From NCBI GenBank assembly GCA_019454045.1, contig SKCR01001886.1, positions 83,201 through 147,200 of the forward strand: 64,000 nt of DNA, read 5' to 3'. The notes beneath the pieces were generated by a model, which did not search any database, had not been told where the DNA came from, and saw nothing but the letters and a program-made list of their open reading frames with translations. Shown piece by piece: positions 1 through 64,000 of the stretch. This DNA comes from Zanthoxylum bungeanum. Lineage: Eukaryota; Streptophyta; Magnoliopsida; Sapindales; Rutaceae. A program made the position numbers and the translations under genes. Numbering within the stretch: position 1 is the stretch's first letter; every line of letters begins with the position of its first letter.

Positions 1-31
1 GCTTGTGAAGATTTGTGAGAACTTCTTCCAT
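1..31 (-). pseudogene. Start of Athila accessory (cysteine-rich) ORF, partial
   Basis: Reading leftwards from the ATG at 31-29 gives MEEVLTNLHK before the window ends. This matches the start of the ORF at 29375-28844 in Athila-2, which reads MEEALANLHT. The sequence just upstream (48-56 on the minus strand, tttttgcag) looks like a splice acceptor and is conserved in the other copy. The rest of the ORF is outside the window, so whether this copy is intact cannot be seen. Confidence 0.5.
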
Positions 32-56
32 CCTGAAATGACTTAACCTGCAAAAA

Positions 57-1040
57 CTAAACACACAAAATTAAATCACACGAAATCACAATATAAAGAC
101 AAATTTCATGGGTTGCCTCCCAGCTAGCGCTAAGTTTAACGTCGTCAGCTAGACGTGACTGCCTGAACGTTAGGCTGGATCTGAAAGTGTGACACTTTCT
201 TTTTTTTCGCTCAAATGACTCTCCCCAGTAGTGCTTGATACGCTGACTGTTAACTTTGAATGTTTTGTTGGACTTGGGATTGTATATCTCAACAACTCCG
301 TATGGTAACACCTGAGTAATCACAAATGGACCTGACCACTTTGAATTCAGCTTTTCAGGAAAAAGTTTTAACCGTGAATCGTATAACAACACCTGCTGCC
401 CTGGCTTCAATTGTCTGCTCACTATTTTTTTATCATGCCATCTTTTGGTCTTTTCTTTGTACAGTTTGGCATTTTCATAAGCTTGTAAGCGAAATTCCTT
501 CAATTCATTGAGTTGGTGGAGTCGTTTCTCTCCTGCAGCTTGTGGATAAAAATTCAACTTCTTCAGTGCCCAGTATGCATTGTGTTCAAGCTTAACTGGA
601 AGATGGCATGCTTTCCCAAACATCATACGATATGATGACATGCCGATGGGTGTCTTGTAAGCTGTTCGATAGGCCCATAATGCGTCATCCAGTTTTGTAG
701 ACCAGTCCCTCCTTGTTGATCTGACGGTTCTTTCCAAGATTCTTTTGATCTCTCTGTTTGAAACTTTAACATGTCCATTTGACTATGGATGGTAGGCAGT
801 GGCAAATATTTGTTGCAGAAATGTGTGCCACCATCACTAATAAGAGCCCGAGGTGTTCCGAAGCGAGTGAAAAATATTCTTTTTAAGGAATTTGATCACT
901 ACTTTTGAATCATTTGATGGTAGTATGATTGCATCAACCCATTTGGAGACGTAGTCTACAACAACCAATATGTACAGGTTTCCGAACGATGGCACAAAGG
1001 GTCCCATAAAATCAATACCCCACACATCGAATATCTCCAC
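57..1040 (-). pseudogene. Athila integrase, degraded
   Basis: This is the DNA-inserting enzyme of the outer Athila. From 1040 the core starts at GIDFMGPF (first catalytic Asp) and a second Asp is visible in ISDGGTHF near 860-835 in another frame. The region of the catalytic Glu (about 790-760) reads as Lys in the best frame. The C-terminal part (737-57) is open for 226 codons and holds [35 protein letters not shown] and the SH3-like GPF-type segment [16 protein letters not shown]. The true N-terminus (zinc-binding HHCC part) is missing because a deletion joins reverse transcriptase directly to the core at about 1035-1060. At least two frameshifts separate the pieces. The frame runs on through the GGGAGGCAACCC-type motif near 108-120. 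Confidence 0.8.
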
Positions 1041-1042
1041 TT

Positions 1043-1257
1043 CTAGAATATTTTGCAGTGGTCAAAAAAGTCTCCAAACACAGAGAAGTCATCCATGAAA
1101 ACCTCCATACTATGTTCCAACATATCTGAGAAAATGGCTATCATGCAACGTTGGAATGTGGCAAGAGCATTACTTAATCCAAATGGCATCATGCGGAATG
1201 CAAAAGTACCATACAGACATGTAAAAGTGGTCTTCTCCCGATCTTCTAGGGCGATGG
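1043..1257 (-). pseudogene. Athila reverse transcriptase, C-terminal palm fragment
   Basis: Reading from 1257 towards 1043 gives ALEDREKTTFTCLYGTFAF, then RMMPFGLSNALATFQRCM, then the active-site box EVFMDDFSVFG (FMDD variant of the YxDD polymerase motif). The upstream half of the domain is at 20475-20083, split off by the LARD insertion. The codons meet cleanly at the target-site duplication. Just after HCKIF the sequence jumps into the integrase core in another frame, so the thumb, RNase H and integrase N-terminus have been deleted. Confidence 0.85.
1253..1257. repeat. Left target-site duplication of the LARD (gatgg)
   Basis: The bases gatgg directly precede the TG of the first LTR. The matching copy gatgt is at 20083-20087 after the last LTR base. 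One of five bases differs. The Athila reading frame supports gatgt as the original target. Confidence 0.7.
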
Positions 1258-4024
1258 TGTAGGCATTGCATTTTTGCATATCAGCCCAATGATGAGCCTC
1301 GAATGGAGGCACTACTTTTTAGTTGCGGAAGTTGCGGAAAGCGGTCGTCGGAAGGGAAAGGTCAAGAATTGACATTTTTGTTGGATTTGGTTCGCTTGTT
1401 CAAACTTCGGGTTCGCTCGTTCGGTATCTATTTTAAAATTATCCTCGGCCCGGTTCACCAATACCCCACGTCCAAACCCATTTTTCCATGCCCCACATTA
1501 GCCGCCCATAATGCCACCTTTTCCCAAATAATAACCAAAACCCATACCCTGCAACCACCCATACAAAACAACAAACAACAAACCAAACCCATGCCACTCA
1601 CGCCCCTCACCCAAATACCAAAACAAACAAGACACAAGCAACAGAAACCAAAACCCATACCACCCATAACCACCCATCACTCCACTGACCAACTTGCAAC
1701 TACCCATACCAAGCCAAAACACTAGCCAACAAACAAACTAAACTACCACCCATAACAACCCATACCATCACCCATGTTTCACACAGGCCACGACCCCACG
1801 CCCAGCACCCTCACTTGATCCTGTTGCCCACACACATACAGGAGGAGGGACCTTTCATTGTCTTCAATCCTACATGCACTGCACACAAGCACCCTCACTT
1901 CACAACTTCACGTAGCCCTACGCCCTTCTACTCACAAACTCCACGTAATTAATCATCAAAACCCAACCTTCATGCCCCTCCTATTGCCGTGAACCAGCAA
2001 CACCTCTCACTGACCTTCACAAACCAGAATATATGCCCAGCACACCACTTGCTTCCCCACTCGGCAACACATCTAGACCACTCTCACGTTACTGCCACAC
2101 GTGAACCCTTCGAGCATCAGCCAACTCTCTCGGCCTTAGGATCCTTAACACCCTTCGCCCAAGCCCTAACCTTGTCCACTCACCATGCAAAAATAAAGAC
2201 AAATATAAGCCACATCTCACGCCCTTTGCACTCAGCCTCCACACGCCCTCATGATTCACAAGCCCCACACTGCAGCCCTTCAACGCCACAAACCCTCACT
2301 GCCAGCAGCCCTTCAACGCAAACTCTCAGTCACGACACCAATCAGCTCACAACCCTAAGACTCACGTAAGGACATCCAGTCCCATGCGTAACCAGCAAAC
2401 ACACAGCAGCAACCAATATAGCCTCAACCCACGTCAATAAGCAGCCTCACATGCCCTCAAACTGCACCAAGTATTGCCCTTCATTCACACACTCAAGGAA
2501 CAACCATCAAAGCTCCTCACCCACGAGCTGCCCCATGCACGGATATTGCCAGCAACCTCACGCCTAGCAGCCACAGCTCATCAACCCAACCGCCATCACC
2601 AACCTGCAAGTTAAGACCCCTCTCGCCACTGCAACAACTATTCATGCCTCTGACTCTAAAAAACGACAAACTCAGTTCGCACAAAGGACCTTCATTTCAG
2701 CCCTCAACTCACGCACAAATGGCTTCCAACTTCACGGATCAACCATCACATAAACCCTAAATACCCTTCTCAGCAGCAGACCATCAGCTCAGCCCTCAAC
2801 CATACGTCCCATACACATAAATCCCTCACAAAACCAGCCCTCTTCATCCCCTAAAGCCACGCAAATCATAACCCTAAAACAGCCCCACATGCATGCGTGA
2901 TAGCGCACCCAATAAACCCTAACCTCTCATGCATAAACGGATGCACAGCAATGATAAACCCTTAGCTATTTCACACGCAAATAACAGCCCCTCTGACCGC
3001 CAAGATACCCTGAAACAGTGGCCAAATAACCACCCAAAAATCAACCCAGAAACTGCCCTGGAACCGTGAGAAAAATCGTCCTGAAACCATGAGTGAAAAT
3101 CACATGTGAAAATAGCAAAAACAGCGGAAACAGCGGACCGGTAAAAACAGCAAAAACAGCGGAAATAATGGACCAGTGAAAACAGTAGAAACATCGAACC
3201 GGTGAAAACAGTCGAAACGACATCCCTTCCGGCACCGTGGAACGCACTCCCGGAAAGCGACTTAAAAGGTAAGACCTGAGGGCACCCTTTTATTTATTAT
3301 CCTTTATTTTTTAGTTATTTTATTACTTTATTTCGCATGAGTATTGTGAATTGGTGCATGATGTGATTTCCTGGGTGAACGGAACATGTGTTCTCTCTTG
3401 TGGTATATCGGATGGAAACCCGGACGTAAATTCCGTAGCCGAATCCGAATGGACGGTATTGCGGTTTGCACTCGGGATACAATGCCACGTATCACTTGAG
3501 AGACACACGTATTTCGTTTCATCCAAAGTTTGTATTTGAGCATGTTATAGTCTTTAGGTTATTCGTTTATTATTTAAAGCATGGTTTAATTTAGTTTGTT
3601 ATTTATTTGTTAAAGCATATTTAGGTTGTTTCTTATGCATGTTATTAGTTTATGATGTGTTTGGATAATGATTTATACATGTTGATTTAATGGTTCAATA
3701 TGCTCATTGTGTTACATTGCGTGAAGTTATTTGGATGAAAGCATGTTAGATCTAAGTACCCTTGAGCATGATTATTGAGTAGACTTGGTTAAATTATTGC
3801 ACAAATCCGTTCATTACAAGTGGCATAAGTAAGGGACCATTCCGAACCCAACGGTTTGAGGTCTTCCCTTGCGAGGGGTGAGTGCGGCCTTAAATCTTTT
3901 TTTCCCGGTTCACACCGGGTGGCGACTCCATTTTATTTCTCCGGTTTCGTCCCTCGCGGGCTATTCCGTACTCCCGACCGGCCCGCGAGCCCGGAACAGC
4001 GTCGTCCATTTTCTGTGTCCTACA
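1258..4024 (+). repeat. LARD LTR1 (2767 bp)
   Basis: It begins TGTAGGCATTGC and ends TGTCCTACA, directly followed by a primer-binding site. The same sequence recurs at 9514-17479 (minus the nested copia) with only scattered single-base and short indel differences, and its last 640 bp recur at 19443-20082. About 1440-2910 is rich in A and C and nearly free of G on this strand. The open frames in it (for example 1303-1725, 1989-2369) have no recognisable domain and I do not treat them as genes. Confidence 0.85.
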
Positions 4025-4027
4025 GTC

Positions 4028-4045
4028 TGGCGACTCCACTGGGGA
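4028..4045 (+). other. Primer-binding site of LARD, copy 1
   Basis: TGGCGACTCCACTGGGGA starts three bases after the LTR end. Its complement would end in CCA, as expected of a tRNA 3' end. The TGGCGACTC... form is what I associate with tRNA-Arg primers of Ogre/Tat elements; a search against plant tRNAs would settle it. Confidence 0.75.
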
Positions 4046-4987
4046 TAGAGAATCGGCCCCGAAATAATGTCTTGTAATGTTTGTGATTTGTGTTTTAATT
4101 AATCATGTCTACCGTGGGTTTAAGGAGTTTAATCAAAGGCATTATTAAGGCTAGGTGATAGTTTGGTGTCTTCCTTCACTCACTACCTTTCTATAAGGAA
4201 AAGCTGTGAAGACACCTAGATAATCATTCACCCGTAGCTTATTGTGATAGACTAATTTGGAGGACTCGTTATTTATTCCTGTCACCAAGCGATAAGAGCC
4301 TAAGGGGCTTGGGTACTTAAGATAGCCTCGCTCCACCCTCCCTCTGGGGAATCTACAATGGGAAATCCATTTGACAGTTAGTCACATACCATAACTCGTT
4401 GGCACGTACCGTAAGGTATAAAAAAGGTGCTTTCACTTGGTCGTTTGAACCCTTGAGTGGGGAGTCCTAGTTGTGGGCAATCCTTCGTCAGCGAGAGCCT
4501 TTGTTTACATTCTTTTAAACCTACATGTGAACCTTAATTGTATGACCCTTATAAATTATTTATGCTTGTGTTTAGGACCATCATCATTTGGATTCAATTG
4601 AACCTTTTGTCAAGAGATATGAACTTGTTGGGCCATTTAAACTGGAGCGAGTTCGTGTCCTTTGACAATTGGGTCAAAAGTTTCTAAAATGTCAATGGGC
4701 CATTTTGTATTTGGGCCTCTTATCATTTGAAGTTGTTTAGCCATGTATCGCAAAAGTGTAAATTTGTTGGGCCTTTTCAACTGGGACAAGTTTGCACCGC
4801 GCAATAATGTGATTGAATACTTTAAAATGATGATAGGCCAACTTATATATGTATTTTCCGCATCACACGCATCTCAAGCATTTCATGCATACACGCATCA
4901 TGTTAACCCTTTTGTGTCTTAAAAGCCATCATAGATTCCTGTTGGGTTAGGAAAGCAGAGAGACTCGTCAAGAGACCGTCAGTCAAC
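4046..4987 (+). other. LARD leader, non-coding
   Basis: No domain is recognisable. A degenerate direct repeat of roughly 125-130 bp is visible: a block with GTTGGGCC, AACTGG and GAGTTCG near 4630 is echoed near 4768, each followed by a gap and a GGCC-containing tail. The whole stretch is repeated almost exactly at 17501-18446. Confidence 0.5.
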
Positions 4988-5233
4988 ATGAGCAAATTAG
5001 CAAGCGAGAGATCCCGCCTGGATCAATTAGAGATTAAAGTAACTGAAATTATTGAGATGTTGCAAGTCCTAACTAATGTTGTGGCCAGTCTGACCGTACA
5101 CGGTATAGCCGATAACAGAAAGTTTTACAATCAGAATAGAAAGACCATCGGGGAATCCTCGGAAGAAGTAAGCAGAAAAGACAGTATAGTCATTCAGCAA
5201 TGGGAAACAGGGCAGCGAGACTATCAGATCTAA
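4988..5233 (+). CDS. Short ORF, possible gag N-terminal remnant
   Basis: This 81-codon ORF starts MSKLASERSRLDQLEIK and ends QRDYQI. The first 45 residues have a heptad-like pattern of Leu, Ile and Val (LDQLEIKVTEIIEMLQVL), which suggests a coiled coil as seen at the start of some Tat-group gag proteins. That assignment is only a guess from position (first ORF after the primer site) and helix character. It is kept nearly unchanged in the second copy at 18447-18692 (one Glu to Lys change), but the copies are too recent for that to show selection. No zinc knuckle or other gag motif follows. Confidence 0.35.
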   Translation: MSKLASERSRLDQLEIKVTEIIEMLQVLTNVVASLTVHGIADNRKFYNQNRKTIGESSEEVSRKDSIVIQQWETGQRDYQI

Positions 5234-6245
5234 AAGAGAATGAGTTCACCGAGCCGATCAATGTTGACAGACTGAAGCTGTATTTAGCCTGAGGGAGAGA
5301 AGACTGAGCAGTCACCAAGAGAATTGGCGGAAGACTTAACCCAATGGGATATGAAATTCATCCATGCATTCATGCATACACGTAACATACTTGCAATTCT
5401 TGTGTTTGTTCTATGTTTGCAGGTTTCAAACAGAAGAGAAGAACCGACATGAGGAACACATGACGCCGAGGAGCACAATGATGGCCTCACCCATCAAGAA
5501 CAGAGAGTATCTCTACACATGTATGTGTATACGTTACATGTACACGTCTTTATTCTATTGTTTTGTGTTTGCAGGTTTCAAAGAAGAAAAAAAAAAGAGA
5601 AAAAGAAAGCAGCAAAGATCAAAATGTGGCAGAAGCACTGAGGATGACATTGAAGACACATTGACAGATGGATTTCGGTCATGTCTAGCTGAAGATGATG
5701 AATTCAGTGCTAACAGGGAGGCAACCCAAACACTTTGTTACGATTTCTATTTTCATGTTTTGTGTATACATGTCGTAGAATTTTTATTTTGTGTGTTATT
5801 TTGGTAGGTAAAAGCGAAGACATGGCATTTTAAGACAGAGGGGATGATGCTTGGCAATCACGAAGATGAGAGCTAATTCATTAGTGGTGGCAGAGTAAAA
5901 GAAGAATTCATGAGACGCATCCTAATGAACTTATGCCAAGCAAGAGGCGTATTGAGTACACAATTCCTTTGCTTTAATTATTGCTTTGATTTGCCTTCTT
6001 TTGTTATTTTCTGTTATTTTCGTGGACAGGATCCACAACTTTTGACCTTTTAGGACTTCTTTTGGTATTTTCTTTTATTTTCGTGGATAGAATCCACGAC
6101 TTCTTGACATTTCACGATTTCTTTTGTTGTCTTCGTAGACAGGATCCAGTGACCTTTTGACTTCTCGTGACCTCTTTTGTGGTTTAGCTAACTACCATTC
6201 GGTGAAAGGTATTAGTATAATTATTACTCATCTTTTTTTAAGTAC
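5234..6245 (+). other. LARD intron-like modules and GGGAGGCAACCC motif
   Basis: Two related segments, about 5350-5432 and 5517-5577, each combine CATGCAT/CATGTA-like words, a T-rich run and TTTGCAG followed by GTTTCAAA or GTTTCAAA-like sequence; they look like 3' ends of introns. A third, looser copy is at 8941-9003. The motif gggaggcaaccc at 5718-5729 is also found downstream of integrase in both Athila elements (108-120 and 29456-29470 region). The 147-codon open frame at 5364-5807 runs through these T-rich segments and is probably not a gene. From about 6020 to 6245 the sequence is related to the region upstream of the LOG-like gene in Athila-2 (shared gacaggatcca). Confidence 0.5.
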
Positions 6246-6254
6246 TATAAATTC
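6246..6254 (+). promoter_or_regulatory. TATA box upstream of the LARD LOG-like gene
   Basis: TATAAATTC lies 66 bases upstream of the ATG at 6312. The Athila-2 copy of the gene has the identical nonamer on the minus strand at 28641-28633, 48 bases upstream of its ATG, and flanking sequence is also related. A shared TATA suggests that the gene travels with its own promoter rather than depending on the LTR. Confidence 0.55.
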
Positions 6255-6311
6255 AGCTCGATATTCTCTACCTCAACACATTCAAATATACATCCGAGTA
6301 AAAGAGAGAAA

Positions 6312-6964
6312 ATGGAAGCCACTTCAAGAAGACGAGTTGAAACTATTTGTGTGTTTTGCGGTACCAGTGTGGGTACTAAACCGTAATACATAGAGGCAGC
6401 ACAAGAATTGGGTCGAGTCATTGCTGGACGGAATATGCACTTAATATACGGTGGAGGCAATCTTGGACTGATGGGAATTGTTTCAAAGGTTGTACATGAC
6501 GGAGGCAGTCCAGTTCTGGGAATCATCCCATAACCTTTGGCGGATGCGAATCTGATAGGACCATCAAACATAGAAGAATTGATCGTGCCGGGAATGTCAG
6601 AGCGACTGGTGGAAATGATTAACCGTGCAGATGCTTTTATTGCTCTACCAGGAGGCTTGGGCACGTTGGAGGAAATGTTTATAGTGCTATCTTGGGCGAA
6701 CCTAAACATACACCAGAAACCTCTTGGATTGTTTAACGTTGATGGATTTTATGATTTTCTCTATGTGTTTCTTGAAGACAACCGAAGAAATGGGTTCGTA
6801 ACAAAACCTGTGAACAACTCCTTTTCACAGCCAGAACTGCCCAGGATTTAATTGACCAAATCTTGGCCTTTGAACCGCATGTGGACCCTATCATTTCCGA
6901 GATCAAATGGTCCGAGGACGATCGTGGTAAAAAGCGTAAACTGAATCTGGATCTTAACCTCTAA
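6312..6964 (+). pseudogene. LOG-like cytokinin riboside 5'-monophosphate phosphoribohydrolase, captured, broken
   Basis: LOG enzymes release active cytokinin base from the nucleotide monophosphate, usually in cytosol and nucleus. The reading frame starts MEATSRRRVETICVFCG and contains YGGGNLGLMG, the signature PGGLGTLEE (residues about 116-124) and LSWANLNIHQKPLGLFNVDG, all characteristic of the family. It is a continuous copy with no introns, whereas plant LOG genes normally have several, so it probably came through RNA. It is broken by TAA at 6384-6386 and 6531-6533 and a frameshift near 6815. After the shift the frame runs to TAA at 6962-6964, ending KKRKLNLDLNL, an unusual tail for a LOG with a basic patch and an EAR-like LxLxL motif. 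The related copy is at 28593-27940. Confidence 0.85.
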
Positions 6965-7849
6965 GTCTTATGTATTAGTATCTTATTTATTTTGTGTTAT
7001 TAAATAATAAAAAAAATAAAAAAAATAAAAAAATTTGAGTGAAAGAAGTCTTTGATAGTTGGACATATGTCTGGTGATGACATTGAATGTTGTAGGGGGA
7101 AACCCTAGAAACGATAAGTGCGAGACACGCTCTCTTCCGGTATCCTGAATGGATTGATCTTAGTTAGACTCACGAGCACTTGATTACAGAATCCTAGCAG
7201 TAGAAACCTGAGTAGTTATCGAGGTGACTAGTTGAGGAGATGATGTATTAGTGAATGACTGTTTGCCTGGGTGTCCACACTTGTTTACCGATGCTATGAT
7301 ATATGATATGGTTGGAAATAAAAATAAAAAGTCTCTGAGAAAAAAATAAAAAAGAAAAGATAAATATAGACCACCTATAACCGATAAACGTGAAGCTACC
7401 CATGGGCGAGTATTAGGATCACCATGAGGAGAAATGCTACCTTAAAGGGTAGGTGTGTCAAAAAAGAGAAAAAAAAAATGAAAAGAAAGAGACAAAAAAA
7501 AAAAAAGATGAAAACCATATCATGTTGAGTATGCTGAAGTAATCACAGAATGTGATTAAGACATCCAGGTTGGTTAGATCCACTGGTTCGATTCTCTGAA
7601 ACGAAATCACCAAGTTGGCTTACTAAAGGACTAAGCTGCGAAAGAGCCTTAGCACACACACACTAAGAGTCTAGTTCAGATCACCCATTCAGACAATCGA
7701 AATTTAGTGTATCAAGTACTTTGAAGGTTCTCTGGTTTTGACACGAAACATTCGTTGAGGACAAAAATATGTTTAGCTATTAAGATTGTCTCGAAGAGAG
7801 CAGTATAGTATGTTGAAATAAATCATTTACGTCATTATCAGCCTTTGCC
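6965..7849 (+). other. LARD non-coding stretch after LOG
   Basis: No coding domain is visible. It contains A-rich runs (6995-7040, 7325-7370, 7455-7512) and otherwise unique sequence. It does not resemble the sequence downstream of the LOG-like gene in Athila-2. Confidence 0.4.
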
Positions 7850-8942
7850 AGGTATGGCACTCTGCGGGTTGAGGCCCACATCATTATCAGTCTTTGCCGG
7901 GTACGGCACTCTGGGGGCGAGGCCCATATCAGTATCAGTTTGGGCGAGGCTCATATCAGTATCAGTTGGGGCGAGGCCCATATCAGTATCAGTCTGGGGC
8001 CGAGGCCTACATCAGTATCAATCTGGGGGCGAGGCCCATATCAGTATCAGTTTCGGGGATGATTCCCTAGGCCGAGGCCCACATCAGCTTCAGCATCAGT
8101 TTCGGGGATGAGTCCCAGGGTCGAGGCCCACATCAGCATCAGTATCAGTTTCGGGGATGAGTCCCAGGGCCGAGGCCTGCAGCAGCATCAGTATCAGTTT
8201 GGGGCGAGACCCATATCAGTATCCATCTGGGGCGAGGCCCATATATCAGTTTGGGCGAGGCCCATATCAGTATCAGTTTGGGGCGAGGCCCATATCAGTA
8301 TCATTTTGGGCGAGGCCCATATCAGTATCAGTTTGGGGCGAGGCCCATATCAGTTTGGGGCGAGGCCCACATCAGTTTCAGTTTGGGGCGAGGCCCATTT
8401 CAGTTTGGGGGTGAGGCCCACATGAGTATCAGTTTGGGGCGAGGCCCATATCAGTTTGGGGCGAGGCCCACATCAGTTTCAGTTGGGGCGAGGCCCATTT
8501 CAGTTTGGGGGCGAGGCCCACATTAGTATCAGTTTGGGGCGAGGCCCATATCAGTTTGGGGCGAGGCCCATATCAGTTTGGGGCGAGGCCCACATTAGTA
8601 TCAGTTTGGGGCGAGGCCCATATCAGTTTGGGGCGAGGCCCATATCAGTTTGGGTCGAGGTGCCCAGTCTCGAGGTGCCCAGGGTCGAGGCCCACATCTA
8701 CATCAGTAACAGTTTTGGGGATGCGTCCCAGGGTCGAGGCCCACATTATATCAGTAGTTTTAGGGATGTGTCCCAGGGTTGTAACCCACTTTATCATTAT
8801 CAGTTTGGGCGAGGCCCATAGCAGTATCAGTTTGGGATTGAGGCCCATATCAGTATCAGTTTGGGGCGAGGCCCATATCAGTATAAGTTTGGGCCGAGGC
8901 CCACATCGGTATCGGTTTAGGGGCGAGGCCCACATCAGCATC
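7850..8942 (+). repeat. Minisatellite of 22- and 28-bp units with GGGCGAGGCCC hairpins
   Basis: The core unit is CAGTTTGGGGCGAGGCCCATAT, with or without an extra six bases (CAGTAT). Several tens of copies occur, regular from about 7910 to 8650 and more degenerate at the edges. Most units hold GGGC-GAG-GCCC, a 4-bp stem with a 3-base loop. Open frames across it (8108-8821 and others) simply translate the repeat and are not genes. Such arrays are common in the 3' untranslated part of large plant LTR elements. Confidence 0.9.
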
Positions 8943-9067
8943 ATGCATCCATGCATACATGCATACATATCACATACATACAATTTTTATTTTGTTCGCA
9001 GGATTGTAGCGGTAAAGACCATCTCATCAAGTAACGATTCAAAAATGAGCCACCTCTCATCAAGTAA
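8943..9067 (+). other. Third intron-end-like module in LARD
   Basis: Starting at the CATGCATCCATGCATACATG words, a T-rich run leads to TTCGCAGGATTG near 9000. It resembles the modules at about 5350-5432 and 5517-5577. It separates the two minisatellites. Confidence 0.4.
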
Positions 9068-9365
9068 CAGATGCCGGAAATGGCGCTCCAAAATGGAGCA
9101 CACACACAGATGCCGAAAATGGATGCTGGAAATGGCGCTCCAAAATGGAGCACACACACAACAGATGCCGAAAATGGCGCTCCAAAATGGAGCACACACA
9201 CAACAGATGCCGAAAATGGCGCTCCAAAATGGAGCACACACAACAGATGCCGAAAATGGCGCTCCAAAATGGAGCACACACACAACAGATGCCGAAAATG
9301 GCGCTCCAAAATGGAGCACACACACAACAGATGCCGGAAATGGCGCTCCAAAATGGAGCACAGGC
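9068..9365 (+). repeat. Minisatellite of about 42 bp with GCTCC-GGAGC hairpins
   Basis: Seven copies of a unit built from ACAGATGCCGAAAATGGC and GCTCCAAAATGGAGC followed by CACACACA. The 15-base inverted repeat GCTCCaaaatGGAGC is unchanged in every copy. Long open frames on both strands (for example 9060-9377 minus, rich in Cys) are translations of the repeat and not genes. Confidence 0.9.
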
Positions 9366-9499
9366 CGAAAATGGCACAACCAGACCAACTCAACTCAGCA
9401 GCAGGTAAGTCAGGTGGCAGCTGGCGAGCCAGGTAAGTAAAAATACATTGCACGTACTTTGATAGAATTGTCATTGTCACACACTGCACAAGTCCCATC

Positions 9500-9513
9500 A
9501 AAGTGGGGGCGAC
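9500..9513 (+). other. Polypurine tract of LARD
   Basis: AAAGTGGGGGCGAC directly precedes the TG of LTR2, the expected place and composition for the plus-strand primer of reverse transcription. Confidence 0.7.
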
Positions 9514-10893
9514 TGTAGGCATTGCATTTTTGCATATCAGCCCAATGATGAGCCTCGAATGGAGGCACTACTTTTTAGTTGCGGAAGTTGCGGAAAGCGG
9601 TCGTCGGAAGGGAAAGGTCAAGAATTGACATTTTTGTTGGATTTGGTTCGCTTGTTCAAACTTCGGGTTCGCTCGTTCGGTATCTATTTTAAAATTATCC
9701 TCGGCCCGGTTCACCAATACCCCACGTCCAAACCCATTTTTCCATGCCCCACATTAGCCGCCCATAATGCCACCTTTTCCCAAATAATAACCAAAACCCA
9801 TACCCTGCAACCACCCATACAAAACAACAAACAACAAACCAAAACCCATGCCACTCACGCCCCTCACCCAAATACCAAACCAAACAAGACACAAAGCAAC
9901 AGAAACCAAAACCCATACCACCCATCACTCCACTGACCAACTTGCAACTACCCATACCAAGCCAAAACACTAGCCAACAAACAAACTAAACTACCACCCA
10001 TAACAACCCATACCATCACCCATGTTTCACACAGGCCACGACCCCACGCCCAGCACCCTCACTTGATCCTGTTGCCCACACACATACAGGAGGAGGGACC
10101 TTCATTGTCTTCAATCCTACATGCACTGCACACAAGCACCCTCACTTCACAACTTCACGTAGCCCTACGCCCTTCTACTCACAAACTCCACGTAATTAAT
10201 CATCAAAACCCACCTTCATGCCCCTCCTATTGCCGTGAACCAGCAACACCTCTCACTGACCTTCACAAACCAGAATATATGCCCAGCACACCACTTGCTT
10301 CCCCACTCGGCAACACATCTAGACCACTCTCACGTTACTGCCACACGTGAACCCTTCGAGCATCAGCCAACTCTCTCGGCCTTAGGATCCTAACACCCTT
10401 CGCCCAAGCCCTAACCTTGTCCACTCACCATGCAAAAATAAAGACAAATATAAGCCACATCTCACGCCCTTTGCACTCAGCCTCCACACGCCCTCATGAT
10501 TCACAAGCCCCACACTGCAGCCCTTCAACGCCACAAACCCTCACTGCCAGCAGCCCTTCAACGCAAACTCTCAGTCACGACACCAATCAGCTCACAACCC
10601 TAAGACTCACGTAAGGACATCCAGTCCCATGCGTAACCAGCAAACACACAGCAGCAACCAATATAGCCTCAAACCCACGTCAATAAGCAGCCTCACATGC
10701 CCTCAAACTGCACCAAGTATTGCCCTTCATTCACACACTCAAGGAACAACCATCAAAGCTCCTCACCCACGAGCTGCCCCATGCACGGATATTGCCAGCA
10801 ACCTCACGCCTAGCAGCCACAGCTCATCAACCCAACCGCCATCACCAACCTGCAAGTTAAGACCCCTCTCGCCACTGCAACAACTATTCATGC

Positions 10894-10898
10894 CTCTG
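10894..10898. repeat. Target-site duplication of young copia (ctctg), left
   Basis: ctctg at 10894-10898 is repeated exactly at 16108-16112. The empty site is seen in LTR1 near 2646-2652 (gcctctgactc). Confidence 0.9.
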
Positions 10899-11229
10899 TG
10901 AAAGAAACTCTGTAGTTTCTGTTTGGGAAGAGAGAAAGTGAAAGAGAGTTGTTGGAAGCTAGAGAAGAATACTGAGCAAGCTTTATTATTTTGTGTTTGT
11001 TAAAAGATACAAAATTACATCATACAAAGTTTATAACCGAATCTACTATTTATACTAAATAATCTGCCTGCTATAACTAACACACTTTTAACCTTAACAA
11101 ACTACTAACAAGAATAACAAACTTGCTGAGTCATTGATCCATGTGAACCATTTTCTGTCCAATCACAAAACAGAGATTTTGTCCACGTCAGCAGCATACT
11201 GAGATGCTGCTCTGCTTAATACTCTAACA
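10899..11229 (-). repeat. 3' LTR of the young copia
   Basis: 331 bp running from TGAAAGAAACTC to ACTCTAACA on the plus strand. The only difference from 15778-16107 is one T in the run near 11055-11060. Confidence 0.95.
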
Positions 11230-11240
11230 TCCCCCCTCAA
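11230..11240 (-). other. Polypurine tract of the young copia
   Basis: On the minus strand TTGAGGGGGGA directly abuts the 3' LTR. Confidence 0.8.
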
Positions 11241-11242
11241 GC

Positions 11243-13074
11243 TCAAGGGAGTGAAAAGACATTGAGCTTGCTGCGAAGATAATGAAATGAGGAATAGGGA
11301 AGTGCCTTGGTTAAAATATCTGCTGTTTGATCTTCACTAGGAACAAAAGAGACTGTGATGGACTTGTCAGCGACCTTGTCACGAATGAAGTGAACATCTA
11401 ATTCAATGTGTTTAGTCTTCGCATGATAGACTGGGTTGCTAGCAAGAGCAATGGCACCTTGATTATCACACCACAGAGTAGGAGGAGAGATAAGTTGAAG
11501 GTTGAGTTCAGTGAGTAAGGACTTAATCCACAGAACCTCAGCAGTGGCAAGAGCTAGAGCTCTGTATTCAGATTCGGTGCTGGACCTGGAAATGATACCT
11601 TGCTTCTTAGAGGACCAAGAAACCAAATTTGGACCAAGAAAAGCAGCATAACCAGCAACAGACCTTCTATCATCTCTGTCACAAGCCCAATCAGCATCAC
11701 TAAAGCATTGAAGATGCATACTACTGGTGGAGTAAAATTGGAGGCCATAATGAGATGTACCATGTAAGTATCGAAGCAACCTTTTACAAGCTTGCCAATG
11801 AATATCAGTAGGACAAGACAGAAACTGTGATAGCTTGTTAACAGAGAACGCTATCTCTGGGCGAGTTAAAGTGACATATTGAAGAGCGCCAACAATGCTT
11901 CTATAGGAAGTAAGATCAGAAATAGGAGAACCATCTGACTTAGTAAGAGGATGGCCTGCTGCCATAGGTGTGGCACAAGGACTGGAATGAAGCATATCAT
12001 GCTTAGCCAAAATATCTGCTATATACTTGGATTGAGAAAGATGCAAACCATCAACATTTTTGTTCACTTCAATACCTAGGAAGTAATGAAGTTCTCCCAG
12101 ATCTTTAAGAGCAAAAGTATTATGGAGGGCTGTGATGGTATGTTGAATCAATGAAGGATTTGAGCTAGTAACAATAATATCATCAACATAGACCAGAAGC
12201 AGAATTAAGTGACCATGTTCCCATTTGTAGAACAAAGAAGTATCAGACTTTGCATTGAGGAAATGCCACTGATGAGTAAGAACAGTTTTGAGTTTATCAA
12301 ACCAAGCCCTTGGTGCTTGCTTTAGACCATAGAGAGCCTTGTGGAGACGACAGACATGATCAGGCCTTGAAGTATCTACAAATCCTTCTGGTTGCTGCAT
12401 ATAAACTTCTTCAGTGAGAACTCCATTGAGAAATGCATTATTGACATCAACCTGTCGAATAGACCACTTATGCATAACAGCAATGCTTAGAACAATCCGT
12501 ATAGTGGAAGCCTTAACAACTGGGCTGAAGGTTTCTGTGTAGTCATAGCCATAGGTTTGATGAAAACCTTTTGCCACCAAACGAGCTTTGTATCGTGAGA
12601 TGGAGCCATCTGAGTTGCGTTTAATCTTAAACACCCATTTGTTCCCAATAATTTTGACAGGAGAAGAAGGCTTAACCAAAGTCCAGGTATTATTGGATTG
12701 TAGAGCTGAAAATTCATCTTTCATGGCCTGATGCCATTTGGGATCTGACAAGGCTACTGAAACCTTGGTAGGTTCAACAGGAGAAGACAAAAAAGCTGTC
12801 ATATAGGTTTTAGGTTTAAAAATTCCCAGTTTGGATCTAGTTACCATTGGATGGCCTGATGGTGGTTGTAAAGGCAGAGTATGATTAGATATATGGGAAG
12901 GACCAGGTTCTGAATTGGCAGAGACAGGACTAGTAGAGGAAGAAGTGGAATTTTGAGAATTATTGGGATGGGAAGTATCAGAGGCAGAAAGACCATGTGG
13001 ATCATCTGGAACCTGAGGAAGTGAATACTGCTGCTGAGGAATTGCTAGAGGAATTGGTTGAAGAAGGCAGTGTG
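11243..13074 (-). CDS. Copia reverse transcriptase and RNase H
   Basis: This open frame copies the element RNA to DNA and removes the RNA strand. The frame is open from about 13074, first through a Ser/Pro/Gln-rich linker; the first Met of the domain is at 12847 (MVTRSKLGIFKPK). Reverse transcriptase motifs include NTWTLVKPSSPVKIIGNKWV, the first catalytic Asp in IRQVDVNNAFLNG and the active site YVDDIIVTSS. RNase H shows the four acidic positions in CFSDADWACDRDDRRS, SRSSTESEYRALA, LWCDNQGAIALA and HIELDVHFIRD. The frame ends at 11243 next to the polypurine tract. No stop interrupts these two domains. A one-base shift near 13075 cuts it off from integrase. Confidence 0.95.
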
Positions 13075-14040
13075 TGTTTCTAATGAGACATCTGATGAAG
13101 GAGGAGAATTATGATCATCAGAGTGAGTGGTTGAAGAAGACACAGAAGAGAAATCTTTCCCAGGAGCATAAGGAAAGCTGGTTTCATCAAAAATCACATG
13201 ATTAGAAACATAGACCCTTCCGGAGGAGTGGAGACATTTGTATCCCTTATGATGAGAACTGTAACCTATGAAAATACATCTAAAACTTCGGAACTCCAGT
13301 TTATGTTTATGATATGGTCTGAGATAAGGAAAGCAAGAGCACCCAAAAATTCTGAGAAATGAGTAATCAGGTGGAACATTGAATAATTTTTGATAGGGAG
13401 AGATATTATTAAGGACAGTTGTGGGTTGTCTGTTGATAAGGTATACTGCAGAATGAAAAGCATTCCACCAGAAGATCAGAGGAAGATTAGCTTGTGCAAG
13501 AAGTGTCAAGCCAACATCAACTATATGTCTATGCTTCCTTTCTATCCTACCATTTTGGTGATGAATGTGAGGACAAGGATGTCTAAAATGAATTCCATTG
13601 GTAGCAAGATAATCACTGAGGGACCTGAACTCTCCTCCCCAATCAGTTTGTAAAGTTTTGATTTTAAGACTGAGATGATTTTCAATGAAAGTCTTAAACT
13701 GAACAAAAATAGGAAAAGCATCTGACTTGGATGTAAGTGGAAATATCCAAGTAAACCTGCTAAAATCATCAAGAATAGACAGATAATACTTGTACCCTTG
13801 AGTGGAACATACATGAGAAGGACCCCAAAGATCAGCATAAAGTAATTCTAAGGGTTGAATACTTTTTGTCTCAACAGAATCAAAATGAAGTAAATGACTT
13901 TTGCCTATTTGACATGCATTGCAAAAGTTCAAATGTGACAGTTTATTTATATCACAAGGAATGTTACAAAGTTTGAGTACATTCCTGAGTGTGTGAATAG
14001 GTGGATGACCAAGTCTCTTGTGGAGAACTGAGAGGTCAGT
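13075..14040 (-). pseudogene. Copia integrase, frameshifted at both ends
   Basis: The zinc-binding part is seen from LHKRLGHPPIHTLRNV to NFCNACQIGKSH (HHCC pattern). The catalytic triad is intact: Asp in LYADLWGP, Asp in LQTDWGGEFRSL and Glu in NGRIERKHRHIVD. The conserved tail IFGCSCFPYLRPY and IFIGYSSHHKGYKC follows. The upstream join to protease is lost near 14045-14060 by a frameshift (stop after CDALV). The downstream join to reverse transcriptase is lost near 13075. Confidence 0.9.
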
Positions 14041-14056
14041 ACCTTTGTTACCTTTT

Positions 14057-15310
14057 TCATACTAAAGCATCACATTGAATATTAGGCAAACAGGAAACTA
14101 AGAAATTTGTTTTGACTGAAGAATACACTGAATCATCAGAGTGAGACAGCTGAGAAAACATAGAGATAGGAGTAGATGGTTGAGATGAGTTATAGGAGCA
14201 GATGAGATTGTTTTGAGATGGAATTTGAACTTTGTAGAGACCTTCCTTAGCAATTCCTTTAAGCAGAGTGGTCCCCGTATTCCTGGCCTTTACAAGACAA
14301 CATTTGTCATGAAACTCAATAAAAACATTATTATCAGCCAATAATTTTGAAATACTAAGCAGATTTTTGGTTATGGATGGGACAAAGAGAACATGTTTCA
14401 ACAATAAGGAGTTAGGTAGGTGTGTAGGTAGTGAAACAGATCCAATTTGGTCAATTTTCAGTCCTAAACCATTACCTATATGCAGCTTATCAGGTCCATT
14501 GTAGAGCAAAGCATCAGAAAGTATACCTGAATCATTAGTAACATGATTTGTAGCTCCACTGTCAATATACCAGGCTGGATCTTCAATCATTTCTGGAGCT
14601 GAGGCAAGTTGAGCAGTCTTAGGGCTCTGAACGGCATACTCATTTGGCATGACTGGACCAGTATATACCATATTGCCTTGATATCCACTGCCTTGATAAC
14701 CATAGCCTCTGCTAGGTCCTCCTGAAAAACCTCTCCCAAAACCTGTGTAGTTGTAGTTTTGAGGAGAAGTATTTCCAGGATTTCCATGTGGTCTATATCC
14801 TCCATTATTATAGCCTCCGTTATTTCCTCTAAATTGTTTAGGTACAAAGCCCTGATTAAACCTATTCCTGCACTTATAAGCTCCATGACCAGGAATGAAA
14901 CAAATCTGGCACACAAGACTACCATCAACAATGTTCTTTCCTTTGTCAAAACTTCCTCCATGGCTATATCCTCCACTATATCCAGGCCTATTTCCATTAT
15001 ATCCACCTCCACCTCCTTTGTTGTAAGCATTATTCTTACCAAAATTCTGATTCCTTTGAGCAACATTGGCAGACAGATGATGTTGAACTTCATTACTGAG
15101 TTTACCTACAACTTGCTCAATCCTACATTCATGACTAACTAGTAGCGCATACAATTCTTCTAAGTTCATGGTCTCAGCTCTTGCTAGCACATTAGTTACT
15201 AAAGACTCATATTTTGTATCTGAATTCAGGCCAGTAAGTATACACAAAATCAGATCATCATTTGATATAGGTTTTCCAGCAACAGCTAAACTATCGGCTA
15301 AATTCTTCAT
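14057..15310 (-). CDS. Copia gag C-terminal half and protease
   Basis: This 417-codon open frame starts MKNLADSLAVAGKP. It carries the gag capsid helices, a Gly/Asn/Tyr-rich linker, one CCHC zinc knuckle (CQICFIPGHGAYKC, spacing CX2CX4HX4C) that binds the RNA genome, and the aspartic protease active site in WYIDSGATNHVT. It ends with the gag-pre-integrase region. Its true N-terminus is in another frame upstream, so on its own this is a partial gene. The Gly-rich linker is unusually long for the family. Confidence 0.9.
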   Translation of the reverse strand: MKNLADSLAVAGKPISNDDLILCILTGLNSDTKYESLVTNVLARAETMNLEELYALLVSHECRIEQVVGKLSNEVQHHLSANVAQRNQNFGKNNAYNKGGGGGYNGNRPGYSGGYSHGGSFDKGKNIVDGSLVCQICFIPGHGAYKCRNRFNQGFVPKQFRGNNGGYNNGGYRPHGNPGNTSPQNYNYTGFGRGFSGGPSRGYGYQGSGYQGNMVYTGPVMPNEYAVQSPKTAQLASAPEMIEDPAWYIDSGATNHVTNDSGILSDALLYNGPDKLHIGNGLGLKIDQIGSVSLPTHLPNSLLLKHVLFVPSITKNLLSISKLLADNNVFIEFHDKCCLVKARNTGTTLLKGIAKEGLYKVQIPSQNNLICSYNSSQPSTPISMFSQLSHSDDSVYSSVKTNFLVSCLPNIQCDALV

Positions 15311-15314
15311 CTTT

Positions 15315-15760
15315 GTAAAGTAGTCACTGATACTTAACGAACTTTCTTAACAGTTTGCAATTGCATCTTAATAGGCATTACTCTAGCTTGAGATTGAGAG
15401 ATAAACATGTTATTCAAACTTTGCCACAAATCAAAAGAGGTTGAACAATGAATTACCGAAGACAAGATATTCTCATGCATGGAGGATAGCAACCAACTGA
15501 GAAGAAGCTGATCAGTTTTGATCCAATTATCAAAGCTTGGATTCTCAGATCTATTCAGTGTGTCTCCAGATCCAGTGCTAGATCCTTCTTCAGCCAAAAC
15601 AGAGAATCGTTCTGGACACTTTTTCTCCATTAATGAAGCCTTCCAAGCCATTGCCTCTAATTGAGGTAAGGACTTGCGTTCGCCAAACAATAAAATTGTT
15701 GCGACCAAGCTTGACAGGTGTTACAAAGCTGAAACTTGTGTTAATGTTCATATTTGTCAT
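15315..15760 (-). pseudogene. Copia gag N-terminus in two frames
   Basis: The likely start is the ATG at 15760-15758 (MTNMNINTSFSFV), just inside the primer site. The first frame reads KLGRNNFIVWRTQVLTSIRG to FINGEK, then an A-run near 15625-15640 shifts the frame to KKCPERFSVLAEEGSSTG and FDLWQSLNNMFISQSQAR. A second shift near 15330 separates this from the ORF at 15310. Confidence 0.85.
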
Positions 15761-15777
15761 GAATGGCTCTGATACCA
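15761..15777 (-). other. Primer-binding site of the young copia (initiator tRNA-Met type)
   Basis: On the minus strand TGGTATCAGAGCCATTC follows the LTR end without a gap. TGGTATCAGAGC is the standard complement to plant initiator tRNA-Met. Confidence 0.9.
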
Positions 15778-16107
15778 TGAAAGAAACTCTGTAGTTTCTG
15801 TTTGGGAAGAGAGAAAGTGAAAGAGAGTTGTTGGAAGCTAGAGAAGAATACTGAGCAAGCTTTATTATTTTGTGTTTGTTAAAAGATACAAAATTACATC
15901 ATACAAAGTTTATAACCGAATCTACTATTTATACTAAAAATCTGCCTGCTATAACTAACACACTTTTAACCTTAACAAACTACTAACAAGAATAACAAAC
16001 TTGCTGAGTCATTGATCCATGTGAACCATTTTCTGTCCAATCACAAAACAGAGATTTTGTCCACGTCAGCAGCATACTGAGATGCTGCTCTGCTTAATAC
16101 TCTAACA
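15778..16107 (-). repeat. 5' LTR of the young copia
   Basis: 330 bp, almost identical to the 3' LTR. A TATA box on the minus strand (TATAAATAG, 15933-15925) marks the promoter of the element. Confidence 0.95.
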
Positions 16108-17479
16108 CTCTGACTCTAAAAAACGACAAACTCAGTTCGCACAAAGGACCTTCATTTCAGCCTCAACTCACGCACAAATGGCTTCAAACTTCACGGATCA
16201 ACCATCAAATAACCCAAATACCCTTCTCAGCAGCAGACCATCAGCTCAGCCCTCCAACCATACGTCCCATACACATAAATCCCTCACAAAACCAGCCCTC
16301 TTCATCCCCTAAAGCCACGCAAATCATAACCCTAAAACAGCCCCCATGCATGCGTGATAGCGCACCCAATAAACCCTAACCTCTCATGCATAAACGGATG
16401 CACAGCAATGATAAACCCTTAGCTATTTCACACGCAAATAACAGCCCCTCTGACCGCCAAGATACCCTGAAACAGTGGCCAAATAACCACCCAAAAATCA
16501 ACCCAGAAACTGCCCTGGAACCGTGAGAAAAATCATCCTGAAACCATGAGTGAAAATCACATGTGAAAATAGCAAAAACAGCGGAAACAGCGGACCGGTA
16601 AAAACAGCAAAAACAGCGGAAATAATGGACCAGTCAAAACAGTAGAAACATCGAACCGGTGAAAACAGTCGAAACGACATCCCTTCCGGCACCGTGGAAC
16701 GCACTCCCGGAAAGCGACTTAAAAGGTAAGACCTGAGGGCACCCTTTTATTTATTATCCTTTATTTTTTAGTTATTTTATTACTTTATTTCGCATGAGTA
16801 TTGTGAATTGGTGCATGATGTGATTTCCGGGTGAACGGAACATGTGTCTCTCTTGTGGTATATCGGATGGAAACCCGGACGTAAATTCCGTAGCCGAATC
16901 CGAATGGACGGTATTGCGGTTTGCACTCGGGATACAATGTCACGTATCACTTGAGAGACACACGTATTTCGTTTCATCCAAAGTTTGTATTTGAGCATGT
17001 TATAGTCTTTAGGTTATTCGTTTATTATTTAAAGCATGGTTTAATTTAGTTTGTTATTTATTTGTTAAAGCATATTTAGGTTGTTTCTTATGCATGTTAT
17101 TAGTTTATGATGTGTTTGGATAATGATTTATACATGTTGATTTAATGGTTCAATATGCTCATTGTGTTACATTGCGTGAAGTTATTTGGATGAAAGCATG
17201 TTAGATCTAAGTACCCTTGAGCATGATTATTGAGTAGACTTGGTTAAATTATTGCACAAATCCGTTCATTACAAGTGGCATAAGTAAGGGACCATTCCGA
17301 ACCCAACGGTTTGAGGTCTTCCCTTGCGAGGGGTGAGTGCGGCCTTAAATCTTTTTTTCCCGGTTCACACCGGGTGGCGACTCCATTTTATTTCTCCGGT
17401 TTCGTCCCTCGCGGGCTATTCCGTACTCCCGACCGGGCCGCGAGCCCGGAACAGCGTCGTCCATTTTCTGTGTCCTACA

Positions 17480-19442
17480 GTCTGGCGACTCCACTGGGGA
17501 TAGAGAATCGGCCCCGAAATAATGTCTTGTAATGTTTGTGATTTGTGTTTTAATTAATCATGTCTACCGTGGGTTTAAGGAGTTTAATCAAAGGCATTAT
17601 TAAGGCTAGGTGATAGTTTGGTGTCTTCCTTCACTCACTACCTTTCTATAAGGAAAAGCTGTGAAGACACCTAGATAATCATTCACCCGTAGCTTATTGT
17701 GATAGACTAATTTGGAGGACTCGTTGTTTATTCCTGTCACCAAGCAAGCGATAAGAGCCTAAGGGCTTGGGTACTTAAGATAGCCTCGCTCCACCCTCCC
17801 TCTGGGGAATCTACAATGGGAAATCCATTTGACAGTTAGTCACATACCATAACTCGTTGGCACGTACCGTAAGGTATAAAAAAGGTGCTTTCACTTGGTC
17901 GTTTGAACCCTTGAGTGGGGAGTCCTAGTTGTGGGCAATCCTTCGTCAGCGAGAGCCTTTGTTTACATTCTTTTAAACCTACATGTGAACCTTAATTGTA
18001 TGACCCTTATAAATTATTTATGCTTGTGTTTAAGACCATCATCATTTGGATTCAATTGAACCTTTTGTCAAGAGATATGAACTTGTTGGGCCATTTAAAC
18101 TGGAGCGAGTTCGTGTCCTTTGACAATTGGGTCAAAAGTTTCTAAAATGTCAATGGGCCATTTTGTATTTGGGCCTCTTATCATTTGAAGTTGTTTAGCC
18201 ATGTATCGCAAAAGTGTAAATTTGTTGGGCCTTTTCAACTGGGACAAGTTTGCACCGCGCAATAATGTGATTGAATACTTTAAAAATGATGATAGGCCAA
18301 CTTATATATGTATTTTCCGCATCACACGCATCTCAAGCATTTCATGCATACACGCATCATGTTAACCCTTTTGTGTCTTAAAAGCCATCATAGATTCATG
18401 TTGGGTTAGGAAAGCAGAGAGACTCGTCAAGAGACCGTCAGTCAACATGAGCAAATTAGCAAGCGAGAGATCCCGCCTGGATCAATTAGAGATTAAAGTA
18501 ACTAAAATTATTGAGATGTTGCAAGTCCTAACTAATGTTGTGGCCAGTCTGACCGTACACGGTATAGCCGATAACAGAAAGTTTTACAATCAGAATAGAA
18601 AGACCATCGGGGAATCCTCGGAAGAAGTAAGCAGAAAAGACAGTATAGTCATTCAGCAATGGGAAACAGGGCAGCGAGACTATCAGATCTAAAAGAGAAT
18701 GAGTTCACCGAGCCGATCAATGTTGACAGACTGAAGCTGTATTTAGTCTGAGGGAGAGAAGACTGAGCAGTCACCAAGAGAATTGGCGGAAGACTTAACC
18801 CAATGGGATATGAAATTCATCCATGCATTCATGCATACACGTAACGTACTTGCAATTCTTGTGTTTGTTCTATGTTTGCAGGTTTCAAACAGAAGAGAAG
18901 AACCGACATGAGGAACACATGACGCCGAGGAGCACAATGATGGCCTCACCCATCAAGAACAGAGAGTATCTCTACACATGTATGTGTATACGTTACATGC
19001 ACACGTCTTTATTCTATTGTTTTGTGTTTGCAGGTTTCAAAGAAGAAAAAAAAAAGAGAAAAAGAAAGCAGCAAAGATCAAAATGTGGCAGAAGCACTGA
19101 GGATGACATTGAAGACACATTGACAGATGGATTTCGATCATGTCTAGCTGAAGATGATGAATTCAGTGCTAACAGAGAGGCAACCCAAACACTTTGTTAC
19201 GATTTCTATTTTCATGTTTTGTGTATACATGTCGTAGAATTTTTATTTTGTGTGTTATTTTGGTAGGTAAAAGCGAAGACATGGCATTTTAAGACAGAGG
19301 GGATGATGCTTGGCAATCACGAAGATGAGAGCTAATTCATTAGTGGTGGCAGAGTAAAAGAAGAATTCATGAGACGCATCCTAATGAACTTATGCCAAGC
19401 AAGAGGCGTATTGAGTACACAATTCCTTTGCTTTAATTATTG
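17480..19442 (+). repeat. Partial second internal region of LARD
   Basis: A near-identical copy of 4025-5984, starting with the primer site (17483-17500) and stopping just before the LOG upstream region. At 19443 it jumps into LTR sequence equivalent to 3385, sharing only one base (C) with both sources at the joint. The second LOG copy and minisatellites have been lost. Confidence 0.9.
18447..18692 (+). CDS. Second copy of the short possible gag-remnant ORF
   Basis: 81 codons, identical to 4988-5233 except that one Glu in KVTEIIEM is Lys. It is a passive duplicate within the LARD dimer. As with the first copy, I cannot name a function. Confidence 0.3.
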   Translation: MSKLASERSRLDQLEIKVTKIIEMLQVLTNVVASLTVHGIADNRKFYNQNRKTIGESSEEVSRKDSIVIQQWETGQRDYQI

Positions 19443-20082
19443 CATGTGTTCTCTCTTGTGGTATATCGGATGGAAACCCGGACGTAAATTCCGTAGTCGA
19501 ATCCGAATGGACGGTATTGCGGTTTGCACTCGGGATACAATGCCACGTATCACTTGAGAGACACACGTATTTCGTTTCATCCAAAGTTTGTATTTGAGCA
19601 TGTTATAGTCTTTAGGTTATTCGTTTATTATTTAAAGCATGGTTTAATTTAGTTTGTTATTTATTTGTTAAAGCATATTTAGGTTGTTTCTTATGCATGT
19701 TATTAGTTTATGATGTGTTTGGATAATGATTTATACATGTTGATTTAATGGTTCAATATGCTCATTGTGTTACATTGCGTGAAGTTATTTGGATGAAAGC
19801 ATGTTAGATCTAAGTACCCTTGAGCATGATTATTGAGTAGACTTGGTTAAATTATTGCACAAATCCGTTCATTACAAGTGGCATAAGTAAGGGACCATTC
19901 CGAACCCAACGGTTTGAGGTCTTCCCTTGCGAGGGGTGAGTGCGGCCTTAAATCTTTTTTTCCCGGTTCACACCGGGTGGCGACTCCATTTTATTTCTCC
20001 GGTTTTGTCCCTCGCGGGCTATTCCGTACTCCCGACCGGGCCGCGAGCCCGGAACAACGTCGTCCATTTTCTGTGTCCTACA
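19443..20082 (+). repeat. LARD LTR3, 5'-truncated (640 bp)
   Basis: It matches 3385-4024 of LTR1 base for base in length. It ends GTCCTACA at the outer target duplication gatgt (20083-20087). Confidence 0.9.
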
Positions 20083-20735
20083 GATGTCAATATGATTTTA
20101 CCCCGAGTATCCGTTCAAAAAATAATATAACTGATGTCGCGCCCGTCTTTCCAACATCTGATCAATGAATGGCAGCGGAAAATGGTCTTTCCTTGTTGTT
20201 TTTTTAAGCTTTCGGTAGTCCATGCATACTCTCCATCCAGTCACAGATCTTGTTGGAATCAGCTCATTCTTTTCATTTGTGACTACAATTATTACTCCTT
20301 TCTTCGGTACACACTGCATATGACTCACCCAAGTGCTGTCTGAGATAGGGTTAATGATGCCAGCATCCAACCATTTGATGATTTCTTTCTTCATGACCTC
20401 CTTCATGATTGGATTTAGTATTCGTTGATGCTCCACTGTGGGTTTGTACTCATCGTTCATCAGAATCTTGTGCATGCAAAATGATGGACTAATGCCTCGA
20501 ATGTCTGCTATAGTCCAGCCAATGGCTTTCTTGTGTTCTCATAACACTCTCAGCAACTTTTCTTCCTGCTCCAATGTTAGCGAAGAAGAAATAATAACAT
20601 GTAATTCAGAAGAGTTTCCAAGGAATGCATACCTGAGATGGCTTGGCAGTAGCTTTAGCTCCAACTGTGGTGGTTCTTCAATTGAGGGCTTGATTTTCTC
20701 CTTCTTTAGTAGTTCCAGACTTTCAACTAGTGGTG
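20083..20735 (-). pseudogene. Athila reverse transcriptase, N-terminal half
   Basis: From 20475 the frame reads MHKILMNDEYKPTVEHQRIL, NPIMKEVMKKEIIKWLDAG, PISDSTWVSHMQCVPKKG, SVTGWRVCMDYRKLKK and FPLPFIDQMLE to FLNGYSG, the fingers and first half of the palm of a Ty3/gypsy reverse transcriptase. A TAA replaces the codon after GYSG. The rest of the palm is at 1257-1043 across the LARD. Upstream (20739-20539) is the pol linker LLPSHLRYAFLGNSSELHVI, which usually lies between protease and reverse transcriptase in Athila. Confidence 0.85.
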
Positions 20736-20941
20736 TCAATTTGTAGCCAAGAGTGGTCTCTCGAGTATGATCGGCACGTCTTCATCTTCCTCCATATCAA
20801 GGACAATAAAATCTGCTGGCAAAATGAATTTGTCAACTTTGACCAGTACATCTTCAATTACACCTCTCAAAAATACGAGCGTTTTATCAGCAAGTTGCAG
20901 AGAGACTGATGTGGGCATTATTTTTTCCTGAAAATGGTTCT
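20736..20941 (-). pseudogene. Athila protease domain, 5' side disrupted
   Basis: The frame reads MPTSVSLQLADKTLVF, GVIEDVLVKVDKFILPADF and VLDMEEDEDVPIILERPLLA, matching the protease-like region at 30369-30046 in Athila-2. It is cut off upstream near 20925-20941 by a patch of foreign DNA (the trihelix fragment), so the frame that reads on past 20941 is not Athila. Confidence 0.8.
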
Positions 20942-20974
20942 TTTGATGATTTCTTTCTTCATGACCTCCTTCAT
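20942..20974. repeat. 33-bp filler copied from 20374-20406
   Basis: These 33 bases are identical and in the same orientation to 20374-20406 in the Athila reverse transcriptase 568 bp away. They sit exactly at the left edge of the trihelix gene fragment. A second filler of 15 bases is at 21585-21599 and equals 20461-20475. Confidence 0.85.
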
Positions 20975-21584
20975 CGTTCTTGGATCTGCTACTACAACCA
21001 GTGCCGCTTCCCACATCAACAGCAGCCACCACCACGACTACAAACACTCCTATTGCAATCAGCTTTTCTTCTAACAGTTCTTTTCTTCTCCAGAAACTGA
21101 CAACGACGACATGGACTTTGAAGGACAGCCATCGAACACCGCTGGTACCAGCCGCAAACGGAAAAGACAATCGTCTAGTAGCACTCATAGGATGATGGAA
21201 TTCTTTGAGGGTCTAATGAAACAGGTAATGCAAAAGCAGGAGGCCATGCATCAAAGGTTCTTAGAGGTGATTGAGAAGAGAGAAAAAGACAGGATGATAA
21301 GAGAAGAGGCTTGGAAGAGGCAAGAGACAGCTAGATTGGCTCGTGAACACGAGCTTATGGCACAAGATCGGGCCATTTCTGCTTCCAGGGATGCTGCCAT
21401 CATTAATTTTCTTCAGAAAATTACTGGTCAGACCGTACAATTGCCTCCTGCCGCCCCACCTCCAGCATCTCCACCACAACCACAAGCAGCGCCTCAACCT
21501 GTGGTAGTAACACCAGCAATCGTTGTATCTGCCTCTGTCCCAGTCCTTGTCCCTGTCCCCACAACTACGCAGCCTGATAGCTCA
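20975..21584 (+). pseudogene. Captured fragment of a GT-2-like trihelix transcription factor
   Basis: GT-2-type trihelix proteins are plant nuclear DNA-binding factors with two trihelix domains joined by a linker and a central helix. Here the low-complexity linker (PVPLPTSTAATTTTT, ISFSSNSS), the acidic PETDNDDMDFEG, a basic KRKRQ patch and the conserved central helix (MMEFFEGLMKQVMQKQEAM, FLEVIEKREKDRMIREEAW, EHELMAQDRAISASRDAAI, FLQKITGQ) are present, followed by a Pro/Gln/Val-rich stretch. Both trihelix DNA-binding domains are missing. One frameshift lies in the T-run near 21075-21085; downstream of it the frame is open from 21084. There is no promoter or start of its own. It is inserted in antisense to the Athila and flanked by copied Athila filler. 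Confidence 0.85.
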
Positions 21585-21599
21585 CAGAATCTTGTGCAT

Positions 21600-22172
21600 A
21601 CTCTCCAATATGCAATTTCCTGAAAATAGAAAAAGACATCAAGTTAACAATCGCACCTATATCACATAAAGCCCTACCGAAGTTATGTTCTCATATGATG
21701 CAAGGAATGGTGAAACTGTCAGGATCTTTCAACTTTGGGGGAAGCTTCCTCTGAATGATGGTGTTGTATTCTTCCGTCAATGTTACTATCTCGTAATCTC
21801 TCAATCTCCGTTTACGTGAAAGAATGTCTTTCATGAATTTAATATAGCTGGACATTTGTTCCAAAGCTTCTGTAAATGAGATGTTGATGTGCAGCGTTTT
21901 GAAAACCTCCAAGAAACTTGCAAACTGCTTGTCCAATTTGTTTTTTCTGGAGACGCTGTGGAAAAGGTGGAGGTAGAGTGATTCTTTCTGGTTCTTTTTC
22001 CTTTGCTTCTTTTTCCTCCATCTTTGGAACTGCTTCTTTTGGAACTTCATCAATGGATGCCTTGATTCTAACATCTTTGTTGATCTCAGTACCGCTCTTC
22101 AAAGTAATGGCTTGACATTGCTCCTTCCCTCGGTTCCTTGGATTTGGTTCTGTGTTGCTGGAAAGATTTCCT
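21600..22172 (-). pseudogene. Athila gag-protease spacer
   Basis: Frames in this stretch read LPPPFPQRLQKKQ, KQFASFLEVFKTLHINISF, EALEQMSSYIKFMKDILS and RKLPPKLKDPDSFTIPC, the region upstream of protease in Athila. The same region in Athila-2 is at 30792-30418. Two frames are needed, joined near 21950. It ends at the solo LTR. Confidence 0.8.
22168..22172. repeat. Target-site duplication of the solo LTR (ttcct)
   Basis: ttcct at 22168-22172 is repeated exactly at 24171-24175, and the Athila frame continues on either side. Confidence 0.9.
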
Positions 22173-24170
22173 TGTTGGACAGTTATGACCCATAACGTCA
22201 CTATTTGTACAGATCATGGTGTTGTTGTACAAATAAACTATGTGACAAATGAAATTGCTTATCATTTGTGATTAGATCACCAAGATGTATAAATGATAGG
22301 AGGTCCTTATGATTAGTTCCTGGATTGAGATGATATGAGACAGTATCAATCCACGGAGGTTTAATCATTAAATATCCCTAGTCGTAGTATTATCGAGATT
22401 GGACATCGATAATGTGGAATAGACTAGTATTACACTTGTGCGCGTTGTGAGGGCATAACGGCATAGTTCTCATATATTTGGGTATAGGATACTCATGCAA
22501 GTGTAGTAGGAGGTTGTGTTTTACCGATGGTACCTAAAACAGCTTCGCTCTGGATAGACCCCTCGGAATTCCATTGGTAGTATTACTATGTGTCTATGGA
22601 AGTTCGAATCAGGGTATGTGTATTTGGTCTTAACCTGAGACTTGCATCGCTAATACTTGCGACAATCAATATACTTTGGTTTTAGGTCATCCAGGGCTTT
22701 AACAAGTTCTGTGTACGCCTCTGTTGGGTATATTGAGAATCGTAGTGTATTGGGTGTGATGTCGAGATGGAAATATCACTCCAGTAATAGTGGAGATGAT
22801 GATCATGTAAGATACGGAACTCGTTCTCTTATATGCTGCAGCTATCGGGATATTATGACTAGGTCATGTTTATCCGATTATAGAGACTAGTTACCAGAGA
22901 TCCGATATGTGCTTCGTACGGGGCAGACACATTTCCAGCCCCAGGCCTTGCACTACGCAATACTACGTATACAACGCTTGATATAGATCGTTTATTCATG
23001 TAAGCATGTTTCTGGAGAATTTGGTAGGCATGGCACTTTGCTAGAAGCCAACCTTGTCTTGTAAATCGGTAAAAATGTAGTACTAGGTACGTACGTGTTC
23101 GGATAGTCCGACGACTGTATTTACTGCCAACATATCCAGGGATCTCATGGGTCGCTTCCCGAAGATTCACCGATGACGTATGACTCGCACTTTGTTAATC
23201 TGGGATTAATTAGATGAGAGAGAAAATTAATATGGGATTAATTACGGAGATATTTTATCTGGGATAAAATATTATTTAAAGAGAGAGAACGGTTAATTTG
23301 GAATTAATCGATAAATTAATATATTCGATATATTAAACGAAATTGGATTTCGACGCGAAATTAAAATCGGATTTTAATTCGGGCGAACGAGTTAATTTAG
23401 AATTAATTCGTAAGCGACATGAATAGTAATTTTGCTAGGCATAATTATTTAATTAAATTTGATTTAATTACGTCGCAACGGAAAATTCGTTAATTCGGAA
23501 TTAGCGAATCTGAGCCCGGGAGTGTTTGCGGAACCATTCGCATTTAGAATCGAAGTGGGACCCGCAAGTCACATCTAGCGTCACATCATTCGTCAATTAA
23601 GTGATAGATGTCTTTCACTTTGAGTGATTGACACCAGTCATTATTCATGATTGATGTAAGTGGTTGAAAAGCTTTTGAAAGCTTGAAAGACATTTATCAA
23701 TATTTTATTTGATATTTGAATTTTTGGTTTTGTGTATTAGATATACAAAACACAAAATTCTTCTCTCTCTCTTCCTTATGCATTCGGCAATGAGGTCTTC
23801 TTCTCTTTCTCTCTCTTTTGGCTTTTGAAGCCATTTTTTCTTCTTGTTTTAAGCTTGGCCGAGAACTAGAAGGAAGCATAGGTTGATTTGTTGCAAATCT
23901 TCAAGGTGCTAGCACACAAAGAGGCATACAAGGTGATAGGGAAACCCACCTTTGAGCTTGGAATCCATTGATGAAGCTTGGAGCTTGAAGAACACAAATG
24001 GAGCACAAATTGAGGCCATTGTCGTGAGCTTCACCAAGAAGGAGGAAAATATTTTTCTTCGATGCATCCAATCCGATCGTTGTAAGTATGATTCCGCCAT
24101 GCTTTTACGAGTATTCACATATTGTTTCATTGCTTGAAAATGATCCTTGGGACTTAATAGAAACCCAACA
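22173..24170 (+). repeat. Solo LTR of a Ty1/copia family
   Basis: 1998 bp from TGTTGGACAGTTATGACCC to AGAAACCCAACA, with short inverted ends TGTTGG/CCAACA and an exact 5-bp duplication on each side. It has no internal region. It belongs to the same family as the LTRs at 47701-49449 and 56449-58340, which read on the opposite strand (shared blocks include the ATCCCTGGATATGTTGGCAG region near 23130). It probably arose by recombination between the two LTRs of a full element. Confidence 0.9.
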
Positions 24171-24175
24171 TTCCT

Positions 24176-24912
24176 GGCGGTCTGTAACTCTGAGCAACTG
24201 CCAGTTGTCAAATTTGATTCTCCAGTGCTTTAATAGAGGCAGATTGGCTCTGAAACATAGCATCATATTTTTTAACTGATTCATCACTTCCGCTATTCTT
24301 GGTTCAATTACCTGCTTCTGGCCTTTGTTCTGTTGTTGTTGGAATCCGGGTGGTGGATAGTTCTTTAACCCTGAATTGTTGCTCCATTAGAAATTGGGAT
24401 GATTCCTCCACCCTGGGTTGTAGGTGTTGGAATATGGATTGTTCACCCGTCTGTTGAAATTGTTGACATAATTCACCATCTCTTCTTATTGGTTTGGTTC
24501 TGGTGCTCCTCCATATGGTGAACTTGTGGGTCCAATGTTGCCTTACATACCGAGAGTCTTCATGAATTTGTATATCTGATCTAGCTTGGCATTAACTGCT
24601 GTGTTGGCTCCAACTTCATAAATTCCAGTAATTCTTTTATTCAAGCTCCTTTCTGTTGGCCACAAGGAATTGTTGTTGGCCATTTTTTCGATTAAGTCCC
24701 AGGCTTGATCTTCTCTTTTTGCCATCAAAGCTCCTCCAACAGTAGCATCAATTGTGGTTCTCATTAGTCCAGAAAGTCCATTATAGAAAGTTTGGACTTG
24801 AAGGCATTTTGGAATCTCATGGTGATGACATTTCCGGAGCAAATATTTGTACCTTTCCCAAGCTTCGTAGAGAGTCTCCGAGTCTTGTTGTACAAAGGAT
24901 GTGATGTCATTT
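24176..24912 (-). pseudogene. Athila gag, middle part
   Basis: From 24912 the frame reads NDITSFVQQDSETLYEAWE, RYKYLLRKCHHHEIPKCLQV, QTFYNGLSGLMRTTIDA and GGALMAKREDQAWDLIEKMA, the typical Athila gag. It then passes into the Asn/Pro-rich part (24540-24300) with several stops. The N-terminal half is at 36510-35995 beyond the Athila-2 insertion. Confidence 0.85.
24908..24912. repeat. Target-site duplication of Athila-2 (cattt)
   Basis: cattt at 24908-24912 is repeated exactly at 35995-35999. Confidence 0.9.
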
Positions 24913-26625
24913 TGACCGACGTAAACACACACGTATAACGAAAGCGCACGTATCGTTCAAGTAGTATAAAAATATCGATCCCACGAGGACTTAATTCATA
25001 TTGTTGTTATTAATTGTTGAATCTATTTATTTACATATATCTAATTATAGGGAGAAGAGAATGATTGCTTGATTGATTTGGTTGATTGTAGATTTGCTAA
25101 ATAAATAAAAAGACAAAAGAAAATAATAAGGAAAATAACAAAAGACACAAAGATCTAGGGTTGTGAATCTTTCTAATATCTTTTAAAAGATGAAGTGATT
25201 ATTTTATGTTTGTGTAATAAATCGATTTACTAACCTGGAACACGAAATTATGCAAAAGCCTATGTCGATGGTCAGACGCAAATACCCAGTTTAACCCAAT
25301 TGAACCATATGTCTATGTCAACCAAATTATCTGGATTCATTAAGTTTAAGTTCCAATTATGGCTGCCCCGCCCGACATGTATATGTCTATCCTGTAAGGA
25401 AATCTATTAAAGGGTTATCTATCCTCAAGGAAGATTGTGGGCTATTAAGTCTAAGGCTGAAACCTAAAATCCATATGTCTAGTTCATTTTAGATTTACCA
25501 CATCAATCTTATTGGTGATCAGACAACAAGAAGCATTAAGCTTAAGACTTAATAAGTAAACCTTTAAATTACCCAAACTATAAAATAACCCATTATAAAC
25601 CGGTGATATTAGAATTCATCACAACCCCAGATAACTAACACATAACTAGGGCTAGTAAAAACTATAAAAAGTAAGAAAGTAAATTACTATTATTACAAAA
25701 CGTAATTAAAATTATTTACAAAACTAAAAACTAAAAACTAAAAGAAACTAGAGAGAGAAACTCCCTCTTTATATCAAGAAGTGAGAGAGAATGGTACAAC
25801 TGAAACTGAAATCTCGAGCTCAATTTATAGGCCTCGGTGGGGTTCCAGTGTCGCGACGCCAAGGCCTTTGGCGTCGCTACGCCAGCTTCTGTCGACGTGG
25901 CACGCTCTGGTTTGTCGGCTGCAGATTCTGGATAAGGTGATAATGTGACACATGGCAAGGTGGTTGGGGCTCAATTATTGTGACACGTGGCGACTTCTGA
26001 TTGGTCGGCTCAGATTCTTATCCACCACGTGTCAGATAGGGAAAAGAGAGCCAATAATTAATGCTGACGTGGCACTGACGTGGCGACACGTGGCAAAGTG
26101 ACTGTCGGCACCATAGAATTACGACATGTGGCACTTCGTGATTGGCTGATGGTGACGTGGCGGTGAGGTGGCACATTGACTCGGTCAACTAATGATGTGG
26201 ATGATGACGTGGAGTGACACGTGACGACATATGGCGATTGCGACTGTCGGCACTGTAAGATGATGACAAGTGGCACGGCGCATGTTAGCAGATCGGCTGT
26301 GATGGTGACACGTGGCACGACGTATGTTAGCAAAGTCAAACTTTTCTCAGATTCTGACACGTGGACCCGGCGCACGTTAGCACTGTTCGGCGCACGTTAG
26401 GCGTCGCGACGCTGAAGGTCTTGGCATCGCGATGCGGCAAATTACCAAAATGCCTTTTTCGTCCAATTTTCACTGTTTTGGCCCAAATCACCTCCAGAGT
26501 GTCCTGAACTTTATTTATCTACAAAATAACACAAAACAAACATCAAAATATTCACAAAACTCAAGAAACTATACAAAATATTAAGTTAAATGAGTGGGAA
26601 ATAGTGATATAATTACCACTCATCA
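24913..26625 (-). repeat. Athila-2 3' LTR (LTR A, 1713 bp)
   Basis: Plus-strand ends are TGACCGACGTAAAC and TTACCACTCATCA. Compared with LTR C it lacks a 466-bp block; the joint is the repeated decamer AGTAAAAACT. TATA on the minus strand at 25830-25821 (CTATAAATTG). A perfect 10-bp stem (GCGACGCCAA/TTGGCGTCGC, 25853-25877) lies just upstream of it. Confidence 0.9.
25890..26365 (-). promoter_or_regulatory. G-box/ABRE-rich upstream region of the Athila LTR
   Basis: About ten ACGTG cores occur in 475 bp, many as CACGTGGC or GACGTGGC, forms bound by bZIP and bHLH factors and known as abscisic-acid response elements. They lie upstream of the TATA box in LTR orientation. The same array is in LTR C (35230-35735) and LTR D (38080-38460). 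Confidence 0.5.
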
Positions 26626-26638
26626 CACCCCCAAACCT
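26626..26638 (-). other. Polypurine tract of Athila-2
   Basis: On the minus strand GGTTTGGGGGTG directly precedes the TG of LTR A. Confidence 0.8.
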
Positions 26639-27939
26639 AACATTTTGCTAGTTCTCGAGCAAAACATAAAATAACATAATAAAATTAACTAAGAAGCCAC
26701 TTTCGTAGGGATCACGGTTGCATTTAGCGTATGCAACAAGCCTTTAAACCCCTATGTGTCCCTAGTGGACGAGTTGTAGTCTCGTGAGGGTTTACAACAA
26801 TGATACCCCAAACATTTTATAAAAGTAAAAATGTAGTGAAACTAATGCACACAAAAGCAAAAAGACAAGAGAAAAGAGAATAAAGAAGTTAGTGACTAAT
26901 CAGGTGAAATTTCTACTCCAAGTTAAGTTGTTTTGTTTCTTTCTAAATTATTGAATAAGTAATTCTCCGATTATATTTTCCATTCTCCATATACACAGCC
27001 CACAAAATATTAAACAACTCATTTTTGCCCACAGCAGTCACAAGTGCAATTGATAAGAGAGTAATATTTTTGTCCTAAAGTTCTATCAGATTTCACACCT
27101 TTTTGTAGCAATGGAATAATTTTTCTGATTTTTCTGATTTGTTCTATGATTTTTTTTTATATATATACAATATCTTCCGTCTATGTAGTGAGTGTTGGGT
27201 CGGTGGCTCCCAAACCAGTTGGCTTTAGGCACCAGGTGTTAAGACACCCCTATGGACTTAATTACTCAGACTTTAGATATATATATTTTGGAACATCCTC
27301 GATCCATGTAGCAAGCTTTGGGCCAGTGACTCCCAAACCAGTTGGCTGTAGGGCACTGGGTGTTAAGACACCCTTACAGACTTAATAACTTGGATCTCGG
27401 ATGTTTTTTTTTTCTTTTTTTTCTCCATCACTTTCTGAGATGCTTCCTCCATTTAAAATAGAGTACTGAATATTACAAACTTTTCAATTATAGCTCATGT
27501 CTGTATGTTTCCATGTATGTTGATAATACCTGTCAACTGAGCATATGAAGATCCATTTTAGTCCGTTTTATGGAGAATTTACAAATTAAATAATTTAAAA
27601 TGAAATAAATAAAAATTAACTTGTTTCGAAATAGGTTTGAGATACGTCTCAGGAGTGGAAACTCCTTACTCAGCTATCTTTTACCAATTTCACCTTTTTT
27701 TTAGTCAAAATAAAAACATAAAAACGCAAAGTATTTTTGTAATTTTTGAAAAATTTTCAAATTTTTTGTATTTTTCGAAAAATTTTGAACTAAAAATAAA
27801 AACAACACACAACTAAAAAAGATACTAATCAACTAATTCCCCCCCCCAAACCTAAATGAGACATTATCCCCAATGTCTTAAACAGTAGAAGAAGAGTTTA
27901 GAAGATAGTACCTGGTTGGCTGAAATTCTACACGAAAAG
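26639..27939 (-). other. Athila-2 3' non-coding region
   Basis: No ORF or domain is recognisable. It has AT-rich stretches and one direct repeat (separate entry). A C-run at 27839-27847 precedes CCAAACC. Confidence 0.5.
27172..27385. repeat. Direct repeat of about 120 bp, two copies
   Basis: Copies at about 27172-27265 and 27295-27385 share CTCCCAAACCAGTTGGCT and GGTGTTAAGACACCC with nearby matches. GGTGTtaaGACACC itself forms a small inverted repeat. Confidence 0.75.
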
Positions 27940-28593
27940 TTAAAGGTTAAGATCCAGATTAACACGATGCCTCTTACCACGATCGTCCTCGGACCAATTT
28001 ATCTTTGAAAGGATAGGGTCAACTTGTGGTTCTTAGGCTAAGATTTGGTCAATTAAATCTGGAGCAGTTCTGGCAGTAAATAGGAGTTCTTTCATAGGTT
28101 TTGACACGAACCCATTTCTTCGAGCATCATCAAGAAACACACAAAGAAAATCATAAAATCCTTCAACGTTGTACAGTCCAAGCTGTTTCTGGTGTATGTT
28201 CAGGTTCGTCCAAGATAACACTGTAAAAATTTCCTCCAATGTACCCAAGCTACCTAGCAAAGCAATAAAAGCATCAGCACGGTTAATCATTTATACCAGT
28301 CGTTCAGACATACCTGGCGCAATCAGTTCCTCTTCGTTTGATGATCCAATAATATTTGCCTCTGCCAAGGGTTTTGGGATGATTCCTAAAACGTTACTAC
28401 CTCATTCCTATACGGCCTTTGAAATGATCCCCATTAGTCCAAGATTGCCTCCACCATATACTAAGTGCATATTTCTTGCAGCTAAGACTCGACCCAATTC
28501 TTGTGATGCTTCTACGTATTGTGGTTTAGTACCAACACTACTACCGCAAAACACACAGATGTTTTCAACTCGTCTTCTTGAAGTGGCTTCCAT
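27940..28593 (-). pseudogene. LOG-like gene in Athila-2, broken
   Basis: Reading from the ATG at 28593 gives MEATSRRRVENICVFCGSSV, YGGGNLGLMGIISKAV, stops near 28405, then LGIIPKPLAEANIIGSS, a stop near 28290, MINRADAFIALLGSLGTLEE and LSWTNLNIHQKQLGLYNVEG, to DLIDQILA, another stop, and the end VNLDLNL. It matches 6312-6964 over its full length and is also intronless. The active-site signature is damaged (LGSLGTLEE in place of PGGxGTxxE), so even without the stops it should be inactive. The C-terminal RGKRHRVNLDLNL keeps the EAR-like end seen in the other copy. Its position after integrase and an accessory ORF shows it is carried as an extra gene of the retrotransposon. Confidence 0.85.
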
Positions 28594-28632
28594 ATTTTAC
28601 TCTGGATGTCTTCAAAAGTGCAATGATGAGTT

Positions 28633-28641
28633 GAATTTATA
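28633..28641 (-). promoter_or_regulatory. TATA box upstream of the Athila-2 LOG-like gene
   Basis: TATAAATTC on the minus strand, 48 bases before the ATG. It is the same nonamer as at 6246-6254, and related sequence extends upstream as far as a shared gacaggatcca near 28736-28746. Confidence 0.5.
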
Positions 28642-28843
28642 ACACCTGAAAAGGGTGAGTAAAATAATAGCACTAGTACCTTTCAAATGACAATTATTAG
28701 TTTAACAGTAAAATAAATCGTGATAGTCAAAAATGTCTGGATCCTGTCAGAGAAAATAAAAGAAACAACAAAACAAATCACAATTATCAGGAAAAGACAA
28801 AGATATATAATATGTACAAGAAAAGTAGCGGCTTGATTGACGT

Positions 28844-29375
28844 CTATGCGTCAGGGACAAGCTTCCCATCCAATTTTCTTATAAATTGGCAAACAAAGTC
28901 TTTTTTAGTTAGATTCCCGAGACTTAACAGTTGTCTTTCCTTTTGGAATTGTGCGTATAACACACGAATCTCATGATACACACATCCACTGGGATGCGTC
29001 TCAAGAGTTATAGATATGTCATCCAAAGACTCCTTACTCAAGCCATCCCTAATGAAGTTAATCTTATTTTCGCGGTTATCAGACACCATTCCTAAAGAAC
29101 GACAACGAGTATTACAAAACATGCGAGCACATTTATAACAAACACACATTCTTTTGGCTCTTCTCTTTTTAGCATAAGTGCTCCTTCCTAAACCAGGCAT
29201 ATGTGAAATAAAAGAGTCAGAAGACTCACCTGCCAATCAGACCCATGCTTCAATAATCCAACGAATGTCAATAGGAATACCTTTGATCATCAGTAGTCTC
29301 ATCCGTTCCAAACGAGCTTTGTAAACTTTAATCAAGGAAATTGCTTGTGTGAAGATTTGCGAGAGCTTCTTCCAT
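28844..29375 (-). pseudogene. Cysteine-rich basic ORF resembling carlavirus-type nucleic-acid-binding proteins
   Basis: From the ATG at 29375 the frame reads MEEALANLHT, shifts near 29345 to LIKVYKARLERMRLLMIKG and IPIDIRWIIEAWV, meets TGA at 29239-29237, then stays open for 130 codons to 28844. That part holds GLGRSTYAKKRRAKRM followed by CVCYKCARMFCNTRC (Cys spacing CXCX2CX4CX3C) and INFIRDGLSKESL. A helix, then a GRS-Y-A-basic run, then a Cys cluster, is the layout of the small nucleic-acid-binding proteins of carlaviruses, which act in the nucleus and in silencing or gene control. That relation is my inference from the motif order and needs a profile search. A splice-acceptor-like tttttgcag is at 29400-29392. 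The outer Athila has the same start at 31-1. Confidence 0.55.
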
Positions 29376-29514
29376 CGTGAAAGGACTTAATCTGCAAAAA
29401 CTAAACACACACAAATTAAATCACACCAAATCACAATATATATAAAAATTGCATGGGTTGCCTCCCTGCTAGCGCTAAGTTTAAAGTCGTCAGCTAGACG
29501 TGACTTCTCGAATG

Positions 29515-29960
29515 TTAGGCTGGATCTGAAAGTATGACACTTTCTTTTTGTCGCTCAAATGATTCTCCCCAGTAGTGCTGGACACGCTTGTTTTTAACCT
29601 TGAAAGTTTTGTTGGAGTCAGGATCATGTATCTCAACGGCTCTGTCTGGTAAAACCTTGGTGATCACAAATGGACCTGACCACCGTGATTTTGGCTTCCA
29701 TGGGAAAAATTTCACCCTTGATTTGTTTAACAGTACCTTCTGCCCTGGTTCGAGTTGTATGCGCACTAACTTCTCATCATGTCTTTTCCTTGCCTTTTCT
29801 TTGTACAATTTGGCATCCTTAAAAGGCTGTATGTGAAATTCCTCCAATTCGTTGAGCTGGTGGAAATTTTCTCTTTTGTTGCTTGTAGTGCAAGAATAGG
29901 CTTCTTCAGTACGCAGTGCGCTTTATCTTCAGGCTCCATAGGTAATTGACATGTTTTAAG
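29515..29960 (-). pseudogene. Athila-2 integrase C-terminus joined to protease spacer
   Basis: From about 29960 the sequence reads CQLPMEPEDKAHCVLKK, corresponding to the integrase segment [17 protein letters not shown] of the outer copy. A frameshift follows, then KLYKEKARKRHDEKLVRIQL, EPGQKVLLNKSRVKFFPWK and [15 protein letters not shown] to 29515. The preceding residues (FPDDEKKEECFRLDV) belong to the spacer after protease, so everything from reverse transcriptase to the integrase core has been deleted at this joint. Confidence 0.85.
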
Positions 29961-30045
29961 TTTGTCAGTAGAACTTTGTCTTTCATCAGAGTTCTGATCG
30001 GTACTATGTATCACATCAAGTCTGAAACATTCCTCCTTTTTTTCA

Positions 30046-30369
30046 TCATCTGGGAAATTCATGGCTTTGAAAAACATTGAATGTTACTTCTTGGTCCTGT
30101 ACCCTCATGGTTAGTTCTCCTTTTTGTACATCAATAATGGTTCGACCTGTAGCCAAGAATAGTCTCCCGAGGATGATTGGTACGTCTGTGTTTTCCTCCA
30201 TATCAAGGACAATAAAATCTGCTAGGAAAATGAATTTGTCAACCTTGACCAGCACATCTTCAACTACACCTCTCGGAAATACGAGCGTTCTATCAGCAAG
30301 TTGTAGAGAGACTGAAGTTGGCATTGTTTCTCCAATCTGTAATTTCCTGAAAATAGAAAAAGGCATCAA
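30046..30369 (-). pseudogene. Athila-2 protease domain
   Basis: The frame reads MPTSVSLQLADRTLVFPRG, VVEDVLVKVDKFIFLADF, VLDMEENTDVPIILGRLFLA and TGRTIIDVQKGELTMRV. This is the retropepsin-like region of Athila in which ILGRPFLATG-type sequence marks the C-terminal half of the fold. The active-site DTG-type triad expected upstream is not visible in this frame. Confidence 0.8.
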
Positions 30370-30417
30370 GTTAACACTCGCACCTAGATCACACAGAGCC
30401 TTACCGAAGTCATGCTC

Positions 30418-31438
30418 TCATATGGTGCAAGAAACAGTGAAACTGCCAGGATCTTTCAACTTTGGAGGAAGTTTTCTCTGAATGATGGCGCTGCATTCTT
30501 CTGATAATGCTACTGTCTCATAATCTCCCAATCTCCGCTTTCGTGAAAGAATGTCTTTCATAAATTTGGCATAGCTGGGCATTTGTTCCAACGCTTCTGC
30601 AAATGGAATGTTGATATGCAGCTTTTTGAACACCTCCAAGAATCGAGCAAATTGCTTGTCCAGCTTATTCTTCTGAAGATTCTGAGGAAAAGGGAGGTGG
30701 AGTGATCTGTTCTTTTTCCTTTGCTTCTTTTTCCTCCATCTGTTGCTTTGTTTCTTTTGGAACTTCCTCAGCAGTTGTTTTGGCTCCAACATCTTTGTTG
30801 ATTTCAGTACCGCTTTTTTAACATGATGTTATGACACTGCTCCTTCCCCATGTTCCTCGGATTTGTTCAGTGTTGCTAGGAAGGTTACCTGGCGGTCTGT
30901 AACTCTGAGCATTGGCCAGTTGTCCAATTTGATTCTCCAGTGTTTTAATAGAAGCTGATTGACTTTGAATTAATGCTGCTTGGGATTGAAACATAGCATC
31001 ATATCTTGCTGCTTGAGAGTCGTGTTTTGCTTCTATCTTTTTCAAGTGGATCAACACTTCTGTTATTCCTGATTCATTTGCCTGCTCCTGGCCTTTGTTC
31101 TGTTGTTGTAATCCGGGTGGTGGATTGTTCATTTGCCCTGAATTGTTGCTCCATACGAAATTGTGATGATTCCTCCACCCTGGGTTGTAGGTGTTGGAAT
31201 ATGGATTGTTCCCCTGTCTGTTGAAATTGTTGACATAATTCACCGTTTCTTTATGTTGGTTGAAAGATTCTGACTCAGGTGCTTCTCCAAATGGTGAACT
31301 TGTGGATCTACCATTAACTTTCATGTTAAGAGTTTCCAGATTTTTGCAAATCATATCCAGCTTGGAATTCAGTGCTGTGTTGGCTCCAACTTCATAAATT
31401 CCTACAATTTTTGGATCATGCTCCTTTCTGTTGGCCAC
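30418..31438 (-). pseudogene. Athila-2 gag C-terminal region
   Basis: Two frames: 31438-30818 reads IVGIYEVGANTALNSKLDM, an Asn/Gln/Pro-rich stretch (NNFNRQGNNPYSNTYNPGW) and AARYDAMFQSQAALIQSQSA, then TLENQIGQLANAQSYRPPGN. After a shift 30792-30418 reads KQFARFLEVFKKLHINIPF and EALEQMPSYAKFMKDILS. There is no clear CCHC knuckle. Confidence 0.85.
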
Positions 31439-31499
31439 AAGGAGTTGTTGTTGGCCATTTCTTCAATTAAGTCACACAGGCTTGATCTTCTCCTTTTGC

Positions 31500-32204
31500 C
31501 ATTAAAGCTCCTCCAGCAGCAGCAGCATCAATTGTGGTTCTCATTATTCCAAAAAGTCCATTGTAGAAGGTTTGGACTTGTAGCCACTTTGCGATCTCAT
31601 GATGAGGACATTTCCGGAGTAAATCTTTGAATCTTTCCCAAGCTTCGCAAAGGGATTCTGAATCTTATTGCACGAAGGATGTGATGTCATTCCTCAACTT
31701 TGCAGTTCTGGCTGGTGGAAAGTACTTTGTAAGGAATTTGGTGGCTAGAGTGTTCCAAGTTGTGATGGAACCTGCTGGTAACGAATGCAGCCAAGCTTTA
31801 GCTCTGTCTTTCAGGGAATATGGAAAAACCCACAGTCTCATTGCTTCTTCAGCTGCTCGGTTGTAATTGAAAGTACCGTAAACTTCCAGGAAGTTGCTGA
31901 TGTGGGAATTAGGATCTTCAGTTGCATTTCCCCCAAACTGTACTGACTGCTGAATCATCTGGATGCATGTTTTGATGTCACCCGCATTTGCTGGTAAGGG
32001 AGGAAGTACAATACAGGAAATGAAGCCGTCGACCACCGGAATGGTTCTATCTCGAATGGGAATCGGTGGTGCAACGTTCAAAGGTTCAGATTCCATGTTG
32101 ACTAAAGCTTCTTGGCCTTCTTGCCTTTCCCTTCTCAACTGTCTGATAGTTCTTTCAATTTCTGGGTCAAGCGGTCGGAGTTCAAAGCTTCTGGTTCGTC
32201 TCAT
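31500..32204 (-). pseudogene. Athila-2 gag N-terminal region
   Basis: Start MRRTRSFELRPLDPEIERT at 32204, then IPVVDGFISCIVLPPLPANA, GNATEDPNSHISNFLEVYG, RLWVFPYSLKDRAKAWLHSL and LTKYFPPARTAKLRNDITSF, the typical Athila capsid region. A TAA replaces the codon after FVQ near 31665, and frameshifts follow. The same N-terminus recurs, truncated, at 33484-33670 and in the outer Athila at 36510. Confidence 0.9.
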
Positions 32205-32311
32205 GTAGTTTCTGAGAACCTGAAAAATAAGAAAACAAAAACAGTAAGTAAAAAGAAATTAAATACAAATAACGTATCTAACCCCTAAACTAATAGTAAA
32301 AGATAAATAAG

Positions 32312-32329
32312 TCCCCGGCAACGGCACCA
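32312..32329 (-). other. Primer-binding site of Athila-2 (tRNA-Asp type)
   Basis: On the minus strand TGGTGCCGTTGCCGGGGA, six bases from the LTR end. It differs by one base from the TGGCGCC... form common in Athila. Confidence 0.8.
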
Positions 32330-32335
32330 AAAACT

Positions 32336-33480
32336 TGACCGGCGTAAACACACACGTATAACGCAAGCGCACGTATCGTTCAAGTAGTATAAAAATATCG
32401 ATCCCACGAGGACTTAATTCCTATTGTTGTTATTAATTGTTGAATCTATTTATTTCATATATCTAATTATAGGGAGAAGAGAATGATTGCTTGATTGATT
32501 TGGTTGATTGTAGATTTGCTAAATAAATAAAAAGACAAAAGAAAATAATAAGGAAAATAACAAAAGACACAAAGATCTAGGGTTGTGAATCTTTCTAATA
32601 TCTTTTAAAAGATGAAGTGATTATTTTTATTTTGTGTAATAAATCGATTTACTAACCTGGAACACGAAATTATGCAAAAGCCTATGTCGATGGTCAGACG
32701 CAAATACCCAGTTTAACCCAATTGAACCATATGTCTATGTCAACCAAATTATCTGGATTCATTAAGTTTAAGTTACAATTATGGCTGCCCCCGCCCGACA
32801 TGTATATGTCTATCCTGTAAGGAAATCTATTAAAGGGTTATCTATCCTCAAGGAAGATTGTGGGCTATTAAGTCTAAGGCTGAAACCTAAAATCCTATGT
32901 CTAGTTCATTTTAGATTTACCACATCAATCTTATTGGTGATCAGACAACAAGAAGCATTAAGCTTAAGACTTAATAAGTAAACCTTTAAATTACCCAAAC
33001 TATAAAATAACCCATTATAAATCGGTGATATTAGAATTCATCACAACCCCAGATAACTAACACATAACTAGGGCTAGTAAAAACTATAAAAAGTAAGAAA
33101 GTAAATTACTATTATTACAAAACGTAATTAAAATTATTTACAAAACTAAAAACTAAAAACTAAAAGAAACTAGAGAGAGAAACTCCCTCTTTATATCAAA
33201 GAAGTGAGAGAGAATGGTACAACTGAAACTGAAATCTCGAGCTCAATTTATAGGCCTCGGTGGGGTTCCAGTGTCGCGACGCCAAGGCCTTTGGCGTCGC
33301 TACGCCAGCTTCTGTCGACGTGGCACGCTCTGGTTTGTCGGCTGCAGATTCTAGATAAGGTGATAATGTGACACATGGCAAGGTGGTTGGGGCTCAATTA
33401 TTGTGACACGTGGCGACTTCTGATTGGTCGGCTCAGATTCTTATCCACCACGTGTCAGATAGGGAAAAGAGAGCCAATAA
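32336..33480 (-). repeat. Athila-2 truncated LTR (LTR B)
   Basis: It matches the first 1.14 kb (plus-strand order) of LTR A, also lacking the 466-bp block, and stops within AGCCAATAAT. There it joins gag-leader sequence with a two-base overlap. Confidence 0.85.
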
Positions 33481-33794
33481 TAATGCCGTCGACCACCGGA
33501 ATGGTTCTATCTCGAATGGGAATCGGTGGTGCAACGTTCAAAGGTTCAGGTTCCATGTTGACTAAAGCTTCTTGGCCTTCTTGCCTTTCCCTTCTCAACT
33601 GTCTGATAGTTCTTTAAATTTCTGGGTCAAGCGGTCGGAGTTCAAAGCTTCTGGTTCGTCTCATGTAGTTTCTGAGAACCTGAAAAATAAGAAAACAAAA
33701 ACAGTAAGTAAAAAGAAATTAAATACAAATAACGTATCTACCCCTAAACTAATAGTAAAAGATAAATAAGTCCCCGGCAACGGCACCAAAAACT
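33481..33794 (-). repeat. Duplicated gag start, leader and primer site
   Basis: It repeats about 32024-32335: gag codons around PIPIRDRTIPVV, the 5' leader and a second primer site at about 33771-33788. With LTR B it forms a partial tandem duplication of the 5' end. Confidence 0.85.
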
Positions 33795-35994
33795 TGACCG
33801 GCGTAAACACACACGTATAACGCAAGCGCACGTATCGTTCAAGTAGTATAAAAATATCGATCCCACGAGGACTTAATTCCTATTGTTGTTATTAATTGTT
33901 GAATCTATTTATTTACATATATCTAATTATAGGGAGAATAGAATGATTTCTTGATTGATTTGGTTGATTGTAGATTTGCTAAATAAATAAATAAATAAAA
34001 AGACAAAAGAAAATACTAAGGAAAATAATAAAAGACACAAAGATCTAGGGTTGTGAATCTTTCTAATATCTTTTAAAAGATGAAGTGATTATTTTATGTT
34101 TGTGTAATAAATCGGTTTACTAACCTGGAACACGAAATTATGCAAAAGCGTATGTCGATGGTCAGACGTAAATACCCAGTTTAACCCAATTGAACCATAT
34201 GTCTATGTCAACCAAATTATCTGGATTCATTAAGTTTAAGTTCCAATTATGGCTACCCCCGCCCGACAGGTATATGTTTATCCTGTAAGGAAATCTATTA
34301 AAGGGTTATCTATCTTCAAGGAAGATCGTGGGCTATTAAGTCTAAGGCTGAAACCTAAAATCCCTATGTCTAGTTCATTTTAGATTTACCACATCAATCT
34401 TATTGGTGATCAGACAACAAGAAGCATTAAGCTTAAGACTTAATAAGTAAACCTTTAAATTACCCAAACTATAAAATAACCCATTATAAACCGGTGATAT
34501 TAGAATTCATCACAACCCCAGATAACTAACACATAACTAGGGCTAGTAAAAACTTAAAAGTAAAAGACATAAAGTAAAAATGCTGAAAAGTAAAATACAT
34601 AAAGTAAAATAAAATGCTAAGGTAAAAGGATCAACTTTTACTATTTACTATTTAGATATCTCCCTTAATATAATATATTAACTTGTGATTATTTTACCAA
34701 CCAGCCATATAGGCGGTAACCTGATTAAGTCAAATTAAGTCCAACCAGCCATAAAGGCGGAACCAAAATAAACCTGCCATAAAGGCGGTAAGAAAATGTA
34801 ATTACCAACTGACCAATCTGGCGGTATCCTTGATTAGTCAGGTTTAAACCAGATTAAGATGAATTATCAACCGACCAATATGGCGGTATCCTCATTAAGT
34901 CAATATTTTAAATAGTGAATATATTATTTTTAAGGGAGATTAATCTAAATAGTAATAGTAAAAGAATTTCCTTTCACCCTAGTTGGGGAAGTTACCTCCT
35001 CATGGTGAATAGTAAAAACTGTAAAAAGTAAGAAAGTAAATTACTATTATTACAAAACGTAATTAAAATTATTTACAAAACTAAAAACTAAGAACTAAAA
35101 GAAACTAGAGAGAGAAACTCCCTCTTTACATCAAAGAATTGAGAGAGAATGGTACAACTGAAACTGAAATCTCGAGCTCAATTTATAGGCATCGGTGGGG
35201 TTCCAGCGTCGCGACGCCAAGGCATTTGGCGTCGTTACGCCAGCTTCTGTCGACGTGGCAAGCTCTGGTTCGTCGGCTGCAGATTCTGGATAAGGTGATA
35301 AGGTGACACGTGGCAAGGTGGTTGAGGCTCAATTATTGTGACACGTGGCGGCTTCTGATTGGTCGGCTCAGATTCTTATCCGCCACATGTCAGATAGGGA
35401 TAAGAGAGCCAATAATTGATGTTGACGTGGCACTGATGTGGCGCTGATGTGGCGACACGTGGCAAAGTGACTGTCGGCACCATAGAATTGCGACACGTGG
35501 CACTTCGTGATTGGCTGATGATGATGTGGCGGTGAGGTGGCACGTTGACTCGGTCAACTGATGATGTGGATGATGACATGACAATGACGTGGAGTGACAC
35601 GTGACGATGGCGACTGTCGGCACCGTAGGATGATGACACGTGGCACGGCGCATGTTAGCAGATCGGCTGTGATGATGACACGTGGCATGGCGCATGTTAG
35701 CAAAGTCAAACTTTTCTCAGTTTCTGACACGTGGACCCGGCGCACGTTAGCACTGTTTGGCGCACGTTAGGCGTCGCGACGCTGAAGGTTTTGGCGGCGC
35801 GACATGGCAAATTACCAAAATGCCCTTTTCGTCCAATTTTCACTGTTTTGGCCCAAATCACCTCCAGAGTGTCCTGAAACTTTATTTATCTACAAAATAA
35901 CACAAAACACATCAAAATATTCACAAAACTCAAGAAACTATACAAAATATAAAGTTGAATGTGTGGGAAATAGTGATATAATTACCACACATCA
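33795..35994 (-). repeat. Athila-2 5' LTR (LTR C, 2200 bp)
   Basis: Plus-strand ends are TGACCGGCG and ACCACACATCA, next to cattt. It keeps a block (34555-35020) missing from LTRs A and B. TATA on the minus strand at 35188-35179. About eleven ACGTG cores lie in 35230-35735. Confidence 0.9.
34700..34900. repeat. Degenerate CCANCCATATAGGCGGTA repeats in the Athila LTR
   Basis: About five imperfect copies of an ACCNRCCATATAGGCGGTA-like word, each followed by sequence ending in AAGTCAA, fill this part of the block. The equivalent block in LTR D is at about 37535-37735. Confidence 0.7.
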
Positions 35995-36510
35995 CATTTC
36001 TCAGTTCTGCTGTTCTGGCTGGTGGAAAATACTTTGCAAGGAATTTGGGGGCTAGAGTGTTCCAAGTTGTGATGGAACCTGCTGGTAGTGAATGTAGCCA
36101 AGCTTTTGCTATGTCTTTCAAGGAATATGGGAAAACACGCAGTCTCATTGCTTCTTCAGCTCCTCGGTTGTAATTGAAAGTGCCGCAAACTTCCAGAAAG
36201 TTGCTGATGTGGGTATTAGGATCCTCAGTTGCATTCCCATAAACTGAACTGACTGCTGAATCATCTGAATGCATGTTTTGATGTCACATGCGTTTGCTGG
36301 TAAGGGAGGAAGTACAATACAGGAAATGAAGTCGTCGACCACCGGAATGGTTCTGTCTCGAATGGGAATTGGTGGTGTAACTTCTAAAGGTTCAGAATCC
36401 ATGTTGACTAAAGCTTTTTGGCCTTCTCGCATTTCCCTGCTCAACTGTCTGAAGGTTCTTTCAATTTCTGGGTCAAGCGGTCGGAGTTCAAAGCTTCTGG
36501 TTCGTCTCAT
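35995..36510 (-). pseudogene. Outer Athila gag, N-terminal part
   Basis: MRRTRSFELRPLDPEIERTF at 36510, then IPIRDRTIPVVDDFISCIV. A one-base shift near 36240 leads to GNATEDPNTHISNFLEVCG, RLRVFPYSLKDIAKAWLHSL and LAKYFPPARTAELRN, ending at the Athila-2 insertion. Gag continues at 24912. Confidence 0.9.
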
Positions 36511-36534
36511 GTAGTGTCTAAGAACCTGAAACAC

Positions 36535-36636
36535 AAGAAAACAAAAATAATAAGTAAAAAGAAATTTAGATACAAGTAAAGGTATCTAACCTCAAAACTA
36601 ATAGTGAAAGATAAATAAGCAACGGCGCCAAAAACT
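36535..36636 (-). other. Outer Athila leader with shortened primer site
   Basis: On the minus strand TGGCGCCGTTGC (36630-36619) matches the tRNA-Asp-type primer site, but the last GGGGA half has been lost. Confidence 0.65.
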
Positions 36637-38730
36637 TGACCGGTGTGAAATCACACGCATATACGCAAGCGCATGTATCGTTCAAGTAGTATAAAAAGTA
36701 TTGATCCCATGAGGACTTAATACCTAGGCTATCAATTTCTATGAGGCCAAATGATTACAAGTATCTAACAGGTTGATTGTTTGATTGGGTGGTGACTTTA
36801 AACTTAAAAACAAGTAAATAAAATGGTGCGAAAGTTGGTTGAGTAAAATTTAATATTAAGGAACTATCCATGGTTGTGATTTCTTCCAATATCTTTTTAA
36901 AAGATGAAGTGGTTATTTCATGTTTGTGTAATATATTGGTTTACTAACCTGGAACACGAAATTCTGCATAAGCCTCTGTCGATGGTCAGATGCAAATACC
37001 CAGTGTAATCCGATTAAATCATATGTCTATGTCAATCAGATTACTTGAATTCATTAAGATTAAGTTCCAACTGTGGTTACCCCCGCCCGACAGGTATATG
37101 TCTATCATGTAAGGAAATCTATTAAATGGTTATCTATCCTCAAAGAAGATCGTGGGTTATCAAGTCTAAGGCTAAAACCTAAAATTCCTTTGTCAAGTTT
37201 ATTTTAAGTTTACCAGATCAATCTTATTAATGGCCAGTTAACAAGAAGCATTAAGCTTAAGACTTAATAAGTAAACCTTTATATTACCCAAACTATAAAA
37301 TAACCCCTTATAAACCGGTGATATTGGAATTCATCACAACCCCAGATAACTAACTTAGTTACGACACATAACTAGGGCTAGTAACAACTTAAAAATAAAA
37401 GACATAAAGTAAAATGCTGGAAAATAAATAAAGAAAAATACAATAAAAGAAAATGCTAGAGCTAGATGATCTACTTTTATCACTACTATTTTAGATATCT
37501 CTCTTAATATAATATATTAATTTGTGTGATATTACCAACCAGCCATATAGGCGGTAACCTGATTAAGTCAAATTAAGTCTGACCGACCATAAATGTGGTA
37601 TCATTATTTATCCATAAACCATCCATATAGGCGGTAATTACCAACCGACCAACCAGGCGGTATCCATGCTTAGTCAAGTTAAAACCAGTTTATAATTAAT
37701 TACCAACCGACCAATATAGCGGTATCCTTGTTAAGTCAAGTTTTAAATAGTTTATATATTATAATTAAGGGAGATTAATCTAAATAGCAGTAATAAAAGT
37801 TTTACATTTCACCATAGCAGGGGGAAGTTACCTCATCATTTTTAAATAGTAAAAACTGAAAGAGTAAAGAAAGTAAATTACTATTACAAAAAGTAAATAA
37901 AATTAATTACAAAACTGAAAATAAAACAAACTAGATACAAACTCCTTATTTACATCAGAGAATTCATAGAGGAAAGTACATATGAAACTGAAATTTTGAG
38001 CTGAATTTATAGGCGTTGATAGGCCCTGTGCGTCGCGACACGAACTCTTTGCACGTCATGACGCGCCGCATTTTCCGGATCGGCTGACACATGGCAAGAC
38101 GGCTGGGAGCTGAATGATTGTGCTGATATGGCGATGACAGGGCAATGACATGGCAACACGTGGCGATGTGGATTGTCGGCACCATAGGATTGTGACACGT
38201 GGCAAGCGATAATTGGCTGATGATGACGTGGCTAACATGTGGCACATTGACTTGGCATGTGGCTGATGTGGACGCCTACGTGGACGACACGTGGATGACA
38301 TGTGGATGACATGTGGCGATGGCGATTTTTGGCACCATAGGATGATGACACGTGGCACGGTGCACGTTAGTAGATCTCATCTGTTGTTGACATGTGGCAG
38401 ACGCACGTTAACATCTGGCGCATGTTAGCAGACTTCTCAGATTTTGACCCGTGGCACGGTGCATTTTAGCATGAAGCGGCGTAATTTAGCACAGGCCAAC
38501 ATACGTTGGGCGTCGCGACTCGGGCAGGGCGTCGCGATGCGCCGAATGACATTTTTGCCCTTTGTTGTATTTTTTCTCTATTTTGGCCCCAAATCACCTT
38601 TAGAATGTCCTGAAACTTTATTTATTTACAAAATAACACAAAACACATCAAAATATTCACAAAACTCAAGAATCTATACAAAATATTAGGTAAAATGAGT
38701 GGAAAATAGTGATACATTTACCACTCATCA
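36637..38730 (-). repeat. Outer Athila 5' LTR (LTR D, 2094 bp)
   Basis: Plus-strand ends are TGACCGGTGTG and TACCACTCATCA (through ACCACTCATCA at 38730). It aligns with LTR C including the GGCGGTA repeat block, but is clearly more diverged, so the outer Athila is older than Athila-2. TATA-like sequence on the minus strand at about 38012-38002. Many ACGTG or close variants lie in 38080-38460. Confidence 0.9.
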
Positions 38731-39143
38731 GTACTCAAATGTAGAGACTGGCCCGACCTGAAAATCAAAAGGGTATGGGTGGGGAGATAAGGAGGTCGCC
38801 CCTGAGACAGAAGGAGTTCAGACTGATACAGCGGAATAATGCTCCCCAAGATAGAAGGGCATCCGTCCAGGTTAACCATGTGGCAGAAGGGGCGGACTAC
38901 ACGCCTTTAAACAGACCTTTGGCTCAGATCGTTAAGGAAATCCAAGATAAGGGTTTATTGGTGGAGCCCGACGTGAGAATGTACCACGCCAAAAGGAAAA
39001 ATGAGAGGTCATACTGTGTGCACCATAATCTGAGAGGGAAAACGGCGGAAGGATGGAGAGATCTGCGAGAGCAGTTGGAGAATTTGGTGCAGAATGGCTA
39101 TTTGAATGACTATATTGACCAGAAAGTCATATTGGCCCAGTAA
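38731..39143 (+). pseudogene. Tat gag C-terminal part
   Basis: The frame includes DYTPLNRPLAQIVKEIQDKG, DVRMYHAKRKNERSYCVHHN and LREQLENLVQNGYLNDYI, the end of Tat gag, where a YCxFH-N-like element with His replaces the usual zinc knuckle. It ends at TAA 39141-39143. The upstream half is left of the window, because the Athila inserted here. Confidence 0.75.
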
Positions 39144-39870
39144 CGTAGGAAGCCGAGGCCAATGTTCACTATTACGGGGGGAAGGACATTGGTCGGGGAC
39201 TCAAACCAGGCTAGAAAGAATTACTGCCGAATAAGGGGTTCGGAAGTTCTATCAATGGAGAAGGCTCCGAGGATCCACAAAGGTCGGTCCGCCCCATCAT
39301 GTTTACAGAGGAGGATGCCAAGGGCATAAGCTACCCTCATGATGATGCACTGATAATCAAGGCTGTAATCGGCGGGGCCGAGGTGGATAAAATTCTAGTA
39401 GACCTTGGAAGTACAGTAGATATAATCTCCAAGGAGGCCTTAGAGAGGTTGGGAGTGGAATACACCACTTTGACCCAGGATGCTACGTTGCTTTACGGGT
39501 TTGGGGATGTGACTGTCGTCCCATTAGGTCGGATACAGTTGGCAACAACGATTGGGACAGCCCCCAAACTCGGACTATGATGATGGATTATACAATAGTC
39601 GATTTCCTGAGTAGCTATAAGGTTATTGTGGGCTGGCCCTTCATGATGAAGTCAAGGGCGACCATCTCTTGCTATTACTTGAAGTTAAAGTACCCGACTC
39701 GGGAGGGAATTGGAGTTTTTCATAGGAATCAGAAGACGACAAGAAGTTATTTTTCCACCGTCTCCAAGGAAATGCTCTGTATCGAGGAGGGAGGTAAGAA
39801 GAGAAAAGAGAGAGAGAAAGAAGACGAATGGGGCCGAATCCCCAAAACCTTGACCCGAGGACCCCGCTAG
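39144..39870 (+). pseudogene. Tat protease region
   Basis: TITGGRTLVGDSNQARKNY precedes protease. From 39299 the frame reads HDDALIIKAVIGGAEVDKIL, VDLGSTVDIISKEALERLG and VVPLGRIQLATTIG. The active site reads DLGSTVD where the family has DTGSS-D, so Thr is replaced by Leu. A TGA splits it from MMMDYTIVDFLSSYKVIVG (39577-39870), the C-terminal half, followed by a Lys/Glu-rich linker. Confidence 0.8.
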
Positions 39871-40905
39871 TTAGAAGCAGGAGAAGAACTGGAGTCGGTA
39901 GTGCTCTTCAGCTCGGGAAAGTAATAAAGGTTGGGGTAGGCTTGGAGCAGAGTATGAAGCAAAGATTGCTCGAGTTCTTGAAAGGGTATGCTGAAATTTT
40001 TGCTTGGGGGCACAGATATATACCCGGGATTGATCCAATCTTTTTCAGTCACCGACTGGCGATAGATCGGGCAAATAAGCCAATCAAACAGAAGATGAGG
40101 ATCTTCAATCAAGAACGCTATAGGGCAATACGGGCTGAGGTCGAGAAACTGGTTGGCTTCATCAGGGAAGTAAAATACCCGGAGTGGGTATCTAATGTAG
40201 TCTTGGTCAAGAAGGCCAATGGGAAGTGGAGAATATGTGTGGACTTCTCCGACCTTAATAAAACTTACCCGAAGTATAGCGTTCCGCTTCTGAAGGTGGA
40301 CCAGCTGGTGGATTCCACGGCATGCCACAGGTTGCTCAGTTTCATAGATGCTTTCTCAGGTTATAACCAAGTAAAGATGCATCCCGAGAACGAAGAGAAT
40401 ATGACTTTTATCACCGATCAAAGGCTGTATTGCTAGAAGGTGATGTCGTTTGGGTTGAAGAATGCAGAGGCTACCTATCAGAGATTAATGAACAAGGTTT
40501 TCAAGCCCCTCATCGGCAGGACCATGTAGGTCTATGTTGATGACATGATAACAATGACCCAGAAGCCCGAAGACCATCTGGATGACCTCAGAGGAACTTT
40601 TGAGCTGCTGATGAAGCATAATATGAGGATGAATCCGGATACGTGTACTTTTGGGGTGTCCTCGGGTAAATTCCTGGGGTATGTGGTCAGTGCCCCGGGC
40701 ATCAAGGTGAACCGGTAAGAGATCAAGGCGGTACTGGAGTTAAAGTACCCAAGGACTGTCAAAGAGGTGCAAAGCATGACCGGTCGAGTGGCAGTATTGA
40801 ACCGGTTCATCTCTAATGCCACCGAAAAGTGACATTCCTTCTTCAAGTTGATTAAGAATGCCAAGAAGGAGGTCAGCTGGATGGCAGAGTGCGAAGAGGT
40901 GTTCT
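39871..40905 (+). pseudogene. Tat reverse transcriptase
   Basis: The frame reads EIFAWGHRYIPGIDPIFFSH, VKYPEWVSNVVLVKKANGKW, RICVDFSDLNKTYPK, LLSFIDAFSGYNQVKMHPE, then a TAG, SFGLKNAEATYQRLMNKVF, a TAG and the active site VYVDDMITMTQ. GKFLGYVVSAPGIKVNR and a further stop follow. All polymerase motifs are present, but at least five stops interrupt the domain. Confidence 0.85.
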
Positions 40906-41335
40906 AATAGTTGAATGAATATCTAGCTCAACCTCATTTGTTAGCTAAATCGATCCCATGTGAGACTTTGTTCTTGTACTTAGCTGTTTCTAAATATGTT
41001 GTAAGCTCGGTACTAGTACAGAAAGTAGACAAGGTCCAGAGGCCAGTGTATTATACTAGTAAGGCCTTACTAGATGCGGAAACCCGATATCATGTCCATG
41101 AGTTAGTGGCTCTATCATTGGTCACAGCGGCACAGAAATTACGGCCTTATTTTTAGGCCCATCCTATTGGGGTCTACACTGACCACCCCCTAAGAAAAAT
41201 CCTGCTTAAACCGGAGGTCTCGCATGGATTGGTGAAATGGTCGGTGGAGCTGAGCGAGTATGATATATCTCACCTGCCTAGGGTGGTGATCAAAGGGCAA
41301 GCACTGGCAGATTTTGTTGCCGAGTTCACGGGGCC
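40906..41335 (+). pseudogene. Tat RNase H (first, retroviral-type)
   Basis: LFLYLAVSKYVVSSVLVQKV, RPVYYTSKALLDAETRYH and LVTAAQKLRPYF, then TAG (41154-41156), then YTDHPLRKILLKPEVSHGLV, the connection and RNase H of Ty3/gypsy elements. The stop converts what is normally a Gln codon. Confidence 0.8.
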
Positions 41336-41690
41336 TCAAGTCTTAGCAGTGGCTGAAGCCAAGTGGGAGCTATTTGTGGATGAGTCTGTCAGTTCATATG
41401 AATACAGGGCCGGGATGATCCTCCGAAGCAGTGAAGGGGAAGAGTTGGTGTATGCTTTGAGGTTTGACTTCAGAGCAACCAACAATGAGGCCGAGTATGA
41501 GGTTATCCTGGCCAGGTTGTAACTTTGCATGGCAGTTGGGGTCCAAGATGTGACAGTAAAAAGTGACTCTCAACTGGCCATCCAGTAGTTGAATGGCGAG
41601 TTCCAAGCGAGGGAGCCGAAAATGATCGTTTATTAGGCCGAGGTGAAAAAGATAGCTGGGGATGGGGAATGTATTGTTCGAGCAAGTCCG
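41336..41690 (+). pseudogene. Tat second RNase H (archaeal-type)
   Basis: WELFVDESVSSYEYRAGMIL, LRFDFRATNNEAEYEVILA and VTVKSDSQLAIQ show the Asp, Glu and Asp positions of an archaeal-type RNase H, the extra domain found in the Tat group. Stops at about 41520, 41586 and 41633. Confidence 0.85.
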
Positions 41691-43060
41691 CCGGGAAAGC
41701 AATCACCAGGCAGACTCTCTGGCCCGACTGACGTCATTTATTAAGTCAGGGACTCCTCGGACTATCCCTTTGAGTTCTTTACAGATGAGGAGTGTAGGGG
41801 AACAAGAGGTCATGGAAGTAAAGGTGGAGGGAAAATCCTCTTGGATAGATCCGATCAGGAAGTATCTGGAGATGGGAGAAGTGCCTGAAGACAAGAAGGA
41901 AGTAAGGAAGTTAAAGTACCGATCACCAAGTTCTGTTTGATAGATGGGGTTTTGTTTCGAAGGGGGTATACGACACCATTCCTGAGGTGTCTTGGACCCG
42001 AGGAAGCTTACTACATGAAGGGATTTGTGGTAGCCATGCCGAAGGATAGTCGATCGCACATAAGACATTGAGGCATGGATTCTTTTTACCAACTATGCAT
42101 CAGGACGAATATAGGGTAGCTCAGGTGTGTGGTGGGTGTCAGAAGAATGCCAACATACCACACCAACCATCCGAGTAGTTGACTACACTGGCTAGCCCGT
42201 GGCCGTTTTCCTAGTGAAATATAGATATCATTGGGCCAATGCCGGTTGGTCGAGTTCAGGCCAAATATGCAATTGTGGACATCGATTACTTCAGCAAGTG
42301 GGTGGAAGCCGAGCCACTGTCTACCATTACAAAGAAGAAGGCAACAGACTTTGTCAATAAAAACATTGTTTGCCGATTTGGAATTCCCTGAGCCGTTATT
42401 ACTGATAATGGGAAATAGTTTGACAGTAAGAGTTTCTGGAAGCTTTGCGAAGATCTCCAAATTGCACTAAGGTTCACCTCATCTGCTCACCCAAAGTCTA
42501 ATGAGCAGGTCGAAGTGACTAATAAGACGATCAAGGCTAACCTGAAGGCGAGACTCGGGACTTGCGAGGGTTTTTGGGTCTAGGAGCTACCAGAAGTTAT
42601 GTGGTCGCATCGTACAACCTATAAGGACTCCACAGGTGAAACCCCATTTTCTTTGGCCTATGAATGTGAGGCAGTCATCCCAGCGAAGATCGAAATAACC
42701 ACCCACCGCATAAAATATTTCGTGACCGGGCAAAATGAGGAGATCACCAGGAACCATCTCGACTTAATAGAGGAGATAATGGAGAGGTCAGCAATTAAGA
42801 TGGTCGTCTTTAAACAGAGGATGACCTCTTTTTACAATAAGATGTTCAGGGTGCGATCATTTCTCCCTGGAGACTTGGTCCTGAGATGAGTCACTTTGAA
42901 TACCCGGAAGCCCGAGGAAGGTTCATTGGGAGCCAAGTGGGAATGGATATACAGAGTAGTGGAATACATCAGATCGGGTGCCTATCTTTTGGAAGAGCTA
43001 GATGGCACCCGGCTCAGGAAGCCGTGGAATGCTAAGATGCTAAGGAAGTATTTCCAGTAG
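41691..43060 (+). pseudogene. Tat integrase
   Basis: Zinc-binding cysteines near 42128-42150 (VCGGCQKNANIPHQ), then the core with Asp in NIDIIGPMPVG, Asp in AVITDNGK and Glu in SNEQVEVTNKTIKANLKA, and the C-terminal FRVRSFLPGDLVLR and LGAKWEWIYRVVEYI to KMLRKYFQ. Stops at 42176, 42212, 42215, 42389, 42416 and 42886. The catalytic triad is kept. Confidence 0.85.
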
Positions 43061-43872
43061 CTTGCCTCCTTGAGCGGCGGAATGAAATGTAAAAAAGGAT
43101 ACTAGTAGTCTCCCATTATGACTAAGCCGCAGAATGAAATATAACCTCAAGAATGGGTGACACTTGCACGCCGCCACTCATAAACGAACAAGTTCCTCAT
43201 AGAGAAGGTGTTGAAGTTGTTCGACCTGCCAAATCTTCGAATTCATAGCCACAACAGTCGCGATGAAATGGCAGGCGAACCGGTGTACTGGGGGCACTCA
43301 ATCAGTTTCTATGAGTGCCGCTGGCTTACTATGTGGTGGCCACCTAGGGCAAGGTAGAGAGAGAAGAAGTTGATGGTGGACCATCAGTAGATCAGGGTGC
43401 AAGTTACCGATCGAGACATGTATTGTGCATGTTTTCCGAGAACTCAGCGCGGAGGGACCCTGTTAAGTTAATCAGAAACATCGGAATCAAGTTCAGACAA
43501 TAAGAATACTATTGGATGACCACATAAGAATAAAAAACTTATTATGATGCCTCTCTTGAAATGACCCGCAAAGAGTTGTAAGAAGGGTAGTAGATCCCGC
43601 AAATATGAATAATATTTTCCTCTTTAAATTAAAACTTGTCCATTTTTCTTGTTTCTTATTTGAATGGGAAAGACATGTTTAATATTTTTGAGATATGCTC
43701 ATGGAGAGGGGGTGCTCGGTGTCCAGAGAATATGCCAAACCCGTGGTGCACCACTCCCTGGTGTCATTATCAAACCCATGAGGCCGGAGCGTGACTACCC
43801 CATGACTTGCGCTTTTGAGGAGTGAGATCGGGTAAGCTGGACACAGGGAAGATTCTCCCCCTGTGAATTATC
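43061..43872 (+). other. Tat post-integrase non-coding region
   Basis: No gene is recognisable. It contains remnants such as AGCGGCGGAATGAAATGTA and a short G-rich stretch at 43700-43720. Confidence 0.4.
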
Positions 43873-44560
43873 TGGCCGACCCTGTTGTGAACCATCAGAC
43901 ACACGACACAGGGACGATCAAAGTGCCTCTGTGACCCTTGTAGCATTGGGGAGGCCGAACACGTTGAGGTTTTTTCCCCCGTGAGTTATCAGTTGTATTA
44001 TTGTGAACCATCAGGCACACGACACAGGGACGACCAAAGTGCCTCCATGACCCTTGTAGCCTTGGGGAGGCCGAACACGGGGAGGTTTCTTCCCCATGAG
44101 TTATCAGCTGAACCATTGTGAACCATCAGGCACACGGCACGGGGACGGCCAAAATGCCTCTGTGACCCTTGTAGCATTAGGGAGGACAAATAGGAGGAGG
44201 TTTCTTCCCCCGTGAGTTATCAGCTGAACCATTGTGAACCATCAGACACACGACCCGGGGATGACCAAAGTGCCTTCATGACCCATGTAGCCTTGAGGAG
44301 GCCGAACACGGGGAGGTTTCTTTCCCCATGAGTTATAAACCGAACCACTATGAACCATCAGGCACACGGCACAGGGACGGCCAAAGTGCCTCCATGACCA
44401 TTGTAGCCTTCCGAACCGTTGTGCACCATCAGACACATGGCACATGGATGGCCAAAGTGCCTCTGTGACCCTTGTAGGCTAGGGGAGGCCGAACACTGGG
44501 AGGTTTCCTCCCCGTGAGTTATCATTCGAACCACAGAAAACCACCAGGCACATCGAATTA
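43873..44560. repeat. Tandem array, period about 115 bp
   Basis: About six copies, with GTGAACCATCAGGCACACG recurring near 43888, 44004, 44119, 44234, 44350 and, in a shortened unit, 44420. Each unit ends with CCCGTGAGTTATCA-like sequence. Such arrays are usual downstream of pol in Tat elements. Confidence 0.9.
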
Positions 44561-44754
44561 TTATTTTGGTTAGCCCCAGGCGGGACGCTGTCCCGGGCGC
44601 CCACTTTGTTATTTTTTGAGCTTTTGTGGAGTATGTGCTAAGTCACCTCCACATTACTAACATTGTTTGAGTCCTGATTTCGTTTTTGGGAATGATCTGG
44701 GAATGGACGCCTTTACCAGGATTCACAGAGCATCGGAGGTTGAAAATTTTCCCT

Positions 44755-45245
44755 CGCAGTTAAGTCTCACATTGCACCATTAGCTCGGGGTCGGGTTATG
44801 TCCCACTGAGTCTTGATTTCTCTTCGGCATGGGGGCGGAGCATCTCCCCATGGCCATTGTTCTGCTTGGCATGAGGAAGTAGCATTCCATCGTGGCCAAG
44901 TGTTACAACTAGCTCGGGGTCGGGTTACGTCCCACTGAGTCTTGATTTCTCTTCGGCATGGGGTCGGAACATCTCCCACATGGCCATTATTCTGATTGAC
45001 ACGAGGAAGTAGCATTCCCTCATGGCCAAGTGTTACCACTAGCTTGGGGTCGGGTTACGTCCCACCGAGTCTTGATTTCTCTTGGGCATGGGGTCGGAGC
45101 ATCTCCCTCATGGCCATTGTTCTGATTGGCACGAGGAAGTAACATTCCTTCGTGGTTAAGTGTTACTACTAGCTCGGGGTCGGTTTATGTCCATCGGAGT
45201 CTTGATTTCTCTTCGGAAAGAGATCGGAGCATCTCCCTAATGTTG
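44755..45245. repeat. Tandem array, period about 130 bp
   Basis: Four copies, with AGCTCGGGGTCGGGTTA-like sequence near 44782, 44911, 45041 and 45171. Each has TCTTGATTTCTCTTCGG and GGAGCATCTCCC. Confidence 0.9.
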
Positions 45246-45456
45246 CGAGAAATAAAATTTTTTATTTCATTGGACCTCATTGGGGTCACCCACTTCATCT
45301 AGTCTGCGGAGGGACAGTTCATCACAACTGTACAGCAGGGGCCTCAGGCTCCGAAGCCTCGGTGGGGACTTCTGGTTCAGGGACTACAGCTAGGAGGTCG
45401 GGTTCCGGGATAGGTTCAGCAGGGCCGGTCATCATGGGCTTGGGCAAGTGACTGGG

Positions 45457-45973
45457 TTATGGGTCTTGGTCACCGACGAAGTCCCTAAACATATCTCGAC
45501 AAGCATCCTCCGGAGAGACCTCCCCTTTACATATCTGCACGACGCTGTAAACCATTTTTAAATCTTCTTCTAGTTGGAGCACCCTAAATATTCCAACACA
45601 TCTTTCCATGCCCTCAATTTTGGCCTCTTCCATCGCCGACTCTAACCGACCAAGCCCTTCAGCCTCCATCTTCCTCAGATCCTTGAAGGACTTCTCTAGT
45701 CGATCTTGGACCTCAGACCTAGCCTCGCCCCCTCCTTCTTTGTGAATTATGAAGCCCTGCGAAGGGTGTCGGCCTCGGATTACGCCTCGGTCTCGGAATG
45801 TTTGAGGCCTCAAACCTCTGAGTTGATCTTATCAATTTTGACATTTGCAATGTCCAGCTGGCGAGTCAGTTCTTGCTCTCGCTCAGTCAGACGGTTCTTA
45901 AGTCTTTATGTCTGAACCCCTTCGGAGAGGGTGCTCATAATCAGGTCTCGGTTGATGGACATCGTATAGGCCA
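45457..45973 (-). pseudogene. Antisense ORF of the Tat element
   Basis: It lies on the strand opposite to gag-pol. From the ATG near 45973 the frame reads MAYTMSINRDLIMSTLSEG, then stops and shifts, NRLTEREQELTRQLDIANV and IDKINSEV, then an open frame (45813-45457) with EVQDRLEKSFKDLRKMEAEG and LGRLESAMEEAKIEGMER. It is Glu/Lys/Leu-rich with coiled-coil character. TTTTCTTACAG directly before the ATG looks like a splice acceptor. Antisense ORFs at this place are known in Tat elements (Grande is an example); their function is unknown. Confidence 0.6.
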
Positions 45974-47114
45974 TCTGTAAGAAAACACAGGAAACCAACC
46001 CAGTCCACCCCCAAATCACAAGACAAGTCATAAAACACAAAACAAACATAGGGCACGTGGCATCGTGGGTATGGTTAAGGCGAAAAGCTTCCTAACACAA
46101 CGCGACGGGCATTCACGGTTATTTATGGGAGGTTATAGGAAGTCAGATGGGCATTTACGGGAGGCCTCATAACTCCCGAGGTGAGATCTTTTAGGTGTTA
46201 CGAATAATCAGTCAGTCTGAGCATATCGTAACCATGAGACCGACCACGCTGATAGTCTGAAGAGAATAATACAACCTGTGACGAGACGAGTGGTCCGGAA
46301 CCGATCATCTACTCATCCCACCATTATAGTTCGCGACACCAACTCGCAAACTCGTTGGAGCCGAGAACTAGGAGACAAATATTGATGGTGATTTTTAGGC
46401 CCAAGTCAGGCCAAGAGCTCGGGAAGGGCAAGAAATAAATTTTACATTCAGAACATTGTAGCCCGAGTATATTGGGTCCGATCCGACTACTTGAGCTCGA
46501 CAGAGTGGGATAAGATTTACCTAGGTTGTCCGAACAAATGAACGAGCTCAGGACAATATTGGACAAGATAGGTGTAGCATGGTTAGCTCGGCACGGGAGG
46601 TCGTCCTCTACATAAAGTTTAGATATGGTAGGGGCAACTTAATGATTCTCTTCTGGCACACGCCACCAAGTGAACGATTAGATACATGCTTGCATCATAA
46701 TTATTTTGTGTGGCAGTACCCAAACAAAGTGATTTAATGAAATGTCAGATGGCAGGTTTCATTTTTGGCAGTGGTAGGTTTTACTTTCGGCAGAGATAGG
46801 CTCACGTGGCTGACGTCACGAGGATGGTGGAACAAGATAATTTTCCTTAGTATATTAAGACGTTGCCAACACCTTTGTAGGGGTTAGCTATTTTTATTTC
46901 CAGGCTCTACTTGTAAGAAACAGTAAAAGAAAATACTAGCTCAGTTATACCTGATCATCTGTAAAAAGAGGTCGGCCAAGCCCGTCCACGTATAAAAACA
47001 GTTTATTTCTTTGCTCTAGTGGACGTAGGTCAGATTCATTTCACCAAACCACGTAAATACTTTGTTGATCTTTGTGTTCTCATTTCCTGCTAAGTTTACT
47101 TTTGGTTCCCAACA
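45974..47114 (+). repeat. Probable 3' LTR region of the Tat element
   Basis: A TATA box (TATAAAAAC, 46991-46999) lies 115 bp before TTTGGTTCCCAACA, which could be the LTR end at 47114. I cannot place the 5' edge of the LTR and have no second copy to compare. The open frame at 46324-46566 (minus) has no recognisable domain. Confidence 0.35.
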
Positions 47115-47129
47115 AACCAAATAAATTCA

Positions 47130-47144
47130 CAGTTGGGGGAAGAT
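47130..47144 (+). other. Possible polypurine tract of an older element
   Basis: CAGTTGGGGGAAGAT precedes TGTTCGAGGAGC, in the style of chromovirus polypurine tracts. It would mean the Tat element inserted next to the 3' end of an older retrotransposon. Confidence 0.35.
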
Positions 47145-47700
47145 TGTTCGAGGAGCTAGTTTCCGAATTTGCCCTTAGAATGAAAATCAGCCGTCAACGG
47201 AATCTAGAAATAAATGTGAAATTAAATGAGTTTTTGATAATTTTATATTGACTTGAAAGGTGTTGTATGGTGATTATGTATGAGTAAAAGGACTTAATGA
47301 GTGGGAATTATTGTGATTTTTTCAGTTGCAGTTGGGGCTGTTTGTGTTGTTGTTGTGAATTTGGTTAGTGTAGAATAAGAGAAAAATGGGTTGTGAGACT
47401 CTCGGCCAGGTGGATGGGAGGGGGGCTGTCCATTTTGTTGTTGGTCATGCGCTTGTTGTTGAGCGACTTTCTATGGTTGGGTGTTTGTTTGATATTACGC
47501 AATTGGATATTGTAGCAAGTAGAAATATTATTTGAGATTTTGGTTATGTTATAGGGTTATTATGATAAATTATTAAATGTGGAAACTTGGCAAGTGAATG
47601 ACAAATTTTCAGCCAATAACAGTTGGAGTATGGGTCGTTTTCCTTTTATTGGGTTAATTGTGATTGGAAAGTAAAAATATGTGGTTATTGACCATTTGTT
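47145..47700 (+). repeat. Possible chromovirus LTR, piece 1
   Basis: It follows the putative polypurine tract and has no coding signal. It would continue at 58341-59536 and 60254-60308, where it ends GGGGTGTTACA, a common end of Tekay-type LTRs. Only the right end and the tract support the call. Confidence 0.35.
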
Positions 47701-49449
47701 TGTTAGTGTCTCTAAGACTTGCCAAGGATCCTAAACATGATTCTAGTGTGAATAAAATCAAAAATAAGTTGCGGAATACTTACATTGATTTGGATGAGAA
47801 GTTCAAAACTCTTCTTTGTTGTAGATGCTCCAAGCCTTTATGTTGAGTTCCAAACTCTTGGGTGAGTTTCTCTATCACCTTGTTTGACTCTTTACAGTGC
47901 TAGCTTTGTCAAAAATGAAGCAAAATTCTTCCCATCCAAGAGTGAAGAATTCGGCCATGGTGAGATTTTGGAGGAAAGAGAGAAAATGAATAGTGATTAC
48001 AAAAGTTGGTTGGTGTGTTGTGTTTTAAAGTCCAACATTAATTAGACAACTACACCCATCATGAATAGTGATAAGTGATGTAATTAAGTGGGTCCCACCA
48101 CTTTCAAAGTCCAAATTTGAGTTGGCTTGTACGACCATTTTGGGCCCGGGTTCGTTTAATCCGACTAAACAAATTTTTCGTCGCGACGTAATTAAATCCA
48201 ATTTAATTAAATAATAATGCCTAGAAAAATTTTTACGAAAGTCGCTTACGAATTAATTCTAAATTAATTCGTTCGCTTGAATTAAAATCCAATTTTGATT
48301 CCGTATTGAAATCCAATTTCAATTAATATATCCAATATATTATTTTAGCCCAATTAAATAAATTAAATAGTAAAACCCAATTTAACTATTAAATTTACTT
48401 TACCGATTAATTCCAAATTAATCGCGTTCTATCTTCTCGACGAATTAATCCCAGATTAATTCTTGCCGTAATTAATCCCAGATTAATTTTCTCTCTTAAT
48501 TAATTCCAGATTAATTCTTTCCGTAATCAATCCCAGATTAATTTTCTCTCTCATAATTAATCCCAAATTAATTCTGTTCGAGTCAAATGTCATCGGTGAA
48601 TCTTTGGGAAGCGACCCAAGAGATCCCTGGATATGTTGGCAGTAAATACGGTCATCGGACTATCCGAACACGTGCGTACCCGGTACCACGTTCTTACCGA
48701 TTTACAAGAAATGGTTGGCTTCTAGCAAAGTATCGTGCCTACCCAATTCTCCAGAAATATTCAACGAGGAATATATAATCTTTATCAGGCATAGTATACA
48801 ATGTATTGTGTATTACAATCTATTATCTGATGTCACATGCTAAGCCTAGGGCTGGAATTGTGTCTGCCCCATACGAAGCATATATCGGATCACTAGCAAC
48901 TAGTCTCTGTAATCAGATAATCATGACCTAGTCATACTATCCCAATAGCTGCAGCATTTAAGAGTACTAGTTCTGTATCCCTGCGTGATCATCATCTCCA
49001 TATGACTGAAGTGATACTTCCATCTTGACATCACACCCAATACACTATGATTCTCAGTATACCCAGAAGAGGCATACACAGAACCTGTTAAAGCTCCGGA
49101 CGACCAAAACCAAAGTATATTGATTGTCGCAAGTATTAACGATGCAAGTCTCAGGTTAAGACCACATACACCTACCCTGATTTGGATTCCCATAGACACA
49201 TAGTCATACTACCAATGGGATTCCGAGGGGTCTATCCAGAGCGAAGCTATTCCTGGTCCAATGGCTAACAGGACCTCCTATCACACTTGCATAAGTATCA
49301 AATACTTAAATATATGAGAACTATGTCGTTAAGCTTCCATAACGCGCACAAAATGATAAAAGAGCAATTTCCTTTCTCACATAGTTAATTTGTACAAAAA
49401 CACCATGTCTTTTACAAATAGTGATGATATGGGTCATAATTGTCCAACA
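47701..49449 (-). repeat. Tork-like copia 3' LTR (1749 bp)
   Basis: Plus-strand ends are TGTTAGTGTCTC and TTGTCCAACA. Compared with the 5' LTR it lacks about 165 bp (equivalent to about 58073-58240), the joint lying in ACAA. It has several related blocks of TTAATCCCAGATTAATT (48440-48570). Confidence 0.9.
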
Positions 49450-49450
49450 A

Positions 49451-49463
49451 TGTCTCACTTGGC
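49451..49463 (-). other. Polypurine tract of the Tork-like copia
   Basis: CCAAGTGAGACA on the minus strand next to the 3' LTR, the usual AAGTGGGAGA form slightly changed. Confidence 0.6.
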
Positions 49464-49465
49464 CT

Positions 49466-50257
49466 ATAGCCAATCACTTAAGTGTCCAACATCTGACCTA
49501 TGTACGGGTCGCTCAAACTTTTGCTGAGATATACCTTTCGTCAGTGGATATGCAAGGTTATCATCTGAAATGATCTTTTCGATCTTTACATCGCCACGAT
49601 GTACGATCTCACGAATCATATGAAACCATCGAAATACATACTTGGATCATTGATGAGACCGTAATTCCTTAGCCTGTGTTTTAGCCCAGCTCAGCTGCTA
49701 ACAGAACTACTCCTAATCCAATTAGGAATTTTATAGATCCACAATGCTTCTTTTGTTGCCTCAGCCGCAACAATTTATTTTGCTTTTGTTGTTGAATCGG
49801 CAACAGTATCTTGCTTGGAAGATTTCCAGCTCACTGTTTTGTTGTTCAAACAAAATATGTACCCTTATTGCGACTGATAGTCATCTTTATCAGTTTGGAA
49901 ACTTGCATCGGTGAACCCAGTCACCTCAAGTTCTCCATCTCCATATTCTAAGAAAGCATCATTAGTTCGTCTAAGATACTAAAGGATGTTCTTAACATCA
50001 ATCCAGTGACTATCACCTGGATCGGCCTGATAGTGACTGCAGATGCTCAAAGCATATGAGACACCAGGTCGCGTACATGTTTGTCAATGTACGAGTTCTC
50101 AGAGAGTGCCAACAACTTTTAGGTCTATCCCAGTAGATTATTATTCCTAGAATAAAGGTTGCCTCTCCCAAGAATTTCATGGAGAATTTTAATGAAAGTC
50201 AAGCTTTCACCGATTTTAATATGGAATGTCATTGCTAAGAAGCAATACATCATCAAC
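49466..50257 (-). pseudogene. Tork-like copia RNase H remnants
   Basis: No long open frame is left. The region lies between the reverse transcriptase active site and the polypurine tract, where RNase H belongs. Near 50245 the reverse transcriptase box reads stop-VDD in place of YVDD. Confidence 0.55.
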
Positions 50258-50892
50258 TTATAGGACAATGAATGTCAGTGCACTCCCACTAACCTTCTTA
50301 TATACACAAGAATCATCTTCGTTTTGAATGAAACCATATTGTAATATGATCTCATCAAAACGTTGGTTCCAAGAACGCAATGATTGCTTCAATCCATAAA
50401 TGGATCGATTTAACTTGCAAACCTTGTTTGCATGTTTTAGCACGACAAAACTGTCAGGGTGTTATATATAAACATCCTCCAAAAGGTATCTGTTAAGGAA
50501 ATCGGTTTTGACGTCCATCTGCCATATTTCATAATCGAAATATGCAGCATTAGCAAGCATTATCCTAATGGATTTAATCATGGCAATAGGTAAAAGGTTT
50601 CGTCGCAATCGACACCATGTTGATGACGATACCCTTTTCGCTACAAGCCTAGCTTGTACATTTGTATGTTGCCATCCATGTCTGTCTTCACCATGAAGAC
50701 CCATTTACTACCAATAGGCAATATGCCTTCTGGTACATCAACCAGTGTCCAAACTTGGTTGGTATACATGGAATCCATTTTGGACTTCATGGCACCTTGC
50801 CATAAAGTGGAGTCGATACCTTGTATCGCTACCTCATACGTAGCCGGTTTATCATCCTCAATAAGGTTAATGTCTACATGAGGTGAGATCAT
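50258..50892 (-). pseudogene. Tork-like copia reverse transcriptase
   Basis: Three frames: QGIDSTLWQGAMKSKMDSMY, NQVWTLVDVPEGILPIGSKW, then QARLVAKR and YEIWQMDVKTDFLNRYL (first catalytic Asp), then ANKVCKLNRSIYGLKQSLRS and DDSCVYKKVSGSALTFIVL. Frameshifts separate them. Confidence 0.85.
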
Positions 50893-50999
50893 AAATCCAT
50901 ACCTCTTAGGTTATTTTCTGACTCTCTCCGACCTACGCGGTTCTTGTGTATTAGAAGATTGTGGAACAGTCTCATCCCTGATGAACTATTCGTGTTCCG

Positions 51000-52035
51000 T
51001 TAGGGGTCGGTGTCAGGAACAGTATTTCTCTAAGGCAACCACATGGAGAGCAACAAATATTTTGTTCTCTTATAGGTTGTGGAAATAATATCCTTTGGCT
51101 TCCCTAGGATAACCAATTAAAAAATAGGCACATATCTGATTTGAGTTCTAGTTTGGTACCATCCAAACGTTTAACATATGCCCAGCATCCCCAAATCTTC
51201 AGGAATGAGAAACCCAGTTTCCTTCCTGTGCATATTTCATATGGATTCTGTCCAACAGACTTTGACAGAACCTTATTCAAAATAAGTATTGCATTGTTCA
51301 ATGCGTATCCCGTGAAGGAAATTGGTAGCTGAGTACGACTCATCATTGACCTTACCATATCCAACAAAGTTCGGTTCTCCGTTCGGACACATCGTTGAAT
51401 TGAGGTGTTCCGGGAGGAGTCCAATGTGAAAGAATACCATACTCTTTCAAGTAATCAAGAAACTCATTGCTTAAGTATTCTTCACCACAATCTGACCATA
51501 ATTTTTTAATATTTTTACCGGTCTATTTTTCTACTTCGTGTCGAAACTCTTTGAATTTCTCAAAAGTTTCTGACTTATGTCTCATAAGATACACATAACC
51601 ATAACGTGATGCATCATCCGTAAAGGTTACGAAGTATTCATATCCACCTCTAGCCTGGCTAGACATGGGCCCGCATACGTCACTATGAACGAGGACTAAC
51701 AGCTCGGTGGCACGTACACCCTTACCGCTAAAAGGTGTTTTAGGCATTTTGCCTAATAAACAGGATTCGCAAAAATCATATGAATCATGATCAAATTCGT
51801 CCAAGTATCCACTCTTCGAAAGTATGGATATACGAGTCTTGTTAATGTGTCCCACATGACAATATCACAGATAAGTTTCATCTGTTTTACTCAATTTGAT
51901 GTGTCCCTGATTAACTATTCATGTTCATCAGTATTACATAATGTGTCCCTGATGAACTGTTCATGTTCCGTTAAGGGTTCTGTGCCAAGAACAGTATTAC
52001 ACCGATTTTCATCGAGTTCAACTTTCCTCCCACTT
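51000..52035 (-). repeat. Integrase segment, copy 1 of a tandem duplication
   Basis: It contains MGHINKTRISILSKSGYLDE, CESCLLGKMPKTPFSGKG, HSDVCGPMSSQARGGYEYF (catalytic Asp) and LPISFTGYALNNAILILNK with IWGCWAYVKRLDGTKLE. The second copy starts about 1030 bp further on (about 52036-52995). They differ at many sites, so they did not arise recently or come from one molecule. Confidence 0.8.
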
Positions 52036-52995
52036 ACCACTGTATTTAGGAATTCATTCTCAAGGAAAACCGCATGCAGAGCAATAAATACTTTATTCTC
52101 TTGTGTGTTGTAGAAGTAATATCATTTGGATTTTCCTAGGATAACCTACAAATAGACATTTATCTGATTTGGGTTCTAGTTTGGTACCATCCAAACGTTT
52201 AACGTATGCCCAGCAACCCCAAATCTTCAGGAATGAGAAACCTGATTTCTTTCATGTCCATATTTCATATGGAGTCTGTTGAACAGACTTTGACGGAACC
52301 TTATTCAAAATAAGTATTGTATTGTTCAATGCATATCCCCAGAAGGAAATTGGTAGCTATGTACGACTCATCATCGACCTTACCATGTCCAACTAAGTTC
52401 GGTTTCTCCGTTCGGACACACTGTTTAATTGAGGTGTTCCGGGAAGAGTCCACTATGAAAGAATACCATATTCTTTCAAGTAATCGAGAAACTCATTGCT
52501 TAAGTATTCTCCACCACGGTCCGACCGTAATGTTTTAATACTTTTATTGGTCTGTTTTTCTACTTCGTCTCGAAACTCTTTGAATTTCTCAAAATTTTCT
52601 GACTTGTGTCTCATAAGATACACATAACTATAACGCGATGCATCATCCGTAAAGGTTATGAAGTATTCATATCCACATCTAGCCTGGCTAGACATGGGCC
52701 CACATACGTCACTATGAATGAGGGCTAACAGTTCGGTGGCACGTGCACATTTACCGCTAAAAGGTGTTTTAGGAATTTTGCCTAATAAATAAGATTCGTA
52801 GACGTCATATGAATTTGGATCAAATCCATCCAAGTACCAACTCTTCGAAAGTGTGGATATGCGAGTCTTGTTAATGTGTCCTAGAAGAAAATGCCACATA
52901 TAAGTTTCATCTTTGTTACTTAATTTAAGCCTTTTGTTTGTTACATTATATGTTTGAGATTGATTTATATTCAAAATATAAAGACCATTATTCAT
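52036..52995 (-). pseudogene. Integrase segment, copy 2, with zinc-binding part
   Basis: MNNGLYILNINQSQTYNVTN and MWHFLLGHINKTRISTLSKS form the HHCC region. HSDVCGPMSSQARCGYEYF, then SIKTLRSDRGGEYLSNEFLD give the two catalytic Asp, in an open frame of 180 codons ending at 52453. The C-terminal part down to 52140 repeats 51104-51424. The Cys pair in the zinc region is altered (VYESYLLG in place of CESCLLG in copy 1). Confidence 0.85.
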
Positions 52996-53279
52996 ATCAG
53001 CACTACATATCTCAAAATATCATTTTTATACACAAAACACCCAGTGTTTCTGAATACAAAAGTATGCCCACATTAGGCTAATAAAGATACAGAAATAATA
53101 TTCCTAGTCAAACTAGGTATATAATAACAATCACCTAAAGTAATTACATGCCCCAAGGGCATATACAAAACATAGGTCCCAACGGCCAAAACAGCAACTC
53201 TCGTCCCGTTTCTGACTCGTAGGTCGATCTCATCTGAAGCAGTATCCTGCTAATCAGCAGATCCTGCACACCAGTACAT

Positions 53280-54218
53280 ATGTGAGTACCACATCCAGAA
53301 TCAAAAAATCCAATTTTTAAAACCAGTATTGGACATGTTTATAACAAACATACCTGAAGCCGGAGCCTTGCCCGTCTTCACTTCCTTCAAATCCGCCTTG
53401 TACTCATGGAAGTCACGCTTCCAGTGACCCCGTTTGCTACAATGTAGGCAGACGTCTTGGGATATGTCCTTAGTCTTACCAGAAGACTTTGATGATTTAG
53501 CCTTGCCTTTTTTCTTCCTTTTATTCACACCCCGAGAAGCCTTCGGCCAAGCCTTAGCCTTCTGGGATGTCGAAGTAAGGTGCGCCTCGCGCTTCTTGCT
53601 CTTTAGAAGCTCTGGCTCTGCCTCCTTGAGCATAGCCATCAACTCTCCAAGAGTCTTCTCTTGGTTCATCATGTTATAATTCATGATGAACCCGCCCCAA
53701 CAGTTGGGCAAAGACTGTAAGATCAAATCTATGGAAGTCTCGGCCTCGAAGGTTATGCCCAGCTGACATAGTTGTTTGATGTCAGTAATCATCTGCGACA
53801 CATAGTGCTCAACAGATGTACCCTCTGACATACGCGAGCGAAAGAGCTTCTTTTACAATTCGTACTTCTGAGATCTAAGGTTAGATTTGTGAAGATCCTT
53901 CAATTTCAACATCATACTATAAGGATCCAATATTTTATTCTAACGACGAAACTGAGTCATTGTGGCAAGCATTACGGATTGAGCGCTAAAGTTATCATCA
54001 CGATGAGTCTTCCAAAGCTCATGCTCTACTGTTTTCCCAACCCTGGGCTCAGGGTCGAGAGGTTTCTCTGCATATAGTAACTTCTCGGCTCCCAGGACTA
54101 TCCTGAGATTCATCTCCCAATTTGGAAAATTGGAATCGTTAAAGACATTATTGCCCAGGATGATGTCCCTAACGCTATTCTTTCCAGCCATCTCGATTGC
54201 AATAGTCCAACTATCCAA
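53280..54218 (-). pseudogene. Tork-like copia gag and protease start
   Basis: Gag from 54218 (MAGKNSVRDIILGNNVF, FPNWEMNLRIVLGAEKLLY) and 53831-53301 (SVEHYVSQMITDIKQLCQLG, SLPNCWGGFIMNYN). A Lys-rich stretch and a zinc knuckle CLHCSKRGHWKRDF follow, in which the last Cys is replaced by Phe. At the 3' end DSGCGTHICT (near 53305-53275) is the protease active site, one base out of frame. Confidence 0.85.
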
Positions 54219-56431
54219 TCAAAGATATCGGGTACACTCAAAATGTAATGGTTACTATAGTCTAACTATATAACCAACTACAAGTGGAGTAGTGTGAAAA
54301 CAGTCCAATTGTTCAATGAAAGCAATAAAAGATATTAGTCCAACTAATATATTTATAACAACGATAAATAAAATAAAAGAGCGTGTGTAAGCAAGTATTA
54401 AACAAAATTGAAAATTTATTACTGGCCTCCCACTATTTTTCGGTGAGCCTCTAACCATCTGTGGAGTACTCGGGAAACCAAGTTTCCTAATGGGCTAGGA
54501 TCCCGTTAAATAACACACAACCTTGACTTTGGCCAACAAGCTGTATGAAACTTAACTGGGTAGATCTCTAAGATCAATTGGATCTCATCCAATTCCTAGA
54601 TCCGATAGGTGGACCTCCAAGTCCAAGATATATATCCAATATATATTCCCTAATATTTTCCTCTGAATCAACTAAGCCTTGGCTTTGGCTCAACAAGTTT
54701 AATGATTCCAGTTAAGCGCGACCCATTGACAGTGGGAAAGCTTCGTAATCCACTTCGATGTACAGAAGTGACCTTGACTTTGGCCAACAAATCACAACTG
54801 CCCAAGACATGTGATATGAAACAAAGCTTTCGTGGTTCAAACACATCTGTGATGGACAATGATCTTCACTTTGGCCAACAAACCAATACTAATCTTGGAT
54901 CTTGAGAGAGAACCACTCAATGGAATGAAAATGCTTAATATTAAAGTGAGAGCTTTTCACGTAAATTGGCAACCAATTTATTATCTTTGATTGGGTCTCA
55001 TCATACACCCTTAAACATGCATTCTAAAAGCATAATGAGGCGTGATTAAAATAATAATGATATGCGGATGGATATATAATACAATTTATTCGTAGAACAA
55101 ATCACTCTCTCTTTCCTCTCTCCCGCTAGCACTTTACATTCTTCTACCCAATTACATAACACTAAAAGAAACCTCATTTGCATTGAGGGGAATTAGTGAG
55201 AAGATAAATACAAAGAGATAAGGAGGTGAAAGGCTGGACACGCAGGTCCAATTTAAATAAATTCCAAATTTATAATAATTTCCAAAATTGCCCCCACCCA
55301 ACTAATATCCATCTGATATACATTATTCATATAATACATCCAAGTATTCCTACAAAACATGTTGGTCAATCAATAAAATCCAATTAATTAATCTTTGAAT
55401 TAATGACCATCCAATGTTCATACAACGATTTGATTTGCGCGAGTCCAACTCATTTATGAATAAATACTCAAAGTACGTATTCTTGAATTATATCGAACTA
55501 CAATTTTAAATCCAATTTAAATTGTATCCAATACTAATTCATATTTAATTCCAAAATAAATAATTACATTTATAATAGTGCCTTTTAGACTTGGATTCCA
55601 TATCCAATCCAAATGGGTCTCAAATGCCCAATTAGAATCCAATACTATTAAATTAAAGTCCAATGGGCTTTCAATTAATTATTTAGTCATGGGCTTTGGC
55701 CATAATGGATCAAACCCAAAATGCCAAGGCCCAAATAGGAATCACCATATGCCAAAAATCAATTTAGGCCTATTAGGCCCAATTAAATTTTTAAAGGCCC
55801 AAAAGTCATATTTGGACTTTATGGAAATGGTTTTAGGCCCAATTGGATCCAACTCAATTGTCCAAAACAAAACTTGGCCCAACCAAGCCCATTAGCCCAA
55901 ATTAACAAATTAGCCCAATCCAATTTAAAGACTAATTTATTATTAGCATAATATTCCAAATATCACATTAATTTAATTAAAGTGTAATTACCATAATTAA
56001 TTGATTAATTTAATATTTTCAAAACATCAATTAATCAAATTAATCATACTTTAATTCTCAAATTCATGTCCAACACAAAATTGAGGCAAAATCAATTCAT
56101 TCCAACATGCTTAATCTCACAGCAATTGCATAAAATAACACTCAATTTGATTTCAATCCAATTAAATCAACATACAAGATTTATTTCATGCTTTAAACAT
56201 ATCCAATTGTCTAATTTTCAAAAAATCACCATGAGCATTCTAAGGTATACATTCGGCCACAATAAGGAATTTGGGGAAATTTTGATCCAATCAATTTTCT
56301 CAAATCCAATGATGCACAAATCTAATTTATCATCATCTAATCATAACCAAACAATCAATTTGGAAAAATCATGCTCCAAGCAAAAAATCTCAAATTAAAG
56401 TTAATAACTCTAAAATTTAAAATCAAGTTTA
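54219..56431 (-). other. Tork-like copia 5' untranslated leader
   Basis: About 2.2 kb of AT-rich sequence without coding signal between the primer site and gag. Notable are repeats of CTTGACTTTGGCCAACAA or close variants near 54521, 54676, 54773 and 54868, spaced about 95-155 bp. Confidence 0.5.
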
Positions 56432-56447
56432 GGTGGCTCTGATACCA
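56432..56447 (-). other. Primer-binding site of the Tork-like copia (tRNA-Met type)
   Basis: On the minus strand TGGTATCAGAGCCACC, one base after the LTR end. Confidence 0.9.
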
Positions 56448-56448
56448 T

Positions 56449-58340
56449 TGTTAGTGTCTCTAAGACTTGCCAAGGATCCTAAACATGATTCTAGTGTGAA
56501 TAAAATCAAAAATAAGTTGCGGAATACTTACATTGATTTAGATGAGAAGTTCAAAACTTTTCTTTGTTGTAGATGCTCCAAGCCTTTGTGTTGAGTTCTA
56601 AACTCTTGGGGTGAGTTTCTCTATCACCTTGTTTGACTCTTTAAAGTGCTAGCTTTGTCAAAAATGAAGCAATTTTTTCCCCCTCCAAGAGTGAAGAATT
56701 CGGCCATGGTGAGATTTTGGAGGAAAGAGAGAAAATGAATAGTGATTACAAAAGTTGGTTGGTGTGTTGTGTTTTAAAGTCCAACATTAATTAGCCAACT
56801 TCACCCATCATGAATAGTGATAAGTGATGTAAGTAAAGTGGGTCCCACCACTTTCAAATTCCAAATTTGAGTTGGCTTGTAACACACTTTGGGCCTGGGT
56901 TCGTTTAATCCGACTAAAAAATTTTTCGTCGCGACGTAATTAAATCCAATTTAATTAATAATAATGCCTAGCAAAATTTTTACGAAAGTCGCTTACGAAT
57001 TAATTCTAAATTAATTCGTTCGCTTGAATTAAAATCCAATTTTAATTCCATATTGAAATCCAATTTCAATTAATATATCCAATATATTATTTTAGCCCAA
57101 TTAAATAAATTAAATAGTAAAATCCAATTTAACTATTAAATTTACTTTACCGATTAATTCCAAATTAATCGCGTTCTATCTTCTCGACGAATTAATCCCA
57201 GATTAATTTTCTCTCTCATAATTAATCTCAGATTAATTATTTCCGTAATTAATCACATATTAATTTTCTCTCTCATAATTAATCCCAGATTAATTATGTT
57301 CGAGTCAAATGTTATCGGTGAATCTTTGGGAAGCGACCCAAGAGATCCCTGGATATGTTGGCAGTAAATACGGTCATCGGACTATCCGAACACGTGCGTA
57401 CCCGGTACCATGTTCTTACCGATTTACAAGAAATGGTTGGCTTTTAGCAAAGTATCGTGCCTACCCAATTCTCCAGAAATATTCAATGAGGAATATATAA
57501 TCTTTATCAGGCATAGTATACAATGTATTGTGTATTACAATCCAGTATCTGATGTCACATGCTAGGCCTAGGGCTGGAATTGTGTCTGCCCCATACGAAG
57601 CATATATCGGATCACTAGCAACTAGTCTCTGTAATCGGATAATCATGACCTAGTCATACTATCCCGATAGCTGCAGCATTTAAGAGTACTAGTTCTGTAT
57701 CCCTGCGTGATCATCATCTCCATATGACTGAAGTGATACTTCCATCTTGACATCACACCCAATACACTACGATTCTCAGTATACCCAGAAGAGGCATACA
57801 CAGAACCTGTTAAAGCTCCGGACGACCAAAACCAAAGTATACTGATTGTCACAAGTATTAGCGATGCAAGTCTCAGGTTAAGACCACATACACCTACCCT
57901 GATTCGGATTCCCATAGACACATAGTCATACTACCAATGGGATTCCGAGGGGTCTATCCAGAGCGAAGCTGTTCCCGGTCCAACGGCTAACAGAACCTCC
58001 TATCACACTTACATAAGTATCCAATACTTAAATATATGAGAACTATGTCGTTAAGCTTCCATAACGCGCACAAGTGTAATACTAGCATGTTCCTCATTAT
58101 TGATGTCCAGTCTCGATAATACTACGACTAGGGATGTTTACTGATTAAACCTTTCGTGGATTAATATTGTCTCATATCTTATTAATCTGGTACTAATCAT
58201 ATGGACTTTTATCATTTATATATTCAAGTAATCCAATTACAAAATGATAAAAGAGCAATTTCTTTTGTCACATAGTTAATTTGTACAAAAACACCATGTC
58301 TTTTACAAATAGTGATGCTATGGTTCATAATTGTTCAACA
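56449..58340 (-). repeat. Tork-like copia 5' LTR (1892 bp)
   Basis: Plus-strand ends are TGTTAGTGTCTC and TTGTTCAACA. It matches the 3' LTR throughout except for scattered changes and the extra 165 bp. Confidence 0.9.
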
Positions 58341-59536
58341 ATATCTATGGTTGCCTTGGGTTGATTTTAGAAGGAAAGTATATTGAATTAATTGACTATG
58401 TGGCAATGTTCACTGATGATGTTTAAATAATTATTTAACTAATAGTATTGGAATGTGGGGTGATGATGAGGCCATATTATGAATTGATTTATATGCCTTT
58501 AGTATAGAGTAATTAATTAAACTTGTAGTGAATAATAGAATCACGCTTTGTTCGCTTTCAATATGTGATGTACTTTTTTTTCTTTAAATGATCAAGTCAG
58601 GAATCTCACTTATTCTTATCTTATTATAGATCGACAGCTTGATCAACCACCCACCTCTCAGTAATCTTCTGTAACCTGTCACTTTGAGTAGATGTCTTAT
58701 TCTATGTTTTCCTTGATTATTTTTTAAAGGTTTTGACTTTGAAATTTTGATTTCGATGAGCTTAAATTGTTAATAAATTTTCACTTGTTACGTGTTTTCA
58801 TCTCAGCACTTGTTAAATATTTTCATGATTTCTGAATTAACATTATGTTTCCACCGAGACGCTCGATTGATGATATGTTTTCGTCCCGGCGCTCTTTGTA
58901 TATTTTTATGTTTTTTTGTAACTCATCATCATGTTTCCGTCGGGGAGCTTGTATAGTTTCGACCATCAAAAATGGATCGACCCATTACCTTGTCGATAAG
59001 AGACTGTTTCGTTCCTCGCTCAGTCTTTGCGCGCGACGTGGACATTGAACTCTTGATATGTTTTCGACTATGGCATGCATGGAAAATGATTTATGGACGT
59101 GCTTTGAATTTTCAAGTGGTTTGATTAAAGAATTGTATGTGAAGAGTTTATTTAATTGGTATCTACTCACTGAGTCCAAAACACTCACCCCTCAGTTTGT
59201 TAGTATTTTGCAGGTTTCTCCTATACTCTAGATGCAGCCTTCTACCCTTCACAGAGATGATGCGATGGATGATGGATATTATTTTACAAGTCACCCAAGG
59301 GGTTTTGGCATTAGGTTATAGGATATATTGATTATAATGGGAAATATAGTTCTGTTTGATAGTAAATTGTAGACTACTTGATTATGCTTACATAGACTAT
59401 GCCTTTGGGCACGAAGCCCTTCTTTTGCATCTTGTACTGAATGAGTTATATATATACATACATACATCTTTGGATATCATGCATGATAGAAAATTAAGAC
59501 ACGTCTTATCTAGAGTAAGGCTTATGAGGATCAGGT
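58341..59536 (+). repeat. Possible chromovirus LTR, piece 2
   Basis: Non-coding. CTACTCACTGAGTCC and CACTCACCCCTCAGT near 59163-59195 resemble the 3' part of chromovirus LTRs as I know them. No domain is seen in the short open frames. Confidence 0.35.
59529..59536. repeat. Target-site duplication of the hAT-like element
   Basis: gatcaggt here and gaccaggt at 60254-60261: 8 bp with one mismatch, the length typical of hAT insertions. Confidence 0.8.
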
Positions 59537-60253
59537 TAAGGGTGGCAACGGACCGGGCTGGACCTGGGCTTTGAAAAGCCCGGCCCGAGTCCGACCAAAA
59601 AAATTTCGGCCTGGGGTCAAGAAAAGCCCGGCCCGGGCCAAATTCGGCCTGAATTTTTTTTTAAAAAAAATAAAATTTCAAAAAGAAAAATCTAGTATCA
59701 CATACATCTTAATCCATTATAAAACACATAAACCAGTACCGTAATTTCATTTGATCAAACTATATGCATATTCAAGACAACAAAATATACATCACATAAA
59801 AAACAAAAATAGCCCCAATTGTGAATGGAGAGCAAGCCGAGCAGGAGAAAGCAAGCAGTGACCAGTGAGAGGTGAGCCGAGCAGTGAGCAGTCAGTGAGA
59901 GTTTGAGATTAAGATTTGAGAGAGAGACGAGACTGGAGGACATGAGGAGTGGAGGCTGGCTAAGGTTGAGAGCCTGAGATTGAGATTTGAGTGGAAGCTG
60001 TCAATTGTGAATTTGTGAAAACTGAAATGTGAATTAGGTTAGGGCCTGGGCTGTGAGGTGTGAGCTGAGAGTGAGAGGGAGAGATTGTGAATATTTTTTT
60101 TTTTTGAATTTAAGCCCGGGTCGGGCTGAGCCCGGGCTTAAATCTCTGAGCCCGGCTCAGGCTCGAGTTCGAGCCGGGCTTCTGTCTCTAAGGCCCGGCC
60201 CGAGCTTTTTTCACCCCGGGCCGGGCCGGGCCTGGGCTTTTTTACTACCCTTA
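59537..60253. mobile_element. Non-autonomous hAT-like DNA transposon (717 bp)
   Basis: The ends are TAAGGGTGGCAA and, inverted, TAAGGGTAGTAA. Inside both ends are clusters of GCCCGGCCC-like words (59560-59640 and 60105-60235) on opposite strands, a known feature of plant hAT elements where transposase binds. The middle is unrelated AT/AG-rich sequence. No transposase is present; it would rely on a relative. Confidence 0.8.
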
Positions 60254-60308
60254 GACCAGGTGGTCTGGCCTCCAGCCGATAACATCTTGAATTTCACGGG
60301 GTGTTACA
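60254..60308 (+). repeat. Possible chromovirus LTR, piece 3
   Basis: It ends CACGGGGTGTTACA at 60308. Many Tekay-like LTRs start TGTAACACCCC and end GGGGTGTTACA. Confidence 0.35.
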
Positions 60309-63300
60309 TCTATGTACAAGAAAATGATTTGACCCCAAAGTTTGGCATGACAAGCATATGCAACCATAGACTTATGACATTGTGTCCTAATAACTACAGC
60401 TGATATCCATCTTCTTCAATGTTCATCCTCTTCAATCTTAAAATCTTACAACACAAAACTACATGGTGGGGGAATAAGTCATTAATACGACCTAGTGAAT
60501 GAACACTATAAAAAAGAACATAAAATAACTTGACATGTAACTATGAAATATATACGGTAATACGTGAAACATAAATTATAATTCATGATGCGTGATCTGC
60601 AACTCATAATCTGTACTGAAATCGTAGACTGAAACCAAAAAATCATAAATTGAACTGATATTCATAATTGCATTGAAAACCATATACTGTAATTGAAAAT
60701 CATGACACGTGGCTACAAACTATAACTGAAAACCATGAGCTGTATCGAATAACATTGACGTGTAAACTGAAAATCATGATACTATAAATCATGACTATAA
60801 CTGTAAATAATAGTTAAAACTTGTAACATAAACTGAAAACCATAAACATGACTTTAAGCTATAAAATGTGAACTGAAACATGGACTAAAGACTACTAATA
60901 TGACTATAAATCGTAAGCATGATTTGTAAATTGTAAATATGACTTGTAACTGAAAACTATAAACATGAATACAAATATTCATAACTTATAAACTGTGAAC
61001 CGGAAACTAAAACATGGGCCAAAAGCTAAAAACACGAACAATAATTGGATTGTAAACTAAAAACATAAATTTAACCGAAATGTTAACCAGAGAAACAAAA
61101 ATTATAAATGGATACCATTTACAACTATTAGGATGACAACACCAGTATCGTAATATGAGGGCATGAAACCTGCTTAACGGGACCTAACACCACATAAGTA
61201 GGGAAAACCGAGCTGTAATATATAACACACTTAGCGAGACCTAACATCACATAAGCATGAACTATAAATGAACATGAATTAACCTAAGAGGGTTTCAAGG
61301 AACTATTAGGCGAGCTAAAGCTGAAGCTGAGGCAATGGTACTCTACTGGTGTTAAAAATATGTAAAATATTTATATAGCGATTAGGATTCAAACGTCTCC
61401 CCGGCATCGCCTTACGTACTGAGATTCGATCGTCAACTCACATACGCTTGCATATTATAATGCATAAATCATGAAACATAACTGTAAACTCTAAACATGT
61501 ATTGTAACTGGAATTCATGATGATAAGTAGAAAACATAACTTTAAATATGGTTGTAAAACATGGATGGAATGCATGGACTGTGAATTATAAAACATGATG
61601 GAGAACTATAAATTACAGGCTGTAAGCTGTAATACGTGATGCATAAACTATAATTCATGAATTGAAAGATGTAAATGTTGAATTGAAATCATATAGATCA
61701 TAAACTGAAAATTGAATCATGAACTATAACATGTAAAGCATAAACTGAAATACATAAATCGTGAATTGAAAACATGTAAATCATGGGCTAAAAACTGTAA
61801 CTCATAAACTATAAACACAAACTGCAAACTGAGAAAACATAAGTTGTAAACATTAACTGTGACGTTAAACTGAAAACTAAAAACATGACCTGAAACTATA
61901 AGTGTGACTTGAACTGTAAACTTGATCTGAAAACTATAATTATGGCTAAAAAACTGTATAATGAAAAATGTAAACATGATAACTTGACTGAAAACTGTAA
62001 ACATGACTTGAAAATTGTAAAGTATAAACATGAACTGAAAACGAAAACATGAACTGAAAGCATAAACTTGAAGTAAACTGTAAATATGACATAAACTGTA
62101 AATGTGGACTAAAATTGTAAATCTGAGTCGAAAATTATAATCATGAATTATAACTGTAAAGAAAACTATAAGTCGTAGACATGAATGCTAAACTATAAAC
62201 ATGAAGTGAAAACTGTAACATAAACTGAAAATTATAAAGATAATTGTAAACTTATAAACTGTGAAACATAATTGTAAATCATGAAACATAAACTGCAAAC
62301 TGAGAAACATACATCATATCAAATACATATGGCAGAACCTTCTAAAACATGCTTACGCAAATCATATATAGACGTATGCGCTAGTTTATGCTTACACCAC
62401 TCGTACCCCCTGTCTATTTTAGAATAGGTATGAGATGAATGTCATCTGAACGGATTCCCTAATCGGAACTACTATGACATGTTACCAACTCATCAACCAA
62501 ACCTTTCACACATGAAACATAAATAATGAAACACATGACGTAAATCGTGAAACATGAATCACTAATCATATATCAGATTATGACCGTATCACATAACATG
62601 AATTATAAGCCAAGAAGTCTCTTTAGTTTTCGGGTACTCTTATCAACTTAGTCATTTTGCATTAGCTCACATTTAGGGCATGACTTGGAAAACATGTATA
62701 AATTATTATAAGTTGGAGATATCGCACATACTTGAGTTGTTAACCATGAAAACATAAATATATTAAAGCATATTCATATAAACCTGAAGTTTAATAAATC
62801 ATAAACTCAAACCTTGGTTTAATAAGCATTTAAAGTTTAAAACATAAAAATCATAGCATTAACTCACTAAACTGACGTTATGTCCTACCACTCGTGTGGG
62901 CATGTGAAATTTGGATAGAACATCTTGCAAAGAATCTATTGGAAATACTCCAAAGTGTGGTTAGTACACATAAGTAATTATAATAATAAACATGTACATG
63001 AATATTACATATGCCCATACTAGCTAAAGAGCTTTGACGTGTTGTGATGTAGAGTCATAAGTGTCGCGATGCCAATAGAACTTCTCATGTCGCGACTCAC
63101 CTAAGGTAAGAATTAAGACAAAATCTCACGTTTAATGTTGCAACGTGACACGAGCACGATTCTGGATCTGTTTTTGAATTCATCTCACTGTATCATAAGG
63201 GTAAAATTCAAGCACCCATAACCAAGACACCATTAATTCACAACAAAACCACCATATCCTTCAACATCTAACATGACTTGTTACACCATAGGTTCATGGC

Positions 63301-64000
63301 AACAATAAGCTCATACCTAGGGGTTCTAATCCAACCCAAATCCATACACAAATCATGATAATAAACACCAATATAACATGCTTATCATTCAAATCAACCT
63401 CCTAATGAAACTTGAACATAAATCTAACATTGGTTTCATGGATTCAAATGCCAAAACTTAGAAAACATGTTTGAATCATTTGAATAACTACTAAGATGAG
63501 ACTAAAAGACTTACTTTCTTTGAATAGCTCATGAACTTGCAAGAAAAATTAACTCAATTTCTTTGTAAGTTGTGTCGGCCGTGAAGAATAAAAAAATAAG
63601 GAATAAGAGGGTTGAGGTTTCGTGAGAGGGAGATGAGAAAATGGGGGAAAACAATGAGCCACACACATGCTTTGATCTTTTCTAAATAAAAAATGTCATT
63701 TTTATAAGACTCACATGTCAAAATTATTACTATTTTCATATAGTGCAGGAACTTAAAATTTTAGCTTAAATTTGACTTAATTACACATGTTTTTAAGGAA
63801 AATACTTAACATGAAAGTTGTAATCTTATGTCTAAGTTTTCCAAAGATGCTGAAATCACTGAAAAATGATATATGTAGCTCAAGATATCATAAAAATAAT
63901 TGAAAACTATTCATAAGTGTTGTTAAATTAAAATGAGTGCTGAAATTGAAAGAAAATATTCACGAGCTCCCGGGAAGTGCTAAGAGTATGTCGAACTCAC
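60309..64000. other. AT-rich region without recognisable genes
   Basis: From about 60530 to 62330 the plus strand is a loose array of short words such as AAACTGTAAACATGA, CATAAACTGAAAAC and TGAACTGAAA in changing order. From 62340 to 64000 it is ordinary AT-rich sequence with two GTCGCGA words (63053 and 63092). Short open frames (61717-62031, 63554-63739) are by-products of composition. Confidence 0.5.

Follow-up and report, generated by a model that had tools for sequence, protein, structure and literature searches.

Athila-like LTR retrotransposons with LONELY GUY (LOG)-like extra open reading frames (ORFs) were reportedly described by Steinbauerova et al. in 2011, and the LOG-like ORF of such elements has a 3' position. 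A screen of 121 angiosperm genomes looked for extra domains in RT-detected LTR elements; that study lists Gypsy consensus sequences of Citrus and Populus that carry a LOG-type YgdH domain, crediting Steinbauerova et al. 2011, attributes extra genes to several lineages of plant retrotransposons, most of them without known conserved domains, and, in the section that names the LOG-type domain, gives no viral nucleic-acid-binding domain (PMC9289625). Other extra ORFs of plant elements are named in two further reports (PMC7264820 and PMC11963269). The genes analysed here likewise lie beyond gag-pol, but belong to protein families that differ from those of the env-like and other extra ORFs of plant LTR elements and from the m6A demethylase of orchid elements (PMC9289625). 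The anti-silencing proteins of Vandal elements also come from an accessory gene, one thought to counteract silencing, but Vandal is a DNA transposon (PMC11728184).

The locus lies in a 64,000-nucleotide stretch of the Zanthoxylum bungeanum genome (contig C1886:83201-147200), which we refer to as the window. As in the reported Athila-like elements, a LOG-like ORF is found in a Gypsy-type plant element; unlike in those elements, a gene for a viral-type cysteine-rich protein (CRP) precedes LOG, the LOG protein has a basic tail ending in LxLxL, and LOG has a conserved TATA box. Two further differences are the purifying selection described below and the occurrence of LOG by itself in an element that has no recognised gag-pol. 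Our preferred reading, to which we give a probability of roughly 55%, is that CRP and LOG form a conserved accessory module of two genes in an Athila-type retrotransposon, with roles in silencing and co-repression. The preliminary description of this DNA had proposed a new kind of retroelement cargo. LOG as cargo of Athila-like elements was already reported, so this part of the proposal does not stand; searches of the open-access literature turned up no plant retrotransposon with a CRP/NABP gene, no LOG bearing an EAR tail and no LOG-only element.

The host genome searched comprises 3.956 Gb in 51,709 contigs, and the window consists of plant LTR retrotransposons nested in one another. The element bearing both extra genes, Athila-2, is identified as an LTR retrotransposon by an LTR pair and the target-site duplication AAATG, and sits within the gag of an outer Athila; the lineage name Athila for both elements is that of the preliminary description. 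DNA self-comparison of the window aligned the Athila-2 LTRs in two parts, 25653-26627 with 35010-35996 (92.4%) and 24912-25729 with 33794-34627 (93.6%), and the Athila-2 stretch 29348-29957, in which the integrase end lies, matches 4-614 of the outer Athila. The features of the two elements are as follows.

24913..35994, minus strand: Athila-2, LTR retrotransposon bearing both extra genes, from AAATG on both outer sides and LTR matches
about 33795-35994, minus strand: Athila-2 5' LTR, from the LTR match
33772..33788, minus strand: primer-binding site, one mismatch to TGGCGCCGTTGCCGGGG, 0.05 expected by chance
32313-32329, minus strand: second copy of the primer-binding site, in an internal duplication
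31665..32258, minus strand: gag, Pfam Retrotrans_gag at 8.2e-12
30046..30417, minus strand: protease-like frame, RVP_2 at E 0.0018 (below cut-off) and otherwise by place alone
29515..29922, minus strand: integrase C-terminus, from its position and a 79% DNA match with the outer Athila
29392..29400, minus strand: TTTTTGCAG, resembling a splice acceptor, ahead of the CRP start codon; a motif kept across loci
28844..29375, minus strand: CRP, a basic Cys-rich protein with a broken N-terminal part, from Pfam and relatives
28636..28641, minus strand: TATAAA upstream of LOG, 48 nt before the start codon
27940..28593, minus strand: LOG-derived gene with tail GKRHRVNLDLNL, collinear over 217 codons, four in-frame stops
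26626..26640, minus strand: polypurine-like tract before the 3' LTR, read from the sequence
about 24913-26625, minus strand: Athila-2 3' LTR, from the LTR match
2..31, minus strand: first ten CRP codons of the outer Athila, truncated where the window begins, from tblastn

The TGGCGCCGTTGCCGGGG-type pattern is presumably the tRNA-Asp primer-binding site of Athila, and we take 29515..29922, in which the Pfam scan gave no match, to be the integrase C-terminus from its position. Elsewhere in the window, three related repeats of ~1.4-1.9 kb (22172-23563, 47700-49373 and 56448-58341) occur in both orientations and are 76-95% alike.

The two extra sense ORFs that had been placed between the integrase and the 3' LTR are present, CRP at 29375-28844 and LOG at 28593-27940, and LOG has its own TATA box, as was also stated. 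Both copies are indeed broken. The CRP start codon at 29375 is followed by a small deletion with a frame change and by one in-frame stop, beyond which a frame of 130 codons (28847-29236, minus strand) is open through to the stop; LOG, which runs from 28593 to 27943 plus its stop and is 80% identical to a relative, P0122, over 217 codons, contains the four in-frame stops. A CRP in the outer Athila at the start of the window had likewise been claimed, and this is correct, if on a small basis: just ten codons (31-2, minus strand; 9/10 identical, E 0.70 by themselves) lie inside the window, at the position expected for CRP.

The CRP open frame matched two viral Pfam models, Viral_NABP (28.4 bits against a cut-off of 23, 2e-6) and Carla_C4 (27.4 bits against 20.9, 3.3e-6), over a short region, residues 10-68. 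Among 373 candidates, a protein search identified 363 relatives at E <= 0.01. Identity to CRP is 60-89% across the 120 listed, of which 52/120 have exactly 182 aa and 66/120 have 180-186 aa; where an organism is named, it is Populus, Xanthoceras, Acer, Parasponia or Rhamnella. When 22 of these 120 were aligned with the window sequence, Carla_C4 matched 23/23 rows and Viral_NABP 22/23; across 68 aligned rows, a basic run followed by C-x2-C-x4-C-x3-C and a block close to the C-terminus are both (nearly) invariant. The AlphaFold model of CRP is poor (pLDDT 64), and its Foldseek matches among viral structures are not significant, the best having an E value of 0.067; flexivirus CRP-type proteins, many of them named RNA silencing suppressor, nevertheless make up 22 of the first 26 of these hits. 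IMG/VR viral contigs scanned with the CRP alignment gave 79 pattern matches and 0 relatives.

Judged by these profile matches, the basic zinc-finger region of CRP has an ancestor in common with flexivirus nucleic-acid-binding proteins. The CRPs of carla-, viti-, allexi- and mandariviruses have the basic stretch and four close cysteines in common with it and belong to the same Pfam families; unlike them, the element CRP is encoded by an LTR retrotransposon, is often 182 aa long and has well-kept parts that flank the cysteine cluster. The short matched region and the non-significant structure match could also be accommodated if CRP were the element's own nucleocapsid-like or env-position protein and had converged with viral proteins on a basic patch and a zinc knuckle, but two viral models scoring above their curated cut-offs on nearly all rows tested, together with the predominance of flexivirus proteins among the viral structure hits, make this unlikely. 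Since integrase and LOG accompany CRP at a constant position, insertion of an endogenous flexivirus into the element was also considered less likely. Viral CRPs are described as suppressors of silencing and as pathogenicity factors, and the p12 protein of chrysanthemum virus B in addition as a transcription factor that causes hyperplasia (PMC12172455). By analogy with these viral relatives, the element CRP may modulate silencing or transcription.

A CRP search of the host genome gave 150 scored matches from 41,292 first-look candidates, of which 144/150 show no stop in the matched codons (hand count). Matches were ranked by similarity and the best 30 loci were cut; one is the window (L001) and another, L015, is near-identical to L014, leaving 28 distinct further loci. 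Integrase lies upstream of CRP in all 30 loci, window included, and thus in 28/28 distinct further loci, and LOG lies downstream on the same strand in 26/30 (25/28 distinct further loci), being absent from L002, L013, L014 and L015. CRP and LOG are 242-271 nt apart in 22/23 loci and 190 nt apart in the remaining one. TTTGCAG precedes the CRP start in 24/26 loci with a readable start, and TATAAA precedes LOG in 22/25 Athila-type loci, window included. Many of the Athila-type copies (L001-L030) also have a pyrimidine run ending in CAG, a possible splice acceptor, before the LOG TATA box; given this CAG, LOG could possibly be expressed from spliced RNA in these copies.

The CRP gene is full length without indels in 21/30 loci, 12 of which are stop-free (11 of 12 with ATG), and LOG in 12/30, window included, with seven stop-free (six of seven with ATG); both genes are full length and open in two loci, L026 and L029. 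The preliminary proposal would have been refuted had no other Athila copy carried both ORFs, or had all copies been equally broken without signs of purifying selection; neither is the case, with both ORFs at the same place in 25/28 distinct loci, both open in two of the 30, and the coding parts showing purifying selection (below). The cassette is also more than a chance occurrence, with 363 CRP relatives, LOG matches and the same gene order in further genome copies. Several pairs, among them L014/L015, L063/L066, L065/L067, L070/L071 and L084/L085, are near-identical copies on different contigs; the assembly has probably retained alternative haplotypes at these places, which inflates copy counts. 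For other species, contigs of 3,000-50,000 bases carrying CRP (23) or LOG (47) were compared by size, and two exact coincidences were found (8,723 and 4,511); a jittered null gave two or more in 0.45%, which is suggestive only of CRP and LOG sharing a contig there.

Among the Athila copies, pooled pN/pS is 0.42 for LOG (12 copies, LOG not having been used for picking) and 0.24 for CRP (21 copies picked by CRP protein similarity, which biases the value downwards). CRP copies have a mean pairwise identity of 95.9%, LOG copies one of 93.2% and the integrase ends one of 92.4%, compared with non-coding values of 91.5% before CRP, 89.8% in the CRP-LOG gap and 88.0% behind LOG; picking loci by CRP similarity raises CRP identity as well as lowering its pN/pS. 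LOG is under purifying selection. CRP is likely to be so too, and is the weaker case because its loci were picked by CRP similarity.

A second LOG copy, absent from the preliminary description, is present on the opposite strand of the window in a different element, element B, whose features are as follows.

1258..20082, plus strand: element B, an LTR element with LOG, with TGTAGG...CCTACA ends and repeated parts 98.6 and 98.9% alike
1258-4024, plus strand: first LTR, with TGTAGG...CCTACA ends
4028..4045, plus strand: primer-binding-site-like stretch TGGCGACTCCACTGGGGA directly after the LTR end, unlike the Athila-2 site
6246..6251, plus strand: TATAAA upstream of LOG, read from the sequence
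6312..6964, plus strand: LOG with tail KKRKLNLDLNL, two in-frame stops and a frameshift
9500..9513, plus strand: polypurine-like tract before the second LTR, read from the sequence
9514-17479, plus strand: second LTR with a copia element inside, from the repeat match
19443-20082, plus strand: partial third LTR, from the repeat match

Element B is flanked by GATGG before its first end and GATGT after its last. With three LTR ends and a second partial internal stretch, it forms a tandem array resembling the product of LTR-LTR recombination. Tandem repeats precede its second LTR (7800-9400); a further tandem-repeat region lies at 43879-45235, and one of the two has spacings near 116 and 130 nt. 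The insertion within the second LTR (10899-16107), which we take to be copia-type, has LTRs that are 99.7% identical and open frames of 621, 429 and 338 codons, and is probably young. The window copy of element B has no pyrimidine-CAG run before its LOG TATA box. Besides LOG, 12 internal frames and one LTR frame were scanned with Pfam and none scored above cut-off; the scan covered frames of 90 codons or more, including part of those that overlap in the tandem repeats. A screen designed around RT would miss such an element.

The two window LOG copies, compared over 166 codons, have a pS of 0.38, a pN of 0.09 and a dN/dS of 0.18, and their DNA likeness (78%) extends from ~190 bases upstream to just past the stop. 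A LOG search of the host genome scored 150 copies from 70,053 candidates, 108/150 of them stop-free (hand count). All 30 loci cut from this search have element-B flanks, and none showed CRP or the integrase end within 1.5 kb. A bias-free sample of element B was picked by the flank 5000-5900 alone, giving 40 scored candidates, two of them in the window. LOG is present in 36/38 copies outside the window (30/32 after six near-identical copies were dropped), and TATAAA stands upstream of LOG in 58/58 readable element-B copies on distinct contigs (62/62 before four repeats were dropped).

Twenty-four of the flank-picked copies have a collinear LOG, 12 of them open with ATG. Their pooled pN/pS is 0.59, a value that includes L084 and L085, which have frame breaks, and L088, whose LOG is of another lineage; without these three it is 0.415 (0.357-0.481; 21 copies), and 0.36 with L088. 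The 17 distinct LOGs, 9/17 open with ATG, gave 0.419 (0.346-0.49), so that dropping near-identical copies (L062, L066, L067, L071, L074, L085 and L015 across the distinct sets) left the values essentially unmoved. With growing divergence, pN/pS falls from 1.10 in the two youngest pairs through 0.50 and 0.40 to 0.36 in older ones, as expected for selection in active lineages combined with decay of dead copies. The whole flank is matched by 30/38 copies, 22 of them at <= 92%. Three of these 22 (L077, L088 and L090) have element-B flanks 87-90% alike and a LOG merely ~70-72% alike; that of L088 is open over 217 codons and ends in LDIDLNR. From these sequences, LOG modules seem to have been swapped between elements. 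In all 19 remaining diverged copies (16/16 distinct), LOG is closer than the flank to the window copy, and in the distinct ones mean likeness to the window is 96.1% for LOG and 90.1% for the flank.

These data bear on whether CRP and LOG are mere passengers, caught host or viral sequences amplified with the element and unselected. The broken window copies, the finding of both genes full length and open in just 2/30 CRP loci, and the few youngest LOG pairs with pN/pS near 1 would be expected of passengers, but the coding parts are conserved above their flanks, pN/pS is below 1 and drops with divergence, and CRP relatives at 60-89% identity still include 66/120 listed proteins of 180-186 aa. We therefore consider the passenger explanation very improbable, and for LOG, unselected broken cargo was rejected on the pN/pS and flank comparison of element-B copies. 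The prediction that dN/dS would lie below 1 agrees with all three pN/pS values, 0.24 for CRP (from a biased sample) and 0.42 and 0.419 for LOG.

LOG matches 7,850 scored proteins at E <= 1e-10, cellular proteins included, and its relatives include Populus proteins annotated LOGL10. The structure model of P0122 (pLDDT 88.7, both ends of low confidence) superposes on Arabidopsis At2g37210 (2a33_B) with an rmsd of 1.0 over 178 columns and thus has the LOG fold. Among 178 LOG relatives of 195-230 aa, 136 have LxLxL as their exact C-terminus. Twelve cellular LOGs were set apart by hand, from name and ending type, leaving 166 element-type proteins, among which the tail-bearing Populus LOGL10-annotated proteins were counted; on this division, LxLxL at the exact C-terminus is found in 136/166 element-type and 0/12 cellular LOGs (chance ~0.002 per protein), and none of the 12 cellular proteins has LxLxL anywhere. 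At least three K/R residues occupy positions -12 to -5 in 149/166 element-type LOGs. LxLxL is one of two EAR repressor motifs, the other being DLNxxP (PMC6479872), and the element-type tail conforms to it.

A tree separates element-type from cellular LOGs with 98% SH-aLRT; it is a quick version, with this fork flagged as open and a sampling dictated by the queries. It was built from the first 200 residues, which leaves out the tail of full-length rows, and is therefore an independent check of the hand-set cellular group: seven of the 12 cellular LOGs group with At2g37210, the other five having been thinned out beforehand. From membership of this clade, element-type LOGs of other species would also reside in elements. 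Early-branching Xanthoceras-type LOGs have no tail, so LOG can be cargo without one. A lysine after the conserved arginine is found in 9/166 element-type LOGs; since eight of these nine are tailless and the ninth, P0171, stands at the base of the tailed clade, the sequences suggest capture, then gain of the tail, then loss of the lysine.

Element-type LOGs share with LONELY GUY (LOG7, At2g37210) the fold, PGGxGTxEE and the conserved arginine; unlike LONELY GUY, they form their own clade in the quick tree, bear the tail, mostly have no lysine after the arginine and are encoded in one uninterrupted frame. PGGxGTxEE is strict in 123/166, its single fixed columns being kept in 151 to 165/166, and the arginine is kept in 155/166. 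These features, the fold and the purifying selection would suit a LOG retained as a true cytokinin-activating enzyme, which would supply more active cytokinin and dividing or meristematic cells, so that the element would reach the germ line more often, with the tail tuning location. Several features speak against this. The Arg-Lys pair common to both solved LOGs aligned is missing from most element-type proteins, 157/166 of which have no lysine and 9/166 Gln in place of the arginine, and the gene was therefore filed as LOG-derived rather than as a working LOG. The NCBIfam LOG equivalog score, from a bacterial and archaeal library and hence weak evidence, is 109.6 against a cut-off of 300, and a plain enzyme does not need the conserved LxLxL end. 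We regard the true-enzyme explanation as doubtful. The preliminary label of a LOG-like hormone-activating enzyme fits the fold; with a tail added and the lysine mostly absent, 'hormone-activating enzyme' is probably too simple a name.

For the preferred two-gene module, the observed anatomy, homology, co-occurrence, selection on LOG and tail suggest the following course. CRP would probably be made from spliced RNA via the acceptor before its start codon, and would bind nucleic acid in the nucleus and blunt silencing of the element. LOG, formerly a LONELY GUY enzyme and putatively transcribed from its own TATA promoter, would have gained the basic and LxLxL (EAR-type) tail, with which it would probably enter the nucleus and recruit TOPLESS-type co-repressors, perhaps keeping some nucleotide-binding or hormone-activating capacity. 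Together the two could make the cell permissive, with silencing lowered and cytokinin or division state altered, to the presumed benefit of the element. Weak points of this mechanism include the shortness of LxLxL and the acceptor and TATA motifs, which are read from sequence only. A more specific version is tentative: that a hormone enzyme became a nuclear co-repressor recruiter, is paired with a relative of silencing suppressors, and passes between element families, being in one of them the sole recognisable selected gene of an element without gag-pol.

Two extra genes with clear relatives, at least one of them under selection, suggest a testable route by which the element could act on its host, combining a silencing modulator of viral type with a hormone enzyme that has been reshaped and carries a co-repressor motif. 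That a selected gene sits in an element with no recognised gag-pol also prompts one to ask how a non-autonomous copy can be exposed to selection, and the resemblance of CRP to proteins of flexiviruses is relevant to the exchange of genes between retroelements and RNA viruses.
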